DNA of 64,000 nucleotides from Rhodococcus sp. SMB37 (GTDB taxonomy: Bacteria; Actinomycetota; Actinomycetes; Mycobacteriales; Mycobacteriaceae). This document shows positions 1 to 64,000 of this stretch, in pieces. The position numbers were made by a program, and so were the translations under genes. The stretch covers positions 434,001-498,000 of the forward strand of contig NZ_SLVY01000002.1 of assembly GCF_004345605.1 (NCBI RefSeq). Reading direction: 5' to 3'. Each line of letters begins with the position of its first letter. Within the stretch, counting starts at the first letter, position 1. The notes under the pieces are model-generated. The model ran no database searches and was not told the origin of the DNA. It saw nothing but the letters and a program-made list of their open reading frames with translations.

Positions 1-876
1 GCCGCCCAGGGCGCTGCGCACCTGTCCGGCTCCGCGCACTTCGGCGGTTACGACGTCGTCGGCTCCGCGACCGCATCCTCCACATCGGCCGGAGCACGCA
101 TGTCCGGCGCTGTGGCCGCGGCACTCGTGCTCGCCGCGGTCGTCGCAGGACTCGCGACCGACAAGTTCACCGACCGGTCCGCCAGCACACCGGTGTCTCC
201 CGCTGGAACCAACGGTGTCGTCGTGACCGAAGAACCGTCGCAGCAGACCTACCCGAGGGAGACCGACATTCCGTCGTCCGATCCCGACCCGTCGCTGTCA
301 CCGACACAGACCACCGACGGCGACCTCGACGGAGCGCCACTTCCGACACCACCTCCGTCCACCGTTCCTCGGACGGATATCCCGGTGTCGAGCGACAACC
401 CCACGGCCACCCCGACCCCGATCGATCAGGTGCAGACGCTCGAAGCGGCACCCGACGAAACCACCGACAGATGGCATTCGACGACGTCGCCGCGACCGAC
501 CCCCACGGACCCGACCGACCCCGCAGTCACAACGGACCCCACGAGTCCGACAGATCCCACGAAACCGACCGACCCCACGGACCCGACGGAACCCACAACC
601 CCCACCGACCCCACCGACCCCACCGACCCCACGGACCCGACGGAACCCACAGACCCTACAACCCCGACCGACCCCACAGACACAACCGAGCCGGAACCGG
701 GCATCACACCTGAGCCGTCCACCCCAGCGCTGACCACGTCACCCGAACTGAACTCGCCGACGGCGACCATCGAGGAGCGATCGGCGACCGAGAGCAGCAC
801 CAGCGAGGATCCGGCAACCTCGGACACCCCGACTTCGGATACCTCCGCTTCGGATGCCCCGACGACGACCGGCTAG
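1..876 (+). CDS. Pro/Thr/Asp-repeat membrane-anchored protein (5' end missing)
   Basis: The frame is open from base 1, so the start lies outside the window. The visible part begins with a short Ala/Gly-rich stretch (AAQGAAHLSGSAHFGG), then one hydrophobic segment (VAAALVLAAVVAGLA, bases 110-155). About 235 residues follow that are almost only Pro, Thr, Ser, Asp and Glu, including PTDPTDPTDP-type repeats. This fits a protein with a cytoplasmic N-terminal domain, one membrane crossing and a disordered wall-spanning tail. The remnant before the membrane segment resembles the end of Hsp70/actin-like ATPase domains, as in actinobacterial Hsp70-family proteins with such tails, but too little is visible to be sure. 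It is convergent with tsaD, 25 bases away. The function is not recognised. Confidence 0.75.
   Translation, partial: AAQGAAHLSGSAHFGGYDVVGSATASSTSAGARMSGAVAAALVLAAVVAGLATDKFTDRSASTPVSPAGTNGVVVTEEPSQQTYPRETDIPSSDPDPSLSPTQTTDGDLDGAPLPTPPPSTVPRTDIPVSSDNPTATPTPIDQVQTLEAAPDETTDRWHSTTSPRPTPTDPTDPAVTTDPTSPTDPTKPTDPTDPTEPTTPTDPTDPTDPTDPTEPTDPTTPTDPTDTTEPEPGITPEPSTPALTTSPELNSPTATIEERSATESSTSEDPATSDTPTSDTSASDAPTTTG
571..651 (+). repeat. Internal Pro-Thr-Asp coding repeats
   Basis: A 27-base unit at 571-597 recurs exactly at 625-651. It sits in a wider field (about 490-690) of short near-repeats that encode PTDP and PTEP units. The repeats stay in frame, so they are coding low complexity rather than an array of another kind. 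Confidence 0.85.
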
Positions 877-901
877 GAGTCGTCGCCCTGTCGGCCGAGA
901 A

Positions 902-1948
902 TCAGGCCGACACCTGCGCCACCGACACCGACAGTCCTGGATCCGTCCCCACGGACAGGGCAGACGGGGTCGCTCCACCCGCGATGAGATGCGCGCCCAG
1001 AGCTGCGATCATCACGCCGTTGTCGGTGCACAACCGCGGACGGGGCACGCGCAGGGCCATGCCTGCTTCCGCGCAGCGCTCCTCGGCGAGCTCACGCAAC
1101 CGCGTGTTCGCTGTCGCACCCCCGCCGAGCACCAGCGTGTCGACACCGACGTCACGAGCCGCTCGCACCGCCTTCATCGTGAGTACGTCGGCCACGGCCT
1201 CCTGGAAGCCGGCAGCGACATCAGCGACGGGCACGGCCTCGCCGGCGCGTTCCTTCGCTTCGACGAACCGCGCCACGGCCGTCTTGAGCCCGGAGAACGA
1301 GAAGTCGTTGCGGGCATCTCGCGGACCGGTCATACCGCGAGGGAACACCACAGCGGTCCGGTCTCCTTCTCTTGCGAGTCGATCGACTTCCGGGCCCCCG
1401 GGATAACCGAGTCCGAGCAGTCGCGCGACCTTGTCGAATGCTTCCCCCGCCGCATCGTCGACGGTGGTGCCGAGTTCGACGATCGGCTTGCTGAGGTCCT
1501 GGACGTGCAACAGATGGGTGTGTCCGCCCGAGACCAGCAGCGCGACACACGGCGGCATCGGTCCGTGTTCGAGTGTGTCCACGGCGACGTGACCGGCTAG
1601 GTGGTTGATCGCATAGAAGGGGACGTTCCACGCTGCTGCATAGGCCTTGGCTGCGGCAACTCCGACGAGGAGCGCACCCGCCAAACCGGGACCGATCGTG
1701 ACGCATACCGCGTCGGGCTTGGCGATACCGGCCGAGGCGAGGGCCCGCTGCATCGTGGGCACCATCGCCTCCAAGTGTGCGCGGGATGCGATCTCCGGCA
1801 CCACACCACCGAAGCGGGCGTGCTCGTCGACGCTGGAGGCCACCTCGTCGGCGAGAAGCTCGAGGGTGCCATCACCGACGAAACGGACGATACCGACGCC
1901 CGTTTCGTCGCACGAGCTCTCGATCCCCATCACAATAGGTCCGGTCAC
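902..1948 (-). CDS. tsaD: tRNA N6-adenosine threonylcarbamoyltransferase TsaD
   Basis: TsaD transfers the threonylcarbamoyl group to A37 of ANN-decoding tRNAs to make t6A, acting with TsaB and TsaE. The 348-residue protein starts [10 protein letters not shown] after a short leader. It carries the metal-binding HxxxH ([10 protein letters not shown]) and the ASKHA glycine-rich LVSGGHTHL motif. Length is normal for the family. The GTG start overlaps the rimI stop as GTGA, so the two are probably translationally coupled. It is the last gene of the leftward tsaE-tsaB-rimI-tsaD cluster, in the order known from mycobacteria. Confidence 0.96.
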
Positions 1949-2427
1949 TGTCGTGGCTCCTCTCGCCGATCGGGGCGACGCATGGTGAATGCATCGGCCC
2001 CACTGGGCTGGTAGTAACGCTTCCTCATCCCCACGACCTCGAAACCCTCACGCCGATACAACGCGATCGCCGCGTCGTTGTCGGTGCGGACCTCGAGGAA
2101 CACCGGACCACCCCACCGATCCGCGACACGCAACAGTTCGGTCAGCAGGGCCTTACCGATCCCGCGCCGCCGCGCGCCGGGGTCGACACCGATCGTGTGC
2201 ACTTCGGACTCCGGTTCGATTCCGGTGCCGAGTCGTGCGAGTCCGGCGTAACCGAGAAGTGTCCCCGACTCGTCCCGTGCAGCAACGTAGTGGTTGTGAG
2301 GCGCGGCGAGTTCTGAACGGAACGCCTCGGCGCTCCACGGGTCGTCTCCGGGAAACAGCACGGTTTCGAGTTCTGCACATCGGTCCACGTCGTCGCCGCG
2401 GAGTGCGTCGATGAGCGGCGTGCTCAT
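1945..2427 (-). CDS. rimI: Ribosomal protein S18-alanine N-acetyltransferase-like GNAT RimI
   Basis: This 160-residue GNAT acetyltransferase has the acetyl-CoA pyrophosphate loop [10 protein letters not shown] and the preceding strand [10 protein letters not shown]. The family acetylates the N-terminal alanine of S18 and sometimes other proteins. It overlaps tsaD and tsaB by four bases on each side, and a place between tsaB and tsaD is the conserved position of rimI in actinobacteria. The name rests on family and position; the true substrate cannot be read from the sequence. Confidence 0.9.
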
Positions 2428-3095
2428 GCGCGACGGTCCGCTGTCGCGACGGCGTCGGGGCGTCGCAGGTACAACGGCACCAGCGGCTCCGGAGTAGCTC
2501 CCGCGCGCAGATCTGCCGAGACCGCGGCGACCAGACCTGCGGGTGATGGCGAGTACACGGGCGCCGCGGGAAGTTCGAACAGGGCGGCATGCTGGGCCGA
2601 CCCCGCGACCCGTTGCGAGGGCGCCGACGGCACGTCCGCGGGCTTGCGGACATCGGGCCCCTCGACACGACGCCGGGATCCGTCGTACCGAGCGAAGTAC
2701 ACCTCACGACGCCGGGCGTCTGTGACCACGAGCAGATCGCCGCCGTCGGGTGCTTCACCGTGCACGTCCTGCGCGATCGCATCGAGGCTGCAGACACCAT
2801 GGACCGGAACCCCGAGGGCGTCGCCGAATGCCGCGGCGGTGACCATGCCGACGCGCAGTCCGGTGAACGGCCCCGGTCCGACACCCACGACGATCGCGTC
2901 GAGGTCGGCCGGTACGCATCCGGACTCGTCGAAGCACTCGAGGATCTGCGGGGTGAGGATCTCTGCGTGGGCCCGGGGATTGTCGGTCAGACGCACGGCA
3001 ACCGTGGAGATGTGGGCTGCGTCTCCCCCACTGCCGAGTCGGACGAGACCCGAGGTCACGACGGGTGTTGAGGTATCGACGGCGAGCACAAGCAC
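2424..3095 (-). CDS. tsaB: tRNA threonylcarbamoyladenosine biosynthesis protein TsaB
   Basis: TsaB is the inactive ASKHA partner that scaffolds TsaD in t6A synthesis. The 223-residue protein opens with LVLAVDTSTP and contains GVGPGPFTGLRVGM, both characteristic. The start is GTG at 3095. A TATCCT hexamer lies eight bases upstream of it and there is only a weak ribosome-binding site, so a near-leaderless transcript is possible. The 3' end overlaps rimI by four bases. Confidence 0.95.
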   Translation of the reverse strand: MLVLAVDTSTPVVTSGLVRLGSGGDAAHISTVAVRLTDNPRAHAEILTPQILECFDESGCVPADLDAIVVGVGPGPFTGLRVGMVTAAAFGDALGVPVHGVCSLDAIAQDVHGEAPDGGDLLVVTDARRREVYFARYDGSRRRVEGPDVRKPADVPSAPSQRVAGSAQHAALFELPAAPVYSPSPAGLVAAVSADLRAGATPEPLVPLYLRRPDAVATADRRA

Positions 3096-3144
3096 GATTC
3101 ACCAGGATACCCGGTTCGCAGTCCTGCCAGGACCTCAGCGCCGG

Positions 3145-3636
3145 TCAGTCGACCCAGGCCCATTCCGCCCGGCGCACATCGGACTCGGGATCACGACGCA
3201 ATCGCACCCGCAGGTGCCGGTCGGTGAGCTTCTCGACGAGCCCTCCGCCCCACTCGACCACGACGACGGCCGCACCGAGGTCGGTGTCGAGGTCCAGTGC
3301 ATCGAGTTCGTCGAGGGCGTTCGGGCCGTCGCCCAGTCGGTACGCATCGACATGGACCAGACCCACCGGTGGCGCACCTTCACGCGGCCCCGGCCGGTGT
3401 TCGCGGGCGATCACGAACGTCGGCGACGTCACACGGCCCTGCACCCCGAGGCCGGCTGCGAGCCCCCTCGTCAACGCGGTCTTGCCTGCCCCGAGTGGGC
3501 CGTCGAGTACTACGAGGTCACCGGCGCGGAGGTCTCGGGCCAGTCGGCGCCCGAACGCCTCGGTGTCCTCGACGGTCGGCAATTCGATGTGGCGTGCGGA
3601 GTCAGACAATTGCGGCTCGCCTCGTCGAGATGTCAT
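3145..3636 (-). CDS. tsaE: tRNA threonylcarbamoyladenosine biosynthesis ATPase TsaE
   Basis: TsaE is the P-loop ATPase that drives turnover of the TsaB-TsaD complex. The Walker A motif GPLGAGKTALTRGL is clear, followed by VTSPTFVI and the acidic LVHVDAYRL segment, all typical. The protein is 163 residues with a short variable N-terminus, so the exact start is uncertain; MSDSARHIELP-like starts would also fit. The 5' end overlaps the end of the upstream hydrolase gene by 35 bases. Confidence 0.94.
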   Translation of the reverse strand: MTSRRGEPQLSDSARHIELPTVEDTEAFGRRLARDLRAGDLVVLDGPLGAGKTALTRGLAAGLGVQGRVTSPTFVIAREHRPGPREGAPPVGLVHVDAYRLGDGPNALDELDALDLDTDLGAAVVVVEWGGGLVEKLTDRHLRVRLRRDPESDVRRAEWAWVD

Positions 3637-4660
3637 GTGCGAAGCCTCGCTGGATCAGCCGGTCGATCGCGCGGTTGACGACCTCCGGGAACTCGAATTG
3701 CACGAGATGTCCACCGCCGCGGACCCGCTTGAGTTCGGCACCGGGGAGCGCCTCGGCGAGTTTCTCGGAGCTAGCGAACGGGATCACCATGTCGGCGTCG
3801 CCACAGAGCACGAGCGACGGCACCGAACCCAGCACGGACAGCGCAGCGGATTCGTCGTGTAGTTCGAGGGTGCGCAGGAAGTTCACGATTGTCACCACCG
3901 AGGTCTCGTCGAGCATCCGATCGGACAACTCGACGAGGCGCGGACTGACCACTGTCCCGTACGACGCCGCGCGCAGTATCGGCGTGACGACCGCACGCGC
4001 CATACCGCGTGCCGCCTGCACGAATCCGGGCGCGGTACGCGCGGCATATCGGAACGCGTCGATGACGGGGTTCTCGAGGTTCCGGCCGAGCCCGGTCCGG
4101 TTGAGACCCGCCGCGGTGGTCGCAAGCAGCCCCGCACCCACGATCCGGGACTCGAACAGATCGGGGCGCTGCGACGCGAGCGCGATCGTCGTCATGCCGC
4201 CCATCGAATGGCCGATCACCACGACCGGCCCGCCGGGGGTCGTCTCGTCGATGACCCGGCCGAGGTCGCGTCCGAGTTGAGCGATGGTGCACGACTTGGG
4301 GTCGGGCATACCGGATTCACCGTGGCCGCGCTGGTCGTAGAACACCATCCGGACGTCCTCGCCCCACCGCTCGAGCACGTGCCGATACTGCAGATGCCAC
4401 GACTGCATGCGCAAGCAATAGCCGTGAACGAAGACGACGGTCAGCGGAGCACGTGACGATCCGGATTCACGCACGACGAGAGGGACGCCGTCATCTGTCA
4501 TGACGATCCGCTTCGGCAGACGGAGAACGGCGTCGAAGTCCTCATCCCGATACAGCTCGTGCGCAGGCATGCCGGCGCTCCGCACGGCGTACAGCCCCGC
4601 GGATGATGCGAGCGTCACCAGGCTCGCGCCCAACAGACCCATTCGACCCATCAGCGTCAT
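3602..4660 (-). CDS. Alpha/beta-fold hydrolase with N-terminal membrane anchor
   Basis: The 352-residue protein starts with a hydrophobic signal-anchor (about residues 8-26). An alpha/beta hydrolase domain follows, with the oxyanion motif VFVHGYCL, the nucleophile elbow GHSMGG, an acid in CGDADMVIP and a catalytic His in GGGHLVQF. It is probably an envelope-facing esterase or lipase; the substrate is unknown. It lies between alr and tsaE with overlaps at both ends (4 and 35 bases), so it is co-transcribed with genes it probably does not share a pathway with. Confidence 0.88.
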   Translation of the reverse strand: MTLMGRMGLLGASLVTLASSAGLYAVRSAGMPAHELYRDEDFDAVLRLPKRIVMTDDGVPLVVRESGSSRAPLTVVFVHGYCLRMQSWHLQYRHVLERWGEDVRMVFYDQRGHGESGMPDPKSCTIAQLGRDLGRVIDETTPGGPVVVIGHSMGGMTTIALASQRPDLFESRIVGAGLLATTAAGLNRTGLGRNLENPVIDAFRYAARTAPGFVQAARGMARAVVTPILRAASYGTVVSPRLVELSDRMLDETSVVTIVNFLRTLELHDESAALSVLGSVPSLVLCGDADMVIPFASSEKLAEALPGAELKRVRGGGHLVQFEFPEVVNRAIDRLIQRGFAHDISTRRAAIV

Positions 4661-5838
4661 CGCAACTCGCCTCCTTCGCCACCTACATACGTGCGGACGG
4701 TTCGGCCACCGATCCCGGTCACGATCTCGTAGTTGATCGTGTCCAGGAGCTCGGCCCAGTCCTGGGCACCCGGTTCTCCGAGACGTCCGTCACCGAAGAA
4801 CAACGCTTCGTCGCCCTCCTGTACTCCCCCGCCGTCCGGGCCGAGGTCGACGACGACCTGGTCCATGCACACCCGGCCCAGTTGGGGACGTCGGCGTCCG
4901 CCGAGCAGAACGTCGATTCGGCCACTGAGATTGCGTCGGATCCCGTCGGCATACCCCATCGGCAGAAGCGCCACGGTCGTGTCGGCAGGGGCGATCCAGC
5001 GGTGCCCGTAGGACACCCCCGCACCTGCCGAGACCTTCTTCACGAGCGCCACCCTTGTTCGCAGTGTCATCACCGGCCGGAACCCGAAATCGCCTTGCTC
5101 GGGGATCGGCGTCAGCCCGTACATCGCAATCCCGGGCCGAACCATGTCGAATCGCAGGTCAGGACGGGTGACGGTGGCTGCAGAATTCGCCAGATGAACA
5201 ACTTCCGGAGGCAGTGACGCACGCCGCAGGTCATCGGCTGCCTGGTGGAGCCTGTCGCGTTGTGAATCGATCTCGGGGTGGCCGAGTTCGTCGCCGTGGG
5301 CGAGGTGTGAGAACAATCCGCGGAGCCGCACCGCTCCGGCCGCCTGCGCGCGGGCGACGTCCCGCACGAATTCTGGCCATTCGTCGCGTGCCACACCGTT
5401 GCGGTTGAGTCCGGTGTCGACCTTGGCCGTGATGACGGCGGTTTCACCGATGCTCTCCGCCGCGGCGACGATGGCCGCGAGGTGCCGCGACGACGACACA
5501 CCGAGTTCGATTCCGGCTGCGATCGCGGGCGCGTAATCGGCATCGACCGTGTGCAACCACGACAGCACCGGCGCATCGATTCCGGCAGCGCGCAGCTCGA
5601 GCCCCTCCGCGAGCGTGGTGACACCCAGTTCACGGGCGCCTGCCGCGAGCGCGGCGCGGGCGACAGGGACGGCACCGTGGTTGTAGGCGTCGGCCTTGAC
5701 CACCGCCATGACCGCGGCGTCCCCTGCGTAGTCCCGAAGGCGCCTGACGTTGTGTACGACCGCGTCCAGATCGATGATCGCTTCCGCTTGGGGAAGCGAT
5801 CGGCGGCCGGTGGACGGTGTGCGTTGCAGGGCGGTCAC
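4657..5838 (-). CDS. alr: Alanine racemase
   Basis: Alr is the PLP enzyme that makes D-alanine for peptidoglycan. The PLP-lysine motif VVKADAYNHG is near the N-terminus, and the protein ends in the usual beta-barrel domain (SYGHRWIAP, GYADG, GRVCMDQ). The frame extends further upstream, but homology begins near ALQRTPSTGRRS, so I place the start at GTG 5838. That gives 393 residues, the family norm, and leaves a clear gap to nnr. The 3' end overlaps the hydrolase by four bases. Confidence 0.94.
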   Translation of the reverse strand: MTALQRTPSTGRRSLPQAEAIIDLDAVVHNVRRLRDYAGDAAVMAVVKADAYNHGAVPVARAALAAGARELGVTTLAEGLELRAAGIDAPVLSWLHTVDADYAPAIAAGIELGVSSSRHLAAIVAAAESIGETAVITAKVDTGLNRNGVARDEWPEFVRDVARAQAAGAVRLRGLFSHLAHGDELGHPEIDSQRDRLHQAADDLRRASLPPEVVHLANSAATVTRPDLRFDMVRPGIAMYGLTPIPEQGDFGFRPVMTLRTRVALVKKVSAGAGVSYGHRWIAPADTTVALLPMGYADGIRRNLSGRIDVLLGGRRRPQLGRVCMDQVVVDLGPDGGGVQEGDEALFFGDGRLGEPGAQDWAELLDTINYEIVTGIGGRTVRTYVGGEGGELR

Positions 5839-5896
5839 ATGTATTGATCCTGCCACCGAGGCGATCGGTGCCGTCGGGGAGCCCGGGTGTGTCCGA

Positions 5897-7354
5897 TTAC
5901 GATTCGGATGCGTGGGTCCGCAGAATCCGCACCGCGGCGCGGAGATAGTCGGCAATGCTGCTCGCCGATACCGGTGCGGTTCCGGAACTCTCGCCGCCCT
6001 CACCGCGCGCTGCGAGATTCGCGGCAAGTGCGTGCGCGCGTGCTCCCGCAGCCGCAGCCAGGTCGATCGGCATTCCCGACGACATCAACGCTCCCACGAT
6101 CCCGGCCAGGAGGTCTCCAGCGCCCGCAGTCGACGCCCACGACCCGCCTGCGTCGTTGACGAACGTATGCCCGTCGGGTCGGGCTATGAGCGTCGCGCGG
6201 CCCTTGAGCAGCACGTGCACCTGCCATTGGGCGGCGAGTCGCCGCGCGGCCACGACCCGGTTCGGATGCGGGTCGCTGCCGGTGAGCCGCGCGAACTCCC
6301 CGGCGTGCGGGGTCAGCAGTGTCGGCGCGGATCGACCCCGCACGAGTGACGGATTGCGCGCGAGGATCGTCAGGCCGTCGGCGTCGACGAGTACCGGCAG
6401 ATCGGTCGCCAGAACGTCGCGCAGCGTCTTCTCCGCCTGCACGTCGGTGCCACCGCCCGGCCCGACCACCCATGCTTGCGCCCGGGCCGCAGCGTCGAAT
6501 GTCGGGGCCGCGACGACCTCCGGAAAGCGGGCGAGCACCTCCGCTGCCGCGCTACCGACGTAGCGCACCATTCCGGAGGTCGCGGCCACCGCCGCTCCCG
6601 TGCACAGCACCCCTGCTCCCGGATACTGCGCGCTGCCTGCCACGATGCCGACCACGCCCTGGCTGTACTTGTCGTCGTCGGGCCCGGGCACCGGCCAGAT
6701 CGCGCCCAGCTCGGCAGGCTCCGCCGACACCAGGTCGGCGGGCGGGAGATCGAGACCGATGTCGATCAGTTCGACGCGACCGCATCGGGCAGGCGCGAGG
6801 ACATGCACGGGTTTCCGGGCGCCGAACGTCACCGTGAGAGCCGCGGTCACTGCCGGACCGTCGACCACGCCGGTATCCGGGTCGACACCGCTCGGGGTGT
6901 CGATCGCGACGATCGGCGCGGTGATCGCGTCGACGAGAGCGGCTGCTGCCGGGCGCAGCGAACCGCGGCCGGAGATTCCGACGATGCCGTCCAGCACGAG
7001 GTCGGGATCACCGAGATGCTCGGGTATCGCCGATGCGGTGCGGCCCCCGACGGCTTGCAGCGCTGAGAGCCCCCCGGGATGCGTGCGATCCGGGGCGAGC
7101 AACACTGCTGTCACCGCGACCCCGCGCCGACGCAGGAACGCTCCGGCCCACAGCGCGTCGCCGCCGTTGTCACCGGAACCCACGAGCAAGGTCACCGTCC
7201 GGCCCGCGACGGCGCCCGTGCGCGTGTGGAGCTCCTCGGCCACAATGCGCGCGAGCCCGTATGCCGCTCGGCGCATCAGCGTGCCCACGGGCAGGGACGC
7301 CAGGAGCGGCGCTTCTGCGGCGCGGATCTGCTCACACTGGTAGTAGCTGCGCAT
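5897..7354 (-). CDS. nnr: Bifunctional NAD(P)H-hydrate epimerase / ADP-dependent NAD(P)H-hydrate dehydratase
   Basis: This 485-residue enzyme repairs damaged NAD(P)HX. The N-terminal epimerase half has VGSGDNGGDALWAG. The C-terminal ribokinase-like dehydratase half has LLTPHAGEFARL and the nucleotide and catalytic motif STAGAGDLLAG. ATG 7354 follows a GGAG eight bases upstream. It lies 58 bases upstream of alr and 69 bases downstream of glmS, matching the mycobacterial order. Confidence 0.95.
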   Translation of the reverse strand: MRSYYQCEQIRAAEAPLLASLPVGTLMRRAAYGLARIVAEELHTRTGAVAGRTVTLLVGSGDNGGDALWAGAFLRRRGVAVTAVLLAPDRTHPGGLSALQAVGGRTASAIPEHLGDPDLVLDGIVGISGRGSLRPAAAALVDAITAPIVAIDTPSGVDPDTGVVDGPAVTAALTVTFGARKPVHVLAPARCGRVELIDIGLDLPPADLVSAEPAELGAIWPVPGPDDDKYSQGVVGIVAGSAQYPGAGVLCTGAAVAATSGMVRYVGSAAAEVLARFPEVVAAPTFDAAARAQAWVVGPGGGTDVQAEKTLRDVLATDLPVLVDADGLTILARNPSLVRGRSAPTLLTPHAGEFARLTGSDPHPNRVVAARRLAAQWQVHVLLKGRATLIARPDGHTFVNDAGGSWASTAGAGDLLAGIVGALMSSGMPIDLAAAAGARAHALAANLAARGEGGESSGTAPVSASSIADYLRAAVRILRTHASES

Positions 7355-7403
7355 CGGGGCTCCCGGTCGCTCGGCCTGTGCTGCTTTCGTGGCTCTGTGG
7401 TGC

Positions 7404-7441
7404 TCTATCCCACAGTGACGGATCTATTCCACAGTGACGGA
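7404..7441. repeat. 19-bp tandem duplication across the glmS stop codon
   Basis: Two adjacent 19-base copies (7404-7422 and 7423-7441) differ at one base. The right copy encodes the last residues of GlmS (SVTVE) and its stop. The left copy repeats this just past the stop, so loss of the first stop would add a similar tail. Confidence 0.85.
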
Positions 7442-9289
7442 CTTGGCGAGGTTACGGGGCTTGTCCACGTCGTAACCACGAGACTGCGCGACCTCCGCCG
7501 CGAACACCTGCAACGGCACCGTCGACAACAACGGCTGAAGCAACGACGGCGACGCCGGGATCTCCACGAGGTGATCCGCGAACGGACGCACCGTCTCGTC
7601 ACCCTCCTCCGCGATCACCACGGTCACCGCGCCACGGGCCTGGATCTCCCGAATGTTGCTGAGCAACTTGCTGTGCAGAACGGCACGCCCCTTGGGTGAG
7701 GGCATGACGACGATGACGGGCAACCCGTCCTCGATCAACGCGATCGGCCCGTGCTTGAGCTCACCGGCAGCGAAACCCTCCGCGTGCATGTACGCCAGCT
7801 CTTTGAGCTTGAGCGCACCCTCGAGCGCCACCGGATACCCCACATGCCGACCCAGGAACAGCACCGCAGGCGACGCCGCCAACTCCCGCGCCAACTCCCG
7901 CACCGGCTCCATCCCCAGCAGCAACTGCTCGATCTTCGCGGGCATCGCCTCGAGATCCTGATACTCGCGCGCCACCTCATCGGGATACTTGGTACCCCGC
8001 GCCTGCGCCAACGCCAACCCCACCAGCAGGTTCGCCGCCATCTGCGCCAGGAACGCCTTCGTCGACGCCACCCCGATCTCCGGACCGGTCCGCGTGTACA
8101 ACACCGCATCCGCCTCACGCGGGATCTGCGCGCCGTTGGTATTGCACACCGCCAGCACCCGCGCCTTCTGATCCTTCGCGTGCCGCACTGCTTCGAGCGT
8201 GTCCGCGGTCTCCCCCGACTGCGAGATCGCCACGACCAGCGTCGACCGGTCCAGCACCGGATCCCGGTATCGGAACTCCGAAGCCAGCTCCACCTCCACC
8301 GGCAGCCGCGTCCAATGCTCGATCGCGTACTTCGCGACCAGACCCGAGTGATACGAGCTGCCACACGCGACGACGAACACCTTGTCGATGTCGCGCAGTT
8401 CCTGATCCGACAGACGCTGCTCGTCGAGCACGATCCGGCCGTCGACGAAATGCCCGCGCAACGTGTCGGCGACCGCGGTGGGCTGCTCCTCGATCTCCTT
8501 GAGCATGAAGTAGTCGTGGCCGCCCTTCTCCGCGGCCGCGAGATCCCAGTCGATCGTGAACGGCTGCGTCGGCACATCGGTGTTGCCGTCGAAGTCGGTG
8601 ACCTCGTACGAGTCCTTCGTGATCACCACGACCTGGTCCTGGCCCAGCTCGACGGCGTTGCGGGTGAACTCGATGAACGCCGCCACATCCGAGGCGATGA
8701 ACATCTCTCCGTCCCCGACACCGACGACCAGCGGCGTCGAGCGGCGGGCCGCGATGACCGTCCCGGGATGATCGGCATGCACGAACACCAGCGTGAATGC
8801 GCCCTCGAGGCGGCGAAGCACACTGCGGGCACTCTCCACGAAATCACCGGCCGTGGGTCCCTCGGCGTAGGCGCGGGCCATCAGATGTACCGCGACCTCG
8901 GTGTCGGTGTCCGATTCGAGTTCGACATCGGCCGCTTCGAGTTCGGCGCGGAGCGGCGCGAAGTTCTCGATGATGCCGTTGTGGACCACCGCGATCCGGC
9001 CGCTGGCATCGCGATGCGGATGCGCGTTGCGGTCGGTGGGGCGACCGTGCGTCGCCCACCTCGTGTGCCCCATTCCGGCCGTGCCGGCGAAGCGGTCCTC
9101 ACCGATCTCGGCGAGTTCCGCTTCGAGGTTCACGAGCCGACCGGCCTTACGTTCGACAGCGAGCCCACCGGCGCCGTCGAGGACGGCGATACCGGCCGAG
9201 TCGTACCCTCGGTACTCCATCCGCCGAAGGGCTTCCACCACGACGTCGAGGGCACGGCGGTGCCCGACATACCCCACGATTCCGCACAT
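7424..9289 (-). CDS. glmS: Glutamine--fructose-6-phosphate aminotransferase (isomerizing)
   Basis: GlmS makes glucosamine-6-phosphate, the first committed step to UDP-GlcNAc for peptidoglycan and arabinogalactan linker. I chose ATG 9289 because the protein then begins MCGIVGYVG, which exposes Cys1, the glutaminase nucleophile, after methionine removal. Two SIS isomerase domains follow (VACGSSYHSG and ISQSGETADT; LFLGRHVGYP), and the protein ends KSVTVE, the usual C-terminus. It is 621 residues. It pairs functionally with glmM at 12082-13419. No glmS-type ribozyme is visible upstream. Confidence 0.97.
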   Translation of the reverse strand: MCGIVGYVGHRRALDVVVEALRRMEYRGYDSAGIAVLDGAGGLAVERKAGRLVNLEAELAEIGEDRFAGTAGMGHTRWATHGRPTDRNAHPHRDASGRIAVVHNGIIENFAPLRAELEAADVELESDTDTEVAVHLMARAYAEGPTAGDFVESARSVLRRLEGAFTLVFVHADHPGTVIAARRSTPLVVGVGDGEMFIASDVAAFIEFTRNAVELGQDQVVVITKDSYEVTDFDGNTDVPTQPFTIDWDLAAAEKGGHDYFMLKEIEEQPTAVADTLRGHFVDGRIVLDEQRLSDQELRDIDKVFVVACGSSYHSGLVAKYAIEHWTRLPVEVELASEFRYRDPVLDRSTLVVAISQSGETADTLEAVRHAKDQKARVLAVCNTNGAQIPREADAVLYTRTGPEIGVASTKAFLAQMAANLLVGLALAQARGTKYPDEVAREYQDLEAMPAKIEQLLLGMEPVRELARELAASPAVLFLGRHVGYPVALEGALKLKELAYMHAEGFAAGELKHGPIALIEDGLPVIVVMPSPKGRAVLHSKLLSNIREIQARGAVTVVIAEEGDETVRPFADHLVEIPASPSLLQPLLSTVPLQVFAAEVAQSRGYDVDKPRNLAKSVTVE

Positions 9290-9428
9290 GGTTAGCAGGG
9301 TACTTGGCACGCTCGGCTCATCGATAACGCGCTGGTGACCAGGTGGCGAGCGCTACACAGGACAACTGCGGCACGCCCATCCCGATCACCGCACCCGTCT
9401 CCCACATCGATCGGCTAACGTTCTCGCC

Positions 9429-10277
9429 GTGGCGGCGAACCCGAAATCCCTGGCTCGGCAACTCTCGAAGCGCGGCCCTCACACGGTGCTGCGCGGCGAC
9501 CTCGCGCTCGCCGGTCTCCCCGGCATCGTCTACACCCCAGCGGAGGGCTTCAACCTTCCTGCGGTGGCGTTCGGTCACGGCTGGCTGACCGGGATCAGCA
9601 AGTATTCGGGGCTGCTCGAGCACCTCGCGTCCTGGGGGATCGTTGCTGCAGCGCCCGGCACCGAACGCGGGCCTGTCCCCTCCTCCATCGGATTCGCCAC
9701 CGATCTGCTGACCACCCTCGATATCTGTACCGGTGTCCGCCTGGGCACCGGTCGCATCAGCGTGCACCCGCGCCGGCTGGCCCTCGTCGGGCACGGCCTC
9801 GGCGCCGGTGCCGCGATCCTGGGTGCGGCGCAACGCAGGGTAGGCGCTGTCGCGGCGCTCTACCCCGCCCCCACCACCCCGTCCGCAGCCGACGCCGCAG
9901 CTCGCGTCGAGGTACCCGGGCTGGTGCTCGTCGGAGAGAAGAGTTTCGGATCGATGAACAGCGACGCGGTGTCGGTGGCCCAGAAGTGGGGTGACGGGGA
10001 CGTACAACTGCGAATCGTCGACGGCGCCGACGACCAAGGGCTCGTCGAAGGCCGCCGCCTGCTCGGCGCACTCGGGTTCGGTGGCGCAGAGCGGAAGACA
10101 CAGGAACGCACCCGGGCACTGCTGACCGGATTCCTCCTGGATCGACTCACCGACGACAAGACCTACGCGGCATTCGCCGATCCCACCACCGAGATCCCCG
10201 GCTCCACCGTGATCACGGATCCCTCTCTGGTCGAGCAGGATCTCGGCAGCCGGATCAACAAGCTGCTCAGCAGCTAG
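9429..10277 (+). CDS. Dienelactone-hydrolase-like alpha/beta hydrolase
   Basis: The 282-residue protein has an oxyanion region VAFGHGWLTG, a nucleophile-elbow-like VGHGLGAGAA in which Gly-Leu replaces the usual Ser, a later strand VLVGEKSF and a final acidic and His-poor region. It is the positional equivalent of M. tuberculosis Rv3438. The classical catalytic serine is not obvious in the elbow, so catalysis is uncertain. GTG 9429 lacks a good ribosome-binding site, and a TAACGT hexamer ends seven bases before it, which would fit a leaderless message. It is divergent from glmS and ends 10 bases from the convergent gene. Confidence 0.8.
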   Translation: MAANPKSLARQLSKRGPHTVLRGDLALAGLPGIVYTPAEGFNLPAVAFGHGWLTGISKYSGLLEHLASWGIVAAAPGTERGPVPSSIGFATDLLTTLDICTGVRLGTGRISVHPRRLALVGHGLGAGAAILGAAQRRVGAVAALYPAPTTPSAADAAARVEVPGLVLVGEKSFGSMNSDAVSVAQKWGDGDVQLRIVDGADDQGLVEGRRLLGALGFGGAERKTQERTRALLTGFLLDRLTDDKTYAAFADPTTEIPGSTVITDPSLVEQDLGSRINKLLSS

Positions 10278-10287
10278 GCGCCGCGAG

Positions 10288-11646
10288 TCACAGCGGACCG
10301 GCCTCGGCCAGCACGACTCCGTCTCCGTCGTCCCTGGGCCTCCCTGCGTCGCCCGGGTCGGTGGTCGCTGCGCCCGCGGTCGCTCCCGAACGACGGTCGG
10401 CTCCGCGGCCCCCGGCGGGTGCCTGAGCGACTACCGGGCCGGACGGTGGCCCCGCATCCTCCGACGGCGCGCTCTCCGCGGGCAGTATCACGGGCGAATC
10501 GGTCCCCGAGGGCGCACGCGCCGAAGGTACGGGCTCCGAGGGTGTGGCCGCCGGAGGAGAAGCAGGGGCGGGCTCTCGCGAATCCGGCACGAACCCGGTC
10601 GGTGCCGCCGGGACCGGCGACTCCGGGACCGATTGAGGCGCCACCGGTTGAGGTGCGAGCGGTGGGGGTGCGACTTCTTCGACACTCGGCCGGAAGATCC
10701 CGGACGTGACGGCCTCTGTGAAGGCTGTCGCTCCCTCCGCCGCTGTCGTCGCCAGATCGGCCACCGCCCCGGTCAGATCCGCGACGGCCTCGACGAGATC
10801 TCGCCCGGCGCCGACGAGATCGGCCGTTGCTCGCAGGACGTCGTCCTGTCCGCCGGCGGTGTCGGTCGTGCCGCGGGAACCACTACCGGGCTGCCTCACC
10901 GACTCGGGTGCCGATGTCGGTGCGTCCAGCAGGTCGAACGCCCGGGCAACCGCGGCGAGGTGGTCGTCGACCGCGGCGTCGGCGATATCGCACACCTCGA
11001 TGAACCGATCGATTCGTGCCCTGATCGTCGGTGCGAACACCTCGTGCAGCCATCGCGCGCACCACGCGGCGACGCCGTCAGGACCTGCCGCGGGCGTGCC
11101 GGCTTCCGCGCACCACAGCGCCACCTGCTCGGCGGTGGGGCCGTCGGTGTCGCCGCGCGCGCCCGCAATGATCGCGTCGATGTCCTCGGGGGTCCGGCCG
11201 TCGACCGACATGTCCGCGAACCGTCCGATCGCAGACGACTTCTCGTTGACCGCTCGGGTAATTCCGTCGACGGCACCTGCACATGCCCGGGCCAGCGCAT
11301 GCACCGACTCGTACAGCATCGCACCGCGCTGCACGGCTCGATCCAGATCGTCGCGGGCAAGGTCACCGGCATCACCGCGCCACGCGGAACGCATTGCGCG
11401 TACCCCGTCCGTCTGTTCCTCGACTCGACCCTCCAGATCGGCCACGAGTCGGGTCAGCACCGCCGCGTCGTCCGCGAGTACCGACACGTCGAGCCCGATC
11501 TGCTCGTCGTAGCGTCCGCGCAAACCGTCGACGGTGACCCGCCCGGCAATGCCTACCCGGTGGGCACGCGGAAGGTATGCGGCGAAGAAGTCCAATCCGC
11601 GTGCACCGGCATCGAGCAGCTCGGCCAGACCTACGCGCGAACTCAC
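10288..11646 (-). CDS. WXG-motif helical protein with proline-rich C-terminus (candidate ESX substrate, EspB-like layout)
   Basis: I place the start at GTG 11646, which overlaps the upstream stop as GTGA and gives 452 residues. The first ~290 residues are predicted to be helical and carry a WRG turn (W89-G91 in MRSAWRGDAG), as in WXG100 and EspB/PPE-like bundles. The last ~150 residues are Pro/Ala/Ser-rich and probably disordered. There is no signal peptide or membrane segment. It matches Rv3439c of M. tuberculosis in size and position. The coupling to an EspC-like protein and the WXG turn suggest type VII export; this is inference. Confidence 0.72.
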   Translation of the reverse strand: MSSRVGLAELLDAGARGLDFFAAYLPRAHRVGIAGRVTVDGLRGRYDEQIGLDVSVLADDAAVLTRLVADLEGRVEEQTDGVRAMRSAWRGDAGDLARDDLDRAVQRGAMLYESVHALARACAGAVDGITRAVNEKSSAIGRFADMSVDGRTPEDIDAIIAGARGDTDGPTAEQVALWCAEAGTPAAGPDGVAAWCARWLHEVFAPTIRARIDRFIEVCDIADAAVDDHLAAVARAFDLLDAPTSAPESVRQPGSGSRGTTDTAGGQDDVLRATADLVGAGRDLVEAVADLTGAVADLATTAAEGATAFTEAVTSGIFRPSVEEVAPPPLAPQPVAPQSVPESPVPAAPTGFVPDSREPAPASPPAATPSEPVPSARAPSGTDSPVILPAESAPSEDAGPPSGPVVAQAPAGGRGADRRSGATAGAATTDPGDAGRPRDDGDGVVLAEAGPL

Positions 11647-11972
11647 CGAGCGAGTTCTGTCCGGGTGTCGCGCAGTGCGTCGAGTGTGGCCTGCTCCTGG
11701 TCGTGGTAACCGCGCGCTGCTTCTGCGGCTGCGTCGGAATACCGGTTGGTCGCCGCAGTCCACTCGCCGAGGGCACGCCGCAGGCGGCGGTACCCGTCTT
11801 CGACGGCGACCCCGCGCGATCGATACGTCTCCCCGGAGCACCCCGGGCCGAACTCCAGGGCGCCGAGGGCACGGCGGCATGCCCGGTCCGCGGCCACCGC
11901 GGAGCCGGTCACCGCGGACGCGACCGTCCGGACCGCTGCGCCGTCGAAATACAGTTCGGATCGTGGCTCCAC
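11643..11972 (-). CDS. Small EspC-like / WXG100-like helical protein with YxxxE motif
   Basis: The 109-residue protein has no signal peptide and reads as two amphipathic helices. Near its C-terminus it carries Y89-H-D-Q-E93, which fits the YxxxD/E type VII export signal, with a Trp at 71. The start is GTG 11972, preceded by GAAGGAG five bases upstream. It is translationally coupled to the larger WRG protein downstream and matches Rv3440c in size and position. Assignment to the EspC-like group is by motif and length only. Confidence 0.7.
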   Translation of the reverse strand: MEPRSELYFDGAAVRTVASAVTGSAVAADRACRRALGALEFGPGCSGETYRSRGVAVEDGYRRLRRALGEWTAATNRYSDAAAEAARGYHDQEQATLDALRDTRTELAR

Positions 11973-12081
11973 GTCCGCTCCTTCACGTGTCGGTCGACAC
12001 CGTCACAGAGTTGGACGCACCGCCGGACGATCCGGTTCCCCTTCGACGAAAAGAATCGATCCGCCCGTGGACGGCGATCAT

Positions 12082-13419
12082 TCAGATGCCGGCGACGACC
12101 TTGGCGAGGCGATCGGCAACCGCCTGTGCGTGAGTGTCCTCCGACGCTTCGACCATGACTCGCACGAGCTGTTCGGTGCCGGACGGGCGGAGCAGCACTC
12201 GCCCGGCGTCGCCGAGTTCCCGTTCGGCTTCCGCCACAGCATCCGCGACCGCGCGGTCCGCAGCGACCGCTACTTTGTCGGATACAGGGACGTTGACGAG
12301 GACCTGTGGGAGTGATCGCATGACCGCGGCCAGGTCTGCCAGTGACGTTCCGGTCGCTGCGATCCGTTCCATCAACCGCAGGCCGGTCAGGACGCCGTCA
12401 CCGGTCGTGCCGTGCGCGGGGAAGACGATGTGCCCGGATTGCTCGCCTCCGAGGGAGAAGCCGCCGCGACGCAGTTCCTCGAGCACGTACCGGTCGCCGA
12501 CACCGACGGTCACGACCTCGATGCCGGACTCACGCATCGCCAGGTGCAGGCCCAGATTGCTCATGACGGTCGCGACGAGAGTGTTCTCCCGCAGCTCGCC
12601 GCGGTCTCGCATGCTCAGTGCAAGCACCGCCATGATCGCGTCTCCGTCGACGACCGCGCCGGACGCATCGACAGCGAGGCAGCGGTCCGCATCGCCGTCG
12701 TGTCCGAGCCCGAGGTCGGCACCGTGCTCGACCACGGCCTTCCGCAGGGAATCGAGGTGTGTGGACCCGCAGCCGTCGTTGATGTTGAGGCCGTCCGGCT
12801 CGGCGCTCACCGCGATCACGGTGGCGCCTGCGGCGGCGTAGGCGGCGGGACCGACGTGCGACGCGGCGCCGTGCGCGCAGTCGACCACGACCGTGACACC
12901 GTCGAGCGACACGCTCGTCGCGCTCGCGAGGTGCGCCAGATAGCGGTCTGCAGCGGCGGCGGCAGTCCGCACCCTGCCCACTCCGGCCCCGGTCGGACGC
13001 GCCGGAGTCACTCCGTCGTGCAGTGCCGCCTCGATCCGGTCCTCGGCGGCATCGTCGAGCTTGTGACCGCCCGCGGCGAAGATCTTGATTCCGTTGTCCG
13101 GCATGGGGTTGTGTGACGCCGAGATCATCACGCCGAGATCCGCGGCGTACTCACCGGTGAGGTATGCGACTGCCGGTGTCGGCAGTACGCCGACAGCCAC
13201 GACGTCGACACCCGCCGCGGCGAGTCCCGCAGTAACGGCGGCTTCGAGCATCTCGCCGCTGGCACGCGGATCGCGACCCACCACTGCGACCGGACGACGC
13301 CCCTCACCGCCGGGCGCCAGCACGGTCGCCGCCGCGCCGGCGAGTTGCATCGCCAATTCCACAGTCAGTCCGCCGTTCGCCGTACCGCGAACCCCGTCCG
13401 TGCCGAACAACCGGGCCAT
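12082..13419 (-). CDS. glmM: Phosphoglucosamine mutase
   Basis: GlmM converts glucosamine-6-phosphate to glucosamine-1-phosphate on the way to UDP-GlcNAc. The protein begins [12 protein letters not shown]. It has the phosphoserine loop [16 protein letters not shown], the metal-binding DGDADR and the C-terminal phosphate-binding [15 protein letters not shown] 13419 gives 445 residues, the normal length. It lies 161 bases after rpsI, beyond that operon's terminator. Confidence 0.97.
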
Positions 13420-13493
13420 ACACACGTCCTTCACGTCGAGTCTTCGAAGACAGGCCCCCCACGAGCACTGTCACCGGAATCAGAATGCACGAA

Positions 13494-13530
13494 AGCAGGC
13501 GCCGGTAGTGATTCTCTACCGACGCCTGCT
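13494..13530 (-). terminator. Terminator of the rplM-rpsI operon
   Basis: A 15-bp stem with one mismatch (arms 13494-13508 and 13516-13530) and a 7-base loop lies 51 bases after the rpsI stop. On the minus strand it is followed by a T-containing tail. Confidence 0.75.
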
Positions 13531-13580
13531 CTCGTGGTCGAACAGATGCCGAGGCCGACAGGGTCAGCGTCGGCAACACA

Positions 13581-14099
13581 TCAGCGCTTGGAGTACTGAG
13601 GTGCCTTACGGGCCTTCTTGAGGCCGTACTTCTTACGCTCGGTCGCACGCGGGTCACGCGTGAGGAAGCCGGCGCGCTTGAGCGACGGACGATCCTCGGG
13701 GGTGACCTCGATCAGCGCACGCGCGATGGCGAGACGCAGAGCGCCGGCCTGGCCGGACGGTCCGCCGCCGTGCAGACGCGCGTGGATGTCGAACGACTCG
13801 CCGCGCTCGACGGTTACCAGCGGCGACTTCACGAGCTGCTGGTGCACCTTGTTCGGGAAGTAGTCCTCGATGGTGCGGCCGTTGAGCACGAACTTGCCGC
13901 TGCCTGGCACGAGGCGGACGCGAGCGACTGCCTCCTTACGGCGACCGACGGTCTGGATCGGGCGATCGAACACGATCGGCTCGACAGGTGCCTCGACGAA
14001 CTCCTCGGCAACCTCCTCGACCACGTATTCGTCCGCGGCAACCTCGACGTTGTCGGCGTACTCTTCGGGGTTCACGTTCTGCTCCTCCGGCGCCGTCAC
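13581..14099 (-). CDS. rpsI: 30S ribosomal protein S9
   Basis: S9 contacts P-site tRNA through its basic C-terminal tail. The conserved core starts at [18 protein letters not shown] and ends in ...APQYSKR, the tRNA-contacting end. An acidic N-terminal extension of about 45 residues precedes the core. The GTG start at 14099 overlaps the rplM stop; a second GTG at 14075 sits eight bases after a strong GGAGG and could be the real start. Confidence 0.95.
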
Positions 14100-14539
14100 T
14101 GGGCCACCTGCTTGATCTCGAACGGCACCGGCTGCTGCGCGGCGTGGGGGTGGTTCGGGCCCGCGTACACCTTCAGCTTCTTGGCGATGGCGCGGCCGAG
14201 CTTGTTCTTCGGGAGCATGCCGGTGACGGCCTTCTCCACGAGGCGGTCGGGGTTCTTCTCGAGAACCTCGCCCACCGAACGAGCGCGGAGACCACCCGGG
14301 TGACCGGAGTGGCTGTAGAGGAACTTGCCCTCGCGCTTGTTGCCGGAGATGGCAACCTTGTCGGCGTTGATGATGACGACGAAGTCACCACCGTCGACAT
14401 GCGGGGCAAAGGTGGGCTTGTGCTTGCCGCGGAGCAGGTTCGCTGCCTGCACCGCGAGGCGGCCGAGCACCACGTCGGTGGCGTCGATGACGTGCCACTG
14501 ATGGGTCACGTCGCCGGCTTTCGGTGTGTACGTAGACAC
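14096..14539 (-). CDS. rplM: 50S ribosomal protein L13
   Basis: The 147-residue protein has the L13 signature region ([41 protein letters not shown]). It is the first gene of a two-gene operon with rpsI, four bases of overlap. A promoter candidate lies about 135 bases upstream. Confidence 0.97.
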
Positions 14540-14671
14540 AGATCTTCCTCGTCTATCGTTTCGCTGCTGGCCCGCGCGCCGCGCATAGTCGTCCTCGGCG
14601 GCCAGTTGAGACCCGAGAGACGACGCTTGCCGTGCACATGGCTACGACAGCGTGCGACACGCCGATCGCAC

Positions 14672-14701
14672 ACAATACCCGCCCGGCGGCTATGGGGTCA
14701 A
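14672..14701 (-). promoter_or_regulatory. Promoter candidate for rplM-rpsI
   Basis: Reading the minus strand, TTGACC (14696-14701) and TATTGT (14672-14677) are separated by 18 bases, upstream of rplM. It is a good sigma-70-type match in a GC-rich background. Confidence 0.6.
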
Positions 14702-14735
14702 AAGGCGGGCCGACGCACCTGCCGGAAGACTCGAA

Positions 14736-14763
14736 GTCCCGGTGGCCTCTCCACCACCGGGAC
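14736..14763 (-). terminator. Hairpin after esxT
   Basis: A perfect 10-bp stem (14736-14745 with 14754-14763) and an 8-base loop lie 37 bases past the EsxT stop. There is no strong T run. It probably ends ESX transcripts before the rplM promoter. Confidence 0.6.
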
Positions 14764-14799
14764 ATCGTGCAGCGAGTCGCTCGCCTCGCGGACGGATCG

Positions 14800-15105
14800 T
14801 CACCCCCCGTATCGGGCGGCGTTCATCTTTTCGGTGATCCGCATCTCCTCATTACCGCGCCCCACAGTCCCACTGATCTCTGCCAGCACCTGGTTCAAAC
14901 CGAGTCGGGCCTGGGACCAGCGCCGCTGGGTGTCCGCGTATGCCTCATTGGCCTTGCCTTCCCAGCTGTCGTCCAGCCGCGCCACCTGAGCCTCGATGCG
15001 GTCGAGGATGTCGTTCATCTGCTTCTGGACCCCCGCGACTCCGGTATTGAGATTGTCAACGCCTTCGAAGTTCTGGAAGATCTCGCCATGTGGGCCGATC
15101 GCCAT
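14800..15105 (-). CDS. esxT: WXG100-family ESX protein, EsxT-like
   Basis: The 101-residue helical-hairpin protein has the WXG turn as W-E-G (LDDSWEGKANEAY), and its length is typical of Esx proteins. It probably forms a heterodimer with the product of the gene 47 bases upstream and is exported by the ESX-4 machine encoded next door. The C-terminus (NAARYGG) has no YxxxD/E motif. ATG 15105 follows AAGGAG. The name follows position relative to eccC and the mycobacterial Rv3444c. Confidence 0.88.
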   Translation of the reverse strand: MAIGPHGEIFQNFEGVDNLNTGVAGVQKQMNDILDRIEAQVARLDDSWEGKANEAYADTQRRWSQARLGLNQVLAEISGTVGRGNEEMRITEKMNAARYGG

Positions 15106-15152
15106 TGCCTGCTCCTTGCAAAATATTGTGTGGTCACCCGCCGTCGGGTCGG

Positions 15153-15494
15153 TCAGTAGTCACCGCTGAGCACGCTGCCGGTGTTCTTCAACTCCGCGGC
15201 CTGGTTGGCCGCAGTCTCCTCGTAGGACCGGCCGCCGGTGCGGACGGCCTCGGCGATCTCATCGAGCGCCTGGTTCAGTTGGTTCGCATTGTGGGTCCAG
15301 CGCTCCATGATGTTCGTGAACTCCATTGCACCGTCGCTCTTCCACACCGTCGACGTCTCCGACACGCGCGCACCGAGCACCCTTACTGCGCTGCCGAGTT
15401 CATCGCGTGACTCCTGCAGCTGGGTCGACGCCACTTCCATGGCGACGACATCAGCATTGAGCTGCTGTCCACCACCGGTTCCGCCCTCACTCAT
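15153..15494 (-). CDS. esxU: WXG100-family ESX protein, EsxU-like
   Basis: The 113-residue Esx partner has Gly-rich first residues, then two helices joined at STVWKSDGAMEF. The usual Gly of WXG is replaced by Ser (W-K-S). Near the C-terminus SYEETAANQ has a Tyr but no acid at +4, so the canonical YxxxD/E is absent. I chose ATG 15494, seven bases after GGAGGGG, over an in-frame start five codons earlier. It pairs with EsxT. Confidence 0.85.
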   Translation of the reverse strand: MSEGGTGGGQQLNADVVAMEVASTQLQESRDELGSAVRVLGARVSETSTVWKSDGAMEFTNIMERWTHNANQLNQALDEIAEAVRTGGRSYEETAANQAAELKNTGSVLSGDY

Positions 15495-15627
15495 CGTGCA
15501 CCCCTCCATTGTTCGGCGTCACGGTTCACTCGGCCCCCGTTGGTCCGACCCGTTTCGCCCCTACATCTGATTCGACGCAGCCCGCACCGGATCGGTTCCG
15601 CTCGATCCGAACTACGTCGGAGTCTTC

Positions 15628-17085
15628 TCACACCGGCTCCACAGTGTGGACAGCCTGCTCGCATTCACTTCTGATTCCGGTCCATTCGTCGGCGAGGAAC
15701 TGGCAGCCGATGGAAACCTGCAGGCCCGGCATGACGACGACCGACCACCTCACCGTGGAAAACTCGTCGGGCACCTCGACGTACGAGATGACCGGGCGGT
15801 CACCGAAGCGCGTGTCCGACTCCACATCTCGGATGACATCGCTGCGCGCCGTCGCACGGGCCGCAAGACTCCGCGCTACCGCGTCCGAATCCATCCCGTC
15901 CGCGAGGTGTGAGTACACGATCACGATCCTGCGGTCGGGGCCCGAATCCGGCAACAGCTCGGCCCTGCCCGGATCCTGCACACCGGAATCGCGTATGCGC
16001 CAGTACGACGGGAGGTCCAGGCGTACGACGCCGAGATCGATCGTGGCGAAGGCGGATGCACCCGGATCCCGCGTGGCCGTGACGGAGGCATCGTCGATCG
16101 GTTCGGCCCGGACGGTCTCCGCACTCGCTGCACCACCCCTGTCCGCGACGAACTCGCGGGCGCCCTCATCAGCCGAGATGAACACCATCGCGACCACCAC
16201 GACGATCACGATCAGAGCTCCCGCAACCATCCACCCGAAGCGGGGCGCGCGCGACGGTTCGGGCATGGGTGCACGGACATCCTGCAGCCACTGCGCGGTC
16301 GACGACCCGACCTCGCTCCGAGAGGCCGCGACCCGCCCCGTGCCCGCCTCGAGTACTTCTGTGATCGGCGCAAGCATTTCCGAGGCTGCCACCGGGACAA
16401 CCCGAATCCCCCGCCCGATTCGCTCACCCAGCCGTCCACACAAGTCGACACCCGCGGGCTCACCCGGAATCCCCGTCACCAGCAGCACATCCGGATCGAC
16501 CCGCCCGGCGACCGATTCGATCAGAGACCTGAGGCGGGTCGCGCCGTCGTCGGAATCCACCTCGTCGGCCGGCAGCCCCGGGTCCCTCGCAACACGGTCG
16601 ATGACGGCCCGTCCGCCGCGAATCGGTTCGAGAGAGGTCGCTGTGACCCCGTCCGGCATGACTTCGAGAGTCACACACCGCTCATCGGCACCCACGTCGG
16701 CTGCGTCGCACGCGGCGACCGCAGCCGGAACCAGCTCCGCATTGCGCGCGACATTCCGCGCGGCGGTGTACAGCGCGTCACGCCGCCGCGCACTCCACTT
16801 CGTCGGATGAACCGCGACGACAGTTCCGATGTTCGGGGGTGCACCGATCACGGCAGCGGCGTAACGCACCAGCCCTGTCAGCAACTCGGCGGAGTCGTCC
16901 CCTCGATCCTCGGCGAGCACGTCGGTCGTCTCGAGCGACGCCGCAGCATCTCCGAAGACCCATCCGCCGCTCAGCCTCGCGGCGACGGCAGGCACGTGCC
17001 GGATACGCTCGGCACGGCGTACACACACGCTGGTCGCTCCGGCGTGGAGTCCGAGCACATCCGCGCTCACGACGGTTGCAGCCAT
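15628..17085 (-). CDS. Type VII secretion-associated actin-like membrane protein (Rv3446c-like)
   Basis: The 485-residue protein has an N-terminal ~280-residue domain with an actin/Hsp70-like pattern (VSADVLGLHAGATSVCV at the start, then VVAVHPTKWSARRR). One membrane helix follows at about residues 284-304, then a ~180-residue extracytoplasmic domain. This is the layout of the ESX-4-associated family represented by Rv3446c. The start overlaps the eccC stop by 19 bases, so the two are made together. Its role is unknown; ATP binding by the N-terminal domain is plausible, but key residues cannot be confirmed by eye. Confidence 0.82.
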   Translation of the reverse strand: MAATVVSADVLGLHAGATSVCVRRAERIRHVPAVAARLSGGWVFGDAAASLETTDVLAEDRGDDSAELLTGLVRYAAAVIGAPPNIGTVVAVHPTKWSARRRDALYTAARNVARNAELVPAAVAACDAADVGADERCVTLEVMPDGVTATSLEPIRGGRAVIDRVARDPGLPADEVDSDDGATRLRSLIESVAGRVDPDVLLVTGIPGEPAGVDLCGRLGERIGRGIRVVPVAASEMLAPITEVLEAGTGRVAASRSEVGSSTAQWLQDVRAPMPEPSRAPRFGWMVAGALIVIVVVVAMVFISADEGAREFVADRGGAASAETVRAEPIDDASVTATRDPGASAFATIDLGVVRLDLPSYWRIRDSGVQDPGRAELLPDSGPDRRIVIVYSHLADGMDSDAVARSLAARATARSDVIRDVESDTRFGDRPVISYVEVPDEFSTVRWSVVVMPGLQVSIGCQFLADEWTGIRSECEQAVHTVEPV

Positions 17086-20000
17086 GCCGTCTGGATGAGT
17101 TCGTTACCGTTGCGTCGCACGAGAATCCCGCGACCGGGCGGCATCGGACCGGGTCTTGCCGTTCCCACGAGCGCGCCTTCGTCGCGGCTCCCGCTCATGA
17201 CCAGACCCGGAGTCGACAGCTCACGCAACCGTGCGATGACCGGTTCGTACAGGGCGCGGCTCGCACCGCCTGCCCGCCGCGCGATGATCAGATGCAGACC
17301 GATGTCCTTCGCCTGCGGCAGATACTCGAGCAGCGGCGTCAGCGGATTCTGACCGGATGACGCGACCAGGTCGTAGTCGTCGATGATGACGAACACCTCG
17401 GGGCCGGTCCACCACGAACGGTCGCGCAATTGCTGTTGCGTGGTGTCGGCACCCGGAAGTCGACGTTCGAAGACCCCCGCGAGCTCGGTGGCCATCGCGG
17501 ACAACACGGATGTGCCCGGCGCGTATCCGCCGAGATGGTCGCCTTCGACGACCCCGAGCATGGTCCGGCGATAGTCACCCATGATGATCCGTGCCTGCGC
17601 ACCGGTGTTCGACTCCATGAGGCTCCGGCAGATCCCGCGGAGCAGCGCAGTCTTTCCGCAACCGGAGTCGCCGAACACAAGCAGGTGGGGGCTGTCGGTG
17701 AAGTCGAGGGTCACCGGTGCGAGCTCCGCTTCGTCGATTCCGATCGGCACGCGCAGCCGCTGCGCGACCGGCGCGCTGATCGGGACCGGCCATCCGTCGG
17801 GAAGCGCAGAGAGGACGGCCGCACGGTCGATTTCCTCGGGAAGCATCCGGACCTCAGGCGCGTGGCCACCCGGAGTTGCAGCAGCGATCGCAGCAACAGC
17901 CGTGGTCACGCCCTCGGCGAGATCGTCGACGCCGGAACTGCCGTCGGCCCGCGGCAGTGCGGCCAGTACGTGAAGTCCGTCCCTGTCGATACCTCGGCCG
18001 GGTCTGCCCTCGGGCACCAGCGCTGCTTTCTTGCGCCCGTATTCCGAGTCGGCCGGGTCGCCGAGACGGAGTTCGAGGCGGGTTCCGAGGTGGTCGCGTA
18101 GCGCTGGGCGAACATCCCACCACCGCGGTGCGCTGATCATGACGTGAATTCCGTAGGACAACCCGCGTGACGCCAGGACGCCCACGCTCTGTTCGAGTGG
18201 TTCGAAGTCCTCCCGGATACTGGGCCAGCCGTCGATCACGAGGAAGACATCGCCGAACGGGTCGCCGGAGACATGCTGCGCTCCGTCTGCGCGTAAGCGT
18301 CGCAGTGTCGCCATCGATTCGATGCCCCATTCGCCGAACTGCTGTTCTCGCCTGCGCAGCAGGCCCATGAGCTCCGCGACGGTGCGGCGGACCCGGTCGC
18401 CTGCGAGACGATTCGCCACGGAGCCGACGTGTGGAAGCCCTACGAGCCCGGCGAGCGTGCCGCCACCGAAATCGAGGCAATAGAACTGCACCTGCTCGGC
18501 TGTGTGGGTGAGCGCCATCGACATGATCAGGGTGCGCAGCAATGTCGATTTACCCGACTGCGGACCGCCGACCACGATGGTGTTGCCTGCGGCCCCCGAC
18601 AGATCGACAACCAGGGGGTCTCGACGCTGTTCGAAGGGCCGGTCGACGATCCCGATCGCTGTCCGCAGGGTCGACTGATGCAGAAGATCTCCGGTGAGAA
18701 GCGAGTGCGACAGCACCATGTCGAGGCTCGGGGACTCCTCGAGGGGCGGCAGCCACACCTCGTGTGCGGGGGTGCCGTGTCCGCGGACCCGACCGACCAC
18801 GACGTCGAGCACACTGCGGCCGCCGTCGGACGGTGCCGGGGCGGTATCGGGGGTCGGTTCGCCGACCGACGGCACCGGTAGGGGAACACCACGATCGACA
18901 GGTACATCTCGTGCCGTGAACAAGCGCGGACCCGGAGTCCCCGCTGCTGCCGTCCGAATGCGGCGCGCCGGACGGCCGGGCTCGTACGGTCCCGACACGT
19001 AGGCCGCGTCGAAGCGCACGATCTCGGCCGAATCACACTTGAGGTAACCGGCGCCCGGCGTGGGCGGCAGACTGTAGGCGTCCGGAACACCGAGAACGCT
19101 CCGGGATTCATTCGCGGAAAAGGTCTTCAGACCGATCCGGTACGACAGGTGACTGTCGAGGCCACGCAGTTTTCCTTCGTCGAGCCGCTGGCTCGCCAAC
19201 AGCAGGTGTATGTGCAGCGACCTACCGAGACGACCGATCGCCGCAAAGAGATCGGCGAAGTCGGGCTGCTGGGAGAGCAGCTCGGAGAACTCGTCGACGA
19301 CGATGAACAATGCCGGCAACGGTGCAAGCGGAGCACCTGCGGTCCGCGCCTTCTCGTAGTCACCGACATTTGCGAAGTTGCCGGCCGCTCGCAGCAGCTC
19401 CTGTCGGCGGGTCATCTCACCCTCGAGTGCGTCCTTCATCCGCTCGACCATCGCGAGTTCGTCCGCGAGGTTGGTGATGACCGCTGCGACATGGGGACTC
19501 CGATCGAGCCCGAGGAAGGTCGCGCCGCCTTTGAAGTCGACGAGCACGAGATTGAGGGCGTCGGGTGAGTGCGTGGCGACGAGACCGAGCACAAGGGTCC
19601 GCAGGAACTCGCTCTTTCCCGAACCCGTGGCACCGATGCACAGGCCGTGCGGACCCATTCCGTTCTCCGCGGATTCCTTCAGGTCGATCTCGACCGGAGC
19701 GCCGTCTGCACCGACCCCGATCGGCACCCGCAGCCTGTCGCGACCGGATCGCGGCGCCCAGGCCTGGAGCGGATCGAGTCGCGCGATGTCGCCGAGTCCG
19801 AGCAGGTCCTGCCAGGTCTCGATGCTGCCCGAGTCGGCACCGTCGTCCGTGGCGAGCTGAGTTGCAGCCCGGTATGGGGCGAGTCGTCGTGCCAGGGCCT
19901 GCGATTGCGGGGCACTGATCCCGTCGGCGTCCGCAAAGGTCTCCACCGCGCTGCCCGTTTTCGCGCCGAGGCGGCCGTTCGCCGCGACGAGCTGCAACCC

Positions 20001-21068
20001 ACGAAGTGCCGCGAGCCGCGGGGCGAACGCGGAGAGGTCGAGCAGGGTCACGGAGTCGAGCCCGTCGTCGAGGAGCCCGGACCCGGATCCGGAGACCCCA
20101 CCGTCGATGACGATCAGCAGTTGCGGAACTCCGTCGACGGCAGGGGTATTGCGGACGAACCGTCCGCGTGCGGACAGGTGTACGCCGAGGACCGTCTCGA
20201 GTTCGAGCACGGAACCGAAGACCATGCGAACGCTGCCCGCTCCGTCACGCGTCTCCGGGTGCTGAGCGTGCGGCAGCCACTTGACCCACTCCCACTCCGC
20301 AGCAGTGTCCGGTCCGCAGACCACCGCGACCTGGAGTACGTCGGGTGCGTGGAAGGTGCACAGCTGCCCGAGCATTGCTCGGGCCAGTTGCTGCGATGCC
20401 TCGCGGTCGCCGCCGATACCGACCGACGCGAATCCCCGAAGCGATACGGCCGTCGGTAGTGCCGGCACCACCGAGTGCGCGCGCACGAAGCGGCGCAACG
20501 ACACCGCGGCAACGGGTTCGAGATCCTCGACCGGACCGGTTTCGGGAGCGATCAGCTTGGTGGCGAGTCGCTGTCCGCCCCGGCCCACCCGCACGTGGCA
20601 GAAGTCTGCGTCGGTCGGGCGGCGTTCCCACATCCGGACGGTCCCGACCAGAGTCCACAACAGCGCCGGATCCGGGTGGGTCCACTCGAGGGCCCGCCGT
20701 TGCGCCGAGCCGGTCTCCGCGACGTCCCTGCGCAGAGTGTCGAGATAGCGCAGGTAGTCCTTGCGGTCCTCATTCGTCTCTGCGGTTTTCGCGCCGCCTC
20801 CGCGACCGCTGTTGGCAAGCATGCCGATCATCGACACCATCATCATCAGCGGAAAGACCAGGGCCATGGGGCTTCGTGCCATACCGGAACCGAACATGAG
20901 CGCAACCATGCCGATCATCGCCGCAACCATCACCAGCGGCAGCAGCTTCATGAGCAGATTGCCCGGTGTGGCTCTCGGAATATCGGGCGGCGCCTGCAGA
21001 CTCACCTCACCACCGGGTGCGCGCGGCGCATCCCGACGCGCTCGGCGCGCGAATCGTACAGTGCTCAA
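17067..21068 (-). CDS. eccC: Type VII secretion motor ATPase EccC
   Basis: EccC is the FtsK/SpoIIIE-type motor that recognises and drives ESX substrates. The homologous region starts STVRFARRARR, so I place the start at TTG 21068 behind a G-rich stretch, giving 1333 residues. Two membrane helices lie near the N-terminus. Three ATPase domains follow, with Walker A motifs GATGSGKSEFL (about residue 476), GGPQSGKSTLL (about 830) and GDSGCGKTALL (about 1129), and Walker B strands IVVDEFSELL, LVIDGWPS and VIIDDYDLV. All three P-loops are intact. It is divergent from eccD across a 200-base promoter region. Confidence 0.95.
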   Translation of the reverse strand: MSTVRFARRARRDAPRAPGGEVSLQAPPDIPRATPGNLLMKLLPLVMVAAMIGMVALMFGSGMARSPMALVFPLMMMVSMIGMLANSGRGGGAKTAETNEDRKDYLRYLDTLRRDVAETGSAQRRALEWTHPDPALLWTLVGTVRMWERRPTDADFCHVRVGRGGQRLATKLIAPETGPVEDLEPVAAVSLRRFVRAHSVVPALPTAVSLRGFASVGIGGDREASQQLARAMLGQLCTFHAPDVLQVAVVCGPDTAAEWEWVKWLPHAQHPETRDGAGSVRMVFGSVLELETVLGVHLSARGRFVRNTPAVDGVPQLLIVIDGGVSGSGSGLLDDGLDSVTLLDLSAFAPRLAALRGLQLVAANGRLGAKTGSAVETFADADGISAPQSQALARRLAPYRAATQLATDDGADSGSIETWQDLLGLGDIARLDPLQAWAPRSGRDRLRVPIGVGADGAPVEIDLKESAENGMGPHGLCIGATGSGKSEFLRTLVLGLVATHSPDALNLVLVDFKGGATFLGLDRSPHVAAVITNLADELAMVERMKDALEGEMTRRQELLRAAGNFANVGDYEKARTAGAPLAPLPALFIVVDEFSELLSQQPDFADLFAAIGRLGRSLHIHLLLASQRLDEGKLRGLDSHLSYRIGLKTFSANESRSVLGVPDAYSLPPTPGAGYLKCDSAEIVRFDAAYVSGPYEPGRPARRIRTAAAGTPGPRLFTARDVPVDRGVPLPVPSVGEPTPDTAPAPSDGGRSVLDVVVGRVRGHGTPAHEVWLPPLEESPSLDMVLSHSLLTGDLLHQSTLRTAIGIVDRPFEQRRDPLVVDLSGAAGNTIVVGGPQSGKSTLLRTLIMSMALTHTAEQVQFYCLDFGGGTLAGLVGLPHVGSVANRLAGDRVRRTVAELMGLLRRREQQFGEWGIESMATLRRLRADGAQHVSGDPFGDVFLVIDGWPSIREDFEPLEQSVGVLASRGLSYGIHVMISAPRWWDVRPALRDHLGTRLELRLGDPADSEYGRKKAALVPEGRPGRGIDRDGLHVLAALPRADGSSGVDDLAEGVTTAVAAIAAATPGGHAPEVRMLPEEIDRAAVLSALPDGWPVPISAPVAQRLRVPIGIDEAELAPVTLDFTDSPHLLVFGDSGCGKTALLRGICRSLMESNTGAQARIIMGDYRRTMLGVVEGDHLGGYAPGTSVLSAMATELAGVFERRLPGADTTQQQLRDRSWWTGPEVFVIIDDYDLVASSGQNPLTPLLEYLPQAKDIGLHLIIARRAGGASRALYEPVIARLRELSTPGLVMSGSRDEGALVGTARPGPMPPGRGILVRRNGNELIQTAWLQPS

Positions 21069-21268
21069 GTTCCCCAACCCCCGTACACACCGGCCGCCTA
21101 CAGCGGCCTTCCCCCCGGTCGTGGAAGAGTAGCGCACCGTCGCGACAGTTACATCCGCGACGATGCTGTCGGCGCTTCCGCGACGATGTCGTAAGGTCTG
21201 CGTCGTCGAAAGGTCCGCGCCACCTTCGGTCGCCGGGCCGGCGCGCGAACTACGGGGGGAACAATTCG

Positions 21269-22732
21269 ATGACAGCTGCAGCGACGAGCCCGAACGTACC
21301 CGGTGCGGTAGCAGCACCGGAACTGTGCAGGATCACAGTGCTCACCAAACACTCCGAGGTCGATCTGGCACTGCCACTGGGCGTTCCGGTTGCCCTGCTG
21401 CTCGCGGGAATCGTCGATCTCGTGGCTGCTCATCGCCCCGACAACGAATTCGACGTCACTCCGGAACGGGTCGAGCCGGAAGCATGGAGCCTGGCCCGGA
21501 TCGGCCGAGCTCCACTCGCGGGCGCCGCGAGCCTCGACGAGCTCGGAATCCGCGACGGTGAGGTGCTGATCCTCGAGGAGTCGTCGTCACCGCCGTCGCC
21601 ACCCTTGTTCGACGACGTGATGTACAACGTGGCGGTCGCAGGTCGCGACCGGTTACGGCGCTGGTCCGATCGCACTGCGGCGATGGTCGGTGCTGTGGTC
21701 GCAGCGGCTGCGATCACGACCGGGTGCGGGTCGTTGCTTCTGCTGCCGTCTTCCGGTGGCGAGCGGGTGTTCGCGGGGATCGCGACTGTGGTGCTGGCGC
21801 TACTGCTCGTGACCGCGGCCGCCGTCATTGCACGGGTCTATCTCGACCGGCCGATCGGACTGCTGCTCGCGGTCTGCTCCGTCCCCGTTTCCTTCGTCAC
21901 CGGGATGCTTCTGGTTCCCGGCGACTTCGGTGCGCCGCACCTGCTGTTGGCGACCGTCCTGACCGGCGCGGTCGGTGTGGTCACGGTGGGTGTCACGACG
22001 GTCGGACTCGCCACGTTCACCGCGATCCCGACGATCTCGGCGGTCGCGACGATCGCCCTGGTCGTCGGCACCGCCACCGACGTGCAGTTTCAGGCGCTCG
22101 GGGCCGGCGTCGTCGTGACCTCGCTGCTGTTGGCGACCTTCGCCGCCCGTGCCGCCACGCTCCTCGCCCGCCTTCCTCTTCCTCCGGTTCCCGCGCCCGG
22201 AACCTCCCTGGACCCTGTGGTTCCCGACCCGGACGACGAGAATCCGCCGCCCACGTTCGAGGAACTCGAGGCGAAGACGGCGCGTGCCCGAGCTCATCTG
22301 ACCGGGTGGGTGTACGCGGTGGTCGTGCTCGCGACGGCGGGTGCATGGTGCGCGGCGTGGCCGGTCCCGGATACGGCTGTCTCCTGGCCCGGTGTCGCGT
22401 TGGCGGCGGCGACGGGAATCGTCCTGATGTTCCGAGGTCGCACGTACATCGGGGCCGAGCAGGCAGCTCCGATGATCGTCGGTGGTGCAGTGCTCGTCCT
22501 GGGTCTTGTCGTCGGCGCCGCGCTCTTCGGAACCGTTGCTCCGCAGGCACTCTTCGGCATCACTGTCGTACTGTTCGTCGGTGCCCTGATTCTCGGGGTC
22601 GTGGTGCCCCAGCGCACCTTCACACCTGTGCAACGGCGGATCAGCGAACTCACCGAGTACGCCGTCATTGCCACGATCGTGCCGCTGGCATGCTGGGTAG
22701 CCGGCCTCTATTCCGCGGTCCGTGGGTTGTGA
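21269..22732 (+). CDS. eccD: Type VII secretion membrane protein EccD
   Basis: EccD forms the membrane vestibule of the ESX core complex. The 487-residue protein has a ubiquitin-like N-terminal domain (about residues 17-105; CRITVLTKHSEVDLALPLG) followed by about eleven hydrophobic segments from residue ~130 to the end. ATG 21269 follows GGGGGGA. Its TGA overlaps the mycP GTG (GTGA). Confidence 0.94.
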   Translation: MTAAATSPNVPGAVAAPELCRITVLTKHSEVDLALPLGVPVALLLAGIVDLVAAHRPDNEFDVTPERVEPEAWSLARIGRAPLAGAASLDELGIRDGEVLILEESSSPPSPPLFDDVMYNVAVAGRDRLRRWSDRTAAMVGAVVAAAAITTGCGSLLLLPSSGGERVFAGIATVVLALLLVTAAAVIARVYLDRPIGLLLAVCSVPVSFVTGMLLVPGDFGAPHLLLATVLTGAVGVVTVGVTTVGLATFTAIPTISAVATIALVVGTATDVQFQALGAGVVVTSLLLATFAARAATLLARLPLPPVPAPGTSLDPVVPDPDDENPPPTFEELEAKTARARAHLTGWVYAVVVLATAGAWCAAWPVPDTAVSWPGVALAAATGIVLMFRGRTYIGAEQAAPMIVGGAVLVLGLVVGAALFGTVAPQALFGITVVLFVGALILGVVVPQRTFTPVQRRISELTEYAVIATIVPLACWVAGLYSAVRGL

Positions 22733-24171
22733 CTCGTCGTCGAAGGCTCACCCCCGCCTGTCTCGTCGCCACCCTGATCGTCGCAATCTCCACCGGCGCG
22801 GCCGTGGGTCCGGCTACGGCAGCTCCCCCGGTTCCCGACAGCGGACTGCTGCCCGCCGGTGACGAACCCGCGGCCCCGGAACCCGCCGAGCAGCGAAACC
22901 TGTGTACTCGGGGCCGAACCGTCGCAGACGATCCGCAACGTCCGCTCGCACAACGCATCATGGACTTCGAACGGGTGTGGCCGCTGACGCGCGGTGCCGG
23001 TCAAGTCGTCGCTGTGATCGACACCGGAGTCAACCGGCATCCACGTCTTCCCCGCGTCACCCCTGGCGGCGATTATGTTGCGACCGATGACGGCACGGTC
23101 GACTGCGACGCGCACGGAACGCTCGTCGCCGGCCTCATCGCGGCGCAGCCGGTGGAGGGATCGGGGTTCGCCGGCGGTGCACCCGACGTCGAGGTGATCG
23201 CCATCCGCCAATCCAGTCGCAACTACTCCGACCGCTCCGCCGGAGATGAAGAGGCGGCACAGAACTCCCCCGGTTACGGGGATGTGCGCACCCTGGCATC
23301 TGCGGTGCGACATGCCGCGGATCTCGGAGCCACGGTCATCAACATCTCCGAAGTCGCGTGCACGCTCGCGAGTGACGGGATCGCCGACGGACCGCTCGGC
23401 GCGGCAGTCCAGTACGCAACCGACGTCGAAGACGCGGTCGTGGTCGCGGCAGCCGGAAACAAGGATGTGTGCCCGGCATGGAATCCTCCGGCTGCGAATC
23501 CGCTCGATCCGCACGCAGATCCGTGGGATTCGATCACGACGATCGCCTCCCCCGCCTGGTACGACGACTATGTGCTCACAGTCGGCTGGGTCGAAGCCGA
23601 CGGCACACCGTCCGACGAGAGCGTTCCGGGTCCGTGGGTAGATGTCGCAGCGCCCGGGAGCGGCATCGTCTCCCTCGACCCGTTCTCCGACGGTCTCATC
23701 GACGCGCAGATCAGCACCCAAGGGCCGGTACTGCTCTCGGGAACGAGCTTTTCCGCACCACTGGTCTCTGCAACGGTCGCGTTGGTGAGAGCCCGCCACC
23801 CTCACCTCGACGCGCGCGCCGTGATGGACCGCATCGAATCGACCGCCCACGCCCCGGCGGAAGGCTGGAACCCCCGGGTCGGGCACGGCATCGTCGATCC
23901 GTTGGCCGCGGTCACCGCACCGCTGCTCACCGAGCGGGACGATCCTGCGACCCCGAAGCAGATCGCCGGCCCCACCCCGGTCGATCCTCCGGACCCGACT
24001 CCGCGGTACGTCGCGTGGGGCGCTGGTGCCGCGGTCCTCGGTATGCTCGTCTTCGCGCTGATGGCGGCCCTACCCTTTCGGGAACGTGCACGCCGGCGAG
24101 AACTCGGACGCGACCGTCATTCGCCTGTTCCGAGTGGCGCGGGTCGAGGGTCCGGGGCGACGCCGTCGTGA
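22729..24171 (+). CDS. mycP: Mycosin, type VII secretion subtilisin-like protease MycP
   Basis: MycP is the membrane-anchored serine protease that stabilises the ESX complex on the periplasmic side. The 480-residue protein has a signal peptide (about residues 1-33, ending ATAAPP), the catalytic triad Asp98 (VVAVIDTGV), His129 (CDAHGTLVAG) and Ser340 (GTSFSAP), an N-terminal extension wrapping the fold, and one C-terminal membrane helix (GAGAAVLGMLVFALMAAL) with a short basic tail. The GTG start overlaps the eccD stop. The last 55 bases overlap the convergent eccB gene. Confidence 0.95.
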   Translation: MTRRRRLTPACLVATLIVAISTGAAVGPATAAPPVPDSGLLPAGDEPAAPEPAEQRNLCTRGRTVADDPQRPLAQRIMDFERVWPLTRGAGQVVAVIDTGVNRHPRLPRVTPGGDYVATDDGTVDCDAHGTLVAGLIAAQPVEGSGFAGGAPDVEVIAIRQSSRNYSDRSAGDEEAAQNSPGYGDVRTLASAVRHAADLGATVINISEVACTLASDGIADGPLGAAVQYATDVEDAVVVAAAGNKDVCPAWNPPAANPLDPHADPWDSITTIASPAWYDDYVLTVGWVEADGTPSDESVPGPWVDVAAPGSGIVSLDPFSDGLIDAQISTQGPVLLSGTSFSAPLVSATVALVRARHPHLDARAVMDRIESTAHAPAEGWNPRVGHGIVDPLAAVTAPLLTERDDPATPKQIAGPTPVDPPDPTPRYVAWGAGAAVLGMLVFALMAALPFRERARRRELGRDRHSPVPSGAGRGSGATPS

Positions 24172-25574
24172 GCGAGTAGCGCCTCGGCACGCCCGAGCGA
24201 GGGGCCTGGTGCGAGCAGGCCGACGATCTGCCAGGGCGCACGTGCCGGTTCTCCCTCGAGCCCGAGTGCCGTGGCCGCCTCCGCATCGGCAATGCCGTAC
24301 CGGACTCCGGTGTCCGCGATGTAGAACAGAGCTCCCCGGCGTTCACTGTCGGGGACGACCGACGTCGTCTGCACGAATGTTCCTCGCCCCGGCGGAATAT
24401 GGACGACGTCCACGTTCGGTCCCGGCCCATCTGCCTGTGCCGGATCGACCGGGATCGCGTCCTGGGCTATCGGCAGGACACTGCCCGCGGACAGCACCAG
24501 TTCCGACCGATGCTGATCGTGGGGGCCTTCCTCGGGTTCCCAGGTCAGGCATCCGACGGGCCGGTCTGCAGGGTCGACGATCGTGGGCACCACCGCCGGG
24601 AACGTGTCGACCGCGAGGTGATGCACCGTCGGCGCGTTCTTGAGCGTGTCGGGCGGCACGATCGGAATCTCGGCGACGCCCTGCGAGTCCGAGGCGTGGA
24701 TGATCTGCGCAGTCGCACCGGACACCTCCTGCACCCCATCGTTCAATACGACGTAGTAGCGCTGACCGCCCGGCTCCGCAAGTCCGACGACGGATCCGAC
24801 GAGGACATCGCCGACCCCCACTTGCGGCCTACTTCCTGCACCCGGGATCACGGGTGCGGTCAGCTCCGGAAGTTCGGGGAGCGCCGCGAGCAGTCCTTCG
24901 CCGACAGGTCTGGCCGACCCGACATCGATGCCCAGTACCCGTGTCAGAGCACGATCCTGCGGGTCGATCTCGGCCCGTCCGCCTCCGTAAGCGAGGTGGT
25001 ACTCACCGTCGAAGGTCATGAGCAGTGCTTCGTCCTCGTCGAGCGGCCCACCGACACCGGTGTACTCGGGCGTGCCGGCCGACACCGCGGTGGTGACGAA
25101 CTGCCGCCCACCTGGATCGATCGTGTCGCATACCGTCCAGGACAGGTCGTGGTCGACGTACGCGAGAGACGACGGAGCGCCGGGGATACCGACGAGCGGT
25201 CCCCTCGGTCGGGCTTCGAGTTCCTCGTCGGCCACGACGGCGGGTTCGGCAGGGTCGTCGAGCACGAGTCGCGCGGATGCCAGATTCATCGCGGGATGGA
25301 ACACCCCCTCGATCGCCACGTAGAGCGCACCGGAATCCCTTCCGACCACGAGTGCCGCGTTGCCGATCCTGTCCTGAGGCCGGAACAGGGCCAACGCGGC
25401 GCACCCTGCCAGTACCAGGCAGGCGACCACCATCCCCACCATGAGCGACCGCCCCTGCGACCGCATCGGGTCGTGGATCATGCGGACGTCGCGACGGACG
25501 AGCGCATGCTCCATCCGTCTCATCAGAAATCGGTATCCGCTCACCTGCCATCGAGTGGTGGGCTGCGATGCCAT
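24117..25574 (-). CDS. eccB: Type VII secretion membrane protein EccB
   Basis: EccB is the single-pass core subunit with a large periplasmic domain. I place the start at ATG 25574, after GGGGGAGGA, giving MASQPTTRWQVSGYRFL, the family's conserved N-terminus, and 485 residues. One membrane helix lies at about residues 42-65 (MVGMVVACLVLAGCAALALF). The rest is the R1-R4 repeat and central beta domain with a pair of Cys. It is on the opposite strand to eccD-mycP. Confidence 0.94.
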   Translation of the reverse strand: MASQPTTRWQVSGYRFLMRRMEHALVRRDVRMIHDPMRSQGRSLMVGMVVACLVLAGCAALALFRPQDRIGNAALVVGRDSGALYVAIEGVFHPAMNLASARLVLDDPAEPAVVADEELEARPRGPLVGIPGAPSSLAYVDHDLSWTVCDTIDPGGRQFVTTAVSAGTPEYTGVGGPLDEDEALLMTFDGEYHLAYGGGRAEIDPQDRALTRVLGIDVGSARPVGEGLLAALPELPELTAPVIPGAGSRPQVGVGDVLVGSVVGLAEPGGQRYYVVLNDGVQEVSGATAQIIHASDSQGVAEIPIVPPDTLKNAPTVHHLAVDTFPAVVPTIVDPADRPVGCLTWEPEEGPHDQHRSELVLSAGSVLPIAQDAIPVDPAQADGPGPNVDVVHIPPGRGTFVQTTSVVPDSERRGALFYIADTGVRYGIADAEAATALGLEGEPARAPWQIVGLLAPGPSLGRAEALLAHDGVAPDPRPAPLGTGE

Positions 25575-25683
25575 ATGTCCTCCCCCGTGCGGCACGCTCA
25601 CTGCCGCAACACAGTACAGTTGGCGCTCGGGAAGCTCGGGCGGGCACCCAGCGGGCCGCCCGATCGGCGTCGGGGGGAGTGCC

Positions 25684-27327
25684 GTGGATCGAACTGTGTC
25701 CGAGGTCGTGCGTGAAAGATCCGTCGTGCGGGAACGGCACCGGCTCGTCTCGAGGCTTGTCGTGGCACAGTGCGCTGCACTCGCGGTCTGGATCGCAGCG
25801 GCCGCGACAGGGGCCTCCGCGTGGGTGGCACCGACGGCAGCCGCTGCGGCCGGTGCACTCGTGCTCATCCGAATCCGCGGCCACGACGCGATCGACGTGG
25901 CGATGACGCTGCTGCGGCACACGTTTCCGCGTGCGCACGCCCCGGCAGATATCCGCGATACAGCGCAGTCGGCCGGCCGCACGGTCGGATTGTGTTGGGA
26001 CGGAACGTGTGTGACTGCCGTCGTCGAGGTGCTCGCTCCCGTCGGGGTCATCACACGGCTGGGACGAGATCGGGCCGACCCGTCGCAGACCCTGCCCTTG
26101 GGTGCTCTGTCCGACTGCCTGCGCCGGCACGATGTGATGCTCGACGGGATCGATGTCGTCGTCCATGGCCGGCGGGTGCTGGACGCAACCCCCGCGGGTC
26201 AGGTCTATGCGCAGCTCATCGGGCCCCTGCCCGCGGCTGCGACACGCACGGTGTGGCTCGCACTACGCCTCGACGCCTCGACGTGTCCCGACGCCGTGGA
26301 ACGGCGCGGTGGCGGCACCGAAGGCGCGACCCGGACGATCACTGCGTCGGCTCGGCGTGTCGTCCGAGCACTCGGTGATTCCGGTTGCCCGGCACGAATA
26401 TTGACAGCCACGGAGATCCGGTCTGCTGCACACCGGATCACGCACGGCGCCGATCCACTGGCGGCGGAGCGTTCTTGGCGGTACGTCCGCCTCCCCGTCG
26501 GGTACAGCACCGGGGCCGTACTCGATCCGCGGCGACTCGACGCGAGCACCCTGACCCACATCTGGACCCACCCGTCGCTGTCGTCGACGGTGACGGTGCG
26601 CATACGTCCGGGCTCCTTCGGCGCAACGCGCGTCGGGGGGCTGGTCCGGTACGCGACGCGTACCCCCGACGGTCCGATCACCTCCGGTTCTCGCACCGTC
26701 CACGGGCGCGAGCGTGAGGCGCTGCTCGCGTCTCTGCCCTATGCGACGACCGGGCTCGAGGGCATCACCGATCTACGCAGCCTGAGCCGCGACCACCTCG
26801 ACGGCTTGGCACTGCCCGTCGCAGGCTGTGGTCAGCTGATCGGCGCGGACGAGTCGGGTCGGGCGATCGCGGTGCGCCTCACCGGGCCTGGGGTGCGCTC
26901 GGTCCACGTCGCGGGCGAGTTGTACCTCGCACAGCAGATCGTGTTCCGCGCGGTAGCGATCGGTGCGCGCGTGGCGATCCACACCGACCGTGCCGATGCG
27001 TGGCGGCCGCTGCTGAACAGTGCTGCGTCACCGGATCGTTTGAGGATCGCCGGCGAGCATCCCGACGACCGTGAGTTCGACACCGTCGTCTTCGACGGGG
27101 TCCGGCCGTCGCGCAGGCCGCACACCGGTGCCATCCACGTGCATGCGCATCCCGATCAGTGGCCCCGCGAACGTCCCACCGTTGCCATCGAACAACCGAA
27201 CGGATCCGGCGAGCGGGTCGTGCTCACCACACGCGGAAAGCGGATGACGCTGACCCTCGTGACCATCGCGGCCGAGTCCGCGCACATCGGGCGCCCCCGC
27301 ATTCCGGAGTCCGTCCCGTCACGGTGA
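25684..27327 (+). CDS. eccE: Type VII secretion membrane protein EccE
   Basis: EccE is the outer subunit of the ESX core and is absent from the M. tuberculosis ESX-4 locus. This 547-residue protein has two N-terminal membrane helices (within residues 20-62) and a long cytoplasmic domain with the EccE pattern. GTG 25684 follows GGGGGGAG. A 109-base divergent region separates it from eccB. The assignment rests on topology, position and overall similarity; the cytoplasmic domain is poorly conserved in the family. Confidence 0.85.
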   Translation: MDRTVSEVVRERSVVRERHRLVSRLVVAQCAALAVWIAAAATGASAWVAPTAAAAAGALVLIRIRGHDAIDVAMTLLRHTFPRAHAPADIRDTAQSAGRTVGLCWDGTCVTAVVEVLAPVGVITRLGRDRADPSQTLPLGALSDCLRRHDVMLDGIDVVVHGRRVLDATPAGQVYAQLIGPLPAAATRTVWLALRLDASTCPDAVERRGGGTEGATRTITASARRVVRALGDSGCPARILTATEIRSAAHRITHGADPLAAERSWRYVRLPVGYSTGAVLDPRRLDASTLTHIWTHPSLSSTVTVRIRPGSFGATRVGGLVRYATRTPDGPITSGSRTVHGREREALLASLPYATTGLEGITDLRSLSRDHLDGLALPVAGCGQLIGADESGRAIAVRLTGPGVRSVHVAGELYLAQQIVFRAVAIGARVAIHTDRADAWRPLLNSAASPDRLRIAGEHPDDREFDTVVFDGVRPSRRPHTGAIHVHAHPDQWPRERPTVAIEQPNGSGERVVLTTRGKRMTLTLVTIAAESAHIGRPRIPESVPSR

Positions 27328-27369
27328 GCACGAGCGACGTCACTCGACTACGTAATCGAGTAGCAGGGC

Positions 27370-27389
27370 ATCCCGGCCTCAGCCGGGAT
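27370..27389. terminator. Hairpin between eccE and the flavin reductase gene
   Basis: A perfect 8-bp stem (27370-27377 with 27382-27389) with a 4-base loop holds the reductase stop codon in its loop. It is well placed to end both convergent transcripts but has no T run. Confidence 0.5.
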
Positions 27390-27966
27390 AGGGACGATCC
27401 TCCCGGCCTCGCCTCACCGCGTGCACCCACCACTCGAGCTGCCGAAGCATGCGCGCGGCCGAGTCGATGGCCGCACCGTCACGCGTCGTGCCGTCGGCGG
27501 CGAAGGCGTGCTTGACACGATGGAAACTCACGGACTCGCGCACCGGCACCATGTGGACCTCCACGACGACCTGCCGAAGCTGCTCGACCGCACGCAGCCC
27601 GCCGGACAGCCCGCCATAGGACACGAACCCGACGGGCTTTGCGCGCCACTCGTGCTTGACGCTGTCGATCGCCGTCTTCAGCGCTGCGGGATAACCGTGG
27701 TTGTACTCGGAGGTGATCACCACGAACGCCTCCGTTGCGTCGATCCGGCGCGTGAACGCCTCGACGTCGGAACCTCCCGAAAGGTCCTGCGGCAGCGGCG
27801 TCTCCGCGAGGTCGATGATGTCGATGCCGAACTCCTGACCGTCGACCCCCGAATGGCATCTCACCACCTCGGCGAACCAGTTCGCGACAACCGGTGCGAC
27901 CCTCCCCTCACGCACACTCCCCACGATGATCCCGAGCCGAATCGGTGCCTGCCTCTTCTGGTCCAT
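27379..27966 (-). CDS. NADPH-dependent FMN reductase family flavoprotein
   Basis: The 195-residue flavodoxin-like protein has the phosphate-binding loop GIIVGSVREGR and the conserved SEYNHGYPAALKTAID, typical of NADPH:FMN and quinone or azo reductases. ATG 27966 starts at MDQKRQAPIRLG. It lies 20 bases downstream of the tetR gene on the same strand and so is probably co-transcribed and under TetR control. The substrate is unknown. Confidence 0.88.
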   Translation of the reverse strand: MDQKRQAPIRLGIIVGSVREGRVAPVVANWFAEVVRCHSGVDGQEFGIDIIDLAETPLPQDLSGGSDVEAFTRRIDATEAFVVITSEYNHGYPAALKTAIDSVKHEWRAKPVGFVSYGGLSGGLRAVEQLRQVVVEVHMVPVRESVSFHRVKHAFAADGTTRDGAAIDSAARMLRQLEWWVHAVRRGREDRPYPG

Positions 27967-27986
27967 ACCCGCGATCGTAAGGCGCC

Positions 27987-28568
27987 TCAGGCGGTCAGAC
28001 CGTGGGTGAGCAGGCCCGCGAGTTCGCGGTATGCCTGTGCGTCGGCGAGCCCGGTTCGCTCCGCCACTTGTCGCTGCTGGATACGCACCATGACCGTCGC
28101 AACGACGTCGGCCACGAACGTCGCGTGCACGTCGCGCAGTTCGCCCGCCGCGACACCGTCCGAGATCAGCACGCGGACCCGGTCGGCCGCGAGGCGGGTA
28201 TTGCGCTCGTACACCTCCCGCGCGACAGGTGTCGCGGCGATGTCCTCCATGAAGCGGGCCGATGCAGGTTCGAGCTGCCTGCCTACGGATTCGAGGTAGG
28301 TGCGGATCCGCGCTTCGGCTCCTGCGGCCTCCGCGACATCGGCTTCGACAAGCTCGGTTGCGCCGCGGAAGAAATGAACGGTGACGGCGTAGACGAGTCG
28401 GTCCTTGTTCTCGGCGAGGGCGTAGAGCGTCGATTTCGAGCACCGCAGCCGGGTTGCGATGTCATCCAGCGTGAAGTGCGCAAATCCTTCGTCCAGGAAC
28501 AGCGCGACAAGCTGGTCGAACAGCTGCGCCTGCCGTGCGGTGGTGCGCCGTGCCGCTGCTCTTGCCAT
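27987..28568 (-). CDS. TetR-family transcriptional regulator
   Basis: The 193-residue protein has an N-terminal helix-turn-helix (FTLDDIATRLRCSKSTLYAL) and a helical ligand-binding domain. The start is ATG 28568, only seven bases after a TACTAT hexamer, which suggests a leaderless message. It is divergent from an acyl-CoA dehydrogenase gene across a 70-base gap that holds a palindrome, so it probably represses both sides. Confidence 0.92.
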   Translation of the reverse strand: MARAAARRTTARQAQLFDQLVALFLDEGFAHFTLDDIATRLRCSKSTLYALAENKDRLVYAVTVHFFRGATELVEADVAEAAGAEARIRTYLESVGRQLEPASARFMEDIAATPVAREVYERNTRLAADRVRVLISDGVAAGELRDVHATFVADVVATVMVRIQQRQVAERTGLADAQAYRELAGLLTHGLTA

Positions 28569-28569
28569 A

Positions 28570-28599
28570 CTCGAAATAGTACTGCAGTATCGGTTTGAG
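28570..28599. promoter_or_regulatory. Palindromic operator candidate between tetR and acyl-CoA dehydrogenase
   Basis: A perfect 10-bp core TACTGCAGTA (28580-28589) is flanked symmetrically by CTCGAA (28570-28575) and TTTGAG (28594-28599), matching at five of six positions per arm. It overlaps the likely -10 element of tetR (TACTAT on the minus strand). Confidence 0.65.
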
Positions 28600-28638
28600 T
28601 ACTGTTTTGTGAATCCGTCTTCTTCGAGGAGTTCTGCC

Positions 28639-29781
28639 GTGCCCGTCGAGCGTCTACTGCCCACCCCAGAGGCCCACGATCTGATCGACCTCACGCGCGA
28701 CGTCGCCGACAAAGTGCTCGCACCCCGCGTCGTCGAACACGAACGCAATGAGACCTTCCCGGACGGCGTGTTCCCCGCGCTCGGCGCCGCAGGCCTGCTC
28801 AGCCTCCCCTACCCCGAGGAATTCGGCGGTGGGAACCAGCCGTACGAGGTGTACCTCCAGGTCCTCGAGGAATTGGGCGCACGCTGGGCAGCAGTCGCAG
28901 TCGCCGTGAGTGTGCACGGCCTGTCCTGCTTCGCCCTTGCGACGCACGGCACCGATGAGCAGAAGAACACGTGGCTACCCGACATGCTGGGTGGCGAGAC
29001 TATCGGCGCCTACAGCCTGTCCGAGCCTCAGGCCGGCTCGGACGCAGCGGCATTGACCTGCCGGGCGCAGCCCACCGACGGCGGATACCGGATCAACGGC
29101 TCGAAGGCGTGGATCACCAACGGCGGCAAGGCCGATTTCTACACCCTGTTCGCGCGGACCGCCGACACCGGTAGCAAGGGCATCTCGTGCTTCCTCGTAC
29201 CCGAGGGCACCGAGGGCCTGAGCTTCGGGAAGCCCGAAGAGAAGATGGGCCTGCACGCGATCCCCACCACGTCAGCCCACTACGACGATGCGTTCGTACC
29301 CGCAGAACGCCGCATCGGCGCCGAAGGACAGGGTCTTCCCATCGCCTTCAGCGCCCTCGACTCCGGACGTCTCGGCATCGCTGCCGTCGCAACCGGACTC
29401 GCTCAGGCCGCGCTCGACGAGGCAACCACATACGCCAAGGAACGCAAGGCCTTCGGCAAGGCGATCATCGACCATCAAGGTCTCGGTTTCGTCCTGGCAG
29501 ACATGGCCGCAGCCGTCGATTCCGCCCGCGCCACCTACATCGACGCTGCCCGCCGCAAGGACGCGGGTCTGAGTTATTCGCGTCAGGCCTCCGTCGCGAA
29601 ACTGGTCGCCACAGATGCCGCCATGAAAGTCACGACCGATGCCGTGCAGGTCCTCGGTGGATACGGTTACACCCGCGATTTCCCCGTCGAACGGTTCATG
29701 CGCGACGCGAAGATCACCCAGATCTTCGAAGGCACGAACCAGATCCAGCGACTCGTGATCGCACGGTCGCTGGCGAGTTGA
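28639..29781 (+). CDS. Acyl-CoA dehydrogenase
   Basis: The 380-residue FAD enzyme catalyses alpha,beta-dehydrogenation of an acyl-CoA. It shows the family signatures YSLSEPQAGSDAAAL and QVLGGYGYTRDFPVER and ends IFEGTNQIQRLVIAR, where the Glu of FEGTNQ is the catalytic base in short-chain members. I chose GTG 28639 after GAGGAG. It is divergently paired with a TetR repressor, which suggests induction by a fatty or branched acid. The chain-length preference cannot be told. Confidence 0.93.
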   Translation: MPVERLLPTPEAHDLIDLTRDVADKVLAPRVVEHERNETFPDGVFPALGAAGLLSLPYPEEFGGGNQPYEVYLQVLEELGARWAAVAVAVSVHGLSCFALATHGTDEQKNTWLPDMLGGETIGAYSLSEPQAGSDAAALTCRAQPTDGGYRINGSKAWITNGGKADFYTLFARTADTGSKGISCFLVPEGTEGLSFGKPEEKMGLHAIPTTSAHYDDAFVPAERRIGAEGQGLPIAFSALDSGRLGIAAVATGLAQAALDEATTYAKERKAFGKAIIDHQGLGFVLADMAAAVDSARATYIDAARRKDAGLSYSRQASVAKLVATDAAMKVTTDAVQVLGGYGYTRDFPVERFMRDAKITQIFEGTNQIQRLVIARSLAS

Positions 29782-29839
29782 CCTGCGCTGCGGGTCCCAC
29801 CGGACTGTTGGACACCGCACACCCGTCCGAAGTCTTGCG

Positions 29840-30874
29840 TCAGACGCCGAGGGCCTCCGACAGCAACGGCCAGGATTCATGCAGCGCGTCTTCCCAGTAT
29901 CCCCAAGTGTGGGTGCCCTCGATACGAGTCGAATAGGTCGCCTCGATCCCGAGTGCGTCGAGTTCGGTGCGTAGCCGGTCGGTGCACCCACTCACAGCGG
30001 TCTCGATCACCCCGAGCAGCGCGAGATCCGGTATCACCGCAGGTCCGTGTTCCTCCCATGCGCGGGCCTCGTGCGAGCCGGGCAGTCCTCCGCTCGACGA
30101 CACGAACACCGTCGTTCCGCGCAGCCGCTCTGCATTGCGGATCACATCCTGCTCCATCCAGTACGGACCGCCGACCGGCCCCCACATGTTCTCCACGTCA
30201 CCGCCCCCGAGCCCGACGACCATCTCGACATAGCGGCTACCCACCTCCGTCGAGGTCTCGGCGCAACCGCTGTACGACGCCACTGCCCGGTACAGATCCG
30301 GCGCATGCTCAGCGAGCGCGAGTGCAGATGTCGCCGACATCGACACACCCGCGATCGCGTTGCTCCCGCTCGCACCGAGCGCAGCGTCGACCATCGGTGG
30401 CGCTTCCTCGGTGAGGAAGGTCGTCCACTGGTTGCGACCCAGTTCCGCATCGTCGGCAAGCCAGTCGGTGTAGTAGCTGAATGCACCGCCGATCGGGGTG
30501 ACGACGTTGACATTCTTGTCGCCGAAGAAATCGACGATATCGGTCTGTTCACGCCACGTGGCCTCGTCGACACCACCACCGGCGCCATTGAGCAGATACA
30601 GCACAGGGCGCGGCTCGGTGACGTCAGCGGGACGGATCACCCGGAGTTCGATCGTGCGACCCATCGCCTCGGAATGGACGAACAGGGACCAGTCGCGTTC
30701 GGAATGCCGGTCCACGCGTTCCAGTGCCGTGACACCGGAATCGACCCCGGCCGGCGGCTCATCGGCCCGACCGATGCCTGGATCGGTGCCACCCGTCGCC
30801 GCAACCGCAGCCACCGCGATCGCTGCCACGATCGCACATCGTCGTCCGATCAACTTCGCGCTCCCCTTCGTCAA
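29840..30874 (-). CDS. Antigen-85-family mycolyltransferase / esterase (paralog 1)
   Basis: These alpha/beta hydrolases move mycolic acids onto trehalose and arabinogalactan. The 344-residue protein has a signal peptide (about residues 1-37), the LNGAGGG oxyanion loop, the nucleophile elbow [10 protein letters not shown] (Ser178) and the catalytic His in THTWGYWED (His322). The only reasonable start is TTG 30874, which overlaps the truA stop as TTGA; this ties an envelope enzyme to the alpha ribosomal operon. It shares organisation with the gene at 56120-57184. Confidence 0.88.
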
Positions 30875-31779
30875 CCGCAGCAGCCGCGCTCGATCGGCCC
30901 GCGTGTCTCCCGCGTCGCAAGGTTCCGCGCGGCGAGATCCTCATCGGCAGGGTAATCGACACGGACGAGTGAAAGGCCGTGAGCCGGCGCCACTGCCACG
31001 GATGCGGCGCGTTCACGCTCGCCGAGCAGGGCGGTCATCCACTCGACCGACCGGCGACCTTCCCCCACTGCCAGCGCCGCTCCGACGAGACTGCGGACCA
31101 TCGACCAGCAGAACGCATCGGCACTCACATATGCGGTGAGGATGTCACCGGAACGGGTCCAGTCGTAGCGCTGGAGTTCGCGGACCGTGGTCGCGCCCTC
31201 GCGCCGCTTGCAGAAGGCGGCGAAGTCGTGCAGCCCCAACAAGGATCGGGACGCGCGCTGCATCTCTCCGAGATCGACGGTTTTCGGCCAGGCGACGGTG
31301 TCGCGGGCGCGCAGCGGATCGGCCCCGTGCGCGGCCGTCGTCAGGCGATACTCGTAGTGTCGACGGACCGCAGAGAATCGCGCGTCGAAATGCTCGGGAG
31401 CCTCCGAGATTCCGGTCACCCGGACATCCCGCGGGAGAAACCGAGCGAGCCGCCTGATCCAGCGCGACGGATCATCCGGAAGCGACTCGGTCGGTACATC
31501 GACGTGCGCGACCTGACCCGAGGCGTGCACTCCGGCATCGGTGCGACCCGCGACGGTGAGGAGCACGGGCTCCCGAACGATCGCGGACAGCTTCTCTTCG
31601 ATCTCGCCGCACACCGTACGACGGCCGGGCTGGCGGGCCCACCCGGAGAAATCGGTGCCGTCGTAGGAAATGTCGAGCCGGAGCCGGGTCCGATCACCGG
31701 AAACTGTGTCCGAAGCGACGAGCCCGCCGCCCTGAACAGGGACGGCGGGCTCGTTCGTTTCAGCAGATGCCGAAGCCAA
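30871..31779 (-). CDS. truA: tRNA pseudouridine(38-40) synthase TruA
   Basis: TruA isomerises uridines 38-40 in the anticodon stem. The catalytic Asp is in [11 protein letters not shown], and the fold starts [18 protein letters not shown]. No ATG, GTG or TTG codon lies between the end of rplQ and that region except TTG 31779, so the protein (302 residues) begins there with about 30 extra N-terminal residues. Those codons contain a strong hairpin. It is five bases after rplQ, with an AAGGA eight to nine bases upstream. Confidence 0.94.
31719..31753 (-). promoter_or_regulatory. Hairpin inside the 5' codons of truA
   Basis: An 11-bp perfect stem (31719-31729 with 31743-31753) is extended by four more pairs after one bulged base, with a 4-base loop. 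It looks like a terminator or attenuator but lies within truA codons 9-20. No T tract follows on the minus strand. Confidence 0.6.
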
Positions 31780-31784
31780 GTGGA

Positions 31785-32345
31785 CTAGTCCTTCTTGGCC
31801 TCGTCCGCCTCGGTCGCGTCAGCGGCCGTTGCGGTGGTGTCTTCGATCGCCTCGACGACGGCATCGGCGTTCTCGACCTCGGCGTCGGTGGCGTCGGCCG
31901 TGGTGGCCTCCACCACGTTCTCCTCAGCAGCCGGTGCAGCCTGCGAAGCCGCGACGCGCCGGGCGCGGTCGGCCTCGGAGGAGACGGTCTTCTCGCGCAC
32001 GAGCTCGATGACCGCCATGGGCGCATTGTCGCCCTTGCGCGGCATCGTCTTGATGATGCGCGTATAGCCGCCGTTGCGGTCCTCGAACGAGGGACCGATC
32101 TCCGCGAACAGGGCGTGCACGACGTCCTTGTTGCGGATGACCTTCAGCACCTCACGACGCGAAGCCAGCGTGCCGGTCTTTGCGTGCGTGACGAGCTTCT
32201 CGGCGTACGGGCGCAAGGCCTTGGCCTTGGCCTCGGTGGTGGTGATGCGGCCGTGCTCGAAGAGCGCGGTGGCCAGGTTGGCGAAGATCGCCTTCTGGTG
32301 CGAGGCCGACCCGCCGAAGCGGGCGCCCTTCTTGGGCTTGGGCAT
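31785..32345 (-). CDS. rplQ: 50S ribosomal protein L17
   Basis: The first ~120 residues are standard L17 ([20 protein letters not shown], then [20 protein letters not shown]). A ~65-residue Ala/Glu/Asp/Thr-rich acidic tail follows, as in other actinobacteria. It lies between rpoA and truA in the alpha operon. Confidence 0.96.
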
Positions 32346-32374
32346 GATTTTCTCCTAGTAAGGACCGTGAGCTG

Positions 32375-33433
32375 CTACAGCTGCTCGGTCTCGGCGTAGT
32401 CCTCGTTGCCGTCGGTGTCGCCGAACCCGGCGTCGGTGTCGCTCCAGGTACCGGTGGCGGCGTCGTAGCCGGCAACGCTGCTGGGGTCGAAGGACGCGGG
32501 GCTGTCCTTCAGCGACAGGCCGAGCGAGTGCAGCTTGACCTTGACCTCATCGATGGACTTCTGACCGAAGTTGCGGATGTCGAGCAGGTCGGATTCCGTC
32601 CGTGCCACCAGCTCGCCGACGGTGTGGACACCTTCGCGCTTGAGGCAGTTGTAGGACCGGACCGTCAGGTCGAGGTCCTCGATCGGAAGTCCGAAGGAGG
32701 CGATGTGGTCGGCCTCGGCAGGCGAGGGACCGATCTCGATGCCTTCTGCTTCGACGTTCAGCTCACGAGCCAGACCGAAGAGCTCGACAAGCGTCTTGCC
32801 CGCCGAGGCGAGTGCGTCGCGTGCGGCGATCGAGTTCTTGGTCTCCACGTCGAGGATCAACCGATCGAAGTCGGTGCGCTGCTCGACGCGGGTGGCCTCC
32901 ACCTTGTACGTCACCTTGAGCACCGGCGAGTAGATCGAGTCGACCGGAATACGGCCGATCTCGGCACCGGATGCCTTGTTCTGGACGGCGGGGACGTAGC
33001 CGCGACCGCGCTCGACGACGAGCTCGACCTCCAGCTTGCCCTTGTCGTTCAGGGTGGCGATGTGCAGATCGGGGTTGTGGATCTCGACACCGGCCGGCGG
33101 AACGATGTCCGCTGCGGTGACGACGCCCGGGCCCTGCTTACGGACGTACATGGTGACCGGCTCGTCCTCTTCCGAGCTGACCACGAGGCCCTTGAGGTTC
33201 AGGATGATGTCGGTGACATCCTCCTTCACACCCGGAACCGTGGTGAACTCGTGGAGCACGCCGTCGATGCGAATGCTGGTGACAGCGGCACCGGGGATCG
33301 AGGAGAGCAGGGTGCGGCGAAGCGAGTTGCCGAGCGTGTAGCCGAAGCCGGGCTCGAGCGGCTCGATGACGAACTTCGACCGATTGTCGGCGAGGACCTC
33401 TTCGGTCAGCGTGGGTCGCTGCGAGATGAGCAT
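32375..33433 (-). CDS. rpoA: DNA-directed RNA polymerase subunit alpha
   Basis: The 352-residue alpha subunit has the N-terminal dimerisation domain ([20 protein letters not shown], close to invariant) and the C-terminal DNA-binding domain ([19 protein letters not shown]). An acidic tail follows. It starts at ATG 33433 and is 125 bases downstream of rpsD, a gap that holds two hairpins. Confidence 0.98.
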
Positions 33434-33480
33434 GAGTTGCCTCCTTGTGGGCGTCCGCTATTTGACGCCCTAGTGGTGGT

Positions 33481-33549
33481 GTGGTGCCCTCCCCGCCCCA
33501 GCAGGGCCAGGAGGACACCACGGCACGAAGTGCTCTGATGACAGAGCAC
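33481..33549 (-). promoter_or_regulatory. Two hairpins between rpsD and rpoA
   Basis: The first after rpsD is a perfect 8-bp stem (33530-33537 with 33542-33549, loop ATGA). The second has arms 33481-33492 and 33510-33521 with one internal mismatch. Together they could attenuate transcription, separate the S4 and alpha parts of the message, or mark processing sites. Confidence 0.5.
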
Positions 33550-33558
33550 GAAGCGCTC

Positions 33559-34164
33559 TTACTTCGAGTAGTACTCGACGATGAGCTGTTCCTGCAGCGG
33601 GATCTCGATCTGCGCGCGCTCGGGCAGCTGGTGGACCAGCACCCGCAGACGCGGACCGACGACCTGCAGCCACGCAGCGACCGGGCGCTCGCCCTGGGTC
33701 TCACGCGCGATCTGGAACGGCAGCGTGCTCAGCGACTTCTCGCGGACATCGATGATGTCGTACTGGGAGACGCGGTAGCTCGGGATGTCGACCTTCTTGC
33801 CGTTGACCAGGAAGTGTCCGTGGGACACCAGCTGGCGGGCCTGGCGGCGGGTGCGCGCGAGGCCGGCACGGTAGACGACGTTGTCCAGGCGCGACTCGAG
33901 GATGGTCAGCAGCACCTCACCGGTCTTACCGGGGCGGCTGGCTGCTTCCTCGTAGTAGCGGCGGAACTGCTTCTCCATGATGCCGTAGGAGAAGCGGGCC
34001 TTCTGCTTCTCCTGCAACTGGAGCAGGTACTCGCTCTCCTTGATCCGCGCGCGGCCGTGCTGGCCGGGCGGGTAGGGGCGACGCTCGAATGCCTGGTCGC
34101 CTCCGACCAGGTCGACGCGGAGACGACGCGACTTACGTGTAACGGGACCGGTATAACGTGCCAT
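33559..34164 (-). CDS. rpsD: 30S ribosomal protein S4
   Basis: S4 nucleates 30S assembly. The 201-residue protein has the S4 RNA-binding domain (LDNVVYRAGLARTRRQARQL, VSHGHFLVNGKKVDIPSY). It has no zinc-binding Cys cluster, so it is the C-minus form. It is 27 bases after rpsK. Confidence 0.97.
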   Translation of the reverse strand: MARYTGPVTRKSRRLRVDLVGGDQAFERRPYPPGQHGRARIKESEYLLQLQEKQKARFSYGIMEKQFRRYYEEAASRPGKTGEVLLTILESRLDNVVYRAGLARTRRQARQLVSHGHFLVNGKKVDIPSYRVSQYDIIDVREKSLSTLPFQIARETQGERPVAAWLQVVGPRLRVLVHQLPERAQIEIPLQEQLIVEYYSK

Positions 34165-34191
34165 GACTTAGAACCTTTTCCTTTCCCGTTG

Positions 34192-34605
34192 TTAGACGCG
34201 ACGACGCTTGGGCGGGCGGCAGCCGTTGTGCGGCTGGGGGGTGACGTCGGAGATCGTTCCGACCTCGAGGCCGGCGGCCTGGAGGGAGCGGATCGCGGTC
34301 TCGCGGCCCGAACCCGGGCCCTTGACGAAGACGTCGACCTTCTTGACGCCGTGCTCCTGCGCCTTGCGGGCAGCATTCTCGGCGGCGAGCTGCGCGGCGA
34401 ACGGTGTCGACTTGCGCGAGCCCTTGAAGCCGACGTGGCCCGAGGACGCCCAGGAGATCACGTTGCCCTGGGGATCCGTGATCGAGACGATGGTGTTGTT
34501 GAAGGTGCTCTTGATGTGAGCTGCGCCGTGCGGGACGTTCTTCTTGTCCCTACGCCGTGCCTTCTGGGTCTTCTTCGGACCGGCGGTGCGTGACTTGGGA
34601 GGCAT
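34192..34605 (-). CDS. rpsK: 30S ribosomal protein S11
   Basis: The 137-residue protein has the conserved [29 protein letters not shown] and the C-terminal [15 protein letters not shown]. Its ATG overlaps the last base of the rpsM stop. Confidence 0.98.
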
Positions 34606-34973
34606 TACTTCTTCTTTCCTGCGACGGTGCGCTTCGGGCCCTTACGGGTACGAGCGTTGGTCTTGGTGCGCTGTCCACGCACGGGCAGACCACGACGGTG
34701 TCGCAGGCCCTGGTAGCAGCCGATCTCGATCTTGCGACGGATGTCCGCCTGAACCTCGCGGCGGAGGTCACCCTCGACCTTGTAGCTCTCCTCGATGTAC
34801 TCGCGGAGCTTCGCGAGGTCCTCGTCGGACAGATCCTTGCTGCGCAGGTCCGGGCTGACGCCGGTTGCCTCGAGGATCTCCTTGGAACGGGTACGGCCGA
34901 TGCCGTAGATGTATGTGAGTGCGATCTCCATCCGCTTCTCGCGGGGAAGATCAACACCTGAGAGACGTGCCAT
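34605..34973 (-). CDS. rpsM: 30S ribosomal protein S13
   Basis: The 122-residue protein begins [20 protein letters not shown] and ends with the tRNA-contacting basic tail [13 protein letters not shown]. It is separated from rpmJ by about 207 bases of leader with several hairpins. Confidence 0.98.
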
Positions 34974-35180
34974 GTGGCATTCCTATTCGGTGTGCGGAGG
35001 TCTGCTCCCAGCCCGTCCCCTGCGTAAGAAACTGTGTAGTGACAAACACAGTGGGGCCCCGGCCTCCGAACCGGGGGTGTATCGCACAGCTCCTCGACGA
35101 ATCGAGGATCGTAACCGTGCGACTGGTACTGGAAGGTCTTCTTGCTTGTTGCCAAGCAGATCTTCGCGAGGAAGGTCGAT
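34974..35180 (-). other. Leader between rpmJ and rpsM
   Basis: This 207-base gap inside the alpha operon holds small inverted repeats, for example CCTCGA/TCGAGG at 35093-35108 and ACTGTG/CACAGT at about 35030-35052. I see no open frame of substance. It may carry a second promoter or regulatory RNA structure for rpsM-rpoA. Confidence 0.4.
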
Positions 35181-35294
35181 CTAGCCCTGACGCTGCTTGT
35201 GACGCAGGTTCTCGCAGATCACCATGACCCGACCGTTACGACGGATCACCTTGCACTTCTCGCAGATCTTCTTGACGCTAGGCTGAACCTTCAC
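35181..35294 (-). CDS. rpmJ: 50S ribosomal protein L36
   Basis: This short gene encodes 37 residues, [20 protein letters not shown] then [17 protein letters not shown]. It has the zinc ribbon C-x2-C-x12-C-x4-H, so it is the zinc-binding (C-plus) form. The start is GTG 35294, and it lies 92 bases after infA. Confidence 0.96.
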
Positions 35295-35386
35295 GTGCGT
35301 CCGATCTCCTGTATGTGCGCCTCCGGACACGACGCAAGTCCTTCCGGAGACAGGTTTTTCCCCGACCGTGCGGCCGGGGAAGTCTG

Positions 35387-35608
35387 TTACTTGTAGCGGT
35401 AGACGATGCGTCCACGCGTGAGGTCGTAGGGCGAAAGCTCCACGACAACCCGGTCCTCGGGAAGGATACGAATGTAGTGCTGCCGCATCTTGCCGCTGAT
35501 GTGGGCCAGCACTTTGTGGCCGTTCTCCAGCTCGATGCGGAACATCGCATTGGGAAGCGGTTCGATGACCCGACCCTCGACCTCGATTGCGCCGTCCTTC
35601 TTAGCCAT
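35387..35608 (-). CDS. infA: Translation initiation factor IF-1
   Basis: The 73-residue single S1/OB-fold protein starts [16 protein letters not shown] and ends RGRIVYRYK; it occupies the A site during initiation. ATG 35608 is chosen because the longer frame upstream has no homology. It heads the infA-rpmJ-rpsM-rpsK-rpsD-rpoA-rplQ run. Confidence 0.97.
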
Positions 35609-35740
35609 ATCCTCCGCGATCCGTTGTTCGACGTGTGGTTGCATCGGCATCCGATACCGTGACGCTCGGCATCCCCGGAATCCCGTTGCGAAGACCATGT
35701 CGACGCAGACCGACCGGAGCGCAGCGCGCACCACCGCTCA

Positions 35741-35769
35741 ATATTACGGGAAGTTCATCACCAGGCCAA
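35741..35769 (-). promoter_or_regulatory. Promoter candidate for infA / alpha operon
   Basis: On the minus strand TTGGCC (35764-35769) and TAATAT (35741-35746) are 17 bases apart, about 135 bases upstream of infA. The -10 hexamer is among the most AT-rich in this region. Confidence 0.6.
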
Positions 35770-35794
35770 ATGGCCACGATGTTAGGAGGCACAC

Positions 35795-36232
35795 GTGCGT
35801 GCGCTGGTTCAACGGGTCACCACCGCGGCCGTCGCAGTCGACGGAGTGGAGGTCGCGCGGATCACGCCCCCGAACGGTGGCCACGGACTGCTCGTCCTCA
35901 TCGGCGTCACCCACGACGACGACGCAGCGAAGGCCACGACCCTCGCACGCAAGGTCTGGACGATGCGGATCCTCGAGGACGAGAAGTCTGCGGCGGATCT
36001 GAACGCTCCGCTGCTGGTCGTCAGCCAATTCACGCTGATGGCGGACACAAGGAAGAGTCGGCGCCCGTCGTGGTCGGCGGCGGCGCCCAGGCCGGTGGCC
36101 GAACCCTTGATCGACGAGTTCACCTCGGCGTTGCGCACACTCGGCGCGCACGTCGAATCGGGGGTCTTCGGGGCCCACATGGAAGTGAGTCTCGTCAACG
36201 ACGGCCCGGTGACCCTGCTCGTCGAAGTATGA
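35795..36232 (+). CDS. dtd: D-aminoacyl-tRNA deacylase
   Basis: Dtd removes D-amino acids wrongly attached to tRNA. The 145-residue protein has the two active-site motifs [17 protein letters not shown] and [11 protein letters not shown] (the Gly-cisPro region). GTG 35795 follows TAGGAGG. It is the only plus-strand gene between 29782 and 49468, set between map and infA. Confidence 0.95.
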
Positions 36233-36241
36233 CGCGCCTCG

Positions 36242-37039
36242 CTACTCGGGGCGGGTCGTGAGGATCCGCGGACCGTCCTCGGTGACTGCCACGGTGTGCT
36301 CCCAGTGTGCGGCGCGGCTGCCGTCGGTGGTCACCACGGTCCACTCGTCCTCGAGGACCACCGTCTCGTATGTGCCGAGTGTCAGCATCGGCTCGATCGC
36401 CAGCACCGAACCCACGACGAGCTGGGGGCCCTTGCCCGGTTTGCCCTCGTTGGGAAGAAACGGATCCATGTGCATCTCGCGGCCGATGGCGTGCCCGCCG
36501 TAACCGTCGACGATGCCGTACGGCCGGCCGTGCAGACGCTCCGCGGCGTGGGTGCCCTCTTCGATGGCGTGGGACACGTCGGTGAGACGGTTACCCGCGA
36601 TCATCGCGGCGATGCCCGCCTCCATCGACAAGCGCGTGGCGTCGCTCAGGTCGGCGTCGGCAGCGGACAACTCCCCCACCCCGAAGCTCCACGCCGAATC
36701 GCCGTGCCATCCGTCGAGGATCGCTCCGCAGTCGATCGACACCAGATCACCCTCGGCAAGGAGCTCGTCTGCCGACGGGATGCCGTGCACCACCCTGTCG
36801 TTGACCGACGAACAGATCGAGCCCGTGAAGCCGTGGTACCCCAGGAACGACGGAACGGCGCCCGCATCGCGGATCACCGCTTCCGCCACCCGGTCGAGTT
36901 CCAGGGTGCTCACGCCCGGCTTCGCCGCATCCCGCACCGCGACGAGCGCGGCACCCACGATGGCGCCCGCGGCTGCCATCGCGTCGAGTTCGCCCGAAGT
37001 GCGGAACGGAACCACTTTGCGCTTGCGCCCGAAACCCAT
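36242..37039 (-). CDS. map: Methionine aminopeptidase, type I
   Basis: Map removes N-terminal methionine from new proteins. The metal ligands are visible: Asp in [18 protein letters not shown] (two), His in [10 protein letters not shown], Glu in VLAIEPML and Glu in [11 protein letters not shown]. The His of [11 protein letters not shown] is also present. ATG 37039 gives 265 residues with no SH3-like zinc extension. It follows adk by 16 bases. Confidence 0.95.
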
Positions 37040-37055
37040 ACCCGAATTCCTGTGT

Positions 37056-37601
37056 CTACTTGCCGAGCGCAGCGAGGGCGCGCGCGTTGATTTCCTCGAC
37101 CTCACCGACAGCGTCCACGGTGATGAGGACATCTGCATAGTGGTCGAGCAGCGGTGCAGTCTCTTCCCGGTAGACCCGGAGACGATTGCGGATGACGTCC
37201 TCGGTGTCGTCGGCACGGCCGCGAGCGAGCATGCGCTCGACGACGATGTCCTCGTCGATGACGAACGACAGCACACCGTCGAGTGCGGTGTCGAGGTTCT
37301 TCAGGATGTTGGCGAGTTCCTCTGCCTGCTCGACGCTCCGGGGGAACCCGTCCAGAAGGAATCCGTTCGCGGCGTCGGGCTCCGCAAGCCGCTCACGCAC
37401 CATGTTGTTGGTGATCTCCGCGGGGACGAGGTCGCCGGCGTCGATGTACTTCTTGGCTTCCAAGCCGAGCGCAGTGCCCTGACCGATATTGGCGCGGAAC
37501 AGATCGCCGGTCGAAATGGCGGGAACGCCGAGCTTCTCGGACAGGATTGCGGCCTGTGTGCCTTTGCCGGCACCGGGAGGACCGAGGAGTACAAGTCTCA
37601 C
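37056..37601 (-). CDS. adk: Adenylate kinase
   Basis: Adk interconverts AMP, ADP and ATP. The P-loop is [16 protein letters not shown], with the family DGFPRS and a short LID (181 residues overall, as in other actinobacteria, without zinc Cys). It overlaps secY by four bases. Confidence 0.97.
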
Positions 37602-38911
37602 TTGAGGAACCCTTCGTAGTTGCGCTGCATCAATTGACTTTCGATCTGCTTGACAGTGTCCAGCGCGACACTGACGAGAATGAGCACCGCTGCGCCGCCG
37701 AAGATACTGCTGGCGGTCTGGCCGCCCGACAGGAAGAAGTTCGGGAGTACTGCGATGAGACCGAGATAGATCGAGCCCGGAACCGTGATGCGGTTGAGCA
37801 CGTAGCTGAGGTATTCAGCCGTCGGCCGGCCCGGGCGGATACCGGGGATGAAGCCGCCGTACTTCTTCATCTCGTCGGCGCGTTCCTCAGGATTGAACGT
37901 GATGGCCACGTAGAAGAACACGAAGAAGACGATCAAACCGAAGTACAACGCGATGTAGACCGGGTTGTTCGGATTGACGAGATACTCGTTGATGATGCGC
38001 TGCCACCAGCTCGGCTCCGGATTGGTGGTCGCACCGGTGAGCTGAGCGATGAGGTTGGGCAGATACAGCAACGACGATGCGAAGATCACCGGGATGATGC
38101 CCGCCTGGTTGACCTTCAGCGGCAGATACGTCGACGAGCCGCCGTACATGCGGCGACCCACCATCCGCTTGGCGTACTGCACCGGGATACGACGCTGACC
38201 CTGCTCGACGAAGACGACGCCGGTGATCAGCAGCAACGCCACGACCAGCACGATCGCGAAGACGAGACCGCCGCGGGATTCGAGGATCGTCCGTCCTTCG
38301 GACGGCAGTGCAGATGCGATACCCGCGAAGATCAGGATCGACATACCGTTGCCGACACCGCGTTCGGTGATCAGCTCGCCGAACCACATCACGACTGCAG
38401 CGCCTGCTGTCATGACGAGGACGATGACGACCATGCTGAACACGCCGTCATCGGCCAGGATCGGCTCCGCACAGCCCTGCAGCAGCTGACCTCGGGCGGC
38501 GAGCGCCACGATGCCGGTCGCCTGCAGGACAGCCAGCGCCACGGCCAGATATCGCGTGTACTGCGTCATCTTGGCCTGACCCGCTTGGCCCTCCTTGCGG
38601 AGTTCCTCGAATCTGGGAATCACGACGGTGAGCAGCTGCACGATGATGCTCGCCGTGATGAACGGCATGATGCCGATGGCGAACACCGACAGCTGAAGGA
38701 GGGCACCACCCGAGAACAGATTGATCAGGGAGTAGATGCCGGCTTGTTCGCTGCCGGCGAGCTGGTCGACACACGCCTGGACGTTGCCGTAGTCGACGCC
38801 CGGGGACGGCACCGAGGCGCCGAGTCGGTACAGAGCCACCAGCCCGAGGGCGATGAGGATCTTCCGCCTCAGGTCCGGTGTCCTGAGGGCCGAGACGAAG
38901 GCGGAAAGCAA
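37598..38911 (-). CDS. secY: Preprotein translocase subunit SecY
   Basis: SecY is the channel of the Sec translocon. The 437-residue protein has ten predicted membrane helices, with the plug region after [10 protein letters not shown] and the conserved [20 protein letters not shown] and [14 protein letters not shown]. It starts the secY-adk-map unit, about 250 bases downstream of rplO and beyond a terminator hairpin, so it may have its own promoter. Confidence 0.97.
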
Positions 38912-39091
38912 GAATCCTCCTGGCAGGCCGATCGGGAGCGACAGACCGGATAGGCCCGTCGGACAGTAGACAACTCTAGAACTCTAACAGTGTGCACCGC
39001 TGCGGCCACCGGCCAGGATCGCCGATGGGACGACGCAGAGGGTGCAACGCGCTGCAAATACGTCACAAGCGTACGGCAGCACAGACATACG
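38912..39091 (-). other. Upstream region of secY
   Basis: About 180 non-coding bases separate the rplO terminator from secY. An AT-richer patch near 38972-38988 (TTAGAGTTCTAGAGTTG on the minus strand) could hold a -10 element. No open frame is supported. Confidence 0.35.
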
Positions 39092-39134
39092 CGAACGGCC
39101 GCGGTGCAGTCATCGACTACACCGCGGCCGTTCG
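39092..39134 (-). terminator. Strong hairpin after rplO
   Basis: A perfect 15-bp stem (39092-39106 with 39120-39134) and 13-base loop lie 30 bases past the rplO stop. There is no T run, as is common for actinobacterial terminators. It probably ends or attenuates the spc transcript before secY. Confidence 0.7.
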
Positions 39135-39164
39135 TCAGCCGTGATTCATACAGAGCCGAACCGG

Positions 39165-39608
39165 TCAGGCCAGTTCGGTTGCGGTGCCACCGGCAGCGGC
39201 GATCTTCTCCTTGGCGGAACCGGAGAACTTGTTCGCGGAAACCTGGACGGCAACCGTGATCTCGCCCTCGCCGAGGACCTTGACGAGCTGGTTCTTGCGA
39301 ACCAGGCCGTTTGCCACGAGCTCGTCGACGCCGATCCGGCCACCCTCCGGGAAGACCCGGGCGATGTCGCTGACGTTGACGACCTGGTACTCGGTGCGGA
39401 ATGCGTTCTTGAAGCCCTTGAGCTTCGGCAGACGCATATGCAGGGGCATCTGGCCACCTTCGAAGGCTGCCGGGACGTTCTTACGCGCCTTGGTGCCCTT
39501 CGTACCGCGACCAGCGGTCTTGCCCTTGGAACCCTCACCGCGTCCGACGCGGGTCTTGTCCGTCTTCGCGCCCGGGGCCGGGCGCAGGTGATGCAGCTTG
39601 ATGGTCAT
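39165..39608 (-). CDS. rplO: 50S ribosomal protein L15
   Basis: The 147-residue protein has the Gly/Lys-rich N-terminus ([31 protein letters not shown]) and the C-terminal [16 protein letters not shown], typical of L15. It is the last gene before the long gap upstream of secY. Confidence 0.97.
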
Positions 39609-39610
39609 TC

Positions 39611-39790
39611 TCAGACCTCCTCAACGGTCACGAGGTGACGCACCACGTTGATCAAGCCACGGTTCTGCGAGTTGTCCTCGCGGACCACCGACTGGCGGAT
39701 CTTCCGCAGGCCGAGGGTGCGCAGGCTGTCACGCTGATTCTGCTTGGTACCGATGGTGCTCTTGATCTGGGTGATCTTCAGCTCTGCCAT
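39611..39790 (-). CDS. rpmD: 50S ribosomal protein L30
   Basis: The 59-residue protein, starting [20 protein letters not shown], has the L30 pattern ([16 protein letters not shown]). ATG 39790 overlaps the rpsE stop by one base; a longer frame upstream is not used. Confidence 0.95.
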
Positions 39791-40443
39791 TACTTCACGC
39801 TCCCAGCAGCAAGTGCACGGGCGCGGAGCATGCCGGCGGGAGCGACGTCCTCGAGGGGGAGGCCACGGCGAGCCGCAACTTCCTCCGGACGCTGCAGGCC
39901 CTTGAGAGCTGCAACCGTCGCGTGCACCACGTTGATGGCATTGTCGGAGCCGAGCGACTTCGACAGGATGTCGGAGATGCCCGCGCACTCCAGCACGGCG
40001 CGCACAGCGCCACCGGCGATCACACCGGTACCGGGGGAAGCCGGACGCAGCAGGACGACGCCTGCAGCAGCCTCACCCTGAACCGGGTGGGTGATGGTTC
40101 CGCCGATGAGCGGAACGCGGAAGAAGTTCTTGCGAGCTTCCTCGACACCCTTGGTGATGGCCGCGGGAACTTCCTTGGCCTTGCCGTAGCCGACGCCGAC
40201 CACACCGTTGCCGTCTCCGACGATCACCAGCGCGGTGAAGCTGAAACGACGGCCGCCCTTGACGACCTTCGACACTCGGTTGATCGAGACGACACGCTCG
40301 ATGTGGTTCGACCGCTCGGCAGCGTTGCCGCCGCGCGAGTCACGATCGCGGCGGTCGCCGCGACCACCACGGTTGTCCCCGGTGTTGGGGCCATTCTGTC
40401 CGGCGGGGCCGCTTCCGCCGTCACGCCGCTGACGTCCCGGCAT
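39790..40443 (-). CDS. rpsE: 30S ribosomal protein S5
   Basis: S5 supports decoding accuracy. The 217-residue protein has a Gly/Arg/Asp-rich N-terminal extension (about 45 residues), then [20 protein letters not shown] and the S5 signature region [20 protein letters not shown]. The extension is usual for actinobacteria. Confidence 0.97.
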
Positions 40444-40474
40444 CAGACGTTCCTTCCGTTAGCAAAGATGATCA

Positions 40475-40882
40475 TCAGAACTTCAGCCCGCTCTCGCGTG
40501 CTGCGTCCGCGAGGGCCGCAATGCGGCCGCTGTAGGTGTGTCCACCGCGGTCGAAGACCACGGATTCCACGCCGGCAGCCTTCGCGCGCTCGGCGATCAG
40601 CTGTCCGACCTTGGCGCCGCGCGCCTTCTTGTCGCCCTCGAGCGCACGCACGTCGGCCTCGATGGTCGACGCAGCGGCAACGGTCGTGCCGGTGAGGTCG
40701 TTGATGACCTGCACGTGCATGTGGCGCGACGAGCGGTTGACGACGAGACGCGGACGCTCTGCCGTTCCGGCGATCTTCTTGCGGAGGCGGAAATGACGAC
40801 GCGTCTTCGACAGCCGACGCGTCGTGGACGCATCCTTGCCGCGCGGGATCCGCTTGGCCTTCTGGTTCTCGGTCTGGCTCAT
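40475..40882 (-). CDS. rplR: 50S ribosomal protein L18
   Basis: L18 binds 5S rRNA. The protein begins [16 protein letters not shown] and contains [20 protein letters not shown] and [21 protein letters not shown] use ATG 40882 (135 residues). A GTG two codons earlier (40888) overlaps the rplF stop and is an alternative. Confidence 0.95.
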
Positions 40883-40884
40883 GA

Positions 40885-41424
40885 TCACTTACCCGTCTTT
40901 CCGACCTTGCGACGGACCTGCTCGCCCTCGTAGCGGATGCCCTTGCCCTTGTACGGGTCGGACTTACGCAAACGGCGGACGTTGGCCGCGATCTGGCCGA
41001 CCTGCTGCTTGTCGATACCCGCAATCGAGAACTTCGTGGGTGACTCGACGGCAAAGGTGATGCCTTCGGGGGCCTCGATGAGCACCGGGTGGCTGTAACC
41101 GAGCGAGAACTCGAGGTCCTTGCCCTTGAGCGCCACGCGGTAGCCGACGCCGAAGATCTCCATCTTGATGGTGTAGCCCTCGGTCACACCGACGATGAGG
41201 TTCTGCACCAGGGTCCGCGACAGACCGTGCAGCGCACGGCTGCGACGCTCGTCGTTGGGGCGGTTGATGTTCAGTGCCCCGTCGTCGCCCTTGGCAACAG
41301 TGATGGGCTCAGCGATCGTCAGCGACAGGTTGCCCTTGGGGCCCTTCACTGCGACGTTCTGGCCATCGATGTTCACCTCGACACCCGAGGGAACTGCAAC
41401 GGGGAGTTTTCCGATTCGCGACAT
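40885..41424 (-). CDS. rplF: 50S ribosomal protein L6
   Basis: The 179-residue protein, starting [17 protein letters not shown], has two related domains and ends with the L6 signature region [16 protein letters not shown]. It is 14 bases after rpsH. Confidence 0.98.
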
Positions 41425-41438
41425 TGTGGTGGCCTCCC

Positions 41439-41837
41439 TTACCAGACGTAGGCGAGGACTTCCCCGCCTACTCCCTGCTTGGCCGCCTGGCGATCGGTGA
41501 GCAGACCGGAGGACGTGGAGATGATCGCCACGCCGAGTCCGCCCAGGACCTTGGGCAGGTTGGTGGACTTCGCGTACACGCGAAGGCCGGGCTTCGAAAC
41601 GCGACGCACGCCGGCGAGGCTGCGCTCACGGGAAGGCCCGTACTTGAGGTCGACGACGAGGGTCTTGCCCACCTCGGCGTCCTCGGTGCGGTAGTCGGAG
41701 ATGTAGCCCTCGCGCTTGAGGATCTCGGCGATGTTCACCTTGATCTTCGATGACGGGAGCTTGACCTCGTCGTGGAACGCCGTGTTGGCGTTACGCAGAC
41801 GTGTCAAGAAGTCTGCGATGGGGTCGGTCATGGTCAT
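41439..41837 (-). CDS. rpsH: 30S ribosomal protein S8
   Basis: The 132-residue protein, starting [18 protein letters not shown], ends with the S8 signature ([20 protein letters not shown]). A second ATG two codons in is possible. A 167-base gap separates it from rpsN, an unusual spacing within this operon. Confidence 0.97.
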
Positions 41838-41964
41838 GGTCTGACCTGTACACCTTTCTCGGAGCGGTTCCCATGCAACACCGGGAGGACCCGGCCGTGG
41901 GCCTGCAGCGAATTTGGTTTCAATGCGAGCCGGCCCGGAGCGGGCCGACCCCTGACAGCGTGAT

Positions 41965-41996
41965 GGTGGGCGGAGGCGCGAGGCGCGCCGCCCACC
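41965..41996 (-). promoter_or_regulatory. Hairpin between rpsN and rpsH
   Basis: Arms 41965-41973 and 41988-41996 form a perfect 9-bp stem around a GC-rich 14-base loop, in the 167-base gap after rpsN. S8 is the usual spc-operon repressor in enteric bacteria, but this hairpin has not been compared with its binding site. Confidence 0.45.
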
Positions 41997-42004
41997 CGCT
42001 CACG

Positions 42005-42190
42005 TCACCAGGAGCTCTTGTGAACTCCCGGAAGCTCACCGGCGTGTGCCATCTCACGGAGGCAGACGCGGCAGAGACCGAACTTGCGGTACACCGCGTG
42101 CGGACGACCGCAACGCTGGCAGCGCGTGTAGGCGCGGACCGCGAACTTGGGCTTCTTGTTGGCCTTGTTGACCAGTGCCTTCTTAGCCAT
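42005..42190 (-). CDS. rpsN: 30S ribosomal protein S14, zinc-binding type (type Z)
   Basis: The 61-residue short S14 carries two Cys pairs ([20 protein letters not shown]) that bind zinc. ATG 42190 is chosen because [20 protein letters not shown] is the family start. It is four bases after rplE. Confidence 0.97.
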
Positions 42191-42194
42191 GGGC

Positions 42195-42761
42195 TCAGTT
42201 CTCCTTGAACGGGAAGCCGAGGTGCTTGAGCAGGGCACGGCCTTCTTCGTTGTTGGTAGCGGTGGTCACGACAGTGATGTCCATGCCGCGCGGGCGGTCG
42301 ATCTTGTCCACATCGATCTCGTGGAACATCGACTGCTCGTTCAGGCCGAACGTGTAGTTGCCGTTGCCATCGAACTGGTTGCCGTTCAGGCCACGGAAGT
42401 CGCGGATACGGGGAAGCGCAATGGACACGAGACGGTCCAGGAACTCCCACATACGATCGCCGCGCAGCGTGACGCGCGCACCGATGGGCATACCCTCGCG
42501 AAGCTTGAACTGCGCGATGGACTTACGGGCCTTGCGGATCTCCGGCTTCTGACCGGTGATCAACGCGAGGTCGTTGACCGCACCGTTGATGAGCTTCGCG
42601 TCGCGGGCAGCGTCGCCGACACCCATGTTGACGACGACCTTCACGACGCCGGGGATCTGCATGACGTTCGCGTAGGCGAACTCCGCGTTCAGCGCGTCAC
42701 GGATCTCCGCACGGTAGCGGGTCTTCAGACGCGGCTGGATCTTGTTCTCGGTGGTGGTCAT
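42195..42761 (-). CDS. rplE: 50S ribosomal protein L5
   Basis: L5 binds 5S rRNA and P-site tRNA. The 188-residue protein has [20 protein letters not shown] and the signature [23 protein letters not shown] 42761 lies one base after the rplX stop; the longer frame upstream only shadows rplX. Confidence 0.97.
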
Positions 42762-42762
42762 G

Positions 42763-43080
42763 TCAGATGTCCTTCCCGTTCTTCCGGGAAATCCGAACGC
42801 GCTTGCCGGTTTCCTCATCGGTCCGGTAGCCCACACGAGTGGGGTTTCCGTCCGAGTCGACGACCGCAACGTTGGAAACGTGGATCGGGGCCTCCTGCGT
42901 CACGATGCCGCCCGAAGAGGCGCCACGCTCGTTGGCCGAGACCGCGGTGTGCTTCTTGATCCGGTTCACGCCCTCGACGAGGACACGGTTCTCGCGCGGG
43001 AAGGCAGCGATGACCTTGCCCTTCGCGCCCTTGTCCTTACCCGAGATGACGAGCACGGTGTCGCCCTTGTGCACCTTCAT
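42763..43080 (-). CDS. rplX: 50S ribosomal protein L24
   Basis: The 105-residue protein, starting [20 protein letters not shown], has the KOW motif, an early assembly RNA-binding element. ATG 43080 overlaps the last base of the rplN stop (TGATG); a GTG one codon earlier is less likely. Confidence 0.96.
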
Positions 43081-43448
43081 CACAGCACCTCCGGAGCGAG
43101 CGAGACGATCTTCATGAACCGCTTGTCGCGAAGCTCGCGACCGACGGGTCCGAAGATGCGGGTGCCGCGCGGATCGTTGTCACCCTTGATGATGACTGCG
43201 GCGTTCTCATCGAACTTGATGTACGAGCCGTCCGGCCGACGGCGCTCCTTGGCGGTGCGCACGATCACGGCCTTGACGACATCGCCACGCTTGACGTTGC
43301 CGCCGGGGATGGCGTCCTTGACGGTGGCGACAATGATGTCACCGATACCGGCGTAGCGACGGGACGAACCACCGAGAACGCGGATGCAGAGAATCTCCTT
43401 GGCACCCGTGTTGTCGGCGACACGCAGTCGCGACTCCTGCTGGATCAC
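43080..43448 (-). CDS. rplN: 50S ribosomal protein L14
   Basis: The 122-residue protein, starting [20 protein letters not shown], is standard L14, with the signature [20 protein letters not shown]. It heads the spc part of the superoperon after a 296-base gap from rpsQ, so it probably has its own promoter. Confidence 0.98.
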
Positions 43449-43576
43449 TTACGTCTCCTTGACCTGGATTGGTATGTACGTCAGATTTCCGACCTGGACG
43501 TACGCGGTCGTCGGCTGCTCACGGCGCACGCGCGAAAGACACACGGGTCCCGCGAAGCAACCCGTCCAGAGTAGGC

Positions 43577-43606
43577 CATATACCGCACCCAGGGCAAATT
43601 AGCGAA
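43577..43606 (-). promoter_or_regulatory. Weak promoter candidate for rplN / spc operon
   Basis: On the minus strand TTCGCT (43601-43606) and TATATG (43577-43582) are 18 bases apart, about 130 bases upstream of rplN. The -35 match is poor; the -10 is the best in the gap. Confidence 0.35.
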
Positions 43607-43680
43607 CTGTGAGCTCGCCCCTGGCCCCGGATCCGGGTGTGTCGCACGATACTTCGCGCACCCACCCGCACTCCGAACAC

Positions 43681-43719
43681 GCCTCGGCCCGGCATCCGAA
43701 ACGGATGCCGGGCCGAGGC
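43681..43719 (-). terminator. Strong hairpin between rpsQ and rplN
   Basis: A perfect 18-bp stem (43681-43698 with 43702-43719) closes on a 3-base AAA loop, 26 bases past the rpsQ stop. It is the strongest hairpin I see in the window and probably ends the S10 operon. A T run flanks it on the plus strand. Confidence 0.8.
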
Positions 43720-43744
43720 TTTTCGTCACACGAGGTGTGAAGGC

Positions 43745-44029
43745 CTACTTGGCCTTCTCGAGCACCTCGACCAGACGCCAGCGCTTCGACGCGGACAGCG
43801 GACGGGTCTCCATCAGCTGCACGCGGTCGCCGACGCCGGCAAGACTGTTCTCGTCGTGTGCCTTCACCTTGGTGGTACGGCGAATGATCTTGCCGTACAG
43901 CGGGTGCTTCACGCGATCCTCGAGCTCGACCACGATGGTCTTTTCCATCTTGTCCGAGACGACGTAGCCGATGCGGACCTTGCGGCTCGCGCGCTCTTCG
44001 TTCTGGGTCACTGCCTTTTCCTCACTCAT
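43745..44029 (-). CDS. rpsQ: 30S ribosomal protein S17
   Basis: The 94-residue protein has the S17 OB-fold pattern ([20 protein letters not shown] and the [13 protein letters not shown] region). It ends the S10 operon and overlaps rpmC by four bases. Confidence 0.97.
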
Positions 44030-44261
44030 GCCACGTCACCCGCATCCGGGCCGGTGGCCAGACCGAGCTCACGCTCGCGCAGAACCGTGTAGATACGAGC
44101 GATCTCGTTACGCACGGTGCGCAGTCGTCGGTTGTTGTCCAGCTGACCGGTAGCCATCTGGAAGCGGAGGTTGAACAGCTCTTCCTTGGACTCACGAAGC
44201 TTCGAGGTCAACTCTTCCTCGGTGAGCTCGCGGAGTTCTGCGGCGGGAGTTTCGGTAGCCA

Positions 44262-44262
<1 letters not shown>
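44026..44262 (-). CDS. rpmC: 50S ribosomal protein L29
   Basis: The 78-residue protein has [20 protein letters not shown] and [14 protein letters not shown], typical of L29 near the exit tunnel. ATG 44262 overlaps the rplP stop by one base (TGATG). Confidence 0.97.
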
Positions 44263-44678
<416 letters not shown>

Positions 44679-44682
44679 TGCG

Positions 44683-45862
<1,180 letters not shown>

Positions 45863-45866
<4 letters not shown>

Positions 45867-46144
45867 CGACGCTTGCTCTTCCGGTCGTCCTTGATGTGGC
45901 CCTTGAACGTACGGGTCGGTGCGAATTCACCGAGCTTGTGGCCGACCATCGAATCCGAGACGAACACCGGAACGTGCTTGCGTCCGTCGTGGACGGCAAA
46001 CGTGTGACCGATGAAGTCCGGCAGAATCGTGGAACGGCGCGACCAGGTCTTGATGACCTGCTTGGTGCCCTTCTCGTTCTGGACGTCAACCTTCGCCAGG
46101 AGGTGGTCGTCGACGAACGGGCCCTTCTTGAGGCTGCGTGGCAT
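45863..46144 (-). CDS. rpsS: 30S ribosomal protein S19
   Basis: The 93-residue protein, starting [20 protein letters not shown], has the S19 signature ([18 protein letters not shown]). It is 19 bases after rplB. Confidence 0.98.
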
Positions 46145-46163
46145 TCTCTAACTCCCTCCTTGA

Positions 46164-46997
46164 CTAGCGCTTTTTACCGGTACGGCGGCGACGAACGATG
46201 AGCTTGTCGGACGCCTTGTTCTTACGGGTACGGCCTTCGGGCTTGCCCCACGGGCTGACCGGGTGGCGACCACCCGAGGTCTTGCCCTCGCCACCACCGT
46301 GCGGGTGGTCGACGGGGTTCATGACCACACCACGGACGGTCGGGCGCTTGCCCTTCCAGCGCATACGGCCGGCCTTGCCCCAGTTGATGTTCGACTGCTC
46401 GGCGTTGCCGACCTCGCCGACGGTTGCGCGGCAGCGCACGTCGACGCGACGGATCTCGCCGGACGGCATACGCAGCGTGGCGTAGGTGCCTTCCTTACCG
46501 AGGAGCTGGATGCTCGCGCCGGCCGAACGGGCCATCTTGGCGCCGCCACCGGGACGCAGCTCCACCGCGTGGATGGTGGTACCGGTCGGGATGTTGCGCA
46601 GCGGAAGGTTGTTGCCCGGCTTGATGTCGGCCGTCGGGCCGGACTCGATCGGAGCGCCCTGCACCAGGCCCTTGGGGGCAATGATGTAGCGCTTCTCGCC
46701 GTCCACGTAGTGAAGCAGTGCGATGCGGGCGGTGCGGTTGGGGTCGTACTCGATGTGAGCGACCTTGGCCGGGATGCCGTCCTTGTCGTTGCGACGGAAA
46801 TCGATCAAGCGGTATGCGCGCTTGTGTCCGCCACCCTTGTGCCGGGTCGTGATACGACCGTGCGCGTTACGACCACCGCGACCGTGCAGTGGGCGGATCA
46901 GCGACTTCTCGGGCGTCGACCGAGTGATCTCGGCGAAGTCCGACACACTGGCGCCACGACGGCCCGGCGTTGTCGGCTTGTACTTACGGATTGCCAT
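46164..46997 (-). CDS. rplB: 50S ribosomal protein L2
   Basis: L2 lies near the peptidyl transferase centre. The 277-residue protein has [20 protein letters not shown] and the conserved [19 protein letters not shown], whose His is functionally important in the family. Confidence 0.98.
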
Positions 46998-47035
46998 GAG
47001 TCTTCTCGTCCTCTATCTCTCGCGAGTTCCGGCGC

Positions 47036-47341
47036 CTAGGCGACCGGTCCTCCGAAGATCTCGATGGGCTTGCTGTCGGCGGTCAGGGTCACGAGCGCGC
47101 GCTTGGTGTCCTTGCGCTTGCCGTAACCGAACCGCGTCCGCTTGCGCTTGCCCTGACGGTTGGCGGTGTTGACGCTGCTCACCTTGACGCCGAAGATCTT
47201 CTCGACGGCAATCTTGATCTGCGTCTTGTTCGAGTCCGGGTGGACCAGGAAGGTGTAGGTGCCCTCCTCCATCAGCCCATAGGACTTCTCGGAGACGACG
47301 GGAGCCAGCAGGATGTCGCGCGGGTCGGCGATCGTGCTCAC
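47036..47341 (-). CDS. rplW: 50S ribosomal protein L23
   Basis: The 101-residue protein has [20 protein letters not shown] and [22 protein letters not shown] 47341 overlaps the rplD stop (GTGA); the longer upstream frame shadows rplD. Confidence 0.97.
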
Positions 47342-48021
47342 TTGCTCTCCTCCTTGACTTCCTGAGCCGACTCGGCCGGCCCGTGGATGAACGCGTTGAG
47401 CGCCTCGACGCTGAACACGATGTCGTCGCTGTAGAGGACGTCGTAGGTGTTCAACTGATCGGGTGCGAGCGCGTGGATGTTCGGCAGGTTCTGCACGCTC
47501 TTCCACGCGGCGACGTCTGCACGTCCGACCACCAGGAGCACGTTCTTGCGCTCGGTGAGCTCACCGAGGAAGGTGCGCGCCGACTTCGTCGACGGGGTCT
47601 GACCCGCGACGAGCTCGGTGATCACGTGGATGCGCTCGTTGCGCGCCCGGTCGGAGAGGGCACCGCGCAGGGCGGCTGCCTTCATCTTCTTGGGCGTCCG
47701 CTGGCTGTAGTCGCGCGGCTGCGGGCCGTGGACCGTGCCGCCGCCGACGAACTGCGGTGCACGAGTCGAGCCCTGACGTGCGCGGCCGGTGCCCTTCTGG
47801 CGGTACGGCTTACGGCCGCCGCCACGGACCTCTCCGCGGGTCTTGGTCGAGTGCGTGCCCTGGCGTGCGGCAGCGAGCTGCGCGACAACCACCTGGTGCA
47901 GCAATGCGATGTTCGCCGGGGCGTCGAAGATCTCAGCGGGGAGATCGACGGTGCCGGTGGTCTTGCCACCTGCAGCCTTGACGTCCAGCGTCAGCTTGGT
48001 TGCGGTCTCGGTGCTGGTCAT
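47338..48021 (-). CDS. rplD: 50S ribosomal protein L4
   Basis: The 227-residue protein has the exit-tunnel loop [20 protein letters not shown] and [20 protein letters not shown]. Four-base overlaps join it to rplC and rplW. Confidence 0.98.
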
Positions 48022-48671
48022 GCCCGTGCACCACCCTTCACTGCAGTCTTGACGATCACGAGGCCACCCTTGCGGCCGGGGATCGCGCCCTTGATAAGCA
48101 GCAGACCGTTCTCGGCGTCCACCTTGTGGACGGAGAGGTTCTGCGTCGTGACGCGGTCGCTACCCATACGGCCGGACATGCGCGTGCCCTTGAAGACACG
48201 GCCCGGGGTGGCGCAGCCACCGATGGAACCGGGACGACGGTGCACAGCCTGCGCACCGTGCGAAGCGCCCTGACCGGAGAAGCCGTGACGCTTCATGGTG
48301 CCGGCGAAGCCCTTGCCCTTGGAGGTGCCCGTGATGTCGACGAATGCGCCGTCCTCGAACACCTCTGCGGTCAGTTCCTGGCCGACCTCGTACTCCGAGG
48401 CGTCCTCGACACGGAGCTCGACGAGGTGGCGGCGCGGGGTCACGCCGGCCTTGTCGAACTGGCCGCGAACCGGCTTGTTGACCTTGCGCGGTGCAATGGC
48501 GCCGAATGCGAGCTGCACGGCGTTGTAGCCGTCGCGCTCCTCGGTGCGAATCTGCGTGACCACGTTCGGTCCGGCCTTGACGACGGTCACCGGAACGACC
48601 CGGTTGTTCTCGTCGAAGACCTGGGTCATGCCGAGCTTGGTGCCCAGGATTCCCTTGATCTGGTTAGTCAT
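48018..48671 (-). CDS. rplC: 50S ribosomal protein L3
   Basis: The 217-residue protein, starting [20 protein letters not shown], contains the L3 signature area ([20 protein letters not shown]). It follows rpsJ by 39 bases. Confidence 0.98.
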
Positions 48672-48710
48672 CTGTTCTCTCCGCTGCGTCTTCTACAAGC
48701 TCGCTGTAAG

Positions 48711-49016
48711 TCACTGAATATTGACGTCGACGCTCGCCGGGAGGTCGATGCGCATGAGTGCGTCGACCGTCTTCGGCGTCGGGTCGAGGATGTCGATCAG
48801 CCGCTTGTGAGTACGCATCTCGAAGTGCTCGCGCGAGTCCTTGTACTTGTGCGGCGAGCGAATGACGCAGTACACGTTCTTTTCCGTTGGCAACGGCACC
48901 GGGCCGACCACGCGGGCACCCGTACGGGTGACCGTCTCGACGATCTTTCGCGCAGATGCGTCGATCGCCTCGTGGTCATAGGCCTTGAGCCTGATGCGGA
49001 TCTTCTGTCCCGCCAC
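48711..49016 (-). CDS. rpsJ: 30S ribosomal protein S10
   Basis: S10 (NusE) also takes part in antitermination. The 101-residue protein, [20 protein letters not shown] onward, has the signature [13 protein letters not shown]. The GTG start at 49016 is fixed by homology. It is the first gene of the S10 operon. Confidence 0.97.
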
Positions 49017-49405
49017 GCTTAGTGTCCTTTTCTTGCCGCGTTTCGTAGCGCCCGAATGAATCGGGAGCCACCTCGTCTGCACAGTTCCGAACGGAACGGC
49101 GACAGAGAACAGCACTCATACACATAGCGATCCGGGCTCACCCGATCCGCTGCCGCTGTTCATCTGTCATTGTTCTCCGGTCCACGCGGTCGGGCGTGTC
49201 GCTGCGCCGCTCATTCCTCGGCGCCGAAACTTTCGCTTCGACACCGCACAGAACGGGACCGGATGCGCTCATACGAGCGCACGTTGGTGCTGCTTCCGTC
49301 TTGCATGTGGCCGCGACCTGGCCGTAAAGGCTCGATCCGCGACTGTTACTACTTTCACCGTTCCGAGCCGCGAAACATCCATGGCCCGGTCAAGGCAACC
49401 CGACC
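49017..49405 (-). other. S10 operon leader region
   Basis: This ~390-base stretch between the best promoter and rpsJ has no supported gene. A few short inverted repeats are present, such as GTTCCG/CGGAAC at about 49085-49098. It may be an untranslated regulatory leader, or hold an unseen closer promoter. Confidence 0.4.
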
Positions 49406-49434
49406 AGTATGCAGCAATTCGCCACTGAGTACAA
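49406..49434 (-). promoter_or_regulatory. Promoter candidate for the S10 operon
   Basis: On the minus strand TTGTAC (49429-49434) and CATACT (49406-49411) are exactly 17 bases apart. It lies just past the end of the convergent-facing amidase gene and would give a leader of nearly 390 bases. Confidence 0.5.
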
Positions 49435-49468
49435 CTCCGGGAATGCTCCCCCGGCCGAGACGGAAGCC

Positions 49469-51142
49469 CTAATCCATCGCGTTCATCGGGGGCGTTCGCA
49501 ACGGTGCTGCCGCATCCACCGTGTTGGTCGGGTCGGGACCGGGGCCGGGTGCGACCTGCAACACTTCGGGCGCAGCTCCCGGCGCCGGCGCCAGATCGGG
49601 CAGATCCCGCCACACCGGGATCGCTTCCTGCAGCTCGAGGCCGATTTCGATGATCCGTTCGTCCTGCCAAGGCCTGGCACCGAGTTGCACGCCGAACGGC
49701 ATTCCCGTCGCAGACGACCGCCCCACCGGAAGTGTCACAACGGGCGCACCCGAATAGTTGGCCCACTTCACGTCCCCCGGTACGCCTTCGGTCACACTCA
49801 CGCCGAGGAACTCCTCGCGCAGCGCGCCGTCCACCCGAGTGCCGGGGATCATGACCGCGTCGAGATCGTTGTCGGCGAAGAGCCTGTTGTAGTCGTACTG
49901 GTAGCGCAACCGGTCGCGCTCGAGCATCAGGTAATCCACGACAGGGACCGCCAGCGACGCCACCGCAGCCCCCACACTGGTCACCCGCTCCGGCCGATAC
50001 AGGCCGATCCGATCCGCGAATTGCCGGTGGTACGAACCCATCTCGACCACATCGCCCGTTGCGAGCGAGGTCGGAGTCGGTGGCATCACGACGGAAACCA
50101 CCTCTGCACCGAGCGAACGCGCGACCTGGATGGCGTCGTCGAACAGGGTCTGCAGCGAAGGCGGGAGATCCGACGGCGGAAGTCCCAGCCGAACCCCGGC
50201 CAACGGCAACGCACCCCCTTTCGCTGCCAGCGGATAGCCACCTGCCGGAACCGGGGGGCCGAGCGCGGTGATCGGATCATCGACGTCGACGGTCGCGAGG
50301 GCCGACAACATCATCGATGCGTCGGCGAGACTCCGCGCCATCGGTCCGACGTGGTCGCGGGTCCAGGTCAGCGGAATCATGCCGTGGGAGGTGATCCGCC
50401 CGTAGGTGGGTTTGATCGACGAAATTCCGCATGCGCTCGCAGGCAGCCTCACCGATCCTCCGGTGTCGCTGCCGACCGCCAGCGGGGCGAAGCGGGCGGC
50501 CAGGACCGCTGCACTGCCACCCGAAGACCCACCCGGTGACATCTCGGTGTTCCACGGATTACCCACTTGTGGCGTCGCGACACCGATCGCGAACTCGTCG
50601 GTGTGGGCGTGCCCCATGAGGATTGCGCCGGCGTCCTCGAGCTTGCTCCACACACCGGAGTGTCCGGCTGCGATGTTCCCTTCGAGCACTCTGCTCGACG
50701 CGGTGAGCGGCAGCCCCGACACCGCAAAAATATCCTTGAGGGCGATCGGCAGACCACAGACATCGGGTGCGGGAGTCCCCTCGCTCCGCGCCCGCGTGAG
50801 CCTCTCCCCCGCCGCGTCTGCGCCTGCGTACGCGAACTCCGGATACAGCCGGACCCATGCGCTGGTGAGACCGTCGAACTCCCGCGTCCGCGCCAGGCAC
50901 GCATCGAGCAGTTCCTTCGGATGCAGCCGGCCGGCGTGCAGGAGACTCGCAGCCTCGACCGCACTCAACAGCGCCGGGTCCGTCGCATCCACCGTGCCCG
51001 GATCCGGGAGCCTGTGTCCCGGTGTCGTGGGGCGACGATGTCCTGGTGACGCGTGGCCGACCTGCGCAGTGGCTGTGCTCACGAGCAGCGCACCCCCCGC
51101 GAGTGAACCCAACATCCGTCGGCGAGAGAATGCACTACCCAT
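49469..51142 (-). CDS. Tat-exported amidase (amidase signature family)
   Basis: The 557-residue hydrolase has the Ser-cisSer-Lys triad of the amidase signature family: Lys in LPIALKDIFAVSG, the Gly/Ser loop SPGGSSGGSAAVLAARFA, and Ser in VGSDTGGSVRLP. The N-terminus SRRRMLGSLAGGALLVSTA is a twin-arginine signal ending near HASPG, so it folds in the cytoplasm and is exported. The substrate is unknown; envelope or nutritional amides are possible. It is divergent from a GntR/FCD regulator. Confidence 0.9.
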   Translation of the reverse strand: MGSAFSRRRMLGSLAGGALLVSTATAQVGHASPGHRRPTTPGHRLPDPGTVDATDPALLSAVEAASLLHAGRLHPKELLDACLARTREFDGLTSAWVRLYPEFAYAGADAAGERLTRARSEGTPAPDVCGLPIALKDIFAVSGLPLTASSRVLEGNIAAGHSGVWSKLEDAGAILMGHAHTDEFAIGVATPQVGNPWNTEMSPGGSSGGSAAVLAARFAPLAVGSDTGGSVRLPASACGISSIKPTYGRITSHGMIPLTWTRDHVGPMARSLADASMMLSALATVDVDDPITALGPPVPAGGYPLAAKGGALPLAGVRLGLPPSDLPPSLQTLFDDAIQVARSLGAEVVSVVMPPTPTSLATGDVVEMGSYHRQFADRIGLYRPERVTSVGAAVASLAVPVVDYLMLERDRLRYQYDYNRLFADNDLDAVMIPGTRVDGALREEFLGVSVTEGVPGDVKWANYSGAPVVTLPVGRSSATGMPFGVQLGARPWQDERIIEIGLELQEAIPVWRDLPDLAPAPGAAPEVLQVAPGPGPDPTNTVDAAAPLRTPPMNAMD

Positions 51143-51331
51143 CTCCCCAGCGAAGCACGGATGGGGTGTGAGCGCAGAATCGGCGTACCGGGACAGGCGC
51201 AGATGTCGACGGAGAACCGTCGCCGTCGGGAGATTTCACAGCACGAGAAGGTGCCGTACGCGATAATGCCCCGGATCGACATGCCCTCTCGACCCCACCC
51301 GACACCGATGATGAACACACAGGAGTAGCCG

Positions 51332-52021
51332 ATGCCCCCGCCCAACCGGTCCGGCTCCTCTCGCCACCTGGGACGTCGCCCCCAGCTGTCGGATGATGTG
51401 GCGTCGTTCGTCCGCAATCGGATCATGGCGGGCGACGTGCGCCCGGGAGACTTCGTGCGGCTCGACGAGACTGCGGCCGAACTCGGGGTCAGCGTCACCC
51501 CGGTTCGTGAGGCCCTGCTCACCCTTCGCGGCGAGGGCTTGGTCGAACTGGTTCCGCACCGGGGCTACGTCGTAGCGCCTTTGACCCGATCGGACATCGA
51601 CGACGTCTTCTGGTTGCAGGGGTGCATCGCCGAGAAACTCGCCGCGCGTGCAGCGGAAACCATCGGTGACGACACGATCGCTGAGCTCGACGACATCAAC
51701 GTCAGGTTCAGCGACGCGGTTCGGACCGGCGACGGCGCACGTATCGAGACCCTCGAGTTCTCCTTCCACCGCACACTCAACCGGGCTGCTGCCGCACGAA
51801 AACTCGCATGGTTCCTGCACAACGCGACGCGTTACACGCCCGCGCACTTCTATTCGTCCGACCAGGAATGGGGCGTCGAGGCCGTCGCAGCGCACCACCG
51901 AATTCTCGACGCGCTCCGCGAGCACGACCCGAACACGGCCGGAACCGAGACCCGGGACCATTTCACCGACGGAGCACGCCGCCTCGTCCGGCATCTGGAC
52001 GACATCGGCATCTGGTCCTGA
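51332..52021 (+). CDS. GntR-family transcriptional regulator (FCD/FadR subfamily)
   Basis: The 229-residue protein has a winged helix (LDETAAELGVSVTPVREALL, then GLVELVPHRGYVVAPLT) and an all-helical FCD domain with metal-ligand His candidates in FHRTLNR and AHHRILDALREHD. ATG 51332 follows CAGGAG. Divergence from the amidase gene across 189 bases suggests it controls that gene; FCD members usually sense carboxylic acids. Confidence 0.9.
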   Translation: MPPPNRSGSSRHLGRRPQLSDDVASFVRNRIMAGDVRPGDFVRLDETAAELGVSVTPVREALLTLRGEGLVELVPHRGYVVAPLTRSDIDDVFWLQGCIAEKLAARAAETIGDDTIAELDDINVRFSDAVRTGDGARIETLEFSFHRTLNRAAAARKLAWFLHNATRYTPAHFYSSDQEWGVEAVAAHHRILDALREHDPNTAGTETRDHFTDGARRLVRHLDDIGIWS

Positions 52022-52161
52022 TCTCATCTCGAACCGGCGTTCTCGGACACCCGGCCGGGAACGTCCCCGAGCGGTAGCATCTCGACGCAGGAGGCGGGGA
52101 CCCCCGCTGGACGGGCCATGACCGAGTCCCGACAGGGACCGAGTTCGACGGTGGAGTGCGG

Positions 52162-53172
52162 ATGCGAAGCAACCACGACCATGCAGTCCTCGTGGAGGAT
52201 GTCCACAAGTCGTTCGGGAATGTGCACGCACTCGCCGGTGTCGATTTCTCAGCTCCGGAAGGCTCGGTCCTCGCCGTACTCGGCCCCAACGGTGCCGGTA
52301 AGACCACCATGGTCAAGATCCTGTCGACGCTCATCCGGGCCTCGAGCGGGCGCGCCGTCGTTGCAGGTCACGATGTCGAGACCAACCCTGCCGCGGTCAG
52401 ACGCTCGATCATGATGACCGGGCAGTTCGCAGCATTGGACGACACTCTCACCGGGCGGGAGAACCTCGTACTGTTCGGACGGTTGATGGGACTCGACAAG
52501 GCTTCGGCAAAGCTGCGCGCGGACGAACTGCTCCGCGAGTTCGACCTCGTCGAGGCCGGACGCCGACCGGTCAAAGGCTATTCGGGTGGTATGCGCCGCC
52601 GTGTCGACATCGCGTGCGGACTCGTGGTCCGGCCCGAGGTCGTGTTCCTGGACGAGCCGACCACCGGACTCGATCCACGATCGCGTCAAGGTGTGTGGTC
52701 GCTGGTCGAATCCCTGAAGAAACAGGGCATCACGACCCTGTTGACCACCCAGTACCTCGAAGAAGCGGACGTACTGAGCGACAACATCATCGTGATCGAC
52801 AAGGGGACGGTCATCGCGCGGGGCACGGCGAACGAACTGAAGGCCTCGACCGGAGGTAGCTACTGCGAGATCGTCCCCGTCGATCCGGCGGACCTACCAC
52901 AGATCGTCCACGCGCTCGGATCCCTCGTTCCCGAGTCCACCCGTGCCGATCTCGCGGCTCCCGGCGACTTCGACCGGGTGTCCATCCCGGCTCCCGCCGG
53001 AGCGGCGACCCTCACGGAGGCGCTCGATCTGATTTCGCCCCTCGACATCGAACTCGCCGATATCGGATTGCGTCGACCTTCGTTGGACGACGTGTTCCTC
53101 CAGCTGACGGGCCACAGCGCGTCGACGGCACCCCCCGAACTCGATGCCGCCGCGGCGGGAGGGGGCGCGTGA
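52162..53172 (+). CDS. ABC transporter ATP-binding protein, DrrA-type
   Basis: The 336-residue ATPase has Walker A GPNGAGKTTM, signature YSGGMRRRVD, Walker B VVFLDEPTTGLD and a switch region TTQYLEEAD in which Gln stands in for the His loop, as in daunorubicin-exporter ATPases. A C-terminal ~100-residue extension is usual for the DrrA group. ATG 52162 sits after GGTGGAG; a GTG at 52156 is an alternative. It is coupled to two permease genes by a GTGA overlap. Confidence 0.93.
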   Translation: MRSNHDHAVLVEDVHKSFGNVHALAGVDFSAPEGSVLAVLGPNGAGKTTMVKILSTLIRASSGRAVVAGHDVETNPAAVRRSIMMTGQFAALDDTLTGRENLVLFGRLMGLDKASAKLRADELLREFDLVEAGRRPVKGYSGGMRRRVDIACGLVVRPEVVFLDEPTTGLDPRSRQGVWSLVESLKKQGITTLLTTQYLEEADVLSDNIIVIDKGTVIARGTANELKASTGGSYCEIVPVDPADLPQIVHALGSLVPESTRADLAAPGDFDRVSIPAPAGAATLTEALDLISPLDIELADIGLRRPSLDDVFLQLTGHSASTAPPELDAAAAGGGA

Positions 53173-54020
53173 CGGCCCGCACCGAGCATCTTCCGGCGGG
53201 TCGGGTACCCGGCGGCGCGAGTGTGAGCGTTCCCGACCGGCGGTCCGGATCGCACCGCCGTGTCCACCCGAACTCGGTGTCGCAGTGGTCGGCGCTTACC
53301 GGACGCACCCTGCGCACGATGGCCCGATACGGCGAACTGATCATCGCTGTGATCGCACCGTTCGTCTTCGGTCTCGGATTCTATCTGCCGCTGAAGTTCG
53401 TGATGCAGATGCAAGGCATCGACTACGCGCAATTCCTGATGCCGATCATCGTCCTTCAATCAATGGCGTTCACTGCCATCTCCGCGGCCCAGATGGCGGC
53501 ACAGGAGGCCACGACCGGGCTGACGACCCGGTTGAAGACGATGCCGGTGGGCGCGACCGTGCCGCTGCTCTCGCGCATGACGGCGGGGCTGACGAGATCA
53601 GTGATTTCGCTGTTCGCCGCGATCGGATTCGGCTACGTGATCGGTTTCAGGTTCACCGCGGGACTCGGACAAGCGGTCCTCTTCGGAGTGACGGCACTCG
53701 CGATCAGCCTCGTGCTGTGCCTGGGAGCCGACGCAATCGGCAGCCTCTCCAAGAGCCCCGAAGCGACGTCCCAGGCGCTGACGCTTCCACAGCTGATCCT
53801 CGGGATGCTGTCGTGCGGTTTCGTTCCCGAGCAGGGCTTCCCCGAATGGATCCGCCCGTTCGTCCGTAACCAGCCGATCTCGCAGTTCTCGTTCGCGATG
53901 CGCGACATGGCAGATGGTGGGGTCACCTGGGAGGTGTTCTTCCCGAGCCTGCTGTGGCTGGTCGGGCTGACCGTGGTGTGTCTACCTCTTGCCGTGTGGG
54001 CGAACACGAGGCGGAGGTGA
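53169..54020 (+). CDS. ABC-2 type permease, DrrB-type (first)
   Basis: The 283-residue protein has about six membrane helices after a ~50-residue polar start, with the ABC-2 pattern (FLMPIIVLQSMAFTAISAAQ and MPVGATVPLLSRMTAGLTRS). GTG 53169 overlaps the ATPase stop. It probably pairs with the next permease as a heterodimer. The substrate is not known. Confidence 0.9.
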   Translation: MTARTEHLPAGRVPGGASVSVPDRRSGSHRRVHPNSVSQWSALTGRTLRTMARYGELIIAVIAPFVFGLGFYLPLKFVMQMQGIDYAQFLMPIIVLQSMAFTAISAAQMAAQEATTGLTTRLKTMPVGATVPLLSRMTAGLTRSVISLFAAIGFGYVIGFRFTAGLGQAVLFGVTALAISLVLCLGADAIGSLSKSPEATSQALTLPQLILGMLSCGFVPEQGFPEWIRPFVRNQPISQFSFAMRDMADGGVTWEVFFPSLLWLVGLTVVCLPLAVWANTRRR

Positions 54021-54024
54021 CTTG

Positions 54025-54873
54025 ATGAGTCAGGACGCTGCGATGGGGACGGGAACCGGGTCGTTCGGATATCCGGCACCGAATGCCGTGGTCGGCGAAG
54101 GGTCCTTCGCCGCGTTGTGGGAGCACAGCCGCCTTCAGTGCAGCCGGCTCCTCCTTCGCTGGGCCCGCGATCCGGCGACGATGATCCAGGCATTGATCTA
54201 TCCCGCACTGACGCTGGTGATGTTCCGGATCGTGCTCGGCGACAGCATCACGGCCGCGACGGGGCAGCCGTCGATCTTCGGGACGGTCCCGATGATCGTG
54301 CTGGTCGGTGCGATGTTCGGCTCCGTCGTCAGCGCTGTCGGGTTGCGCGCCGAACGCGAGTCCGGCCTGCTGAGCCGCTTCTACACGCTGCCGATCCACC
54401 GATCAGCGGGGCTGGTGGGGCGCCTGATGGCCGAGGCCGTTCGCGTCCTCGTCACCTCGATTGTGATTTTCGCCGCAGGCGTCGTCATGGGCTTCCGGTT
54501 CACGCAGGGCATCCCGGCAACGATGTTGATGTTGGTGGTACCCATCGTGTTCGGGATGGGATTCGCCATGATGGTGACCGTTCTGGCCACCTTGTCGACC
54601 AAGATCCCGCTCGTCGAGATGGTATCGATCGTGTGCACCCTCCTCATGTTCTTCAATTCGGGGTTCGTGCCGGTCATGGCCTATCCGACCTGGTTGCAGC
54701 CGATCGTCGCCAACCAGCCGATGTCGTGTGCGATCGACACCATGCGCGCACTCGCAGTGGGTGGGCCGCTGGCCGAACCGATGATCAAGACCCTGGCATG
54801 GTCGCTCGGGATGTTCGTCCTGTTCCTGGTGCCCGCGATCCGCGGCTATCGACGGGCAGCCCAACAGGGATGA
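54025..54873 (+). CDS. ABC-2 type permease, DrrC-type (second)
   Basis: The 282-residue protein has about six membrane helices and the same ABC-2 elements (SGLLSRFYTLPIHRSAGLVG, FNSGFVPVMAYPTWLQPIVA). ATG 54025 is chosen because homology begins in the polar N-terminus shortly after. It follows the first permease by four bases. The three-gene layout is like the drrABC lipid and drug exporters of mycobacteria. Confidence 0.9.
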   Translation: MSQDAAMGTGTGSFGYPAPNAVVGEGSFAALWEHSRLQCSRLLLRWARDPATMIQALIYPALTLVMFRIVLGDSITAATGQPSIFGTVPMIVLVGAMFGSVVSAVGLRAERESGLLSRFYTLPIHRSAGLVGRLMAEAVRVLVTSIVIFAAGVVMGFRFTQGIPATMLMLVVPIVFGMGFAMMVTVLATLSTKIPLVEMVSIVCTLLMFFNSGFVPVMAYPTWLQPIVANQPMSCAIDTMRALAVGGPLAEPMIKTLAWSLGMFVLFLVPAIRGYRRAAQQG

Positions 54874-54974
54874 CCTTGAACTTCCCGGACGGACACGGCT
54901 GCCGCTGCTAACCTCACTTGCGTCCAACCAGGTACGGATACGCCACGACCCGGCTGTCCGCCCGAGGAGCTCCG

Positions 54975-56018
54975 ATGAAATTTGCGCGCCGGATCGCTGT
55001 GGCCACAGCCACCGCTACCCTTGCCGTCTCGGCGTCGCTGGCCACCACACCCGCGATCGCGTCTGCCCAGCCCACCGCCGACCTGCCTCCTGGCGAGGTC
55101 TCCACAGATTCCCCCGCTACGAGCTACAACCGCCTCTCCGAGCTGCTCTCCACGATGGGGCCCAGTACCGACGGCACGAACGATCTCGACTGTGTCCCGT
55201 CCCCGGAGCATCCACGCCCGGTGGTACTCGTACACGGAACCGGGTCGGGAATGACGCAGACGTGGCCCATCGTCGCGCCACAGCTCGCCGACCTCGGCTA
55301 CTGCGTCTACGCGCTGAACTACGGCGGCGCGACGGCCATGTTCGATCCCGATACGACGATCTGGGGCGTCACCGACATCGAGCAGTCCGCAGTGGAGGTA
55401 CGGGACTTCGTCGACGCCGTTCTCGAGCACACCGGGAGCGACAAAGTCGATCTGGTGGGTCATTCACAGGGTGGAATGCTGTCGCGGCAGTACCTGAAAT
55501 TCGAGGGTGGAGCCGATCCCGTCGACCCGGCGCGCAACAAGGTCGAGAACCTCGTCATGCTCGGAGCGACGAACCACGGCACGTCCTTCAACGGACTCCA
55601 GCAGCTGTATGGGGCGCTGGCAATCCTCGGTCTGACGAACGGGAAGGACATCGTCGCCCAGGCATTGTTCGCCGGCACCAACCTCGGTGTCGCCGGGCAG
55701 CAGCAGCTCATCGGTTCTCGGGTGCTTGCTGCCCTCAACAACGGACCCGAGACACTGCCAGGGATCACCTACACGTCGATTGCGACCCGGCACGACGAGA
55801 TCGTGACGCCTCCGGAGAGCTCGTTCCTCGAGCCCGACCCCGGGGCCGAGGTCTACAACAAGTGGGTCCAGGACCTGTGCCCGTCGTCGCCCGCAGATCA
55901 TTCGACGATGCTGATGCTGCCCGAATCGCTGTATCTGCTGAAGTCGGCACTCGATCCCGCCTACGCCGGTGCCCACGAAGTGCCCTGCACTGTTCCGGAC
56001 GCACCCGGAACCGCATAG
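54975..56018 (+). CDS. Secreted alpha/beta-fold lipase (lipase class 2 / EstA-type)
   Basis: The 347-residue protein has a signal peptide ending near AIASAQP, the oxyanion motif VVLVHGTGSG, the nucleophile elbow VGHSQGG and the lid-side LGATNHGTSFNG. A Cys pair near the C-terminus (VQDLCPSSPADHS and HEVPCTVP) and the His in ADHST complete an actinobacterial secreted lipase pattern. ATG 54975 follows GAGGAG. It lies 101 bases after the ABC genes. Confidence 0.9.
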   Translation: MKFARRIAVATATATLAVSASLATTPAIASAQPTADLPPGEVSTDSPATSYNRLSELLSTMGPSTDGTNDLDCVPSPEHPRPVVLVHGTGSGMTQTWPIVAPQLADLGYCVYALNYGGATAMFDPDTTIWGVTDIEQSAVEVRDFVDAVLEHTGSDKVDLVGHSQGGMLSRQYLKFEGGADPVDPARNKVENLVMLGATNHGTSFNGLQQLYGALAILGLTNGKDIVAQALFAGTNLGVAGQQQLIGSRVLAALNNGPETLPGITYTSIATRHDEIVTPPESSFLEPDPGAEVYNKWVQDLCPSSPADHSTMLMLPESLYLLKSALDPAYAGAHEVPCTVPDAPGTA

Positions 56019-56050
56019 CGCTCGGCCCCGACCGACACTGCCCCGAAGCG

Positions 56051-56087
56051 CGAACAGGGCCCCTCCTGGGCGGAGGGGCCCTGTTCG
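56051..56087. terminator. Bidirectional terminator between lipase and mycolyltransferase
   Basis: A perfect 16-bp GC-rich stem (56051-56066 with 56072-56087) and 5-base loop lie 33 bases after the lipase stop and 32 bases from the convergent mycolyltransferase stop. Confidence 0.8.
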
Positions 56088-56119
56088 TCGGATGCCGGAT
56101 CGAAGATGTCCGGCGAGGA

Positions 56120-57184
56120 TCACAGTCCGAGCGCGCGCTGGAGCACCGGCCACGAATCCTTCAGATCGTCCTGCCAGTAGCCCCACGAATGGCTACCCGA
56201 GTCGCGGAAGTTGTAGGTGGCAGGGATGTCCAGTTCGTTCAGGCGGTTCTGCAGGTTGTGCGTGCAGTAGTTGGTGGCCGCCTCGATCACGCCACCCACG
56301 ACCACCTGGTTCGCGAGCACGTCCACCTGGCCGTCGATCTCAGGGCCGTCGAGCGTGTCGTACGGGCCGGGCAGGCCGTTGCCGTTCGAGATGTACAGTT
56401 CGAGGCCACGCAGCTGCTCTGCGTTGATATACGGGTCCTTCTCGCGCCACATCGGGTCGTCGAGCTCGCCCCACATGTTGCGAGTGTCTCCCCCGCCCCA
56501 GGTTTCGGTGGTCACCTTCACGAACTGCTGCCCCAACGGATCGGAGGTCTGCGCGCAGCCGCTGTACGCCGCCACACCGTTGTAGAGGTCGCCGCCTTCG
56601 ATGGCGAGCTGCAGAACCGATGTGCCGGACGACGAGAGACCTGCGATCGCGTTGACGCCGTTCGTTCCGAGTGCGGCGTCGATCAGCGGCGGGATCTCCT
56701 TGGTGAGGAAGGTCTCCCACTTGTTCACGCCGAGAACCGGATCCTCGTTCTTCCAGTCGGTGTAGTAGCTCCACTTGCCACCGACCGGCGAGACGACATT
56801 GACGTTCTTGTCCTTGAAGAAGTCGATGGCGTCGGTGCGGAACCGCCACGTCGCGCTGTCCTCGCCGCCGCCGGCGCCGTTCAGAAGATACAGCGTCGGG
56901 CGGGGCTCACTGGTATCGGCGGGGCGCCACACATCGAGCAGGACTTCCTTGTTCATCGACGCCGAGTGGACGTAGACGAGGAGCTGCTGCTCCCCGTACT
57001 GCTCGATACGCGTGATGTAGGAGCCGTTCGCGGACTCGACCACCTCGAGAGGCTGCTCACTGTCCCAGACGGGGTCGGCCGCGGCCGTGGCTCCACCGAA
57101 GAACAACGGCAGTGCTACGACAGCTGCCGAGAGCGCGGCGAGTCTCGTCCTTCGAGTGCATGTCCGCGACTCGACAACCTTCAT
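56120..57184 (-). CDS. Antigen-85-family mycolyltransferase (paralog 2)
   Basis: The 354-residue secreted enzyme has a signal peptide (about residues 1-37, ending TAAADP), LNGAGGG, the nucleophile elbow AIAGLSSSGTS (Ser184) and His332 in SHSWGYWQDD. It should transfer mycolate to trehalose or the wall. ATG 57184 follows GAGGAGG. It keeps the same end pattern, SWGYW...SWPVLQRALG, as the 29840-30874 paralog. It lies 172 bases downstream of the NRPS gene on the same strand. Confidence 0.93.
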   Translation of the reverse strand: MKVVESRTCTRRTRLAALSAAVVALPLFFGGATAAADPVWDSEQPLEVVESANGSYITRIEQYGEQQLLVYVHSASMNKEVLLDVWRPADTSEPRPTLYLLNGAGGGEDSATWRFRTDAIDFFKDKNVNVVSPVGGKWSYYTDWKNEDPVLGVNKWETFLTKEIPPLIDAALGTNGVNAIAGLSSSGTSVLQLAIEGGDLYNGVAAYSGCAQTSDPLGQQFVKVTTETWGGGDTRNMWGELDDPMWREKDPYINAEQLRGLELYISNGNGLPGPYDTLDGPEIDGQVDVLANQVVVGGVIEAATNYCTHNLQNRLNELDIPATYNFRDSGSHSWGYWQDDLKDSWPVLQRALGL

Positions 57185-57302
57185 TCGCTTGAACCTCCTC
57201 AGACCCGTTTCCGGGACATGATTTCCAGACCTCGGGTGCGTCCGAGGCGCACCGTCCGGCGCAGCAATACGTATATCTACAGGTCAGGCGTGCACGTTAC
57301 CG

Positions 57303-57323
57303 TGGATCGCGCATCTGCGATCC
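57303..57323 (-). terminator. Small hairpin after the NRPS gene
   Basis: A perfect 7-bp stem (57304-57310 with 57317-57323) with a 6-base loop lies about 35 bases after the NRPS stop. It has no T run and is weaker than the other terminators here. Confidence 0.4.
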
Positions 57324-57356
57324 GACAGTCCTGCGCGAGCACACCATACCGGGCGA

Positions 57357-60300
57357 TCACTGTGGATCAAGATCGACACGATCACTGTCCAGAGCAGGCA
57401 CGATCACGTCGAGCGCCGTCGGTTCCATCATCTCTCCGTGCTCCCCCGGTACGAACCGGGTACGAATGCCTCCCGTGACGAACGGCACCCACAGGTCCGC
57501 GGCGTCCGCTTCGGTCGGGTGTTCCTCCACCGCACTGAAGAACTCCATGTCACCGGTGAACACTCCGGGTTCGTGACGGTTGATCAGGTCCGGTGACGTC
57601 ATCGCCGCAGCGAAGATGCGTTGGGTCCTCTCGATATCGAGTTCGATCAGTTCCGCCGGAACCGCACGCACGAGCGCTTCGGCGGCCTCACGAGGAAGCT
57701 GCCGGTCGAGTGCCCCGGGATCCACCTCGACGCCGAAGGTGCGCAGGTTCTCCGAGATCTCAGACTCGAAACGGTCGGTGTCGATCCGCGGGACACTGTC
57801 GATCAGCGCGAGTTTCTCCACACTCAGACCGCGGGACTGGAGTTCGACCGCCACCGCATGCGCGAGCACACCGCCCAGGGACCAGCCGAGCAATCGGTAC
57901 GGTCCGTGCGGCACGGTTGCGACGATCTCGTCGGCGTACCTGCGCGCGAGATCGTCCAGTGACGCTCCGGCGAAATCGGGTTCGGTCAACACCGGCGTCT
58001 GAACCCCGTACACGGCGCCAGGTCCGTCCAGGCGCGCCGCGAGCGGCGCGTAGGTCCAGGCGAGCCCGATCATCGGGTGCAGGCAGAACACCGATTCCGC
58101 GGGGTCCCCGGCGCGCAGCGGCAGGATCACGGAAAGGGCCGCATCCGCTTCCGAGACGGCGACGCCCTCGACTTCCGCGCCCGCTTCGACATCGACGCCG
58201 AGCCGGGCCGCGAGGTCCTTCACGACGGGCGACTCGAGCAGCCAGGGGACACGCACAGCCACGCCGATCTCGTCCCGCAGTCTCGCAACCACTTGGGTCG
58301 CGACGAGGGAATTGCCCCCGAGGTCGAAGAAGTCATCGTCCAAGCCGATCCGGTCGACGTCGAGCACCTCCGCATACACGCGTGCGACCAGCGCTTCGAG
58401 CCCCGTGCGGGGAGCACGGTGCGGCCGCATCGACGTTGCGGGTTCAGGGAGGGCCGCGCGGTCGAGCTTGCCGACCGGAGTCAGTGGCATGGAGTCGAGG
58501 ACGACAACCACGTCGGGAACCATGTGACGTGGCAACGAGCGCGCTGCCGTGCGGAGGAGTTCCGACGTCTCGACGACCCGACCGGGCGCCGCGGTCACGT
58601 ACGAGACGAGCCGCACGACGCCTGCCCCGGATGTCCGAGCGATCGTGACCGAGAAATCCACCGCATCGTCATGACGAAGCACCGCATCGATCTCGTCGAG
58701 TTCGATTCGGAATCCACGGATCTTGACCTGGAAATCCGACCGACCCACGTAGACGATGTCGCCGGTGTCGGTCCAACGGGCCAGATCCCCGGTCCGATAG
58801 AGGCGGGCGCCGGATCCGAACGGGTCGGCAACGAAGCGGTCGGATGTCAATCCCGCTCTCCCGTGGTACCCGCGCGCCAGTTGCACACCCGACAGGTAGA
58901 GCTCACCTGCAACGCCGACCGGGACGGGCCGCAAGCGCACGTCGAGCACGACGGCACCGACACCGCGGATCGGTCCGCCGATCGTCACGTCGTCACCAGG
59001 AGCCAACGGCGCGCTGATATTGGTCATGATCGTGGTTTCCGTGGGGCCGTAACCGTTGTGGAACGCGCGGCCGGAAGCCCAGCGCGACACCAGTTCGGGT
59101 GGCACCGCCTCTCCACCTGCCACGAGGACACGAAGTTCATCGAGTCCCTCTGGGTCCAGGGAGGAGATCGCGGCCGGTGTGATGAATGCGTGCGTCACGC
59201 GCTCGGCCCGGATGAAATCCGCGAGGTCACGCCCGCCGTAGATGGTCGGCGGAGCAATCACGAGCGTCGCGCCGGCCGCGAAGGCCATCAACAACTCGAG
59301 CACTGACGCGTCGAAGCTCGGCGATGCGAAGTGCAACACCCTGGCGTCGACGCCCAATGCATACCGATCACGCTGCTCGGCAGCAAAATTCGCCAACCCG
59401 GAATGAGTGACGACGACACCCTTGGGGAGCCCCGTCGAGCCTGACGTGTAGATGATGTAAGCGGTATTGCCGGCGTGCACACGACGTACGCGCTCGCCCG
59501 CCGCGACCGGGCCGCCCGGGCTCGTCTCCATCCGGGCCACCGTGTCCTCCGACGTCAGGTCGATCCATTCGACGTCGCCGGGCAACCCGACGAGATGCTG
59601 TGTCACGGTAAGGCCGAGCGCCGCTCCCGAGTCGGACACCATGTGTGCAACACGATCGGCCGGGTAGTTCGGATCGACCGGTACGTACGCGGCACCGGTC
59701 TTCGCCACCGCCCACACTGCGGCGACCGACTCGATCGAGCGTGTGAGACCGAGGGCCACAACATCTTCTGTACCGATGCCACGTCCGATCAGCAATCTCG
59801 CCAATCGCGACGAGAACGTGTCGAGCTCGGCGTACGTCCACTCGCGCCCGTCGTGGACCACAGCGACGCCGTCAGGGTTGCCCTCGGCGGCCGCCACGAG
59901 GAGATCACCGAGCGGAACCGGAGATTCGGCCGGTCCACCCTCGCGGTGGACCAGGTCCTCGAATTCGTCGGAGTCGAGATACGGCAGGGCGTCCACCGGC
60001 ACCGCGGGGTCGGCAAGGATGCCGTCGATGATCCGCAGGTACCGGGCGGCAAGCGTGGTCACGGTGTCGGCATCGAGAATGTCGCTGCGGTACTTGAATC
60101 CGAGCGTGACGGTGTCTTCCGCGGTGACGGCGACGGTCAGCGGATAGTGCGTGGCGTCGCGGGTGTTGACGCCGGCGACGATCAGTCCGTCGACCGATCC
60201 CGCCTCTGCGATGCCGCTACGGTCCACCGGATACGACTCGTACACGAGCAGGGTGTCGAAGAGCGCTCCGAGACCCGTCCGCTGCTGGATCTCGGCGAGG

Positions 60301-63300
60301 CCCACATGATGGTGGTCGAGAAGCGACGCCTGATCGACCTGGATGCGCTGGAGCAGTTCCTCGGTGGTTGCCGAGTCGCCGAGTCGCACGCGGACGGGCA
60401 ACGTGTTGATGAACAGTCCGACCATCGATTCGACGCCCGGAAGGTCCGCGGGCCGGCCCGACACGGTAGTACCGAACACGACGTCGTCACGACCGGTCGT
60501 GCGGGCGATGAGTGTCGCCCACGCACCCTGCAGGACGGTGTTGACCGTGACGCCGAGCCTCGCTGCGACCTCTCCGAGGGTGTCACTGCGGTCGCGGCCT
60601 AGATCGATGTGGTGCTCGGCCGAAGTGGCTCCGGCGTCGCCGGCCTCGGAGCCGACCAGCAGTGTCGGTTCGTCGACCCCCCCGAGTGCGTGGACCCACG
60701 CGTCGACCGATTCGCGGTGGTCGCGGCGCCCCAGCCACTCGAGATAGCTGCGGTACGACGGCACCCGACCGAGCAACGCAGCATCACCCGACGTCGCGTA
60801 CAGCACCAACAGGTCCTTCATCAGCAACGGCATCGACCAGCCGTCGAGGAGGATGTGGTGGCTCGTGACCGCGAGCGTCCAGGATTCGGATCCCGTCCGC
60901 ACCATTGTGAAGCGGATCAGCGGCGGCGCTGCCAGATCGAAGGCCACGTCCTGGTCGGCGCGCAACACCGCGTCGAGTTCGACAGTGTCGGCCGCCGGGT
61001 TCCCCGGCCCGGTGAGGTCGAGTTCCCGCCACGGCAGCACGACGTCGTCGACGACAACCTGGACCGGCTCACCGGATTCACCCGAGACGAAGGTAGTCCG
61101 CAGGTTGGGATGCCGGTCGAGAAGTGCGGCGGCAGCGCTTCGTAGACGTGCCGGGTCGACGAGTCCGGCGAGGTGGATCAGTACCTGAGTGCTGTAGACG
61201 TCGGACTGTCCTTCGGCGAGCAACGCGTGGTAAAGCAATCCGGACTGCAACGGTGCGAGCGGCCAGACGTCGGACACGTTGGGGTACTCCGCTTCCCAGG
61301 CGTCGATGTCGCGCTGGGTGACCTCGACCAAGGGGAGATCGGTCGGTGTCCGCCCGCCTGCGTCGGGGCGTGCCGCGTGAGTGGCGAGCGCTTCGAGTGC
61401 ACGCACCCACCATTGTCCGAGTTCCTCGACGTCGTCGCGGTCGAGCAGACCGGCGGGGAATCCGAGGTTCGCGCCGAGCTCCCCTCCGATGACCACCGCG
61501 TTGATGTCCACCGAGGCGAGCGCGGGAGCGTCGCTGTCGTCGCGACCGGACAGGTCACCGAGGTCGCCGGCGGGTAGCCAGCCCAATTCTGCGGCCTGAC
61601 CCTGGGACACCTCGCCGGCGTCGAGACGTCCGAGGTAGTTGAAGCTGATCTGACCGGACGGCAGATGTGCGAGTTGCCCAGCGGTGTCGGAGTTGCAGTA
61701 CCGGAGCAGTCCGTAGCCGAGTCCCTTGTCGGGGATGGCCCGCAGGTGTTCCTTGACGACCTTGAGTGCAGTGCCGGCGGCTGCTCCGCCCTCGATGGCG
61801 TCGTCGAGGTCGATGCCGGACAGGTCGAGCCGCACAGGGAACATCGCGGTGAACCAGCCCACGGTGCGTGACAGGTCGGCCCCGGGGACAAGGTCTTCCT
61901 CGCGTCCGTGGCCCTCGAGTCCGATCAGCGCGGACAGTTCATCCGTGCCACGATCGCGACGCCACCCGGCGAGCGCCAATGCAAGGCCAGTGAGCAACAC
62001 GTCGTTGACGCTGCCGTGGTAGAGCTCGGGAACTGTGGTGAGCAGTGTGTCGGTGACCTCGGCTGCGACCCGGACCTGGACCTTCTCGACCGTCGACGCA
62101 AGATCGACTGCGGGGTCGAAGGCACGCGTACCCAGAAGGGGGTCGGGTCCGGCCAGGATCGACGTCCACATCGGCAACTCTGCCGTGCGATCGCCGGCAC
62201 TGCGAACGAGGGCATCAGCCCAGGTCCGGAACGACGTTCCGACCGGCTGCAGCGCCGCGGGCTGTCCGTGATCGATCTGCGCCCAGGCAGTCACGAAGTC
62301 GGGCACCAGGATTCGCCACGACACTCCGTCGACCACGAGGTGGTGGGCGACCACGGCCATCCGCCCGGTGCGGTCTGCGCCCGGTGCGGGATCGAGCCAG
62401 ACGAACTGCAGGACGGTGCCGCGCGACGGATCGAGCCGCGCCTCGGCGCTGTCGAGTTCGCGGGCCGCGATACTGCGCCACCGGTCGTCGTCCGCATCGG
62501 CAGGCACCTCCACGTGGGAGACGAGAGAATCGACGTCGACCGAGCCCGGTGCGGTCGTGGCCAGCACCCATTCTCCGGTGCCGCTCCGGCGCAGGGACGC
62601 CCGCAGCATATCGTGCCGGTCGATAACGGCACGAAGGGTCGCGACCACGTCCGGACGTGTGATGCCTTCGGGCAGTTCGAGCGCGATGGTCTGGGTGTAG
62701 CGGTCGAAGCTGCCCGCGCGCTCGACCATGTAACGCACGATCGGGGTGAGCGGGATGTCACCGACTCCTCCCCCCTCGAGTTCGACGAGCAAGGGTGCGG
62801 TCCCGGTACCGATCCGCGCGACCTCGGCGAGTCCGGCCACGGTGCGCTGCTCGAAGACCTCCCGGGGCGTGAACACGATCCCGAGCGCTTTGGCGCGCGA
62901 CACCAGCTGGATCGATACGATGCTGTCGCCCCCGAGCGCGAAGAACGAGTCGTCGACGCCGACCTCGTCGATGCCGAGCACGTCGGCGAAGACCTCGGCG
63001 ATCGCTACCTCCGTCGGCGTCGCGGGTGCACGGAATTCTTTGTCTCCCACGAACACCGGAGAAGGAAGCGCCTTCTTGTCGAGCTTTCCGTTCGGAGTGA
63101 GAGGCAGAGCATCGAGGATCACGATCGCGTCGGGGACCATGTATCCGGTCAGGAACTGCCCGACCTCGTCGAGCACCTCGGCGGGCACAACGTTGGTACC
63201 TGCGCGTGGGACGACGTATCCGACGAGCTTGTCGCCGGTGTGCGCGTCGGTCCGCACCACGGCGACTGCATGCGCGACACCCTCGACAGAGGTCAGCGCG

Positions 63301-64000
63301 GCTTCGATTTCTCCGAGTTCGACACGGAATCCACGCAGCTGCACCTGGGAGTCACTGCGTCCGACGTATTCGAGTTGCCCGGAGGCGGACCAGCGCGCGA
63401 TGTCGCCGGTGCGGTACATGCGAGTCCCCGGCAAGCCGATCGGGTCCGCGACGAATCGTCCCGCGGTCAGCGCACCGCGGCCGAGGTACCCGCGGGTGAG
63501 CTGATCGCCGGACACGTACATCTCGCCGGGGACCCCGACGGGGACCGGCCGCAGCCGCGGATCGAGGACATACACGCCGAGCCCCGGGATCGCGCGGCCC
63601 ACGAGGCTGGCCGCGGTCTTGCTGTCGTCCGAGGCCAGTTCGAGGCGGGAGACGTGCACCGTGGTCTCGGTGATGCCGTACATGTTGACCAGGCGAGGCG
63701 CATCGTCGGTGTGTCGGCGGTACCAGTCGGCGAGACGACGCAGGTCGAGCGCCTCACCTCCGAAGACGATGTATCGCAGCGCGAGTCGACCCGAGTCTCC
63801 CTCTTTCGCAACACGATCGGCTTCGGCGAGCTGGTAGAAAGCCGACGGCGTCTGGTTGAGCACCGTGACCTGCTCTCGCACGAGGAGCGCATGGAAGTCC
63901 TCCGGCGAGCGGGACGTGAAGTGATCGACGACGACGAGCCGGCCGCCGTGGAGCAGCGGACCCCACAGTTCCCAGACCGAGAAGTCGAAAGCATACGAGT
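57357..64000 (-). CDS. Non-ribosomal peptide synthetase, terminal modules (5' end missing)
   Basis: At least 2213 residues are visible, and the frame is open to the right edge. The order is A (partial, 63050-64000), T (LGGDSI, near 62930), E (HHLVVDGVSW, EGHGRE, ISFNYLG; about 61400-62790), C (HHILLDGWS near 60850; 59950-61340), A (IIYTSGSTGLPKG, NGYGPTETTIM; 58430-59910), T (LGGNSL, near 58310) and TE (LLGWSLGG, near 57880). The LGGDSI carrier is the form that usually precedes an E domain. Pocket residues of the first A domain read D-F-W-N-V-G-M-V-H, one change from the known threonine code. The second reads D-A-L-F-V-G-G-I-M and is not one I recognise. The TE ends the line, so this is the last protein or the last part of the assembly. 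No MbtH-like gene is in the window. Confidence 0.93.
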   Translation of the reverse strand, partial: SYAFDFSVWELWGPLLHGGRLVVVDHFTSRSPEDFHALLVREQVTVLNQTPSAFYQLAEADRVAKEGDSGRLALRYIVFGGEALDLRRLADWYRRHTDDAPRLVNMYGITETTVHVSRLELASDDSKTAASLVGRAIPGLGVYVLDPRLRPVPVGVPGEMYVSGDQLTRGYLGRGALTAGRFVADPIGLPGTRMYRTGDIARWSASGQLEYVGRSDSQVQLRGFRVELGEIEAALTSVEGVAHAVAVVRTDAHTGDKLVGYVVPRAGTNVVPAEVLDEVGQFLTGYMVPDAIVILDALPLTPNGKLDKKALPSPVFVGDKEFRAPATPTEVAIAEVFADVLGIDEVGVDDSFFALGGDSIVSIQLVSRAKALGIVFTPREVFEQRTVAGLAEVARIGTGTAPLLVELEGGGVGDIPLTPIVRYMVERAGSFDRYTQTIALELPEGITRPDVVATLRAVIDRHDMLRASLRRSGTGEWVLATTAPGSVDVDSLVSHVEVPADADDDRWRSIAARELDSAEARLDPSRGTVLQFVWLDPAPGADRTGRMAVVAHHLVVDGVSWRILVPDFVTAWAQIDHGQPAALQPVGTSFRTWADALVRSAGDRTAELPMWTSILAGPDPLLGTRAFDPAVDLASTVEKVQVRVAAEVTDTLLTTVPELYHGSVNDVLLTGLALALAGWRRDRGTDELSALIGLEGHGREEDLVPGADLSRTVGWFTAMFPVRLDLSGIDLDDAIEGGAAAGTALKVVKEHLRAIPDKGLGYGLLRYCNSDTAGQLAHLPSGQISFNYLGRLDAGEVSQGQAAELGWLPAGDLGDLSGRDDSDAPALASVDINAVVIGGELGANLGFPAGLLDRDDVEELGQWWVRALEALATHAARPDAGGRTPTDLPLVEVTQRDIDAWEAEYPNVSDVWPLAPLQSGLLYHALLAEGQSDVYSTQVLIHLAGLVDPARLRSAAAALLDRHPNLRTTFVSGESGEPVQVVVDDVVLPWRELDLTGPGNPAADTVELDAVLRADQDVAFDLAAPPLIRFTMVRTGSESWTLAVTSHHILLDGWSMPLLMKDLLVLYATSGDAALLGRVPSYRSYLEWLGRRDHRESVDAWVHALGGVDEPTLLVGSEAGDAGATSAEHHIDLGRDRSDTLGEVAARLGVTVNTVLQGAWATLIARTTGRDDVVFGTTVSGRPADLPGVESMVGLFINTLPVRVRLGDSATTEELLQRIQVDQASLLDHHHVGLAEIQQRTGLGALFDTLLVYESYPVDRSGIAEAGSVDGLIVAGVNTRDATHYPLTVAVTAEDTVTLGFKYRSDILDADTVTTLAARYLRIIDGILADPAVPVDALPYLDSDEFEDLVHREGGPAESPVPLGDLLVAAAEGNPDGVAVVHDGREWTYAELDTFSSRLARLLIGRGIGTEDVVALGLTRSIESVAAVWAVAKTGAAYVPVDPNYPADRVAHMVSDSGAALGLTVTQHLVGLPGDVEWIDLTSEDTVARMETSPGGPVAAGERVRRVHAGNTAYIIYTSGSTGLPKGVVVTHSGLANFAAEQRDRYALGVDARVLHFASPSFDASVLELLMAFAAGATLVIAPPTIYGGRDLADFIRAERVTHAFITPAAISSLDPEGLDELRVLVAGGEAVPPELVSRWASGRAFHNGYGPTETTIMTNISAPLAPGDDVTIGGPIRGVGAVVLDVRLRPVPVGVAGELYLSGVQLARGYHGRAGLTSDRFVADPFGSGARLYRTGDLARWTDTGDIVYVGRSDFQVKIRGFRIELDEIDAVLRHDDAVDFSVTIARTSGAGVVRLVSYVTAAPGRVVETSELLRTAARSLPRHMVPDVVVVLDSMPLTPVGKLDRAALPEPATSMRPHRAPRTGLEALVARVYAEVLDVDRIGLDDDFFDLGGNSLVATQVVARLRDEIGVAVRVPWLLESPVVKDLAARLGVDVEAGAEVEGVAVSEADAALSVILPLRAGDPAESVFCLHPMIGLAWTYAPLAARLDGPGAVYGVQTPVLTEPDFAGASLDDLARRYADEIVATVPHGPYRLLGWSLGGVLAHAVAVELQSRGLSVEKLALIDSVPRIDTDRFESEISENLRTFGVEVDPGALDRQLPREAAEALVRAVPAELIELDIERTQRIFAAAMTSPDLINRHEPGVFTGDMEFFSAVEEHPTEADAADLWVPFVTGGIRTRFVPGEHGEMMEPTALDVIVPALDSDRVDLDPQ

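What the first reader, a model, noticed from the sequence alone, without database searches (positions are those of the whole stretch)
10288..11972. Coupled EspC-like and WRG protein pair: candidate ESX-4 substrates outside the ESX locus
Two genes between glmS and glmM overlap by GTGA. The small one (109 aa) has a C-terminal Y-H-D-Q-E, which fits the YxxxD/E type VII export motif. The large one (452 aa) has a WRG turn in a helical N-terminal half and a proline-rich tail, the layout of EspB/PPE-like substrates. Neither has a Sec or Tat signal. They match Rv3440c and Rv3439c of M. tuberculosis in position. A small YxxxE protein beside a larger WXG partner is how ESX substrates usually pair. They are about 3 kb from an ESX-4 locus whose own Esx proteins lack a clear YxxxD/E signal, so this pair could supply it.
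Basis: partly seen in the sequence, partly recalled or inferred. Interest (0 to 1): 0.8.

Follow-up and report, generated by a model that had tools for sequence, protein, structure and literature searches.

The report
ESX-4-linked protein pair beside glmM
Two neighbouring bacterial genes of unknown role carry the hallmarks of a protein pair sent out through a secretion machine, and they sit behind the same kind of promoter as that machine's known cargo.

Summary
A 109-aa gene (SMALL) and a 452-aa gene (LARGE), overlapping by GTGA, lie between glmM and glmS in an unnamed Rhodococcus-like genome, 2.8 kb from an ESX-4-type locus. Of 172 loci scanned, window included, 151 gave a pair. LARGE keeps the WxG tryptophan in 149 of 151; SMALL keeps the acid of YxxxD/E in 146 but its tyrosine in only 109. 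The window's own proteins stay below Pfam cut-offs.

New evidence: an ECF-type promoter, GGAAC-N16-18-CGTC, precedes SMALL in 138 of 151 loci (resampled control 51 of 3020) and the Esx pair in 37 of 45; rplM, rpsI and glmS have none. In another family the pair lies beside the Esx genes inside an ESX locus. Of six informative EccC-less genomes, three have lost or broken the pair and three keep it. LARGE ends in EAGx[LM]-COOH in 98 of 148. Its M. tuberculosis counterpart is reported to bind the PDZ domain of Rip1.

Best reading: an ESX-4 substrate pair in a SigM-type regulon. Secretion, the dimer and the sigma factor are untested.

The parts
11643..11972 (-). SMALL: 109-aa EspC-like helical protein (GTG start)
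   Evidence: PF10824 matches 8 of 20 aligned members at E up to 0.1, not this protein itself
11694..11708 (-). YHDQE (SMALL residues 89-93), YxxxD/E export-type motif
   Evidence: D/E in 146 of 151, Y in 109 of 151
10288..11646 (-). LARGE: 452-aa WxG protein (GTG start)
   Evidence: WXG100 E 0.033, below cut-off; 11 of 22 aligned members match at E up to 0.1, best 1.3e-5
11643..11646 (-). GTGA stop/start overlap of SMALL and LARGE
11374..11382 (-). WRG (LARGE residues 89-91)
   Evidence: W 149 of 151, G 135 of 151
10312..10920 (-). variable Pro/Ala-rich arm of LARGE (about residues 243-445)
10291..10311 (-). C-terminal tag LAEAGPL-COOH of LARGE (residues 446-452)
   Evidence: EAGx[LM] end in 98 of 148 complete LARGE proteins; the 13 true-stop EAGPL hits in 18 genomes are at this gene
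12014..12039 (-). ECF-type promoter GGAAC-N17-CGTC, ending 41 bases before SMALL
15574..15599 (-). matching ECF-type promoter upstream of the ESX-4 Esx pair
15153..15509 (-). Esx protein (esx2), first of the Esx pair
   Evidence: Pfam WXG100 8e-13; start as listed
14800..15105 (-). Esx protein (esx1), second of the pair
   Evidence: Pfam WXG100 3.3e-13
17067..21317 (-). EccC open frame of the ESX-4-type locus (true start lies inside the frame)
   Evidence: named from its translation; own genome matches TIGR03924 at 1.7e-292 (place not listed)

Best explanation
SMALL and LARGE are a type VII secretion substrate pair of the ESX-4 system, encoded apart from the ESX locus but in its regulon. An ECF sigma factor, most likely the SigM counterpart, transcribes the Esx pair and SMALL-LARGE from matching promoters. 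SMALL (EspC-like, YxxxD/E) and the WxG domain of LARGE would form a helical heterodimer whose composite signal is read by EccC. LARGE also has a second conserved region, a long variable Pro/Ala-rich arm and a conserved C-terminal peptide that should dock on a partner. The best candidate is the extracytoplasmic PDZ domain of the site-2 protease Rip1, which cleaves anti-SigM; the alternative is EccC itself. Shown here: anatomy, conservation, promoter, linkage, partial loss with ESX. Inferred: sigma identity, dimer, secretion, docking.
For: WxG and D/E conservation. Promoter GGAAC-N16-18-CGTC within 300 nt of SMALL in 138 of 151 against 51 of 3020 resampled; the spacer is 17 in 132 of 138 although 16-18 was allowed. 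Same promoter before the first Esx gene in 37 of 45 and, by BLAST placing, esx2 16 of 21. Controls: rplM 0 of 71, rpsI 0 of 71, glmS 0 of 52, mycP 0 of 32, glmM 1 of 71, hydrolase 1 of 60. Order glmM-SMALL-LARGE-glmS near ESX-4 in many genera of two families, and esx2-esx1-SMALL-LARGE within an ESX locus in both f2 genomes looked at. Genus g24: 25 of 25 EccC-positive genomes match LARGE (24 at E 1e-20 or better, one incomplete genome at 7e-6), 0 of 3 EccC-negative (one is 74% complete); g10: 12 of 13 and 0 of 1 beyond a generic 7.6e-4. The pair is a frame-disrupted remnant in G270, gone with an insertion in G291, reduced to SMALL in G157. Under the same promoter pattern the own genome has an EspC-like (PF10824 1.7e-7) + NlpC/P60 (9.8e-17) pair and an EspC-like (0.012) + EspA-like TPR_23 (2.3e-31) pair. 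SigM activates esx-4 genes (PMC10117145, PMC8092274, passages).
Against: No secretion data and no structure. Three EccC-less genomes keep the pair (G387 by profile; G357 and G426 by SMALL profile and position, with ESX remnants). G144 (g10) has EccC but no LARGE match. Y of YxxxD/E is missing in 42 of 151. The window's SMALL has no Pfam or NCBIfam hit at E up to 1 and LARGE is below both cut-offs. 13 of 151 loci lack the promoter, and the promoter is also seen upstream of some machine genes (eccC 10 of 53, eccD 3 of 37, eccB 2 of 8). Covariation did not recover even contacts within each protein. The sigma factor was not sought in this genome.
Confidence: 0.72

Rival explanations
1. The pair is first of all a regulator of the Rip1/SigM pathway (Ppr2-type) and not an ESX cargo: LARGE binds the Rip1 PDZ domain through its tail and modulates anti-SigM cleavage, SMALL stabilises it, and the WxG/YxxxD fold is inherited from a secreted ancestor.
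For: Rv3439c is reported as Ppr2, found with the Rip1 PDZ domain in a two-hybrid screen (PMC6963305, passage); the pair is kept in three EccC-less genomes; the own genome has one M50 protease, with a PDZ domain.
Against: WxG and the acid of YxxxD/E are among the most constrained positions of the two proteins; the pair sits beside Esx genes within an ESX locus in family f2 and decays with ESX in g24 and g10; without export it would not reach an extracytoplasmic PDZ domain.
Confidence: 0.17
2. A cytoplasmic chaperone or docking factor for the ESX-4 Esx pair rather than a cargo, with the C-terminal tag binding EccC.
For: Shared promoter and linkage with the Esx pair.
Against: Known T7SS chaperones (EspG) do not have this anatomy (recalled); the long variable Pro-rich arm resembles that of exposed substrates.
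Confidence: 0.07
3. A cell-wall precursor factor working with GlmM and GlmS.
For: Position between glmM and glmS in most loci that hold the pair.
Against: Own ECF-type promoter not shared by glmM (1 of 71) or glmS (0 of 52); in family f2 the pair is beside Esx genes and no glmM lies in the fetched 18.5-18.9 kb.
Confidence: 0.04

Closest known systems
Rv3440c / Rv3439c (Ppr2) of M. tuberculosis
   Different: In what I could read, known only as hypotheticals and as a Rip1-PDZ two-hybrid partner; the C-terminal tag in group g29 is LP[QR][AV]Gx rather than LAEAGPL.
EspC / T7SS_ESX_EspC (PF10824)
   Same: Size, layout and C-terminal YxxxD/E; 8 of 20 aligned SMALL members match at E up to 0.1.
   Different: The window protein itself has no match.
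WXG100 / EsxB (CFP-10)
   Same: The LARGE profile matches EsxB chains of the PDB at about 1e-5 over profile positions 48-123.
   Different: About 45 residues more at the N-terminus, a second conserved region, a long Pro/Ala-rich arm and a C-terminal tag.
EspB and PE/PPE pairs
   Same: Two-protein layout with WxG and YxxxD/E and a Pro-rich tail (their layout is recalled).
   Different: No sequence membership: PPE 1 of 22 at 0.061; EspB_fam 1 of 20 SMALL members at 0.0055.
EsxU/EsxT, the ESX-4 substrates
   Same: Same promoter type and neighbourhood as their counterparts here.
   Different: [quoted passage not shown] abscessus (PMC9401124, passages).

Membership tests
Type VII secretion substrate pair | WxG turn in one partner | tested here: met
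   W89 149 of 151, G91 135 of 151
Type VII secretion substrate pair | YxxxD/E near the C-terminus of one partner | tested here: met
   YHDQE in the window; in the family D/E 146, Y 109, both 104 of 151
Type VII secretion substrate pair | No Sec or Tat signal | tested here: inconclusive
   Low hydropathy in both proteins; no signal-peptide predictor available
Type VII secretion substrate pair | Heterodimeric four-helix bundle | not testable with these tools
   Structure machine busy in ten tries; covariation inconclusive
Type VII secretion substrate pair | EccC-dependent secretion | not testable with these tools
   Bench work needed
EspC, PF10824 | Match above the Pfam cut-off | tested here: not met
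   No hit for the window protein; 8 of 20 members match at E up to 0.1, best 1.3e-7
WXG100, PF06013 | Match above the Pfam cut-off | tested here: not met
   14.9 bits against 27.3; 11 of 22 members match at E up to 0.1, best 1.3e-5
PPE, PF00823 | PPE domain match | tested here: not met
   1 of 22 members at 0.061
SigM-type ECF regulon of ESX-4 | Promoter shared with ESX-4 Esx genes | tested here: met
   SMALL 138 of 151; first Esx gene 37 of 45; controls
SigM-type ECF regulon of ESX-4 | The sigma factor is SigM | not tested
   SigM control of esx-4 is taken from passages; no sigma gene was searched for
Ppr2, Rip1 PDZ partner | Binding of the Rip1 PDZ domain | not testable with these tools
   Two-hybrid report for Rv3439c; one PDZ-bearing M50 protease found in this genome

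The most novel reading that the evidence does not exclude
A secretion-coupled feedback loop on a sigma factor through type VII secretion. SigM drives ESX-4 cargo and SMALL-LARGE; ESX-4 exports the pair; outside the membrane the free C-terminus of LARGE (EAGPL-COOH or its clade variant) docks on the extracytoplasmic PDZ domain of the site-2 protease Rip1 and gates cleavage of anti-SigM. The cell would read whether ESX-4 is working by the arrival of its own cargo, much as export of FlgM reports on the flagellar machine (recalled comparison).
Probability: 0.25. Interest if true: 0.88.

Novelty: new variant of a known kind. Interest (0 to 1): 0.68.

Why it matters
ESX-4 is placed at the root of the ESX systems (PMC9514802, passage), yet few of its substrates are known, and a study of M. 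abscessus says that its data support the existence of additional ones besides EsxU/EsxT (PMC9401124, passage). This pair is a widespread candidate with conserved order and a shared promoter, and the promoter gives a way to list others: in this genome the same pattern marks two more EspC-like pairs, one with a cell-wall hydrolase domain. If the C-terminal tag binds Rip1, secretion and SigM activation become one testable circuit, and an orphan two-hybrid hit (Ppr2) gains a role.

Tried and rejected
Heterodimer by AlphaFold: structure prediction answered 'machine is busy'; no model, so no fold search. Covariation (154 paired rows, 328 columns, about 90-117 effective sequences): the top couplings look like clade markers and hairpin contacts are not recovered; the inter-protein top scores exceed 14 within-clade permutations, but fine phylogeny can do that, so inconclusive.

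PDB profile of SMALL: best hits are viral spike and designed coiled-coil or helical chains, taken as noise; one Esx chain (3ogi_B) at 0.057. Plasmid search with LARGE: no match. EAGPL-stop elsewhere (18 genomes, 17 hits): the 13 hits with a true stop lie at this gene by coordinates; four read TGG.

Profile A1 was too insensitive as a presence test in small-genome genera: several scored absent show diverged pair-like genes, often with the promoter, at the glmM locus. So 324 of 401 mixes generic WXG hits with real ones and misses some.

Glm-linked function: disfavoured by promoter and f2 context.

A correction of my own: one search gave 154 pairs, but one search showed that in L213, L229 and L234 it had caught the Esx pair instead; counts here are the corrected ones (151 pairs). 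still hold those three rows.

Rows dropped before counts: one search left out L115, L116, L129 (duplicate genome), the ESX-less L203-L205, and four genomes seen only in the first round (L037, L042, L043, L044). Of 172 scanned loci 21 gave no pair by its criteria; among them the pair is seen by profile or 85 for L131, L223, L225, L229 and L234. Counts are per locus; four genomes give two loci each. The profiles used were built from 64 and 67 sequences of the same set. Of the 11 family genomes with no EccC or only an FtsK-like match, four under 90% complete (G243, G273, G280, G317) were not examined at the glmM locus.

Full report
Observation. SMALL is 11643..11972 (-), 109 aa; LARGE is 10288..11646 (-), 452 aa; they share GTGA. 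SMALL has YHDQE at residues 89-93 and LARGE has WRG at 89-91. LARGE has a Pro/Ala-rich tail (35% P+A over residues 256-452). Neither has a strong hydrophobic stretch. glmS, glmM, rpsI, rplM and an ESX-4-type locus flank them; I named these from their translations and order, and Pfam confirms the two Esx proteins. Genus labels g1, g24 and so on are the tool's; any genus name I attach to them is a guess from genome size.

Family status of the window proteins alone is weak: no Pfam or NCBIfam hit at E up to 1 for SMALL; WXG100 at E 0.033 and TIGR03930 at 0.018 for LARGE, both below cut-off. Relatives help. Of 20 aligned SMALL members (window included) 8 match EspC at E up to 0.1, best 1.3e-7; of 22 LARGE members 11 match WXG100, best 1.3e-5; the LARGE profile finds EsxB chains in the PDB at about 1e-5 over positions 48-123.

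Conservation. I scanned 172 loci, window included; 151 gave a pair after I removed three places where the profiles had caught the Esx pair instead. LARGE W89 is W in 149 of 151 and G91 is G in 135; these two were the most conserved columns of the domain (on the uncorrected 154). SMALL residue 93 is D or E in 146, residue 89 is Y in 109, both in 104. So the acid is near-invariant and the tyrosine depends on the clade.

Promoter. In the 64-kb window only two sites fit GGAAC-N17-CGTC: 12014-12039 (-), ending 41 bases before SMALL, and 15574-15599 (-), before the Esx pair. With spacers 15-18 there are 11 sites against 6.6 expected, and 7 of 100 shuffles reach 11, so in the window alone the pattern is not significant by number; its weight comes from place and recurrence. 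Over 40 fetched regions the pattern (N16-18) lies upstream of SMALL in 32 of 36 and of esx2 in 11 of 15, and not of glmM (0 of 35), glmS (0 of 23), rplM (0 of 35), mycP (0 of 20), the Rv3446c-like gene (0 of 20) or esx1, the second Esx gene (0 of 16); hydrolase 1 of 32. In the larger set: SMALL 138 of 151 against 51 of 3020 Markov resamples; first Esx gene 37 of 45. In one search: rplM 0 of 71, rpsI 0 of 71, glmM 1 of 71, glmS 0 of 52, hydrolase 1 of 60, mycP 0 of 32, Rv3446c-like 0 of 25, nnr 1 of 31, alr 0 of 16, esx1 0 of 37, esx2 16 of 21; eccC 10 of 53, eccD 3 of 37, eccB 2 of 8, eccE 0 of 1. The spacer is 17 in 132 of 138 and the base after GGAAC is C in 133 of 138; the last was not imposed, the first only to 16-18. 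The own genome has 39 sites of GGAACC-N15/16-GCGTC against 6 for the reversed pattern.

What else this pattern marks in the own genome: an EspC-like protein (PF10824, 1.7e-7) followed by a protein with NlpC/P60 (9.8e-17) in L173; an EspC-like protein (0.012, below cut-off) followed by a 787-aa protein with an EspA-like TPR_23 domain (2.3e-31) in L167; a DUF6802 protein in L164; YbaB-like proteins in L173 (2.6e-6 and, below cut-off, 0.0054). The L176 protein has no Pfam hit. Many of the 39 sites have no such neighbour and may be chance. What I could read says that SigM activates esx-4 genes (PMC10117145 and PMC8092274, passages) and that in M. smegmatis contact leads through SigM to ESX-4, a cell-wall hydrolase and a nuclease (PMC9514802, passages, citing Clark 2018, not held). 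That the window's promoter is a SigM promoter is my inference.

Linkage. glmM-SMALL-LARGE-glmS near ESX-4-type genes is found in many genera of the window's family and, with glmM in the fetched stretch, in 17 of 19 loci of family f14. In family f2 both genomes looked at (L131, L223) have esx2-esx1-SMALL-LARGE in one direction within an ESX locus, no glmM in the fetched stretch and no separate promoter right before SMALL. That is the arrangement expected if the pair belongs to ESX.

Co-occurrence. EccC (TIGR03924) scores above its cut-off in 383 of 401 family genomes; 11 of the other 18 have only an FtsK-like match (E above 1e-30) or none. In genus g24 25 of 25 EccC-positive genomes match LARGE and 0 of 3 EccC-negative ones do; in g10 12 of 13 and 0 of 1. 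The seven EccC-less genomes at least 90% complete, at the glmM locus: G270 keeps only a frame-disrupted C-terminal part of LARGE and no SMALL; G291 has an insertion there (its protein looks like TnpB, recalled, no profile run) with the promoter left; G157 keeps SMALL (motif now YPRQN) but not LARGE; G050 has none, but neither has G020 of the same genus, which has EccC; G387 has the pair and the promoter by profile; G357 and G426 have ESX remnants and two pair-like frames (SMALL by profile at 2.6e-5 and 1.1e-5, the large one by position only). So loss is frequent but not obligatory, and this counts partly against strict dependence.

C-terminal tag. LARGE tails vary freely, yet the last residues do not: 98 of 148 complete proteins end EAGx[L/M]. 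Within those 98 the positions not fixed by that choice are also low: 1.0, 1.6, 0.6, 1.1 and 1.1 bits at positions 2, 6, 7, 9 and 10 from the end, against 3.0-3.5 bits in the arm, with 3.0 at position 8. Other clades have their own ends: LALAGxx, LP[QR][AV]Gx, FAVSGS, TG[EG]W, SGTW or AGQW in genomes that I take for Corynebacterium; the f14 ends share no obvious motif. In 18 genomes EAGPL with a true stop occurs 13 times, each at this gene. A conserved free C-terminus after a long flexible arm is typical of a docking peptide. Rv3439c, the recalled counterpart, is listed as Ppr2, found with the PDZ domain of Rip1 in a two-hybrid screen (PMC6963305, passage); Rip1 acts on the anti-sigma factors of SigD, K, L and M (PMC10449499, passages); PDZ domains of DegS and E. 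coli RseP are described as extracellular (PMC10202637, passages). The own genome has one M50 protease match, and it bears a PDZ domain. I recall that Ppr1 bridges Rip1 to anti-SigM; a passage says only that Ppr1 bridges Rip1 to one of its substrates (PMC9042235). That the conserved tag is the PDZ ligand is inference; binding to EccC is the main alternative.

Mechanism, step by step. Shown here: the two-gene unit, its signatures, a promoter shared with ESX-4 Esx genes, linkage, partial loss with ESX, a conserved tag. Reported by others: SigM control of esx-4, and a Rip1 PDZ interaction of the counterpart. Inferred: SigM transcribes the unit; SMALL and LARGE form one heterodimer; EccC exports it; the tag docks on Rip1 and feeds back on SigM.

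Prior art. Ten searches of the held library gave six papers naming Rv3439c or Rv3440c; I saw passages of two and only the listing of the other four. Nothing I saw links the pair to ESX-4 or to this promoter. Most subscription papers are not held, and the three SigM studies I asked for were not, so expression tables there may already list these genes.

Verdict. Export itself is untested.

Noticed in passing
L173 (G000:C2:370000-383000), promoter at locus base about 5231: EspC-like 119-aa protein with YERTE followed by a protein with an NlpC/P60 domain under the same ECF-type promoter pattern; a second such promoter nearby precedes YbaB-like genes.
   Followed up: partly
L167 (G000:C18:126000-136000): EspC-like 113-aa protein followed by a 787-aa protein with WQG near its start and an EspA-like TPR_23 domain, same promoter pattern.
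   Followed up: partly
L164 (G000:C13:121000-131000): A DUF6802 protein lies downstream of the same promoter pattern.
   Followed up: partly
L137 and L157 (G000:C1:673045 and C8:57794): Two 291-aa frames that look like AbiEi-type regulators (from memory, no profile run) start 9 bases after a promoter of this pattern.
   Followed up: no
L127/L128 and three other g23 genomes; L228, L230-L232, L240: Some g23 genomes carry two SMALL-LARGE copies, and some f14 loci show repeated SMALL/LARGE-like genes near glmM, with long divergent tails.
   Followed up: partly
L210-L213, downstream of glmM: Small genomes that I take for Corynebacterium have a highly diverged pair-like unit whose large protein ends in TGGW, TGEW, SGTW or AGQW, another conserved-looking C-terminal tag.
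   Followed up: partly
window 57357..63881 (-): A 2174-aa open frame was not examined.
   Followed up: no
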